A DNA stretch of 32,815 nucleotides from an uncultured Pirellulaceae bacterium (GTDB lineage: Bacteria > Planctomycetota > Planctomycetia > Pirellulales > Pirellulaceae): NCBI GenBank assembly GCA_937928215.1, contig CALFWL010000086.1, forward strand, positions 1 to 32,815. The letters are read 5' to 3'. Shown here piece after piece: positions 1 through 32,815 of the stretch. The number at the start of each line of letters is the position of its first letter. The stretch's first letter is position 1. The position numbers were made by a program, and so were the translations under genes. The notes under the pieces were generated by a model. It saw only the letters and a program-made list of their open reading frames with translations. It ran no database searches and had not been told where the DNA came from.

Positions 1-2
1 AT

Positions 3-3000
3 CTTGCTGCGATTCGAAAAGCGGTTTCCGCGAAGCTACCGGACTACATGGTGCCCGATATCATGGTCGTTGTCGATGAATTTCCGCATACTCCCAGCGG
101 AAAACTGGATCGGAAAGCGTTTGCTCCACCGTCGACCGATCGACCTGAACTGGGAGTCGAATTCGTTGCGCCCAAAACAGATCACCAGAAACAAGTCGCA
201 GCAATTTGGGCCGATGTTTTGCAGATTGACTCCGTTGGCGTGCGAGATAATTTCTTTGAACTCGGTGGAAACTCAATCCGAGCCGTCAAGGTTGTCGCCT
301 TGGTCAAACAGCAATTACAGATTCAGGTCAGCGGTGCGGAGTTTTTTGACAATCCAACGATCGAGTCGTTCCTAGCACTCGCCGAAAAGAAGAACAGCCT
401 TCGCCAGAAGTTTCAGTCGGGCAGCAATCGTTCAGCGCGGGATGCAGGTGGCTCAGGACAGTACGCGATTGTCGGCATGGCGGCTCGAATGCCCGGCGCG
501 AAGGATCTTGAAACGTTTTGGGATAACCTGATCCATGAGCGCGAATCAATCACGTTCCTTACGAAGAATGAGCTCGACTCAACCCTTGACGCTCGCGATA
601 CGACGGACCCGAACTATGTTTCGGCTCGCGGGATCATCAAAGACGCGACGGAGTTTGACGCAAGGTTTTTTCGAACTCCGCCACGCAATGCCGAACTGAC
701 GTGCCCTCAACAGCGAATCATGCTGGAACTGGCGTGGACTGCACTTGAAGACGCGGGGGTCATTCCGAACAAGTCATCGGAAACGATCGGAATCTGGGCA
801 GGGACTTACTCGACCAGCTACTACATCAAGAATCTGTTGACCAATCCAGACATCGTACGCCAGACGGGTGAATTCCAGTTAGGAGCGATGAATGAGAAAG
901 ACTATATCGCCACGCGGGTTGCTCATGCGTTGAACTTTACGGGACCGGCAATCAACGTGAACACGGCTTGTTCGACTTCGCTGGTGGCTTTGATCGAAGC
1001 GTGCAAGTCACTCGACGCGAGGCACTGCGATGTCGCACTCGCCGGCGGAGCGTCCGTGACGTTCCCTCAGAATCAAGGACATCTGCATCAGACCGGCAGT
1101 ATCTTTACGCCCGACGGCCACTGCCGTCCGTTTGACGCAAACGGAGCGGGGACGTTGTTCAGCGACGGAGCCGGAGTCGTTGTGGTCAAACGATTGGAAG
1201 ACGCCGTCGCGAATCGCGATCGCATTTACGCAGTGGTCAAAGGGTTTGGCATCAACAACGACGGAGGCGACAAGGCCAGTTTCAGTGCGCCCAGCATTGA
1301 AGGGCAAGCCAATGCAATCGCGATGGCTCATGCGATGGGCGGCGTCAACGCGAAAGACATCGGTTACATCGAAGCGCATGGCACCGCGACTCCCATTGGC
1401 GACCCGATCGAAGTGGCAGCTTTGCAAACCGTCTTCGAAGCTCAAACCGACAGGAAACAATTTTGCTCGATTGGCAGTGTCAAATCGAACATCGGTCACA
1501 CGGTCGCGGCAGCGGGAGTGGCAGGTTTGATCAAAACAGCAATGGCGCTGCACAAGGAACAAATTCCTGCGACGCTTCATTACCAAACGCCCAATCCACA
1601 GATTGATTTTGAGAACAGTCCGTTCCAAGTTTGCGATTCCTTGACCACGTGGCAGCGATCAGAAACCGTTCGACTTGCGGGTGTCAGCTCATTTGGAGTC
1701 GGTGGAACGAACGCTCATGTCTTGTTGCAGGAAGCACCGCTCGAAAACGAATGTTGTGCAAACGGATGTGCCAAGGGGAGTGAAACTGACAACGAGCTAC
1801 CGTTCGCCTTGATCCCGGTTTCCGGCAAGACTCAAGAAGCTCTTGATCAGAACATCAGCAGTTTGGCTGACTCGCTTAAATCGCAGGCTGATTCGAGTTC
1901 TTGCGGCGCGCTGGCTGACATCGCATACTCACTTCAAAATCACCGAGATGAATTCATCCATCGCGCAGCGATTGTGACAAATTCGATTGGGGACGCGGCT
2001 GAGACGTTCCGGCAACGAAAAGCACCACGCTTTATGAAAAGAAAGTCATCCGCCTCGCCGCGAGATGTCGTGTTTATGTTTCCCGGCCAAGGATCGCAGT
2101 ATGTTCGGATGGGGCAAAACCTGTACGAACACTCGAGTGTGTTCCGCAAGAACCTAGATCATTGTGCAGAACTTTTGCTTCCCTTGCTTGGTCGTGATCT
2201 GCGAGACATCCTGTTCCCTGACGCAGGTGATGAAGATGCCTCGACGGAGATTCTGAAAAACACACAGTTCACACAGCCGGCTTTGTTCGCACTCGGATAC
2301 TCTTTGGCTCGGGTTTGGCAAGCGTGGGGCATCGCGCCTGTCGCATTGATGGGGCATTCGATTGGCGAATTTGCGGCAGCTTGTGTCGCTGGCGTTTTCA
2401 AGCTGGAGGACGGCTTGAAGATGATTGCCGAACGAGGTCGAGCGATGCAGGCGTTGCCGGGTGGAAGCATGATGAGCGTTCGTTTGCCTGGATCAAAAGT
2501 CGAGCCCATGCTGAATGGCGGCGTGGTGATCGGATCGTACAACGGTCCCGAGCTATGCGTTGTCGCCGGTCCAGACGATCAAGTTGCTCAGTTGCAAAAA
2601 CAATTGGAATCGAAAGAAGTCGTTTGTCGGCATCTGCACACGTCGCACGCTTTTCATTCGCCCATGATGGACGAGATCGTCGACCCGTTTGCTGAGTTTA
2701 TTGCACAGTTTGATCTGTCAAAGCCCACGATTCCGATTCTTTCAACGGTAACGGGCGACTGGCTGTCGGATGAACAAGCGACGGACGCTAGATATTGGGC
2801 GGAACATCTGAGGAAGCCAGTTCAATTCAGCGATGCCGTGACAAGGATGTGGAGCGAAGCTTCTTCGCGGATTCTGATCGAACTTGGTCCCCGTAAGACT
2901 TTGGCCACACTCGCAAAACAACATGCTACAGACCCAAAAAATCAGATCGCTTTGCCGACATTGGCGAGTTCTTCAGAAGACAATCTTGAATGGACCAACT

Positions 3001-5519
3001 TGCTAACGGCAGTTGCTCAGATCTGGTTGGCCGGTGTGTCGATCGACTGGACCTTGCTTTCGTCCAACGATCAGCCTCGACGAAAACGAAAGCACGTCAG
3101 TTTGCCAACGTACGCGTTCCAACGAAAAAAGTATTTCATTGAGCCGGGACAACCGATGTCGGTTTCGACACTCGATTCGCTCCCTGCGACCGTCTCCGAT
3201 TCCGTCAGTTCCTCTTTGACGAATTCAGTTCCTTCTGAGATCAAACACGAGACCATACCCATGAGTCGAATTCCAACCATCGTTGCTATGATTCACGAAG
3301 TCTTCGAAAACACTTCGGGATTTGATCTGTCCGAATTTGATGGCGATACCACATTTTTTGAAATGGGGCTCGACTCGTTGGTGCTGACTCAGACCGCGAC
3401 GGCGTTGAAGAAGGAGCTGGATCACGAGGTGACTTTCCGCCAGTTGCTAGAAGAAACGCCCTCCGTGGATTCGCTTGCTGAGTGGTTGGACGCTCAGTTG
3501 CCGGCTAACAAATACGCGGCCGAATCTGTGGAAGCGCCTGTGATGATTGAGCCGGACGAAGCTCGCCCGACAACTCCCGTCGCGCCCGCTCCGATTGCGG
3601 TGGCTGTGGAACAGGTGACCGCGAACGTGATGCCAGCCTCTGTCGCGGCCACGGCGTGTGGCACTTCCGGCGGCGCGTCGATCGCAAATCCTTCGGCCCC
3701 AACCGCTGCTGTTGGCGGCACAGCCATGCAGTCAATCGTGCAAACTCAGTTGCAGTTGATGCAGACTCAATTGCAGTTGCTGGCGGGGGCACACGTCGCG
3801 GCACCTGCCGTTCAAGCTCCATCGCCGACGACAGCTCAACAGGTCGCACCTGAAGTTGCACAAGATCCGTCACATCAAACAAGCGCCTGCCCTGCCCTTT
3901 CAGTCACGGTGAATGACGATGCGAAGCATCCCAAGCAGGAAAGTTCCGTCGAGGCGAAGTCTGAAAGCGGTGGCGATCAAGCAAAGCGTTTTTCCACGGT
4001 CAAAACCACCGATGGCAATCTGGACGCGAACCAACAAGCGGCTCTTGATGAAATCATACGCTTGAACAATGAACGCACTCCAAAGAGTAAAGCGTATGCT
4101 CAAGAGCATCGTCGCTACATGGCCGACCCGCGAACCGTTTCCGGGTTCCGTCCTAACATGAAAGAGATGACTCATCCGATCGTTATTGGAAAATCAAAAG
4201 GGGTTCAACTGTGGGACATCGACGGCAACGAGTACATTGATTTCACGTGCGGGTTTGGGTCCAACTTGCTGGGACACACTCATGACATTACGGTGAACGC
4301 GATTACCGAGCAGGTGAAAACGGACTACGCCATCGGACCGCAGTCACCACTTGCGGGCGAAGTGGCAAAGTTGTTTTGCGAGCTAACGGGGGCCGAACGA
4401 ATGGCGTTCTCCAACACCGGAAGTGAAGCCGTATTGGGATGCACCCGGTTGGCTCGAAACGCAACCGGTCGCGACTTGATCGTGATGTTCAACGGCGACT
4501 ATCATGGAATTCTTGACGAAGTGATTGCTCGTGGCAGTCAGAAGCTCCAAAGCTTTCCAGCAGCGACCGGCATTCCGAAAGATCACGTCGGCAACACGCT
4601 GATTCTGGATTACGGAACACGAGAGTCCCTGGACATCATTCGCAATCGAATGGATGAGATCGCCGCAGTGCTGGTCGAGCCAGTTCAAAGCCGGACGCCC
4701 GAGCTTCAACCGAAAGAATTTTTGCAAAAACTGCGACGCCTGACGGATGCCGAACCAACGTGTTTGATTTTCGATGAGGTTATCACGGGGCTGCGAATCG
4801 GGCTGGGCGGAGCACAAGAGTATTTTGGTGTCCAAGCGGACCTCGCGTCCTACGGCAAAATTGTCGGTGGCGGGATGCCGATCGGGATCGTGGCAGGGAA
4901 AGCCGAGTACATGGATGGACTGGATGGTGGATTCTGGCAGTACGGTGACGACAGTCGACCGGAAGCTGGCATGACTTACTTCGCTGGGACATTCGTTCGG
5001 CATCCGTTGGCATTGGCTGCATCCAAGGCGATCCTCCAGCACCTGAAAGCAGGCGGTCAACCGATGTACGACCGCTTGAATCAAGTCAGCCAATACCTTG
5101 CCGACGAACTCAACCGCGTGTTTGAAGAGCTGGAGGCTCCTCTGTTTTTGGCAAACTTCGGGTCGCTGTTCAAGATTCAGTTTCACCAAGAACTTGTGTA
5201 CAGCGAAGTGTTTTTCGCTGGCTTGCGGCGACGAGGAATGCACATCTGGGACCACCGCCCTTGCTTGTTGACATTGGCTCATGAAGAAGAGCACGTCGAT
5301 CAGCTTGTTCGTGCAATGCGAGAAACAATCATTGAATGCCAACGGCATGGATTCATGCCTGGGGAAGGCTACAAAAACACGCCAGCTAAATTTGATCCGA
5401 ATCAGGCTCCCGTGACCGGTGCCAAAGTCGGTAAAGACGAACGGGGGCGCCCGACTTGGTACGTGCCGGATGCCATGAACCCAGGTCAGTACCTTCCAGT
5501 GGGAACCAGTGCAAACTAG
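3..5519 (+). CDS. Hybrid NRPS/PKS with aminotransferase: (A)-PCP-KS-AT-ACP-AMT, 5' partial
   Basis: The reading frame is open to the window edge, so the start is missing; the ATG at 48 lies inside an adenylation domain. Domains in order: the A-domain tail with its A10 motif (TPSGKLDRKAF); a PCP (ELGGNSI, Ser codon 273); a ketosynthase from about 460, with Cys codon 969 in TACSTS and His codons 1377 and 1497; an acyltransferase with GQGSQ and GHSIGE (Ser codon 2358); a second carrier (MGLDSL, Ser codon 3375); an Ala/Pro-rich linker; and a class III PLP aminotransferase from about 4060 to 5460, with Asp codon 4773 in FDEVITG and Lys codon 4857 in SYGKIVGGG. The AT motif HAFH (2646-2657) is the malonyl type. 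No KR, DH or ER is present. The expected role is to extend the upstream acyl or aminoacyl group by malonate and transaminate the beta-keto group, as in the mycosubtilin and microcystin families. The upstream substrate cannot be read here. Confidence 0.95.
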   Translation, partial: LAAIRKAVSAKLPDYMVPDIMVVVDEFPHTPSGKLDRKAFAPPSTDRPELGVEFVAPKTDHQKQVAAIWADVLQIDSVGVRDNFFELGGNSIRAVKVVALVKQQLQIQVSGAEFFDNPTIESFLALAEKKNSLRQKFQSGSNRSARDAGGSGQYAIVGMAARMPGAKDLETFWDNLIHERESITFLTKNELDSTLDARDTTDPNYVSARGIIKDATEFDARFFRTPPRNAELTCPQQRIMLELAWTALEDAGVIPNKSSETIGIWAGTYSTSYYIKNLLTNPDIVRQTGEFQLGAMNEKDYIATRVAHALNFTGPAINVNTACSTSLVALIEACKSLDARHCDVALAGGASVTFPQNQGHLHQTGSIFTPDGHCRPFDANGAGTLFSDGAGVVVVKRLEDAVANRDRIYAVVKGFGINNDGGDKASFSAPSIEGQANAIAMAHAMGGVNAKDIGYIEAHGTATPIGDPIEVAALQTVFEAQTDRKQFCSIGSVKSNIGHTVAAAGVAGLIKTAMALHKEQIPATLHYQTPNPQIDFENSPFQVCDSLTTWQRSETVRLAGVSSFGVGGTNAHVLLQEAPLENECCANGCAKGSETDNELPFALIPVSGKTQEALDQNISSLADSLKSQADSSSCGALADIAYSLQNHRDEFIHRAAIVTNSIGDAAETFRQRKAPRFMKRKSSASPRDVVFMFPGQGSQYVRMGQNLYEHSSVFRKNLDHCAELLLPLLGRDLRDILFPDAGDEDASTEILKNTQFTQPALFALGYSLARVWQAWGIAPVALMGHSIGEFAAACVAGVFKLEDGLKMIAERGRAMQALPGGSMMSVRLPGSKVEPMLNGGVVIGSYNGPELCVVAGPDDQVAQLQKQLESKEVVCRHLHTSHAFHSPMMDEIVDPFAEFIAQFDLSKPTIPILSTVTGDWLSDEQATDARYWAEHLRKPVQFSDAVTRMWSEASSRILIELGPRKTLATLAKQHATDPKNQIALPTLASSSEDNLEWTNLLTAVAQIWLAGVSIDWTLLSSNDQPRRKRKHVSLPTYAFQRKKYFIEPGQPMSVSTLDSLPATVSDSVSSSLTNSVPSEIKHETIPMSRIPTIVAMIHEVFENTSGFDLSEFDGDTTFFEMGLDSLVLTQTATALKKELDHEVTFRQLLEETPSVDSLAEWLDAQLPANKYAAESVEAPVMIEPDEARPTTPVAPAPIAVAVEQVTANVMPASVAATACGTSGGASIANPSAPTAAVGGTAMQSIVQTQLQLMQTQLQLLAGAHVAAPAVQAPSPTTAQQVAPEVAQDPSHQTSACPALSVTVNDDAKHPKQESSVEAKSESGGDQAKRFSTVKTTDGNLDANQQAALDEIIRLNNERTPKSKAYAQEHRRYMADPRTVSGFRPNMKEMTHPIVIGKSKGVQLWDIDGNEYIDFTCGFGSNLLGHTHDITVNAITEQVKTDYAIGPQSPLAGEVAKLFCELTGAERMAFSNTGSEAVLGCTRLARNATGRDLIVMFNGDYHGILDEVIARGSQKLQSFPAATGIPKDHVGNTLILDYGTRESLDIIRNRMDEIAAVLVEPVQSRTPELQPKEFLQKLRRLTDAEPTCLIFDEVITGLRIGLGGAQEYFGVQADLASYGKIVGGGMPIGIVAGKAEYMDGLDGGFWQYGDDSRPEAGMTYFAGTFVRHPLALAASKAILQHLKAGGQPMYDRLNQVSQYLADELNRVFEELEAPLFLANFGSLFKIQFHQELVYSEVFFAGLRRRGMHIWDHRPCLLTLAHEEEHVDQLVRAMRETIIECQRHGFMPGEGYKNTPAKFDPNQAPVTGAKVGKDERGRPTWYVPDAMNPGQYLPVGTSAN
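3726..3788 (+). other. Gln/Leu repeat linker before the aminotransferase domain
   Basis: Within the Ala/Pro-rich linker between the second carrier and the aminotransferase, the protein has a short imperfect repeat of the form QTQLQLMQTQLQLL. Surrounding residues are mostly Ala, Pro, Val and Thr. The spacing of Leu and Gln suggests a short amphipathic helix or coiled coil, perhaps for dimerising the PLP domain. I recall similar segments ahead of aminotransferase domains in other hybrid synthases, but could not check. Confidence 0.6.
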
Positions 5520-5595
5520 CAACGTCATCCGCCCCACCTTTTAGTAACCTTCTAGTAACTCAATCAAGCCTGTCGCTTCTTTTTGCGTGACCATC
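5520..5595 (+). repeat. Short intergenic spacer with an 11-bp tandem repeat
   Basis: The spacer between the two megasynthase genes contains two adjacent copies of CTTYTAGTAAC at 5538-5548 and 5549-5559, each including a TAG. No terminator-like hairpin is seen, so the two genes are probably co-transcribed. Confidence 0.5.
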
Positions 5596-8500
5596 ATGAA
5601 TCAAGTCTCATCTTTAACCAACTCGACAAACGTTCCGGTCGTGATTGGTTCGAATCATGGCAATGACATTCGCTACCGGGCCACTGAGGCTCAACTGGAA
5701 GTCTGGCTATCCAGCCAGCAAAGCGTCGAGGCGAATTGCGCGTACAACGAGATCAGCTCGCTGGAGCTTCACGGGGCACTTGATACCGAGCGACTCAGAC
5801 GGGCGATTGATGAGGTCGTGAAACGGCATGAATTGCTTCGATCGACGTTTAGTGATGACGGATTACACGTCGTCGTCAAGGAAGAGGCCGACTACGAGTT
5901 TCAGTTTCAAGACTTCAGTGGTGACCTGCCCAACGGAATCGACGAAGCCTTGACGTCCGTCGTTCATCAAATGGCAACCACTCCGTTCAACTTGACGGCT
6001 GGGCCGCTCCTGCGGGTCGTGCTTCAGAAAATCTCAGACGATCATCACAAGCTGAGCTTTGTGGCCCATCATCTGATTCTCGACGGTTGGTCGCTGGCTG
6101 TTTTTTGTGCGGATTTGGGGCACTTCTACGATGTGCTCGGCGGAGTGGAGCGTGAAGAATTGCCTCCTGCCAATCGTTACCAACAATACGCGACGAAGAT
6201 GGAACAGTACCTTCCATCGGATGCAGGAAAATCAGACGAAGCGTTCTGGGTAAAGCAGTTCCGGGGCGGGCGGGTTCCATCAGATGGGCAAACGGATATC
6301 CCGGTGCTCGATCTACCAGTCGAGAATGCTCGTCCGGCTTTGCGAACCTACGAGGCCCGGCGCTACGACCACTCGATCGGTAGTGAACTGACTGAAAGAA
6401 TTCGCAAGGTTGGTGCAAAACACGGTTGCAGTTTGTTTAACACGATGCTGGCCGCATTCAGCGCTTACGTGGCCCGGATCAGTGAAACTTACGACTTTTG
6501 TGTTGGGATTCCGACCGCCGGACAGGCTGCGATGGACATGCCGGAACTGATCGGTCATTGCGTCAACACCATGCCGCTTCGAACGAAGGTCGACCCGTCC
6601 AGTTCGTTCACCGGGTACATGAAAACCTGTCGCAACGGCTTGTTGGATGCTTTTGACCATCAACGGTACTCTTATGGGACGCTGTTGCGAAAACTGTCGC
6701 CACCGCGCGATCCAGCGCGGCCGCCCATGATTTCCGTTTCGTTCAATTTGGACCCGATGATTGATGTTAGCAAGATGGGATTTTCCGGGCTGAAGGTCGA
6801 TCCGATCATCGAGCCCCGAAGCTTTGAAAATTTCGAATGGTTCGTCAACGGAGTCATTCTGGCGGACAAGTCGGTTGAGCTTCAACTGCAATACAATTGC
6901 AATCTGTACAGCAAGCAGTCCATCCGTTTTTACTTGGAAGGATTCGAAGCGTTTCTGTCCGAGTTGGCTGGCGCACCGCACACTCGTATCGCCGACGTTC
7001 ATCTGATGAGCATTGCCCAGCGACGGCAAGTGATGGTCGATTGGAACGCAACGGAACTGGAATACCCAATCGACGGGACCTTGCATGGTGAATTCTCTCG
7101 TCAAGCAGCGGCGACTCCTGACAGAACCGCCATCAAGTTCGATGACACCCTGCTGACGTACGCAGAAGTCGAAGCCAGTTCAAATAAGATCGCTCGTTAT
7201 TTGAAATCATCAGGCGTCGGGCCGGGGGATCTGGTTGGAATTTGCGTCGATCGTAGCGAGCGAACGTTGGTCTACCTGTACGGAGTACTGAAGTCCGGAG
7301 CAGGTTACGTGCCCTTGGATCCGGCTTATCCGACCGATCGCCTTCAATACATGTGTGATCACTCTGGGCTGAAACTGATCGTGACCGAGCAAGATTTGGT
7401 CGATCGGGTTTCAGATTTTAACAAACCGCACGTCGCGATCGACAACGTTGCCAATGAGATCGAGCGACTTGATTCCGGACCAGTTGACGTGACGGTTACT
7501 CCCGGAGACATCTGCTACGTGATCTACACGTCCGGCTCAACTGGCAAGCCGAAGGGAGTGCAAGTTCCTCATGGCCCCGTCGTGAACTTTCTTTGCTCAA
7601 TGCAACAGACGCCGGGATTCGACGAAAACGATTCGGTGTTAGCCGTAACAACGCTGTCATTCGACATTGCCGTGTTAGAACTTTATTTGCCTACCGTGTC
7701 AGGCGGAACCGTCGTCATGGTTGACCAAGCGACAGCGGTTGATGGCGTCAAGCTGGCTGAACAATTGGAAAAACATTCGATCACCGTCATGCAGGCGACG
7801 CCCGCAACTTGGCGTTTGATGATTCAGGCTGATTGGAACGGCAACACCGACTTGAAAGTCTTGTGTGGGGGCGAGCCGATGCCTCAAGATCTGGTCCAGC
7901 CGTTGTTGGATCGATGCAATCAATTGTGGAACATGTACGGCCCGACCGAAACCACCGTCTGGTCGGCAGCCTATCGAATCGAAAGTTCGACCGCTCCCGT
8001 TTTGATAGGAAAACCAATCGGAAACACTCAGATCTATCTGCTTGACGCAAACGGTCGAGAAGTGCCCGTCGGATGCGAGGGAGAGCTGTACATTGGCGGG
8101 GCAGGGGTGACATCCGGATATTTGCATCAGCGAGAGATGACCGACGAGCGTTTCGTTAAAAATCGCTACCGAAACCCATTCGCGGATTACGTCAGCGATC
8201 GTTTGTACAAGACCGGCGACGTGGCAAAGTATCGATTCGATGGAAACATCCAATTCCTTCGCCGTAACGACAAACAGGTGAAAGTCCGTGGCTTTCGAAT
8301 TGAGCTGGGCGAAATTGAACAGGCCATCAAGGCTCATCTTTCAGTTCAACAAACGGTTGTCATTGTGCGGGAAGACACCGTTGGAGATGCACGCTTGGTA
8401 GCCTACGTCGTGACCAAGCCTGATCAGTCGATTGATGGGAATCAGTTGCGTGATCACGTCCGCGAGTCACTCCCGTTCTATATGGTGCCTCAGCATTTTG

Positions 8501-8997
8501 TTGAACTTGAATCCATGCCGCAAACGAACAATGGCAAGATCGATTACAAGGCCTTGCCGATTCCTGTTATTGTGATGGAGACGAACGACGCCGTCTCAAA
8601 CGATATCGCGTTGCCTGGGACGGCCCCCGAAAAGTACCTTGCCGGTGTGTGGCAGGACGTGCTTGAGATCGACGACGTTGGACTGAATGACTTGTTCTTC
8701 GATATCGGCGGTCACTCGCTGCTGGTGATGAAAGTTATCTCTTCAGTGCATCAGCAAACGGGCATCAAGTTAGGGCCGCAAGACTTCTTGGTCGCCACCC
8801 TCGAACAGATGGCCAACAAAATTTCAGAGTCATACTTCTTCAACCGTGAGATTGAAGAAGCGGAACCTGAACCAGTGCCAGAAGCACGGGGCGAAATGAA
8901 CTCGAGTGAGCCAGATGCCGCAATTGAAACTGCCGATCGTCAAACTCGCGTCGAGCATCAGGGTGTGTTCAAGAAGCTCACCGGGTTTTGGACCTAA
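5596..8997 (+). CDS. Non-ribosomal peptide synthetase, C-A-PCP, predicted glycine-activating
   Basis: About 1133 residues. The ATG at 5596 is preferred over an in-frame GTG at 5587. The condensation domain covers roughly residues 20-460, with the HHxxxDG motif intact (HHLILDG, His158-Gly164). The adenylation domain (about 490-990) has YTSGSTGKPKG near 645, NMYGPTETT, YKTGD and NGKIDYK with Lys981. Residues lining the pocket, aligned by eye to GrsA, read D-I-L-Q-L-G-M-V-W-K, which matches the known glycine signature. The PCP has GGHSLL with Ser1041. The protein ends in an acidic Glu/Pro tail of about 55 residues finishing in FKKLTGFWT; no thioesterase, reductase or epimerase is present. It follows the aminotransferase protein by 76 bp, so its C domain should join the beta-aminoacyl chain to glycine. 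The tail could be a docking segment. Confidence 0.95.
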   Translation: MNQVSSLTNSTNVPVVIGSNHGNDIRYRATEAQLEVWLSSQQSVEANCAYNEISSLELHGALDTERLRRAIDEVVKRHELLRSTFSDDGLHVVVKEEADYEFQFQDFSGDLPNGIDEALTSVVHQMATTPFNLTAGPLLRVVLQKISDDHHKLSFVAHHLILDGWSLAVFCADLGHFYDVLGGVEREELPPANRYQQYATKMEQYLPSDAGKSDEAFWVKQFRGGRVPSDGQTDIPVLDLPVENARPALRTYEARRYDHSIGSELTERIRKVGAKHGCSLFNTMLAAFSAYVARISETYDFCVGIPTAGQAAMDMPELIGHCVNTMPLRTKVDPSSSFTGYMKTCRNGLLDAFDHQRYSYGTLLRKLSPPRDPARPPMISVSFNLDPMIDVSKMGFSGLKVDPIIEPRSFENFEWFVNGVILADKSVELQLQYNCNLYSKQSIRFYLEGFEAFLSELAGAPHTRIADVHLMSIAQRRQVMVDWNATELEYPIDGTLHGEFSRQAAATPDRTAIKFDDTLLTYAEVEASSNKIARYLKSSGVGPGDLVGICVDRSERTLVYLYGVLKSGAGYVPLDPAYPTDRLQYMCDHSGLKLIVTEQDLVDRVSDFNKPHVAIDNVANEIERLDSGPVDVTVTPGDICYVIYTSGSTGKPKGVQVPHGPVVNFLCSMQQTPGFDENDSVLAVTTLSFDIAVLELYLPTVSGGTVVMVDQATAVDGVKLAEQLEKHSITVMQATPATWRLMIQADWNGNTDLKVLCGGEPMPQDLVQPLLDRCNQLWNMYGPTETTVWSAAYRIESSTAPVLIGKPIGNTQIYLLDANGREVPVGCEGELYIGGAGVTSGYLHQREMTDERFVKNRYRNPFADYVSDRLYKTGDVAKYRFDGNIQFLRRNDKQVKVRGFRIELGEIEQAIKAHLSVQQTVVIVREDTVGDARLVAYVVTKPDQSIDGNQLRDHVRESLPFYMVPQHFVELESMPQTNNGKIDYKALPIPVIVMETNDAVSNDIALPGTAPEKYLAGVWQDVLEIDDVGLNDLFFDIGGHSLLVMKVISSVHQQTGIKLGPQDFLVATLEQMANKISESYFFNREIEEAEPEPVPEARGEMNSSEPDAAIETADRQTRVEHQGVFKKLTGFWT

Positions 8998-9129
8998 GGA
9001 GTATGCGACAAATAAGTGTCACCTTTCGCGCCACGAAAGTTGCATGAAACAAACGTTGCTTTCACGGAGCGAAAAACGACTTCAAGGAAGACGACGGTAA
9101 CAAACCACTTGGAACTAAACTGCAATTTG

Positions 9130-9969
9130 ATGCAACAATACTTTGGACATCCCGAATCGCCGCTATTCAGCGTTTACCATGCGCCGCGAGGTAAGCATGG
9201 TGGCGATGGACGAGCCGTGTTGATCTGCCCTCCGATCGGACAAGAGTACATACGGACTCATTGGTGTTTGCGACTGGTCGCCAATCAGATCGCTCGCGGT
9301 GGCGCCCATGTGCTGCGACTGGACTATCACGGGATAGGAGATTCTTCCGGGCGCGTTGAGCACGTGGATTCGGTCCGCGTCTGGCAGAACAATATTCGTG
9401 AAGCGATCGAACATCTGAAGAAAATCAGTGGTGCTGAAACGGTGATGTTGTTAGGGCAGCGATTCGGTGGAACGCTCGCAGGTGAGGTTGCCCAGAAACG
9501 ACCGGATGTCAACAGCGTCGTGTTGTGGGAACCGGTTCTTGATGGCCTGAGCTACTTGAAACAACTTCGCGCGATGCATGCGGAAATGCTGGACCTGTGG
9601 GTTTGCAAAATGACGACTCAGAATGACGATGTATCGGAAGAAATTCTTGGTTCCCTGTACTCACGCGTATTACTGAACGAAGTAGAAGGTCTTCAGCTGA
9701 ACGTAGGCGATATTCCTCAACCGCAACTGATTGTAAGCTGCGGATGCACAGATTCTGCCTTGAGCCATCCCGAGCCTTCGTTGCAAAAGGTTGTTTTAGA
9801 TGACCGTGAGTCCTCGTGGGACGACCTGCGTGAATTGGAATCGGCTTGGCTGCGTCCTCAAGTTTCGCGAAAGATCGTGAAACTGGTTCGAGAAATGTTC
9901 GATCGACTCGAGCGGTTTGATGCGTTAAAGACTGAGTCGCGGTCAGCCAAAGTGGGAGCCGGACAATGA
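9130..9969 (+). CDS. Alpha/beta-hydrolase-fold protein lacking the nucleophilic Ser (exosortase-type hydrolase 2-like)
   Basis: About 279 residues. The frame is open from a GTG at 9016, but the Arg/Thr-rich extension looks non-coding; ATG 9130 begins a more usual N-terminus. The fold is suggested by ICPPIGQEY, RLDYHGIGDSSG and the elbow segment LLGQRFGGTLA. The elbow has Arg111 where GxSxG enzymes have Ser, so ordinary serine hydrolysis is doubtful. From memory, the 'exosortase A system-associated hydrolase 2' proteins have a similar GLRLGA elbow, and they occur paired with a hydrolase 1. Here too a second hydrolase follows, overlapping by 4 bp (ATGA). The gene starts 132 bp after the NRPS in the same direction and may act on the carrier-bound product. 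A non-catalytic partner role is equally possible. Confidence 0.85.
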   Translation: MQQYFGHPESPLFSVYHAPRGKHGGDGRAVLICPPIGQEYIRTHWCLRLVANQIARGGAHVLRLDYHGIGDSSGRVEHVDSVRVWQNNIREAIEHLKKISGAETVMLLGQRFGGTLAGEVAQKRPDVNSVVLWEPVLDGLSYLKQLRAMHAEMLDLWVCKMTTQNDDVSEEILGSLYSRVLLNEVEGLQLNVGDIPQPQLIVSCGCTDSALSHPEPSLQKVVLDDRESSWDDLRELESAWLRPQVSRKIVKLVREMFDRLERFDALKTESRSAKVGAGQ

Positions 9970-10820
9970 AACAACAGGTTTGCAACTTTGGAAACGAAGG
10001 TCATTTGCTCGGCATCCTGACCACTCCAGACGACGATGTCCGTGTCCCCGACGCGCCGATCGCGCTGATTCTTAACGCTGGGATCGTGCATCGAGTCGGC
10101 CCGTTCCGTTTGAATGTTGATATCGCTCGGCATCTGGCTGAGCTTGGATATTCGACCCTGCGACTGGATCTTTCGGGGTTGGGTGACAGTGGACCGCGGA
10201 CAGGAAAGCTGGAACTTGAAAATCGAGCCGAACTGGATGCCGCAGATGCGATGACGTTTCTGCAACAAGAAACTGGCGTCGGCAGGTTCGTGATCGTCGG
10301 ACTGTGCAGCGGCGCTTACAATGCTCATTGTGTGGCGGTGAAAGATCAGCGAGTGATCGGTGCGGTGTTCATGGACGGGATCGTTTTTCGCACCGTTGGC
10401 TACTTCTTGCGTCACCACGTGGGCAGGGTTTTTCGTCCTCGTTTCTGGCGAAACGCATTCAAGCGAAGATTCAATCGCCCCGCTCGTGCGGGCAGCGAGG
10501 CTGGCGGAAACGCTCTTGCGGAAAGCGAATTCTTTGGCGACGGTCTTTCGAAGGATCAGGTAATCAATGACTTGACCGGTTTGATGGATCGAGGCGTACA
10601 GATGTTGTTTCTGTACACTGATGGCTACGATGACATCTGTGGGCGGTCTCAGTTTCGTGAAATGTACGGCCTGAGGCCCGATAATGGTCAGTTGCAGGTG
10701 GAGTACTTTCCCAAATCGGAGCACACGTTCCGATTGACCGAAAATCGTCGCGCTGCCTGCGAGCGGGTGTCCAGTTGGTTTCAGAGTCGATTTGAGGCAA
10801 CCGAACCGGTTGCAAGCTGA
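9966..10820 (+). CDS. Alpha/beta hydrolase, candidate stand-alone thioesterase (exosortase-type hydrolase 1-like)
   Basis: 284 residues, starting at an ATG that overlaps the stop of the previous gene, which indicates translational coupling. It has the fold's RLDLSGLGDSG strand-loop and an elbow GLCSGA with Ser115 as nucleophile. Plausible partners are Asp219 (YTDGYDD) and His253 (SEHTF), giving a complete Ser-Asp-His triad. The GLC-x-GA elbow resembles what I remember of 'exosortase A system-associated hydrolase 1'. A Lys/Arg-rich segment near residues 145-175 (RPRFWRNAFKRRF) may be a lid or contact surface. Since neither megasynthase protein ends in a thioesterase, this enzyme is the best candidate in the window for releasing or editing the product. 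That role is inference from position; the fold and triad are visible. Confidence 0.88.
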   Translation: MKQQVCNFGNEGHLLGILTTPDDDVRVPDAPIALILNAGIVHRVGPFRLNVDIARHLAELGYSTLRLDLSGLGDSGPRTGKLELENRAELDAADAMTFLQQETGVGRFVIVGLCSGAYNAHCVAVKDQRVIGAVFMDGIVFRTVGYFLRHHVGRVFRPRFWRNAFKRRFNRPARAGSEAGGNALAESEFFGDGLSKDQVINDLTGLMDRGVQMLFLYTDGYDDICGRSQFREMYGLRPDNGQLQVEYFPKSEHTFRLTENRRAACERVSSWFQSRFEATEPVAS

Positions 10821-10996
10821 ATCGTGCCCGCCTCGAAACTCCAACATGGTGGGCGGATCTGAACTCTAGCCAGCCCGGCTAAACGCGGTGATCCCCGTCG
10901 TCCTTCGTTTGCCATCTTGATCTGCACTGGAGGCAAGGCTGGCTGTTGAAGTAGAATGTCGCCTTTCATTCTTGTCCGATCGGCTCGTTCTTACTC
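10821..10996. other. Spacer between the biosynthetic locus and the ROK gene, with a weak hairpin
   Basis: A 7-bp stem with one G-T pair (10826-10832 with 10848-10854, GCCCGCC/GGTGGGC) lies just after the hydrolase stop, which could end the biosynthetic transcript. There is no T-tract, so it is not a classical intrinsic terminator. I see no convincing promoter. Confidence 0.3.
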
Positions 10997-12022
10997 ATGC
11001 CAGACTCCAACGCTTCCAACCAATCTGATTTTCAGCTGCCTCTTTACGCGGGCGTCGACGTCGGAGGAACGAATATCAAGGTTGGCGTGGTCGACGATCT
11101 TGGGAAAACGGTCGCTCATTCGAAGTTCCCGACACCCGAGAAATGCTCGGACGGAGCCTTCGATCGAGCGGCGGAAATGATGGATCAGTTTCTGGAGCCG
11201 CATGGTTTCTCACGAGAGGACGTCGCGGCGGTTGGCTTGGGGACTCCTGGCCCGTTGGACATGAAAAAAGGAATCTTGACCGCGCCGGTTAACATGCCCG
11301 GTTGGCGAAACGTTCCGGTGCGCAAAATGTTGGCCCAGTCGACAGGAAAGTCGGTAACCTACGCCAACGATGCAGGGGCGGCGGCGTTTGGAGAGTACTG
11401 GGTTGGCGGTGGCAAAGACTACGACAGCATGGCGCTGCTGACGTTGGGGACGGGCGTGGGCGGAGGAATCATCTATCAAGGAATGTCGATTGACGGCGCC
11501 CAGAGTTTTGGATCGGAAGTCGGACACGCAACGATCGATACGTCTGCCAACGCGAGGACCTGCAACTGTGGCAATCGAGGGCACCTCGAAGCGTACACCA
11601 GCGCAACCGGAGTCGTGAATCGAACGGCGGAGCTGTTGCCTGATTATCCGAGCAGCAAACTAATGGACATGGTCAGTGAAACTTCCGCGCTTTCGGCGTT
11701 GATGGTTTCCAACGCGGCTGACGCAGGAGATGAATTGGCGATTCGAATCGTGGACGAGACCGCCGAATATTTGGCGCGGGGGATTACCATTGTGGCTCAC
11801 GTGGTCAATCCGGCAGCTTTTGTGTTGGGCGGCGCGATGAATTTTGGAGGAGCAGAATCAAAGATGGGAAGGCGATTTTTGAACGAGACCGTGTCAAAAG
11901 TTAGATCGGCCGTGTTTCCAGACGTTGCGAAGAACTTGGTCGTTGATTTTGCTCAGTTGGGTGGCGATGCCGGCTTCATCGGAGCCGCCGGGCTGGCTCG
12001 CGAGAATCATCGATCGGCCTGA
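10997..12022 (+). CDS. ROK family sugar kinase, probable glucokinase
   Basis: 341 residues, typical of the family. The N-terminal phosphate-binding motif is GVDVGGTNIKVG, and LGTGVGGGI forms the second nucleotide-binding loop. The catalytic Asp is probably Asp125 in YANDAG, and GHATID (His177) is the ROK histidine motif. The zinc motif is CNCGNRGH: Cys189 and Cys191 are present, but the third position is His196 where most ROK kinases have Cys. His can bind zinc, so this looks like a functional variant. The protein should phosphorylate a hexose, most likely glucose, with ATP in the cytoplasm. No DNA-binding domain is present, so it is a kinase and not a NagC/XylR-type repressor. The exact sugar cannot be read from sequence. 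lepA starts 61 bp downstream. Confidence 0.92.
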   Translation: MPDSNASNQSDFQLPLYAGVDVGGTNIKVGVVDDLGKTVAHSKFPTPEKCSDGAFDRAAEMMDQFLEPHGFSREDVAAVGLGTPGPLDMKKGILTAPVNMPGWRNVPVRKMLAQSTGKSVTYANDAGAAAFGEYWVGGGKDYDSMALLTLGTGVGGGIIYQGMSIDGAQSFGSEVGHATIDTSANARTCNCGNRGHLEAYTSATGVVNRTAELLPDYPSSKLMDMVSETSALSALMVSNAADAGDELAIRIVDETAEYLARGITIVAHVVNPAAFVLGGAMNFGGAESKMGRRFLNETVSKVRSAVFPDVAKNLVVDFAQLGGDAGFIGAAGLARENHRSA

Positions 12023-12083
12023 CCTTGGCCATTGCGTGCCGCCCTTGCCAATTTTTACTTCTTCGCTCAACCCACCTTGTTTC

Positions 12084-13898
12084 ATGCCTCGTACCCCGAC
12101 CAAAAACATTCGCAACTTTTGCATTATTGCTCACATCGACCACGGTAAGAGTACGCTGGCCGATCGATTGTTGGAGCATACGGGAACGATCACGACCCGC
12201 GAAATGCAAGATCAAGTGCTCGACGATATGGACTTGGAGCGTCAGCGCGGAATCACGATCAAGGCTCGTGCCGTCGCGATGCCGGTCAAACTGAATGGCG
12301 AAATGTATGAACTGAATTTGATCGACACGCCGGGCCACGTCGACTTTCAATACGAGGTATCCAGATCACTGATGTGTTGCGAGGGAGCGCTATTGCTGGC
12401 GGATGCGTTTCAAGGCGTTGAGGCTCAGACGGTCGCCACCGGTTACGCCGCGATCGAGCACGATCTGGACATCATCCCGGTGATCAACAAGATCGATCTG
12501 CAATACCAACGAGCCGACGATGTAGCGCGTGAGATGGAGCAGTCGCTGGGAGTGAACGTGGAAGATTGCGTTCGCGTCAGCGCGAAATCGGGTATCAACA
12601 TTGATGAACTGCTGGAGGCGATTGTCGAACGCATCAAGCCTCCTGCGGGCGATGACAAGGCTCCTCTGCAAGCGATGGTATTTGATTCTCACTACGATGA
12701 ATTCCGCGGCGCGATCACTTACGTGCGGGTGATGCAAGGAACCGTCAAAAAGGGCGACAAAGTTCAATTCATGCGTTCCGAATCGAATCACGAAGTCGTG
12801 GAACTGGGTCAGTTCCGTCCCAAACAGACTCCGTGCGATACACTTTTTCCGGGGCAGGTCGGATACCTGGTGTGTAACATCAAGTCGCTTGATCAAGTGA
12901 ACTGTGGCGACACGATCACTACGGTTTCGGAGCCTGCGACCGAGCCTTTGCCGGGCTATCACGAGCCGAAGCGGATGGTCTACTGCGGGTTGTATCCATC
13001 CGACGGTCAGGATTTCAGCGAATTACGCGATGCGTTGGGAAAGTTGGCGATCAACGATCCGAGTTTCGAATTCACGCCTGAATCGAGTGACGCCTTAGGT
13101 TTTGGATTCCGTTGTGGCTTTCTGGGAATGCTGCACATGGAAGTCGTTCAGCAACGGCTGGAACAGGAATCGGATGTTGACCTTGTGCAGACGGCTCCCA
13201 ACGTGACCTATGAAATCATCACCAAACGAGGCGAAACGCTCGAGATTCATCGACCACAAGAGGTTCCAGATCCGGGCGAAATTGAAGAATTCCGCCAGCC
13301 AATCGTGCGAGTGAACTTGATCCAGCCAGAAGAGTACGTGGGTGCCGTCATCAAGCTATGTCAGGAACGGCGTGGCATCCAGCAGAACACGGAGTATCTA
13401 TCAGCGACGAGAGTCATGCTGACGTACGATCTTCCGCTGGCTGAAGTCATCTACGACATGCATGACCGGTTGAAGAGCGCGACGCGTGGTTACGGCACGA
13501 TGGATTATGACGTGCTGGGTTACTTTTCGGCGGATCTTGTTCGGCTGGACATTCTGGTCAACGGAAACAAGGTCGATGCGTTGAGCGTGATTTGCCACCG
13601 AGGTGACGCGGACCGGCGGGGCAGGGCGGTCGTGAAAAAGCTGAAGGACGAAATCAATCAGCACATGTTCGAGGTCGCTGTTCAAGCCGCGATCGGCAGC
13701 CGAGTGATTGCTCGTGAAACAGTTCGAGCCCAGCGGAAAAACGTCACCGCCAAGTGTTATGGCGGCGACATCAGTCGTAAACGCAAGCTGCTTCAGAAGC
13801 AAAAGGCCGGTAAAAAGCGAATGAAGTCTGTCGGCAACGTCGATATTCCTCAGAAAGCATTCATGGCGATTCTGGACACGGGTGAGGCAAACAAGTAA
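12084..13898 (+). CDS. lepA: Elongation factor 4 (LepA), ribosome-associated GTPase
   Basis: 604 residues from ATG 12084, the usual family length. The frame is open back to 11925, but that stretch overlaps the ROK gene and is not LepA-like. The GTPase motifs are all present: AHIDHGKST (residues 16-24), RGITIKA, DTPGHVD and NKID. The C-terminal domain specific to LepA is intact, with CYGGDISRKRKLL and KQKAGKKRMK near the end. LepA acts on the ribosome during translation, with reported back-translocation and initiation roles. The gene follows the ROK kinase closely and converges on the membrane-protein operon at 13943. A 13-bp tandem duplication covers its stop codon. Confidence 0.98.
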   Translation: MPRTPTKNIRNFCIIAHIDHGKSTLADRLLEHTGTITTREMQDQVLDDMDLERQRGITIKARAVAMPVKLNGEMYELNLIDTPGHVDFQYEVSRSLMCCEGALLLADAFQGVEAQTVATGYAAIEHDLDIIPVINKIDLQYQRADDVAREMEQSLGVNVEDCVRVSAKSGINIDELLEAIVERIKPPAGDDKAPLQAMVFDSHYDEFRGAITYVRVMQGTVKKGDKVQFMRSESNHEVVELGQFRPKQTPCDTLFPGQVGYLVCNIKSLDQVNCGDTITTVSEPATEPLPGYHEPKRMVYCGLYPSDGQDFSELRDALGKLAINDPSFEFTPESSDALGFGFRCGFLGMLHMEVVQQRLEQESDVDLVQTAPNVTYEIITKRGETLEIHRPQEVPDPGEIEEFRQPIVRVNLIQPEEYVGAVIKLCQERRGIQQNTEYLSATRVMLTYDLPLAEVIYDMHDRLKSATRGYGTMDYDVLGYFSADLVRLDILVNGNKVDALSVICHRGDADRRGRAVVKKLKDEINQHMFEVAVQAAIGSRVIARETVRAQRKNVTAKCYGGDISRKRKLLQKQKAGKKRMKSVGNVDIPQKAFMAILDTGEANK

Positions 13899-13912
13899 CG
13901 CAAACAAGTAAC
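13887..13912 (+). repeat. 13-bp tandem duplication across the lepA stop codon
   Basis: Two perfect adjacent copies of GCAAACAAGTAAC occupy 13887-13899 and 13900-13912. The first contains the last codons and TAA stop of lepA; the second repeats them in the 3' flank in another reading frame. Confidence 0.9.
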
Positions 13913-13942
13913 GCCCCGTTTGCCTCCAATGTTCGTTTGAAA

Positions 13943-16222
13943 CTAGCGACGGACACCACGTTTTGGGCGATCGCGGTCCTTCGGTTTCTTTGCTTCTCCG
14001 ACTTCGGCAGAATCATCGTGAATGAACAGTGAGTGCCGGTACTCTTTTTGATCGTCAAAGTCATTGTGAAGCACGAACTCACCTTCCGAATTCAGGACAA
14101 GCGTTTCGCCCGGTAGCGAATAATCCATCAGTTCTTTCCGTCGCCCCGTATCAACCGCCTCGCCACCCATCACGTCTACCAAAACCATGTTGGTATGAAT
14201 TTTCTGTCGATCGGCTTTGTGAACGGCCCAAGTCAGTGGATTTAACAAGTGAGCATCGGCAGTGTAGTTCAACAGTTCGCCCCGACGAACCAACTGCTTG
14301 GTCGGCACGAGCGTTTTGTAAATCTTTGACCAGACGGCGACTGCCATATCGACAGCGGGCTCACCATCTGGAACTTCAAAGTCTCCGACGCGATCAGTTT
14401 TGGATGGCACGACATCTCCGGCGGCAACTTGAGACCGGGACGCATCCGAAACGGTTACCGTGACCGGTTCGCTCCATTCGGTTGGACGAGCAAAGCGAAG
14501 CTCATCCAGATCAAACAAAGCGTCCAGGTCCACCTTTTCTCTGCGAGGGACTGCGATTTCCTCGAAACGCTCATCGCCCTCACCGTCGCCATAGGCTTCG
14601 CTGACGTAGAAAATAGATCGATCTGAGTCTTTTGGGTCTTCGTCTTCACGGGCACGAGACAGTCGGGCTCGCGCGTCAGCGCTGACCATCTTGCGAGTGA
14701 TTGGAATCTTCTTGTAAACCTTTTCTTGTTTCTCATCGGTTTTGACACCACGAGTTCGCGGGCGTGTTGAACCGGTGTCCATATCCATATCTAGGTCCAT
14801 GTCCATCATGTCCATGTCCATCATATCCATATCTATTGCACCGCCGCGATTACTTCGTTTTTTGGAGTCGCTTGGTTCATTGTTGGGATCCGCCAACCAA
14901 AGCCGAACACGATACTGATAAGTTTTGCCGGGAGCGGTTTGCAAGTCGAAAAATCGGACCAGTTTGTGGTCTGCGGTCGGTTCCAATTCCGCCATGACTT
15001 CCTCATACGGCTTTTTGTCAGAACCACGACGTTGGGCCATCGAACGAACGCGATCGCGTGAGCCCGATCGGCGATTCCCGAGCGATCGTCGGGAGACACC
15101 TGGCCCAACGCGACGAGCAACTTGATCTTCGTTGTCTGCCGTTGCAAAAAGACCTTCTTCATTGACAGCGGGATCGCGATTTCCGCCGGACTCATCCTCG
15201 TCCACATCATCAAAACCTGAGAATTCCCGCTCCTTGACTTTCGGGTGCAAAGAAAACGGTTTGTAGTCGACCATCGTCAGTGGTGGGATGACTCCCGACA
15301 GCATTTCGTCGTAGTTGTCTGGGGCCACAACCTCGGGAGCCGCAGCGGGATAGAGTCGCGACTGTCCTTCATGGATCCTTTGCGAAACATCTTTCCATTC
15401 GCCCGGTTTGCCGTCGACGACCTCCGCACGCTCAACCTGTACGTACTGATAAACGGGATGGTCGCGTTCGGGATAGTAGCCGGCTCCGAATGCAAAGCTG
15501 TTTTGGTAATCAGCATATTGCTTTTTGACATCGACAACGCCAGCCACGGCGACTCCGTTCAGAAGAAAAACGCGATCATTCCGGCTGAGCCTAGAACTGC
15601 CGGGGCGCAAGCCCAACGTTTCGTGATGTTGAACCAACGGCACGTTCTCGCCCGGGATTCTGACTTCTTCGATTTCTTTCTTGTCGCGAGGACGTCGCGG
15701 TGGCCTACGAGTTGAAGGAGGGCGGCGCCGGTCGCGTGAGTCGTCATCCTCCACCTCTTCGACGTTTGCCTCGACGGCGAGCGGCAGGTCGTCCATCACG
15801 TCTTTCATATTTCCAGATGTGGCAAGATAGATCGGCGCCGTGAAAGGCTTTGCAATCAAATCCGTGACCGGTAACAGTTTGGGGTCGTTCCGCGGTGCGA
15901 GTGATTTAACGGCAACGCTGGCGATTCGGATCTCCAGTTCAGATGGATCGATCCCTTCATCGTTCAGGATGACGGGCAAAGATTCGACCGCCAATCGAGA
16001 ATCCTTGATCTGAGTCCATGCATCTTCTGCGACAATGTGCTCGCCTGCCTGCTCCGCCATGGTTAACAATTGTCGCGGAGTGGTTTCGTCAAAAACTTCG
16101 GTTTTGTACCCCGACCAGAAGAACCAACCCATCAGACTTACAGCTAAGAAGATGATCAGTTTTTCAGTGTGGTGTAGAAAAAAACTCTGGATCGATTGTT
16201 TGTTGATTTTCGGGAGTTTCAT
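13943..16222 (-). CDS. Single-pass membrane protein with Met-Asp repeat, third gene of PilM-like operon
   Basis: 759 residues from ATG 16222 (MKLPKINKQS). An in-frame ATG at 16324 directly abuts the TAA of the upstream gene and is the alternative start. A short cytoplasmic N-terminus is followed by one membrane helix (LIIFLAVSLMGWFFWSGY, about residues 24-41), and the rest should be outside the cytoplasmic membrane. An Arg/Pro-rich stretch lies near 175, a segment like a beta-sandwich strand (GKTYQYRVRLWL) near 430, a Met-Asp repeat at 464-482, and a basic C-terminus (KKPKDRDRPKRGVRR). I recognise no catalytic domain. Being third behind a PilM-PilN-like gene, it could be a diverged PilO/PilP-like alignment protein. 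That role is inference. Confidence 0.85.
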   Translation of the reverse strand: MKLPKINKQSIQSFFLHHTEKLIIFLAVSLMGWFFWSGYKTEVFDETTPRQLLTMAEQAGEHIVAEDAWTQIKDSRLAVESLPVILNDEGIDPSELEIRIASVAVKSLAPRNDPKLLPVTDLIAKPFTAPIYLATSGNMKDVMDDLPLAVEANVEEVEDDDSRDRRRPPSTRRPPRRPRDKKEIEEVRIPGENVPLVQHHETLGLRPGSSRLSRNDRVFLLNGVAVAGVVDVKKQYADYQNSFAFGAGYYPERDHPVYQYVQVERAEVVDGKPGEWKDVSQRIHEGQSRLYPAAAPEVVAPDNYDEMLSGVIPPLTMVDYKPFSLHPKVKEREFSGFDDVDEDESGGNRDPAVNEEGLFATADNEDQVARRVGPGVSRRSLGNRRSGSRDRVRSMAQRRGSDKKPYEEVMAELEPTADHKLVRFFDLQTAPGKTYQYRVRLWLADPNNEPSDSKKRSNRGGAIDMDMMDMDMMDMDLDMDMDTGSTRPRTRGVKTDEKQEKVYKKIPITRKMVSADARARLSRAREDEDPKDSDRSIFYVSEAYGDGEGDERFEEIAVPRREKVDLDALFDLDELRFARPTEWSEPVTVTVSDASRSQVAAGDVVPSKTDRVGDFEVPDGEPAVDMAVAVWSKIYKTLVPTKQLVRRGELLNYTADAHLLNPLTWAVHKADRQKIHTNMVLVDVMGGEAVDTGRRKELMDYSLPGETLVLNSEGEFVLHNDFDDQKEYRHSLFIHDDSAEVGEAKKPKDRDRPKRGVRR
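14777..14833 (-). repeat. Met-Asp codon repeat in the 759-residue protein
   Basis: Nineteen residues made only of Asp and Met with one Leu (residues 464-482), encoded by near-repeats of GAYATG. It is flanked by Arg/Gly-rich sequence. Confidence 0.95.
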
Positions 16223-16324
16223 GATCGTTCCGTTTCGGTAAAACCGTTGCCCCGGATGGTAGTAATTATCTTCTGGACCATTCACGTCGTGGTTGCACGA
16301 ACGACCGTCCAGCGTGTCGTTCAT

Positions 16325-17911
16325 TTACTCTTTAATCGCCAGCAGATCCCGCCGTTGCGACAAGCTGGCGGTTTCGTCGAGATTAACCGCTGGCTCTTCA
16401 AGACCTGCGGCCTTGCGGAGGAATTTCTCGCGGACCGGATTGTAAATTTTGACGATCCCGTAAAACTCGACGCTGACATCGTAGTTGGTGCGGACTTCGA
16501 CGGGGGTCGACTTCAATTCGATTTCTTGAACCGAGCTACCCCCTCCGCTTAGGCCCATGTCCATATCCATCATATCCATATCCATATCCATCATGTCCAT
16601 GCCCAGTCCCCCTCCACCACCACCACCAAGTCCGGCCTGCCGTTTGGCTCCGCCGTTCAATTCAATGCCTTGGCCCGCGATGTGCCGATTGATGCGGACC
16701 TGATGAATCTCGAATGCGAAAGGTGAATTGGCACAGGCGGCAATGAAGTCCGCTATCTTTCTCTCGTCCATCACCAATGCAATTCGCACGGGGACTCGTT
16801 TTGAAACAATCAGTTCGATATTGCTGTCGGGAAGTGTGGAGCCTGTGATGACTCCTTTGACCACATCAGCCGAGTAAGGCTTGAAGTCCTGATCCACATA
16901 ACGGCCATGAAATGGGCTGGTGCTGGCTGCCTGATCAAAATCGCTTGCTGGAGCAGTGGTTGGTGCGGCGGGTGCCGGTGCTGCGCCATCTTCTCCGCCC
17001 AATCGAGTATCGACGGGGATCAGCTCGCCCAACTGAGTTCTCGCCTCACGCCCGAAAGCGACGTGATCTATTTGTTTAATGGTTGCCAGATCGTTGGCGT
17101 CAACGTCGCCGTTGATTTGTCGAATGATGCCGAACATCGCCTCCAGCAGCCACAGATCCTGTTGCAGCATGTAAACCTGCAGCGGGGTAGGGTCGGGTGT
17201 CGGCAGGTTATGATCATCGTAGTTTTGAAACTCGGTCAATTTCTGGTACCAGAGATCTTGGTTCGCCTGTTCCCAGACGACTGCGACTCCAGCCAACTCT
17301 TCGTCAGTCAACTGTCGGCTGGAGCGACGACGGTCACTCAGCGGATTAAATCGACCATCGCGAGAAGTCAGTCGCATCTCTTCCAGCTTTTCTTCGCTGA
17401 ACGCCCAATTGGTGCGAACCATTTCGCTGATCTTGTCCATCTGTCTTTTGATGTTCGACCGATAGAGAGTCAGGTACTGCTCCATCCCGAGCCCTTTGAA
17501 GTTGTCAGGGAACGTCTCGGGCGGGTCGAACCGACCAAAAACTCGTACAAACTCGGTGCTGCCAATGACATCGGTTGGCCACTTCAGAATGGATGCCTGG
17601 GCTTTGTGGCGGACCTCCCACGCTTTCACAATGTCGTCCACCTGCTGAGACATTTCCTGTTTCATTCCGGACTCAGTGGTTTGGTTCGGATGAGCCACAA
17701 CCGTTTCATCAACGTCCGTTGCCGTCACCGTCCGGATTGCTTTCGCGGCGGAAATCTGACTCTTGACCGCACTGGCAAAGCTAGAAGTCTCTTTTGAGAC
17801 CGTACCCGAGGCCACGAACCACGCACCGAGCATCCCTAACGCCAAAAAAGCACTTGCCAGCCAGAAGCTGTTCTTTTTCAGCCAAGCGATTGCGGGAGCT
17901 AATTTTTCCAT
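16325..17911 (-). CDS. Single-pass membrane protein with Met-Asp repeat, possible PilO-like, second gene of operon
   Basis: 528 residues from ATG 17911 (MEKLAPAIAW). The frame is open to 17992, but that extension is not typical of an N-terminus. One membrane helix (SFWLASAFLALGMLGAWFVA, about 16-35) is followed by a helical region rich in Ser and Ala, then mixed sequence. A segment near residues 370-395 (VPVRIALVMDERKIADFIA) resembles the strand-helix pattern of PilO's ferredoxin-like domain; this is a visual impression only. A Gly run and a Met-Asp repeat at 438-452 follow, and then a conserved-looking end with VRTNYDVSVEFYGIVKIY. The gene lies between the PilM-like gene (130 bp gap) and the third membrane protein. 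Its topology fits an inner-membrane platform component. Confidence 0.87.
   Translation of the reverse strand: MEKLAPAIAWLKKNSFWLASAFLALGMLGAWFVASGTVSKETSSFASAVKSQISAAKAIRTVTATDVDETVVAHPNQTTESGMKQEMSQQVDDIVKAWEVRHKAQASILKWPTDVIGSTEFVRVFGRFDPPETFPDNFKGLGMEQYLTLYRSNIKRQMDKISEMVRTNWAFSEEKLEEMRLTSRDGRFNPLSDRRRSSRQLTDEELAGVAVVWEQANQDLWYQKLTEFQNYDDHNLPTPDPTPLQVYMLQQDLWLLEAMFGIIRQINGDVDANDLATIKQIDHVAFGREARTQLGELIPVDTRLGGEDGAAPAPAAPTTAPASDFDQAASTSPFHGRYVDQDFKPYSADVVKGVITGSTLPDSNIELIVSKRVPVRIALVMDERKIADFIAACANSPFAFEIHQVRINRHIAGQGIELNGGAKRQAGLGGGGGGGLGMDMMDMDMDMMDMDMGLSGGGSSVQEIELKSTPVEVRTNYDVSVEFYGIVKIYNPVREKFLRKAAGLEEPAVNLDETASLSQRRDLLAIKE
16556..16600 (-). repeat. Met-Asp codon repeat in the 528-residue protein
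   Basis: Fifteen residues of only Met and Asp (438-452), directly after a run of about seven Gly. The codons are near-repeats of GAYATG, as in the neighbouring gene. Confidence 0.95.
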
Positions 17912-18041
17912 TTGAGTGTTCCGATCTCGGTTGATGATCGTGACCGGTCGTGTGCCGATCTGTTCAATTGATTGTTTGCAACAAGTTGTCACGATTCAAC
18001 GAGTGCTCAGCGAGCGACATGCAAAATCTGACAACACTTTT

Positions 18042-20285
18042 CTATTCCGCGTCCGTCTCTTGTGTTTCGGCATCGATAGCAGCCTGAGCCGCTTCGGCTT
18101 CGGCCTTGCGACGTTCCTCGCGAGCGAGCAGGCGATCCTCGGGCGATCGAGGTACCCAAGCCATCTGCACCACAAAATTGTATTCCTTGACTTTGAAACT
18201 CGCCTCCGCCGTCACATCTTTCTCCTCTTCGGGATCTGTCTTTTTGGATGCAACGATTGGCTGTCGGTTGCCGGTCGTGCGACGCGTCTTCGTGTCAATC
18301 GCTGAAGCCGTCGGGTCATAAACGACCATCTTGCTGGTCAATGGCGAAGTTCGGGTGATCGTGGGGTACAAAATGCCGAGGTCCGAATACTTGAACATTC
18401 GGTCCGGATCATCGTTGGCGGGCAATTTCACATCTGCTTTGGTCAGCAAGTTGTTAATCAAAGTGGATACCACGAACCGCTTTCCGAAATTGAGTTCGGC
18501 CATGCTCTTGCGACTGTTGTGAAAATGGTGTCCGCGAATCTCGATCACCCAACCGGGCGTATCCGACAAGCCACCTTCCGCTTCCGAGTCCTCGGAATCG
18601 ACATCCAGCTCGACATCGTCCGTCGTGACGCCCGCCTCTTGGGCCGCCACCAGAACTTCTTCTGAAACAGCAAACTGTTTGTCGAACACGGGCTTGATCG
18701 TGCTAACCCAAGTCGAAAGATCTTCGTGGAAGACGGACTCAATGTGGTCAATGTAAATTTCTTTTCGGTCTTCAAACTTGTATTCCCGTGGGTCGACCGT
18801 TTGAATGCCGGCTTCAAGCGATTCCTTGATGGTTGGGTCTTCTGGAAATGCTTGGTAAAGGGCCGAGTAGACTTCGATCCAACCGCCTTTGTCTTCTGAC
18901 GCGGAAACCAATTCTTGAGAAATCAGGTCCAGTTTGTCCTGCGTTGCTTTCAGTTCAGAGTCCGTCGTTACGAATTGATCGCTTTTGGATTTCTGCGACT
19001 TGACTTGGCTCATCGACTCCTTCCACTTACGACCTTCCAGCTCAAACTCCGGATTGACCTTCCACCACGCAACGGTTTGGAAGAAAAACGACAAAACCAA
19101 GCCGAGCGTCAACATGGCAACCGACGCCAGCACCCAAGGTTTTTTCGCACGGACAATCCGCTCGACTTCGATTTCGCGTGGCAGCAGGTTGGTGTTGATT
19201 GTCCCTTGCTTCAGTCCTTGCAGGCACAGTCCGTAACACGTTGCAAACGACAGGACGTTGGAACTGAATGACGGCTGAGCCACCACATCACTGCCCTTGA
19301 GCTTTGAGTACTCCGAAATTTTCGCAACGTCCATTTCCAATTGCTTGTTCAGATATTGCCGCAAACCAGGGAGTTTGGCAGCATTGCCGAGCATCACAAT
19401 TTCTGAGATCGAAGCGGTTTTCTCGTTTCGCAGGAAGAACTGAAGGGACCGCTGGACTTCGTTGACCAAGTCATTGAAAACGGGCCGCATCGCTTTGAAA
19501 ACTTCCTTCGGATTCTCTGACTGCCGAGCGTTGCGTTTCAGTTGCTCCGCTTTGGTTTGAGTCAGCTTCAGCTCACGCGAAAGATGGCGAGTGAAATGAT
19601 TTCCCCCAATCGGAATGTTACGCATCCACAGGCGCAAACCGTTGGTCACGATCAGGTCCGTCGTGTCCGTTCCGATCGACATGACCACAGTGGACTCGGG
19701 TGGGTTTTCCGGATCGATGTCTTCCGGATCCGGCAACTGGTCAAGCACGTCATGACACACCACGTTGAAGATCGAAAGTGGAGAAAGTTGAACAATGTCG
19801 ACGCCAATTTCCGCGTGATCAAATGGCTTGAGAGCGCGGAAGACAGCGTCGCGTTTCATCGCGAACAAGCCAACCTCGGCGTCCTGAGTCCGCCCCTCGA
19901 CGACGGCTCCCCCGAGTTGCTGCCAGTCCCAAATCACGTCCTCGATCGGGAACGGAATCTGTTGCTTCACTTCGTACTTGACGATCTCCGGCAGCTTGGA
20001 CGGTTCGACCGGAGGCGGCTTGAAGAAACGCGAAAGCCCTGCCTGGCCAGAAACGCTGATCGCGACCTTGTCGCCCGCAACGTTGTTCCTTGACAAGAAC
20101 TCGACCAATGCTTCTTGGATTAACTCCTCCGGATCGGCTTCCGGCTGACCGAGAATTTTCGGATATTCGATGTAATCGTATTTGTCAGCGATGATCGTCT
20201 GACCATCAGAGTCCAAAGTGCAGCGGAGAGCTTTGAGCGCACATTGTCCAAGATCGATTCCCCAAACGGCGTTTGATTTGGCCAT
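18042..20285 (-). CDS. pilM: PilM-like actin-fold protein fused to a PilN-like membrane segment
   Basis: 747 residues from ATG 20285 (MAKSNAVWGIDLGQ). The first 350 or so residues match PilM: WGIDLGQCALKALR at the start, KYEVKQQIPFP, MSIGTDTTDLIV, GGNHFTRHLS and MLGNAAKLPGL. PilM is an FtsA-like cytoplasmic ATP-binding protein that binds the tail of PilN. Here the chain continues with INTNLLPRE (residues 363-371), which looks like PilN's conserved INLLP tail. A membrane helix follows (about 379-404, WVLASVAMLTLGLVLSFFF), then a charged coiled-coil-like region and a large outer domain. Normal PilM is about 350 residues and has no membrane helix. The two genes behind it would be further platform components of a type IV pilus or type II secretion-like machine. 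The Glu/Ala-rich C-terminus is probably flexible. Confidence 0.9.
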   Translation of the reverse strand: MAKSNAVWGIDLGQCALKALRCTLDSDGQTIIADKYDYIEYPKILGQPEADPEELIQEALVEFLSRNNVAGDKVAISVSGQAGLSRFFKPPPVEPSKLPEIVKYEVKQQIPFPIEDVIWDWQQLGGAVVEGRTQDAEVGLFAMKRDAVFRALKPFDHAEIGVDIVQLSPLSIFNVVCHDVLDQLPDPEDIDPENPPESTVVMSIGTDTTDLIVTNGLRLWMRNIPIGGNHFTRHLSRELKLTQTKAEQLKRNARQSENPKEVFKAMRPVFNDLVNEVQRSLQFFLRNEKTASISEIVMLGNAAKLPGLRQYLNKQLEMDVAKISEYSKLKGSDVVAQPSFSSNVLSFATCYGLCLQGLKQGTINTNLLPREIEVERIVRAKKPWVLASVAMLTLGLVLSFFFQTVAWWKVNPEFELEGRKWKESMSQVKSQKSKSDQFVTTDSELKATQDKLDLISQELVSASEDKGGWIEVYSALYQAFPEDPTIKESLEAGIQTVDPREYKFEDRKEIYIDHIESVFHEDLSTWVSTIKPVFDKQFAVSEEVLVAAQEAGVTTDDVELDVDSEDSEAEGGLSDTPGWVIEIRGHHFHNSRKSMAELNFGKRFVVSTLINNLLTKADVKLPANDDPDRMFKYSDLGILYPTITRTSPLTSKMVVYDPTASAIDTKTRRTTGNRQPIVASKKTDPEEEKDVTAEASFKVKEYNFVVQMAWVPRSPEDRLLAREERRKAEAEAAQAAIDAETQETDAE

Positions 20286-20878
20286 CGCGTTACCTGTGCC
20301 TAAATATTGGTATGTTATCAGCTCGCCTGATGAAACCCGGCTTGCCAGCGTATTCGAATCTGCCATAACCCATTGCTGGAAAGGGATTTCGGCGATCGGA
20401 ATTCGCTCGCGAAGCGACGTTTCTACCGGGAAGCGGCACAGAGTCGGGCGTTTCGCTGACGGCGGTTCATTTTCTCCCGCCAAGTCACTCTAATGTACCC
20501 ACTGGGGCAGAATTGTGTCAAATTACTTCGCTCAATCATCTGAATTTTGGCAGGATCAGATCGGTTTAACCCAGTTATCGCACACGAAAGACACACGAGC
20601 AAAACGTTCATGTTTCAAGCGAGCGATTGCAACAACCGTAGGCCGAACTCCACGATTTACACTACGCGGATTTTCCCTCCAGAGCAAGCTTGAACCGGCG
20701 ACAGCGTGTCGAACTGGCGCGACGTCGATTGCGTGCCGTCTCGGTTAAGGTTGCTCAGGCGTTCACTGTTGGCTGAATTCAGTCGATTAGCGGCGTGCCT
20801 TGAGCAACTTCGCTCCATCCCTTCTACTGCGTTTGACGTTGGCAGCCCTTTCGCGATCTCTCCGAATCCAGACATTTG
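20286..20878. other. 593-bp divergent intergenic region
   Basis: This region separates the PilM-like operon from the GH38-like gene. It holds the candidate operon promoter. The minus-strand frame remains open from 20483 into the PilM-like gene, but that sequence does not resemble PilM. I see no RNA gene, mobile element or convincing short gene here, and no clear promoter for the plus-strand gene. Confidence 0.5.
20492..20521 (-). promoter_or_regulatory. Candidate sigma-70 promoter for the PilM-like operon
   Basis: On the minus strand a perfect -35 TTGACA (20521-20516) is followed after 18 bp by TACATT (20497-20492), four of six matches to TATAAT. Transcription from it would start near 20485 and give a leader of about 200 nt before the ATG at 20285. 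Confidence 0.45.
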
Positions 20879-23695
20879 ATGAACCGAACACGTTTGTCCA
20901 TCGCCCTGCCCTGTCATTCATTTGACGATTTTCCGATTCGCTTGTCGGCGGAAAAGTCTGCCAACCTACTGAGATGTTGGACGGCTTTGTGGCACCCGAG
21001 CCTGTTGGCGCGTTTCGGCGTAAGGCCGGACATTTGGTCTGTCGCAACGACTGAAGTTGCCGAACGGTCGCCAGACGAATTGGCCGCGGCGGTGGTTGTT
21101 CCAATGATTGCTGCTGCCGATTTTGATCGTGTGACTCAGGGACTCGAATCGATCAAAGCAGTTCGTTGCGACGCAGCTAGTTCAACACGGGCAGACATTG
21201 TTTCGGCGATGCAGGAGAAACTGGCCGTTGGCTCAAACCGAAAGTCCGACGGTCAAGACTCTCAGACGCTTGCTCGTCTGGCTGAGGATTTTTTCGCCTT
21301 GGGGTATGCGTGGTTGCAAGTGCGATTGATGACGCTGCACGTTCGGTATTCGACCAATCTAGACGACGAAGAGTTTGACAATCAATTGATTGAAGCTGCC
21401 GCCACATGGAGTCGTGGTGAACATGAGGCGGCTGCCGAAAATCTGACGCGGTGCTTCGATTTGTTGTTGCAGGAAAAAAACAACTACTCCTCAGTTGCGC
21501 CGGATCTGTTGGAGTTAGTGCTGGTCGAATCGAGTACGGTCGGCGCGAAACTCGAATCCCAGCTTTCAGTCGATCACCATATCAATCTGTTGTTAACTGG
21601 AAACGTTGCTGTCGAACTCAAAGAGAAAATGCCCGGCGCATTTCAAACTGTCAAGCAGAGATCGGGTGATGGGTCGCTGTCGATCATTGGCGGGCTCAAG
21701 CGGGAGTTGCCCGACTCGCTGATTCCGCTTGAGTGCCAGCTTCGTCAGTTCCATACCGGCGGACAAACGTTTGCATCGCTGCTGGATACCCGGTTGCGAA
21801 TATTTGCGCGGCGGCGTTTTGGCCTGACCTCCATGACACCCGGCTTTCTGGAACAACTTGACTACCACGGTGCTTGTCATTTGACGCTTGATGGAGGAAA
21901 GCTTCCCGACGTTCACGGATCAAACATGCGGTGGGTCGGTGAAGATGCTCAGACCATCCCAGCTCTGGCGACCGTCCCCTTGGACGCGAATGATTCACGA
22001 GGTTTTCTGGACCTGGGTATTCGAATTGCAAACCAGATCGATGCGGAGCACGCTTCGACCGTCGTTTTTGCTCATTGGCCAGACAGGGTTTGTGAATCAT
22101 TTCTGGATTTGGTCCGTCTGGAAAAGTACGGCTCTCTTTTTGGCACGTTCATCGGGTTTGATGACTATTTCGAAGCTGCCTACGATCCAGGCTACGGTGA
22201 GCCATTTACGGCAGAGCAATACGAAATCCCTGGGTTGGATCGGCACCTTCAGGAGGAAGTTGCTGACCCCGTTTCAAGATTCGTTCAATACTGGGAACTG
22301 TATCATCAATTAACAAGCTGTCGCTCGCTGATGACAATGTCTGCGTTCGCAAGAGCGCGTAGCGAACCCGAGTTCGTGGAAGGCCTCTCACGATGGGAGC
22401 GTCAGCTTGCCAGACTCGATGGCGATATCGACGCCTTGATTGGTGGAACGGGCCAAGGTTCCAATTTCGAGCAATTGGTTCAAGAAACGCAACAAGCCAT
22501 TGACAGAATTCGGTCGGAGATTCTGGATGCCTTTCTTCAAAGTGCGGATCCTGTTTCCGACAACACAACCGGCGTTTGCGTGGCCAATTCTGTCAGCTTT
22601 TCACGTGAGACGTTTCTGTCCGACGGAACGGTGTTGGAGTTGCCTGCCTTGGGCTGGACCACCGTTTCGCCCGAGCGTCGAACCATGCTGAAGCGGTCGC
22701 TCGGAGGTCCGCCGGTCGACGGCGGACTGACCCTGCGAAACGAATTCTTCAGCGTCAGCGTTGATCCGAAATCAGGCGGCATTCGTAGCCTGCAAACGTA
22801 CGATCAGCGACAGACTCAGGCGAGTCAACGTCTGTCCGTTCGGCTTCCAACCGGCAAACGTTCGGCAACTTATGCCGACATGGTCGCCGACAATATTTCG
22901 ACTGAACGAGTCACATCAACAGAATCTCGAATCGTTTCGCAAGGTCACTTGACTGACCCGCGAACGGGGGAATCAGTTGGCGGTTTTACTCAGACCCTGT
23001 CGTTGCGCCGAAAGGATCGTTTTGCCGATCTGCAAATCGAGTTTCATAACTTGAACGAGTTGCCCGCTGATTCGAATCACTATGTTTGCTCGCGGTTGGC
23101 GTGGTACGACGAATCTTCGCCCATCTTCTATGGCTCCAGCGAGACCCGAAGCCGATCTACAAATATGTGGATCGAGGCGCCGACCTATCTGCGCGTCGAG
23201 CAGTCGGATCACTCGGTGACTCTGTTGACCCATGGGTTGCCGTGGCACCGACGTTCCGATCGAAATCGGCTCGATTCGATACTCGTGGTGAGCAAGGAAA
23301 GCCGGCGGAAGTTTCGAATGAGCCTCGGGCCGGATTGCTCGAATGATTTGGCGGCAGCGATGGGAAGGAGTTGTCCGCAACTTCAAATAACCTTGCCCAA
23401 GAGTTTGGCATGGAACGACGGTTGGCTGTTCCATTTCTCAAGCAAAAACATCGTCGGACTGTTCTGCGAAACGCTCTTATCCGACGGGCGGATTCAAGGC
23501 GTCCGGTGGCGACTGCTTGAGACTCAGGGGCGGCGTGGTAAACTGAAACTGACTTGTCCATTCGCAGTTGCTGGGGCGGAGCGAAGGATGTTCGATGGGC
23601 GCGTTGCCAGCGCGCTGATGTTTGACGGACGGGTTGTCGAGATTGATTTTACTCGCAACGAGTATTTCGAAGTCCACGCATTCTGTGCAACGTGA
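20879..23695 (+). CDS. Large protein with GH38-like C-terminal region; catalytic status uncertain
   Basis: 938 residues from ATG 20879; a TTG three bases earlier is also in frame. No signal peptide is seen. The N-terminal half begins IALPCHSFDDFP and has many Trp and His residues (RCWTALWHPSLLARFG). The C-terminal half has the beta-sandwich pattern of GH38 alpha-mannosidases, for example LRNEFFSVSVDPKSGGIRSL (about 620-640), and later strands such as RLAWYDESSPIFYGSS. I could not find the canonical GH38 nucleophile segment in the N-terminal half, so it may be a diverged enzyme or a non-catalytic relative. The gene lies 62 bp upstream of cytidylate kinase in the same direction, but no functional link is evident. 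I recall similar proteins as conserved hypotheticals in planctomycetes. Confidence 0.85.
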   Translation: MNRTRLSIALPCHSFDDFPIRLSAEKSANLLRCWTALWHPSLLARFGVRPDIWSVATTEVAERSPDELAAAVVVPMIAAADFDRVTQGLESIKAVRCDAASSTRADIVSAMQEKLAVGSNRKSDGQDSQTLARLAEDFFALGYAWLQVRLMTLHVRYSTNLDDEEFDNQLIEAAATWSRGEHEAAAENLTRCFDLLLQEKNNYSSVAPDLLELVLVESSTVGAKLESQLSVDHHINLLLTGNVAVELKEKMPGAFQTVKQRSGDGSLSIIGGLKRELPDSLIPLECQLRQFHTGGQTFASLLDTRLRIFARRRFGLTSMTPGFLEQLDYHGACHLTLDGGKLPDVHGSNMRWVGEDAQTIPALATVPLDANDSRGFLDLGIRIANQIDAEHASTVVFAHWPDRVCESFLDLVRLEKYGSLFGTFIGFDDYFEAAYDPGYGEPFTAEQYEIPGLDRHLQEEVADPVSRFVQYWELYHQLTSCRSLMTMSAFARARSEPEFVEGLSRWERQLARLDGDIDALIGGTGQGSNFEQLVQETQQAIDRIRSEILDAFLQSADPVSDNTTGVCVANSVSFSRETFLSDGTVLELPALGWTTVSPERRTMLKRSLGGPPVDGGLTLRNEFFSVSVDPKSGGIRSLQTYDQRQTQASQRLSVRLPTGKRSATYADMVADNISTERVTSTESRIVSQGHLTDPRTGESVGGFTQTLSLRRKDRFADLQIEFHNLNELPADSNHYVCSRLAWYDESSPIFYGSSETRSRSTNMWIEAPTYLRVEQSDHSVTLLTHGLPWHRRSDRNRLDSILVVSKESRRKFRMSLGPDCSNDLAAAMGRSCPQLQITLPKSLAWNDGWLFHFSSKNIVGLFCETLLSDGRIQGVRWRLLETQGRRGKLKLTCPFAVAGAERRMFDGRVASALMFDGRVVEIDFTRNEYFEVHAFCAT

Positions 23696-23757
23696 CGTGA
23701 TGTCTGAACGCCCGCCTGATTCCATCCGATTCCAAGTTTGATCGTCAACAACCTTTC

Positions 23758-24423
23758 ATGATCCTTACCATTGACGGGCCCGCCGGCGCAGGGAAAAGCA
23801 GTGTTACTCGACGATTGGCCGATCGACTGGGGTTTCAATTTCTGGACACGGGATCCATGTATCGCGCGGTGACGTGGGCCGCGATGGAAGCGGGGGTCAA
23901 TTTCGATGTCGAAGCTGAACTTGTACCGCTGATGGAGTCGATCGAGATCCAATTGCGTGACGATGGTGTGCTGGTCAACGGAGTCGACGTAACCGACAGA
24001 ATTCGTACTCGCGATGTTACGCTGAACGTGTCGTCGATTGCGGATTCGGTTCCAATTCGAGAACGACTGGTCGATCTGCAGCGTCATCTCGCGGCGGCAG
24101 GGAACTATGTGTGTGAAGGGCGCGACCAAGGAACGATCGTGTTTCCTGATGCCTTCTGCAAAATCTACCTGACCGCGTCACCCGAACAGCGAGCCCGGCG
24201 CAGGATGGAGCAACTCGCCACCACCGGTCAATTTGTCGACTACGATCAAGTTCTTCGCGAGCAGGCGATTCGCGACCGGCAAGATGAAACCCGTCCTTTC
24301 GGAGCGCTGACCCGCGCAGTCGACGCGGTCGAGGTCAACACGGATCACAAGTCCATGACTGAAGTGGTGGACGAACTCGAAGAAATCGCCCGGTCACGAT
24401 TGCCTGCCGACTATGAACGTTGA
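23758..24423 (+). CDS. cmk: Cytidylate kinase (CMP kinase)
   Basis: 221 residues, the normal size. It phosphorylates CMP and dCMP with ATP in pyrimidine nucleotide supply. The P-loop is GPAGAGKSS (residues 7-15). LDTGSMYRAVTW binds substrate, and CEGRDQGTIVFPDA corresponds to the family EGRD-G-T-VFPDA segment, with Gln where Ile is common. ARRRMEQL and the RD-QDETRPFGAL lid region complete the family pattern. The ATG at 23758 gives the N-terminus expected for this family (MILTIDGPAGAGKSS). It follows the GH38-like gene by 62 bp and may share its transcript. Confidence 0.97.
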   Translation: MILTIDGPAGAGKSSVTRRLADRLGFQFLDTGSMYRAVTWAAMEAGVNFDVEAELVPLMESIEIQLRDDGVLVNGVDVTDRIRTRDVTLNVSSIADSVPIRERLVDLQRHLAAAGNYVCEGRDQGTIVFPDAFCKIYLTASPEQRARRRMEQLATTGQFVDYDQVLREQAIRDRQDETRPFGALTRAVDAVEVNTDHKSMTEVVDELEEIARSRLPADYER

Positions 24424-24661
24424 CTGTTCTCAAAGACCATCCGGCATAAAATCAAAGCAAAGAACTTAGTGCGACGCGTTTTCAAAGCGACTTTTGATTT
24501 GCTCGTGCCCGTGTCTCAGGCGACGGATGCATCAACGATAAAACGAACGGCAACGTGCAGGGAAACACGTCGCCGCTCGCTCATTGGGAGGCGCGATAGA
24601 CATCGGGCCACATCAGGATACGGATGCTCGATCAAGCCGAGCGATTTCAAATTGAGTCAGT
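24424..24661. other. Convergent intergenic region with a small hairpin
   Basis: The 238-bp gap lies between the 3' ends of cmk and the lipoprotein gene. A short inverted repeat GCTCG/CGAGC (24626-24630 with 24638-24642) has no T-tract. Nothing else is recognisable. Confidence 0.35.
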
Positions 24662-25192
24662 TCAAGGCGTCGGCGGCAGTACATCGGCATCGATCGAGTT
24701 ACTGAAGGCGTCAATCCTTGGAAGGTCATCCATTCCGTACGTCACTCGATTGCTGCTACCTTGTACGGCTGCATTTGGATTGATGCTCCCCTGAGGCACG
24801 ACGTTGGTTCCGTAGTTTTGGATCGCCGGTGAAGGCGAACCGATGTTTCCGCTGTCGTAATAGGAGACTCCGGGGTCATCCAATTGGATGTTTGCCGGAG
24901 CGGAAACGGGGGACTGGCCACCGCAGGTGCCGCTAGGGCAAAGAGGAGCGACGTTGCCTTGGTACCCATTCATTTGACCAGCCGGAGGATTGCAGTTGTT
25001 GCATGGAGCCCCCCGAAAGAACGATCGAATTGGGCCATTCGAAAGCGGGCCATTTTGAAACAAACCGCCTTTCATCAACTGGCCGTTGAATAGGCCGCCT
25101 CCGAACAATCCGTTTCCGCAACGGTTTGTTGCGCAACCCGAGGTTGATAAAATCAACACAGTCGATGCGATCAGGCAGATTATCTTATTCAT
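24662..25192 (-). CDS. Small Gly/Asn-rich lipoprotein
   Basis: 176 residues from ATG 25192. The N-terminus is a clear type II signal peptide: MNKIICLIASTVLILSTSGC, with the lipobox Cys at residue 20, so the mature protein should be lipid-anchored. The mature part is rich in Gly, Asn, Pro and Cys, with short GLF/GGLF repeats (NGLFGGGLFNGQLMKGGLF) and two small Cys pairs (APCNNCNPP and PLCPSGTC). I recognise no domain or enzyme. An in-frame TTG at 25228 sits 4 nt after a very strong Shine-Dalgarno sequence and may be the true start; it would lengthen the signal peptide's n-region by 12 residues. The gene is divergent from the secreted hydrolase at 25494. Confidence 0.8.
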   Translation of the reverse strand: MNKIICLIASTVLILSTSGCATNRCGNGLFGGGLFNGQLMKGGLFQNGPLSNGPIRSFFRGAPCNNCNPPAGQMNGYQGNVAPLCPSGTCGGQSPVSAPANIQLDDPGVSYYDSGNIGSPSPAIQNYGTNVVPQGSINPNAAVQGSSNRVTYGMDDLPRIDAFSNSIDADVLPPTP

Positions 25193-25493
25193 CGTACAAG
25201 CCTCACAGGCATTGAGAAATCGTTTCAAGTTGCCTCCTTTTGAGGCTCGAAAACGTACAACGTGATTGATGATGTGCAAGTGAAACACGTTGATTTTTTT
25301 CAACATTGATTAGGTGTGCCTGATCGAGTCAAAGGGATTTCATCATGCCGGTCGTGTGGATGATGCCGTGTAGAACGATCATCAGGAGTTGGCATGGCTC
25401 GACTCCATCCGTTTGTCCGCTCCTCTTTGTTTTTCCCCGTTTGTCTGTTTCGTTTTCCGTCTTCATTTTCATTATCTAACAACCTGTTATCAA
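25193..25493. other. Divergent intergenic region with inverted repeat
   Basis: Besides the Shine-Dalgarno sequence, this 301-bp gap has an inverted repeat GTTGA/TCAAC around a T-run (25289-25304). Its place between two divergent genes would suit an operator, but nothing identifies a regulator. No clear promoter hexamer pair was found. Confidence 0.35.
25233..25241 (-). promoter_or_regulatory. Strong Shine-Dalgarno before the lipoprotein gene
   Basis: The minus strand reads AAAAGGAGG, nearly complementary to the 16S rRNA tail. It is 4 nt before an in-frame TTG (25228) but about 40 nt before the ATG at 25192. It stands out because the other genes here have little visible Shine-Dalgarno sequence. 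Confidence 0.65.
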
Positions 25494-26678
25494 ATGCGGT
25501 TACGGCTCGTGCTTTCTAAGCGTCAAATCACGTTCACGTTTGCTGTCAGCTTGCTGACGCTCCATCCTTTTTTCTGCTCGGGCGATGCCATCGGGAAGCA
25601 AGAAGTCTTCGATTCTCATGCCGTACCTGTATGCGTTGAGCAAGCCGTTGAAGACGAATCACAATCAGTCACCGTGAAAGCGTGCATTGGAACCGAAGCG
25701 GTCAGCGTGCAACCTCAGGATGAAATCTGGATTGTCTCCACTCGACAAAACGCCAGGAAAAATTGTGAGGCCATCGAGTTTCACACTCAACGATTGCAGT
25801 GCAGTCAGTGGTGGAGTGCGAGCCTTGATAACCTTGCAGCATGTCATCAAAGCGACCCGGATCATATCACCGTGGTGATTGTCCACGGCAATAATACGAA
25901 AGACGAATGGGCGTTGACTCGTGGGATGCAGTTTTATGACCGAATGTTTGGTCAAGTTCCGTGCGATCGCCCGGCCGTTCGGTTGGTGATCCTCGCTTGG
26001 GAGTCGGCTCAGGAGCTTCCTCGTCCGGGGCCGGACTACAAAATTAAGTCGGCTCGCGCGGTTGCGTTGGGGGCAGGCGTCGGTTCCTTCCTAGACACAC
26101 TCGGCGGAGACCGTCCGGTGCTGGTTGGCTATAGCTTGGGCGTGCAGGTGGTGCTGTCGACATTGACTCATCAGGCAAGCAGCATCAAAGACTTGGCTGG
26201 CAGCTGCGGTCCGGGGTATCAAGTCGGATTGATTGCTCCGGCGCTGGATGGGAACTACGCGTGCGACTGCCTGCAGATGATTCCAACCAATCCGTTGATC
26301 CAGCGAGCGGAGATTTTTGTCAATCGCCATGATCGGGTCGTGCTGGCGGCTCGCGTGCTGAATCGAAAACGCTGCGAAAATCGCTGCACCGAGCCATCGC
26401 TGGTTGGGCTGGCCGACGCGGGGCGACTGGATGCAAGCCGATTCCGTTTGGACGACGTGACTCAAGAGGTTCGCAACCGTCACTCGCTGGTCAACTATAT
26501 CCAATCAAGCACCGTGCGAAACCGCGTTCGCCAACTGGTTTTGAACGCCGCTTCCCAGCGAATCGTTGCAGCTGACTCGGTCGTGGATACCGCTGTTCCG
26601 TCGGAAAATCTTGAACTGGTCGAAAGCGTGTCGACTGACGTTCAGACCTTGTCAGTGGATCGACCAGTGCTGCCTTGA
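25494..26678 (+). CDS. Exported alpha/beta hydrolase, function unknown
   Basis: 394 residues from ATG 25494. A TTG at 25389 would add 35 residues that look unlike a signal sequence. The N-terminus MRLRLVLSKRQITFTFAVSL and following hydrophobic residues resemble a signal peptide, ending near CSGDA. The hydrolase core starts around residue 120 (HITVVIVHGNNTKDEW). The elbow is VGYSLGVQVV with Ser214. A candidate acid and His lie in VNRHDRVVLAA and NRHSLVNYI. The VIVHGN oxyanion loop and the LILAWES-type strand suggest a lipase/esterase-like enzyme of the DUF900 style. Six or more Cys residues in the mature part could form disulfides, consistent with export. The substrate is unknown. Confidence 0.85.
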   Translation: MRLRLVLSKRQITFTFAVSLLTLHPFFCSGDAIGKQEVFDSHAVPVCVEQAVEDESQSVTVKACIGTEAVSVQPQDEIWIVSTRQNARKNCEAIEFHTQRLQCSQWWSASLDNLAACHQSDPDHITVVIVHGNNTKDEWALTRGMQFYDRMFGQVPCDRPAVRLVILAWESAQELPRPGPDYKIKSARAVALGAGVGSFLDTLGGDRPVLVGYSLGVQVVLSTLTHQASSIKDLAGSCGPGYQVGLIAPALDGNYACDCLQMIPTNPLIQRAEIFVNRHDRVVLAARVLNRKRCENRCTEPSLVGLADAGRLDASRFRLDDVTQEVRNRHSLVNYIQSSTVRNRVRQLVLNAASQRIVAADSVVDTAVPSENLELVESVSTDVQTLSVDRPVLP

Positions 26679-26886
26679 TGAATGCTGCGTGAGTGATCGG
26701 GTTCGCGATGCGGATCGACCTGCATTGCAATCGGCTGGGCTTCGCCTACGATATTGCCCCATCGTCAGGTGATTGGCTGACGGAGATGTGCTCCGAATTC
26801 TTCAAGATAAGACGGCGTTGGAGCTGTTTCGAGGTCACGTCAGGCCGGCCCGCGTTCCATCGTCGTTTTTGAGTCTGTTGGTGTTG
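26679..26886. other. Gap before the ZIP transporter gene
   Basis: The frame of the transporter is open from a TTG at 26773, so part of this gap may be coding if an early start is used. No promoter or hairpin stands out. Confidence 0.3.
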
Positions 26887-27825
26887 ATGATTCCCAACCC
26901 ATTGTTGCTGATCTACTGTTGCCTGATCGTGATCGCGTCGACCGTCGGAGGCTCGCTGCCTTCCCTGATCAAATTGACGCACCGACGGATTCAGATGATG
27001 CTGAGCCTTGTGTCGGGCGTCATGCTGGGGGTCGCGTTGCTGCACTTGTTGCCGCACGCGATTTATGTGCTGCGAAGTCCGGAGCAAGCGTTGATCACTT
27101 GCTTGCTGGGACTGCTGTTCATGTTTTTCATGGTGCGAATGTTTCACTTTCACCAGCATGACCTAGCCGTTGACACGGAACACGATCACGCTCAGAAGAC
27201 ACTTTGTGACGACGATCACGACCATCACCACGTCCATTGCGACAAACACGATGGCCAGCTGGATCTTACCTGGGCAGGACTTTGCTTTGGCTTGGCGGTA
27301 CACACCATCGGGGATGGGATCGCACTGGCGGCTGCCGTCGGCGGCAACGGTTCACTGTCACTTGCGGGGCTGGGTGTATTTCTTGCGATCGTATTACATA
27401 AGCCACTCGACGCGATGTCGATCACATCACTGATGGCTGCAAAAGGATGGGGAGTTTCGAAACAGATCACGGTCAGCTTGGTTTTCTCGCTGATGTGTCC
27501 CCTAGGAGCGATTTTGTTCACGTTGGGGATCGGGCAATTTGCCGAGTATCGTGACCTCGTCTTAGGGCTGGCGTTGGCTTTTTCGGCGGGAGTCTTCTTG
27601 TGTATCTCGCTCGGAGACTTGTTACCGGAGGTCCATTTTCATTCGCACGATCGGCTGAAGCTTTCGGGCATGTTGCTGGTGGGTGTTTTGCTGGCACTGT
27701 TGTTGGAGATGTTGCCCGGTCATCAGCATCCGTCTTTGATCATGCCCGCAGGCAACGGAGCGACGATCCAGCGAGATGCGGTTGATGCAACCGATGTGGC
27801 GGAAACGGTTGAGCCGAACCAGTGA
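26887..27825 (+). CDS. ZIP family divalent metal transporter
   Basis: 312 residues from ATG 26887 (MIPNPLLLIYC), which places the first helix at the N-terminus; TTG 26773 and GTG 26788 are earlier in-frame alternatives. About eight hydrophobic helices are visible. The metal-binding helices match ZIP: HTIGDGIALAAAV for helix 4 and VLHKPLDAMSI for helix 5. Between helices 3 and 4 lies a His/Asp-rich loop (DDDHDHHHVHCDKHD), which in ZIP proteins faces the cytoplasm and binds zinc. A second cluster (HFHQHD) precedes it and a third (HFHSHD) precedes the last helix. The protein should import zinc or a similar metal across the cytoplasmic membrane. The gene ends 10 bp from the convergent YpsA-like gene. 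Confidence 0.92.
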   Translation: MIPNPLLLIYCCLIVIASTVGGSLPSLIKLTHRRIQMMLSLVSGVMLGVALLHLLPHAIYVLRSPEQALITCLLGLLFMFFMVRMFHFHQHDLAVDTEHDHAQKTLCDDDHDHHHVHCDKHDGQLDLTWAGLCFGLAVHTIGDGIALAAAVGGNGSLSLAGLGVFLAIVLHKPLDAMSITSLMAAKGWGVSKQITVSLVFSLMCPLGAILFTLGIGQFAEYRDLVLGLALAFSAGVFLCISLGDLLPEVHFHSHDRLKLSGMLLVGVLLALLLEMLPGHQHPSLIMPAGNGATIQRDAVDATDVAETVEPNQ

Positions 27826-27833
27826 TCGCTGAC

Positions 27834-27848
27834 CTTCAGCCGCTGAAG
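27834..27848. terminator. Hairpin between convergent genes
   Basis: A perfect CTTCAG-CCG-CTGAAG hairpin sits where the ZIP and YpsA-like genes converge and contains the stop codon of the latter. It could slow transcription from both sides, but neither side has a T-tract. Confidence 0.35.
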
Positions 27849-28327
27849 TCGCAGAAAACGGCCCTCAGGAAATCCATCGTCTGCTGATGGATGCCCGGAT
27901 TGGATGATTCGCGTGGCCCGGCGATGTTCAACACGCGGACGTTGTGTTTGGCCAGCCATTGAGAGATGCTGGATTTTGCAATCTCCATTTGCTGGTCCGA
28001 GTCGGCTTGCTGCAAATCGATCCGCATTTGAGGCCGCTGATGTTTGGACGCCAGATGTTGAGTCAACCGAGTCCCGCCAGTGATTTTTTCACGAAACAGG
28101 ATCAGCGTTGCGTCGGAATCGATCACGTTTTGCTCGGTGCGAACAGCATAGTCTCGCGCGTCAGACTCCCGAAGCTGATACTTGCGGGAAATTCTGCCGT
28201 CTTCGGCCCGTCTTCCTTTCGGACACCAGCCGCCGTGCGGGATTTGCAGCGTCAAGGCAACATCAAGGGCAGCTCGATCGACTCCCGTCTGTCCGCCAGA
28301 AACGATTTTGAAGTGCTTCTTGGTCAT
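27836..28327 (-). CDS. YpsA/molybdenum-carrier-like Rossmann protein
   Basis: 163 residues from ATG 28327 (MTKKHFKIVSGGQTGVD); the ATG nine codons upstream is less likely. The start FKIVSGGQTGVDRAALDVAL, the segment GGWCPKGRRAEDG and DATLILFREKITGGT are the hallmarks of the putative molybdenum carrier family, which belongs to the SLOG/LOG-like Rossmann superfamily. Members are cytoplasmic and expected to bind a nucleotide or the molybdenum cofactor; the physiological role is poorly defined. The protein ends in NIAGPRESSNPGIHQ, a further conserved-looking glycine motif. No molybdoenzyme gene is in the window, so context does not support a cofactor role over a nucleotide-binding one. It lies 139 bp after the LysM gene on the same strand. 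Confidence 0.88.
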   Translation of the reverse strand: MTKKHFKIVSGGQTGVDRAALDVALTLQIPHGGWCPKGRRAEDGRISRKYQLRESDARDYAVRTEQNVIDSDATLILFREKITGGTRLTQHLASKHQRPQMRIDLQQADSDQQMEIAKSSISQWLAKHNVRVLNIAGPRESSNPGIHQQTMDFLRAVFCDFSG

Positions 28328-28466
28328 GCTGAAAAACGGTTGACTCGGTCGCAAGTAAAGTACGCGATTCGCTTGAAATTTTCTCGCTTGAAAGTTGTTA
28401 AATGATCAGTATCCGCCCAGTCAGCCTGCAGGAAACATCGTCGGCGGCTCGGATGGTGCGTTCAAG

Positions 28467-30050
28467 TCAATCAGGCAAGACCAATTGGATGCCTGAATCC
28501 AGCGGAGCCAAATGGTTGATCTCGGCTGGCAATCGCTGGTCGTTTTTCGAGATAATTTCGACGTATCGTGATGCCTGACCCAACGCTTTCGCTGCGATCT
28601 CGAAAAGTGTATCACCTTGCTTGGTAATGTACAAGCGTTCACTTATCTGCGATTCGTAGTCCGCCATCGTCTGCCGAGGAATCGTACGATCGATGGGTTC
28701 GTCTTTGGGGCACAGGTTTGGCCAACGCCGTCGCAAGACTGCCAGATCCGGGAGATCAATTTTTGTGTTGGCAGGCAAGTGGTCAAAGTCATTGACGGCA
28801 CCACGATTCCACTCGAATAGTGCGTGAAAGTATCGTCCATCGCCGTAATGAGACGACGCGAGAGACCAGAAGCTATCGCCTTCTTTCGTGAGGTGCAGAT
28901 TCTGATGCAGGTCGGGAGGTGTGGTCGTTGGAGCCACGCTTTTCGGTACAGGCTTTGTGGCGGACAGCGTGTCGCCAGAAGTGAACAAGGATTTCGGTTC
29001 ATCCGATGGCATCGCAGTCGCTGTCCGAGCGATATCTTGCTGGGGAACGGAGGCGATTTGTTTCGCGATCGGCCGGGATGGGTTCGGCATTGTCTTGAAT
29101 GCGTTTTGCGTTTCCTTTTTCTTCGTAAAAGGTCGCAACGACGGCACTGGCGACATCATTCGCGGGCGAACTACTGACGGTCGGTCGCTGACAGATGGGG
29201 TAACTGAATTGAGGTTGGCCGCGTCGACGTTGGTTTTCTTAATTGACAGGGTTTCACTGATCGACAAGGGTTTGGGCTTTGGTTTCGATCTCGCTTCAAA
29301 GATGGACGTTTCAGGTTCGGAAGAACCAGGAGAGCCAGATTTGCGCGAAAGTTTCCGCAACGGTGTACCTTGAGCCGCAGCGTCACCGGCGACATTTTTC
29401 TGTTGACCGATCGTGCTGTCGGGCTTCGGTACATGCGTATTTTTGGAAAGCGGTGACGATTGTGGTTCGATTGGCCGGACCAAGCTTGGTGGCCTCACGA
29501 TGCTCTTTGGCGACTTGCTGCGACTGCCAAAAATGTTGTTCGAGTTCGAACGTTCAACTTTACGAATCTTTGATGCATCCAATTTGTCGCCGGGTTTCAA
29601 GCCCAGTCGGCTCAACGCTTCTTCCCGTGTCGAAATGCCAGCCGTCGAGCCGCGTGTTCCTTCTGACGGTTCTGGTTGCTGAAAGTCCACCGGTGAGACT
29701 CGCCGATCGGTACGAACTGGATCGGGTGTCGTCGTTATCTGGGAGGGCGCTCGATTATTCCTCGCGTTTGTTGTAGCGTGTAGCTGTGGTGGATGGTGCG
29801 TAGCGGCAATCGTTGATGGGCTGGTGGCGGATGAAAATTCCGAAGTCGGATCTTCAGGAGGGCCGTTAGGCCAGACCGCTGTGGCAACTGGAGCCATTCG
29901 CACATGTTCGGGAAGCGTTCTGCCCTGCCCTGTGACTCGGTAGTACGCGACGTACACGAACACGCCCAGCAGCACCGCGACCAGTAACAGCCCGACCTGG
30001 GCGTCACGAATCACCGATGAATTCGAATTGGGAGCAAACGGGTCTCTCAT
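28467..30050 (-). CDS. Membrane-anchored protein with two C-terminal LysM domains
   Basis: 527 residues from ATG 30050; ATG 30062 adds four residues. A short N-terminus (MRDPFAPNSNSSVIRD) precedes one membrane helix (QVGLLLVAVLLGVFVYVAYY, about 18-37). Residues 50-400 are low in complexity, rich in Pro, Ser, Thr and Lys, and probably extended. Two LysM-type segments end the protein: LHLTKEGDSFWSLASSHYGD (about 400-460) and LYITKQGDTLFEIAAKALG (about 472-527). LysM binds GlcNAc-containing polymers such as peptidoglycan, so the protein probably spans from the membrane to the cell wall. The gene follows rsmH by about 130 bp, the place held by ftsL in many division clusters, which hints at a cell-wall or division role. 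It has no FtsL-like coiled coil that I can see. Confidence 0.88.
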   Translation of the reverse strand: MRDPFAPNSNSSVIRDAQVGLLLVAVLLGVFVYVAYYRVTGQGRTLPEHVRMAPVATAVWPNGPPEDPTSEFSSATSPSTIAATHHPPQLHATTNARNNRAPSQITTTPDPVRTDRRVSPVDFQQPEPSEGTRGSTAGISTREEALSRLGLKPGDKLDASKIRKVERSNSNNIFGSRSKSPKSIVRPPSLVRPIEPQSSPLSKNTHVPKPDSTIGQQKNVAGDAAAQGTPLRKLSRKSGSPGSSEPETSIFEARSKPKPKPLSISETLSIKKTNVDAANLNSVTPSVSDRPSVVRPRMMSPVPSLRPFTKKKETQNAFKTMPNPSRPIAKQIASVPQQDIARTATAMPSDEPKSLFTSGDTLSATKPVPKSVAPTTTPPDLHQNLHLTKEGDSFWSLASSHYGDGRYFHALFEWNRGAVNDFDHLPANTKIDLPDLAVLRRRWPNLCPKDEPIDRTIPRQTMADYESQISERLYITKQGDTLFEIAAKALGQASRYVEIISKNDQRLPAEINHLAPLDSGIQLVLPD

Positions 30051-30182
30051 GGATCTACGCATCCGTGCGATTGAGTATCCAACGTGTCTGGTCGAACAGC
30101 AGATGGTCGGACAACAACGGCCCCATCTTGCCAGACGGACGACTCGACTTATACAGCAATGAACGAAGCCCAAAAACCCGAA

Positions 30183-31070
30183 TCAAGCGATCCGTTCAGC
30201 CACTCGCAGCTTCGCACTGCGGCTGCGAGGATTGCTTTCCAATTCCTCGGGTGAAGCGGTGATCGGCTTCCTAGTCAGGATTTTCAATTCGAAGCCCGCG
30301 TTCATGGCCGGTTGAGCAAACGACTGTTTGACGATTCGATCTTCCAATGAGTGAAAGCTGATCACGGAAATCCTGCCGCCAATTGCTAGCACTTTGGGTA
30401 GTCGCTCCATCGCAACGCTTAGCCATTTCAGTTCCTCATTGACGGCAATTCGTAAGGCCTGAAAAGTTCGCGTCGCGGGATCGATCGAGTGGTTTTTCGA
30501 ACGAGGAACGCAACGTCGAACCAGCTGCGCCAGCTCCAACGAGGTGCGAATGGGCGAGTCATGTCGAGCCGCCACGATTTTTCGAGCAATGCGGCGGCTG
30601 AATCGTTCTTCGCCGAACTGGTAAATCAGATTTGCTAGATGTTTCTCGCTGAGCCGGTTCACCAGCTTCCAAGCGGCCTCGCCCGACAAGGGATCGAAAC
30701 GCAGATCCAGCGGCCCGTCGCTTTGATAGCTGAAACCTCGATCACGGTCTTCCAATTGGTCGCTTGAAAGCCCCAAGTCCAGCAGCAGCGAATCCACTTG
30801 CTCGATACCCAACGCGTGCAGTTGCTCGGGAATGTCGGCGTAATTGGCGTGGATCAGTGTCAGGCGGGGATCGTCGATTGCCTCAGCGGCAGCTTCAACA
30901 GGACCGGGATCACGGTCAAACGCAATCACTTTGCCAGTTTCGCCCACTTTATCCAGCAGCCGGATCGTGTGTCCGGCTCCGCCCAGCGTACCGTCGATCA
31001 CCACGTGCCCCGGTTGAGGCTGCATGCTGTCGACGACTTCGTCCGGCAGGACGGGAATATGAACGGTCAA
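30183..31070 (-). CDS. rsmH: 16S rRNA C1402 N4-methyltransferase RsmH (MraW)
   Basis: 295 residues if translation begins at TTG 31070, giving MTVHIPVLPDEVV, the usual family N-terminus. A TTG at 31151 is possible but adds 27 unconserved residues; no ATG is available before residue 15 of the core. A GGA about 9 nt upstream of TTG 31070 may serve as a weak ribosome site. SAM-binding motifs are DGTLGGAGHT and IAFDRDP; LLDLGLSSDQLED, FQALRIAVNEEL and ISFHSLEDRIVK are signature RsmH segments. The enzyme methylates N4 of C1402 in the 16S decoding centre. The gene often heads the division and cell-wall cluster, but mraZ is absent here and the next gene is a LysM protein. Confidence 0.96.
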   Translation of the reverse strand: MTVHIPVLPDEVVDSMQPQPGHVVIDGTLGGAGHTIRLLDKVGETGKVIAFDRDPGPVEAAAEAIDDPRLTLIHANYADIPEQLHALGIEQVDSLLLDLGLSSDQLEDRDRGFSYQSDGPLDLRFDPLSGEAAWKLVNRLSEKHLANLIYQFGEERFSRRIARKIVAARHDSPIRTSLELAQLVRRCVPRSKNHSIDPATRTFQALRIAVNEELKWLSVAMERLPKVLAIGGRISVISFHSLEDRIVKQSFAQPAMNAGFELKILTRKPITASPEELESNPRSRSAKLRVAERIA

Positions 31071-31768
31071 GAGAATGGTCCGGAGCGGCAAACGAATCAG
31101 GGGCGACGAAACTACGATTTTGTCAACATTTGGCTCAAAAGCAACTCGCAAAACATCCTGTCTCGCGAGAAGCGGTGAGAGCCTATCGACGAAACGCCTT
31201 GAGGCTCTCGTTCACCAACTCCGTAGCATCTTGCATGGAATTACCGGCAAACAAATGTCATCCTGTGACCAGATATGACGTTACATCTGCCAATCGAGGG
31301 TGAACACAGAGGACGTATCGCTTGATTCTGCTGCTGAGCACAAACCATAAACGATTGTGTTGTCCCGTCAATTCACGATTCCTTAAATTCACAAAAGGCC
31401 GATTGCAGCCCGGTTTTTACGAGCTTTTAGCATTGCTTGCACCCTTCCAGAAAGCACTGGCAGTTCGGCGGTTGGTCCTCGTAGGTTCAGGTTTTCGACT
31501 CCACCGGCCGATTTCGTTTGGGTCTACTGCCAATGGGGAAAACATCGTAAAACTCTGTCAAACGCCTAGTGAACGATCGAATGAAAATCGACTTGGCACT
31601 CGCGAAATAGTAACTGCCAGATTTGATCTCGTTTCGTTCGTGTAAAATCGGCGTTGAATCAGGTTTATCCGGCAACTGATTGATTTGCGAGTGCTTCGTG
31701 TTGCCGTTCACCGCAAGAAAAGCCCAACTAAAATCGCTTCCGCCACTCCCAACCTTCCCCACCGTTTC
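31071..31768. other. 698-bp divergent intergenic region between rsmH and queA
   Basis: This is the longest stretch without a gene. It holds a 10-bp palindrome and an 8-bp inverted repeat near rsmH, listed separately. A plus-strand frame at 31322-31645 has no recognisable protein pattern. A tRNA-like T-arm sequence near 31483 has no acceptor partner. I see no mobile element. Confidence 0.5.
31161..31209. promoter_or_regulatory. Palindrome and inverted repeat upstream of rsmH
   Basis: TCTCGCGAGA (31161-31170) is a perfect palindrome. Just beyond it, GAGAGCCT (31177-31184) pairs with AGGCTCTC (31202-31209) across a 17-nt loop. Their position 5' of rsmH would suit an operator or leader structure. 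No regulator is identified. Confidence 0.4.
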
Positions 31769-32815
31769 ATGTCGAACGCTTCCACCGAACCCGACCCGGC
31801 CCTGCTTCAGACCGATCACTACGATTTTGACTTGCCCAAATCCTTGATCGCTCAGCATCCGCTGCCGCAGCGTCAGGACGCTCGATTGATGACGATTGAT
31901 CGAGCCACCAGCAGCATCGATCACGCTCATGTTCGGGACTTGCCAGAGATTCTGCGTCCGGGTGATTGCTTGGTTCTGAACAACACGAAAGTGATTCCGG
32001 CGAAGCTGGTCGGATATCGCAGTTCGACGCGGGGGCGGTGGCAAGGCTTGTTTCTGGAAGCCGATCCAGGCGGCGTTTGGAAAGTGTTGTGCAAGACCCG
32101 CGGGAAGGCTCAGCCCGGCGAAACGATCACCATGCAGGATCGACACGGGGTCGAGCGATTTGAGCTGACTTTGGTTGGTCGCCTAGACGACGGAGCGTGG
32201 ATGGTGCGGCCCGACGCGGAAGGGACGACCGAAGAACTGCTCGAACAAATCGGTCGTGTTCCCCTGCCCCACTACATTCGAGGCGGCCAGATGACCGACG
32301 CCGATCTCGCTGATTACCAAACCGTATTTGCCAAACATGCGGGAGCCGTCGCGGCTCCCACCGCTGGCCTGCACCTGACCAGCAATTTGATTCGGGACTT
32401 GATCGACACCGGGGTCAAAATTGCTCAGGTGACACTTCACGTCGGCATCGGAACGTTCCGGCCTGTCTCCGCCGACGCGTTGGACGAACATCAAATGCAT
32501 CACGAGTGGGGATCGCTTGAGCAAAAAGGGGCGGACATCATCAATGAGACTCGGGCCACAGGCGGGCGAGTGATCGCGATTGGAACGACCAGCGTCCGAG
32601 TTTTAGAAACCGCCGCATTGGACAACCAGCCCGGCGAGCCATTGCGTGCGTGGTCGGGCAACACCAATTTGTTCATCAAGCCACCATGGACCTTCAAAGC
32701 GATCGATGGCCTGCTGACCAACTTCCATCTTCCTCGCAGCACGTTGCTGGTGATGATCCGCACACTGGGCGGCGATCAGTTGATGACCGACGCGTACGCG
32801 CAAGCCATCGAAGAA
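31769..32815 (+). CDS. queA: tRNA preQ1(34) S-adenosylmethionine ribosyltransferase-isomerase QueA, 3' partial
   Basis: 349 residues from ATG 31769 to the window edge, with no stop reached; the family is about 340-370 residues, so little is missing. QueA transfers and isomerises the ribosyl group of S-adenosylmethionine onto preQ1 in tRNA, giving epoxyqueuosine. The start YDFDLPKSLIAQHPLPQR is the typical N-terminal pattern, after an unconserved Asp/Pro-rich leader of about 17 residues. LVLNNTKVIPAKL, GAVAAPTAGLHLT, HVGIGTFRPV, AIGTTSVRVLE and TNFHLPRSTLLVM are all family signatures. It is divergent from rsmH. No queuosine riboswitch or other queuosine gene is visible in the window. Confidence 0.97.
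   Translation, partial: MSNASTEPDPALLQTDHYDFDLPKSLIAQHPLPQRQDARLMTIDRATSSIDHAHVRDLPEILRPGDCLVLNNTKVIPAKLVGYRSSTRGRWQGLFLEADPGGVWKVLCKTRGKAQPGETITMQDRHGVERFELTLVGRLDDGAWMVRPDAEGTTEELLEQIGRVPLPHYIRGGQMTDADLADYQTVFAKHAGAVAAPTAGLHLTSNLIRDLIDTGVKIAQVTLHVGIGTFRPVSADALDEHQMHHEWGSLEQKGADIINETRATGGRVIAIGTTSVRVLETAALDNQPGEPLRAWSGNTNLFIKPPWTFKAIDGLLTNFHLPRSTLLVMIRTLGGDQLMTDAYAQAIEE

Follow-up and report, generated by a model that had tools for sequence, protein, structure and literature searches.

An operon of an uncultured Pirellulaceae bacterium apparently encodes a complete two-module hybrid PKS/NRPS line, as judged from its sequence and those of its relatives. We think it probable, with some reserve, that the A1, KS-AT, AMT, C and A2 domains of this complete operon make a diamino acyl-glycine, and that the hydrolase H1, acting with its partner H2, releases the product in trans. 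Such a small operon would make a diamino-acyl glycine scaffold whose first residue differs by species. The hydrolase pair would provide a testable candidate for product release from a line that lacks a thioesterase (TE), which suggests a job for a little-studied pair of proteins. To our knowledge, few natural products have been characterized from this phylum.

Domain organization of the line

The window, that is, the whole stretch of DNA analyzed, is the entire contig C86 (positions 1–32815) of a 4.15 Mb genome that is in 247 contigs and 92% complete. The full layout is A-PCP-KS-AT-ACP-AMT in gene 1 followed by C-A-PCP in gene 2, with a 4′-phosphopantetheinyl transferase (PPTase) upstream and H2 and H1 downstream. 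The parts that lie in the window are as follows.

3..137, + strand: C-terminal tail of the first A domain, the remainder of which is on contig C117 (locus L048, 17659–19234)
192..377, + strand: PCP1 (PF00550, residues 64–125; Ser91 conserved)
465..1583, + strand: ketosynthase (PF00109, 9e-63; PF02801, 1.7e-41; Cys323, His459 and His499)
2070..3011, + strand: acyltransferase (PF00698, 8.1e-56; GHSIGE and HAFH invariant in the aligned relatives)
3321..3512, + strand: ACP (second of two PF00550 stretches, of which the first alone was located; PF23297 at residues 1107–1170 below its cut-off; Ser1125 conserved)
4023..5372, + strand: AMT, a PLP aminotransferase domain (PF00202, 1.5e-49, at residues 1390–1772; Lys1619)
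5587..8997, + strand: gene 2, C-A-PCP (C 5674–7029, A 7093–8538, PCP 8635–8817; Pfam)
9016..9969, + strand: H2, an alpha/beta hydrolase relative without a catalytic nucleophile (GQRFG; PF12146)
9966..10820, + strand: H1, an alpha/beta hydrolase with a GLCSG elbow (Cys114, His253; PF00561)

Domains were called with Pfam at E ≤ 0.001. Gene 1 matched PP-binding (two stretches), KS, AT and Aminotran_3, and gene 2 matched C, A, AMP-binding_C and PP-binding; at this threshold neither gene matched a KR, DH, ER, TE or reductase family. The Aminotran_3 domain sits after KS-AT-ACP and before C, as in AMT lines. The C domain motif is HHLILDG, and gene 2 stops about 96 residues past the PCP serine motif, with no TE. 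The KS Cys-His-His residues, the AT and ACP/PCP serines, and the AMT lysine are all in place in this line, as they are in each of the aligned relatives that span the position concerned. We take GHSIGE and HAFH to be malonyl-type motifs and Lys1619, which is aligned in all 11 rows covering its position, to be the PLP-binding lysine. Pfam and the active-site residues together confirm the initial annotation of this DNA, which had proposed KS-AT(HAFH)-ACP-aminotransferase followed by C-A-PCP, without reductive domains, TE or reductase. To that description we add that gene 1 is truncated by the contig end, that a PCP precedes the KS and that the first A domain is on C117. The interval so annotated also contains the two alpha/beta hydrolases, which had gone unnamed.

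Gene 1 is open at the left edge of the window, where the contig ends inside the A domain. The right end of C117 and the left end of the window share an exact overlap of 141 bases, which would fit a break in the assembly graph. Upstream of the A domain, C117 carries the PPTase and a sulfate-permease-family gene (Pfam), and the same gene order occurs in another genome (G020). Given the overlap and this matching synteny, we read C117 as the missing 5′ part of gene 1; the contigs were kept separate, and the first A domain was read from C117. The upstream extension that had been suggested as a check thus recovered the first A domain, with no further module before it on C117 or in the relatives read.

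Downstream of H1 lie a ROK kinase and LepA. Elsewhere in the window, two large ORFs of 793 and 555 aa (13943–17992, − strand) have no Pfam or NCBIfam match and adjoin a PilM-like gene (18042–20483). A 939 aa ORF (20876–23695, + strand) upstream of a cytidylate kinase likewise has no Pfam match.

Conservation of the operon

The gene 1 protein (P0001) was searched in 99 genomes. Close matches were found in 11 of the 28 genomes of the genus (its own included) and in two other members of the family, G038 and G054; the relatives are labeled uncultured Pirellulaceae, one Mariniblastus sp. and one Planctomycetaceae. These matches are 56–78% identical (the window itself excluded), some being broken by contig ends; among the relatives in which the gene layout was compared, gene 1 is 55–75% identical. 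These ORFs are about 2300 aa long and begin with an A domain, which is contained in the ORFs of ten relatives (1641–2366 aa).

The recurrent gene order is PPTase, gene 1, gene 2, H2, H1, with the last operon genes of G012 and G020 read on a further contig or locus. Of the 12 genomes with a visible flank, 11 have a PPTase relative immediately before gene 1, and the PPTases on C117, in G020 and in G488 were confirmed by Pfam. G038 is the exception, having no adjacent PPTase, and its AMT is a separate ORF. The layout also departs from the common order in G009 and G013, where the H2/H1 pair is on another contig, away from gene 2; the line contig of G013 is only 4187 bases long. Beyond the PPTase and, in the case of G020, the sulfate permease, the queries matched nothing further upstream of the relatives' A domain. 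Among other genes, only one protein kinase ORF (L044, Pfam) is common to the flanks of at least three genomes; the remaining recurrent flank ORFs lie inside or antisense to known genes, as judged by position rather than ORF by ORF. On a LepA tree of 24 genomes, the presence of the line needs five changes, at least four of them forced, against a mean of 8.3 when shuffled.

A different AMT-type line occurs in the same family (L050 in G055 and L051 in G033), with its KS-AT and ACP-AMT parts on two adjacent ORFs. No H1 or H2 match was found in the 19.9 kb read at these loci.

Adenylation specificity and predicted product

Nine pocket residues of both A domains were read by alignment to core motifs; position numbers follow GrsA, and the tenth letter, Lys517, was assumed rather than read. 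The pocket of the second A domain (A2) is DILQLGMVW in all 11 sequences, and the same nine residues were read by eye at two Aquisalinus loci. Identity over the pocket is 1.00 against a background of 0.69, a value reached by 0.0002 of random nine-column sets. DILQLGMIWK is given as the code of four glycine domains in PMC12283262, and DILQLGVI is predicted for glycine in NcmD in a passage of PMC5466765.

The first A domain (A1) keeps Asp235 in 12 of 12 sequences and should, on that ground, load an alpha-amino acid. Its pocket has ten different codes, so that the amino acid probably varies by species. We claim lack of constraint at this pocket, not diversifying selection. The proposal of a faster-evolving pocket was rejected: mean identity is 0.60 against a background of 0.67, and values this low occur in 26% of random column sets.

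From these assignments, A1 would load the species-variable alpha-amino acid, KS-AT would add malonate, and the AMT would replace the beta-ketone by an amine. The resulting beta,gamma-diamino acyl thioester would then be condensed with glycine by C-A2-PCP. Since A1 would load an alpha-amino acid directly, as opposed to lipid loading, the acid is predicted to be a beta,gamma-diamino acid and the product a beta,gamma-diamino acyl-glycine, with the unit R-CH(NH2)-CH(NH2)-CH2-CO-Gly. The AMT layout and the A2 pocket DILQLGMVW thus lend support to the earlier proposal of a beta-amino unit joined to glycine.

The H2/H1 hydrolase pair

The start of H2 is likely near position 9130, as judged from the alignment. 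Its elbow lacks Ser or Cys in all nine sequences (Arg in eight, Gly in G014). In H1, GLCSG and an EH motif are present in eight of eight sequences, and Cys114 and His253 are invariant in 24 rows; the three positions that could supply the Asp of the triad are less constant, each being conserved in just 10 of these rows. The H1 model (pLDDT 80) is an alpha/beta hydrolase whose nearest solved folds are lipases and feruloyl esterases, with DcsB and the curacin TE also ranking among the fold matches. Neither hydrolase matches PF00975 (Pfam). The best NCBIfam matches fall below the curated cut-offs, at 66.0 bits against 168.45 for H1 (TIGR03100) and 84.5 bits against 202.75 for H2 (TIGR03101).

Among 30 genomes, which include G038 and G054 because they carry the line, H1 and H2 each occur in 12 of the 13 line-bearing genomes and in none of the 17 others (Fisher p = 1.5e-7, for genomes that are not independent). 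The sole line-bearing genome lacking the pair is G006, the line of which is cut by a contig end, and genome incompleteness may account for part of the absences (G011, for instance, is 77% complete and G015 84%). G009 and G013 retain the pair although it is away from gene 2. There, an MMPL-family gene is directly upstream of H2-H1 (L060, 6422–8860, in G009; L059, 6584–8884, in G013); it may be a product transporter or a coincidence. In a phylum sample of 392 genomes, 11 AMT lines and 14 H1 relatives coincide only in the window's own genome; with one coincidence in 392 genomes, the H2/H1 pair is not general to AMT lines.

Relatives of the pair outside the planctomycetes

Distant H1 relatives were found by scanning contigs with two H1 motifs, one containing GLCSGA. 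This gave 59 loci: 12 planctomycete, 2 Aquisalinus, 1 Neomegalonema and 44 others. In the two Aquisalinus genomes, the order is KS-AT, ACP-AMT-C-A-PCP, H2, H1, and a separate PF00975 thioesterase lies beside the line on the opposite strand. Ahead of this line comes a 700–708 residue protein in which Pfam matches nothing but a carrier domain close to the end, which makes a different starter probable. At the Neomegalonema locus, H2 and H1 are in separate ORFs.

At 43 of the 44 distant non-planctomycete loci, a single ORF holds both partners, one part matching H2 and the next H1. These fused H2-H1 proteins (L068–L112 except L091) come from records labeled as Proteobacteria, Actinobacteria and Myxococcota. 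An alignment of 43 of them has Arg at the H2 elbow throughout, whereas the nucleophile of H1 is Cys in 41 sequences and Ser in the other 2; constancy of the Cys is partly by construction because GLCSGA was in the scan motif, which does not apply to the Arg. The model of one fused homolog, L079, is confident (pLDDT 91, pTM 0.92) and would suit a tightly packed H2/H1 pair. L079 and L070 match both TIGR03100 and TIGR03101, below the curated cut-offs.

No KS, AT, AMT, C or PCP match was found in the flanks read at any of the 44 distant loci. Within these flanks, six loci have an acyl or amino acid ligase-like (adenylate-forming) match, that of L079 being confirmed by Pfam as an AMP-binding ligase, and one has a PPTase match. 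The neighbors scanned at L070 and L079 are of polysaccharide type, with a glycosyl-hydrolase-2-like gene at both and an acyltransferase, a sugar isomerase and a glycosyltransferase at L070; L086 neighbors a formyltransferase-like gene. A regular expression, probably too strict a pattern, found no small carrier protein near the fused hydrolases at any locus. We suggest, tentatively and with considerable doubt, that H2/H1 is a recurring two-part enzyme that off-loads carrier proteins, composed of a Cys hydrolase and an obligate pseudo-hydrolase with Arg at the nucleophile position, and that the acyl or peptidyl chain on the carrier is handed over to water, to an amine of the chain itself or to an acceptor at the cell surface. 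Under the same doubt, it would be encoded by two genes beside the planctomycete and alphaproteobacterial lines and fused elsewhere, at least sometimes among polysaccharide genes.

Release of the product

The initial annotation had proposed release by a separate enzyme. The absence of a built-in release domain does imply release by something separate, and the pair at the end of the same operon offers the candidates. None of the proteins P0001–P0005 matches PF00975, the canonical TE family. H1, as a Cys hydrolase complexed with the pseudo-hydrolase H2, would detach the chain from the final PCP in trans, either hydrolyzing or cyclizing it.

A possible though clearly less probable reading is that H2 and H1 are editing (type II) or tailoring enzymes and that release occurs otherwise. 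Such roles would suit the resemblance of H1 to esterases, the PF00975 thioesterase kept beside the pair in both Aquisalinus genomes, and the position of the pair in G013 and G009, away from gene 2 and directly downstream of the MMPL-family gene. However, no other release candidate is common to the operons read, PF00975 hits in the genome of the window are limited to two that are weak and partial (26.4 and 22.9 bits; cut-off 26.4), and the pair is retained with the line.

Non-enzymatic release, or self-release from C-A-PCP, is improbable. The free amine of the diamino acid would attack the glycyl thioester to form a ring; the beta and gamma amines of the predicted chain should be within reach of the thioester, and there is no TE domain, but this does not account for the association of H2/H1 with the line. 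Tetramic-acid-type release as in nocamycin, in which C-A(Gly)-PCP is off-loaded via a beta-keto group, seems very unlikely: although NcmD is a C-A-PCP protein with a pocket predicted for glycine (the same passage of PMC5466765), the AMT lysine is in place here and the AMT should consume the beta-ketone, and none of the scanned neighbors is named a cyclase among the family names given by Pfam and NCBIfam. That the window is part of a longer line, with additional modules before it, is scarcely credible, even though it starts at a contig end inside an A domain, given the start of that domain on C117 behind the PPTase and sulfate-permease-family genes, the relatives' ORFs of 1641–2366 aa with no further upstream module match, and a single other Condensation match in the genome that is partial (36.6 bits, on C129).

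Comparison with known systems

The best solved relative of the AMT is that of mycosubtilin MycA (PDB 6kfm; phmmer E = 1.8e-132 over residues 7–450 of 454), which is likewise a PLP aminotransferase in cis at a PKS/NRPS border. The MycA line is lipid-loaded, and lines of the iturin/mycosubtilin type have a fatty acid loaded by an acyl ligase. Here, in contrast, the line opens with an A domain that has Asp235, and a PCP comes next. The interpretation placed on this DNA at the outset stands for the predicted beta-amino unit, the glycine and the lack of built-in release; it is corrected in that this line, unlike that of mycosubtilin, is predicted to load an alpha-amino acid directly. The MycA AMT uses Gln as donor, according to PMC3870968.

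The domain order of gene 1 is of a known orphan kind rather than new, given what is listed in PMC3870968. Its Table 2 (2013) includes an orphan line of Pedobacter heparinus, C6XWU5, as A-CP-KS-AT-CP-PLP1 with the predicted product Nrp-Mal-Gly-Pk, which is the same order as gene 1 when compared by the table row alone; a related layout with predicted glycine is given for Salinisphaera. PMC4982196 describes an mcyE-like PKS amplicon from a Rhodopirellula strain. Our literature search found no description of a conserved operon that combines a first residue varying by species with an invariant glycine and an H2/H1 pair, and nothing for DILQLGMVWK or for a diamino or vicinal diamine product with an AMT, which is not proof of absence.

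Nocamycin NcmD is also a stand-alone C-A-PCP with a glycine-predicted pocket; it belongs to the tetramic acid family, and the passage of PMC5466765 concerned mentions no AMT. The best NCBIfam matches of H1 and H2, all below curated cut-offs, are exosortase-A-associated hydrolases 1 and 2, respectively; unlike those hydrolases, H2 and H1 here adjoin an assembly line. The SulM TE and ObiF, as described in PMC11298585, are alpha/beta hydrolases that release an NRPS chain with Cys where Ser would be usual. Those are TE domains in cis, whereas H1 is encoded on its own and has a pseudo-hydrolase as partner.
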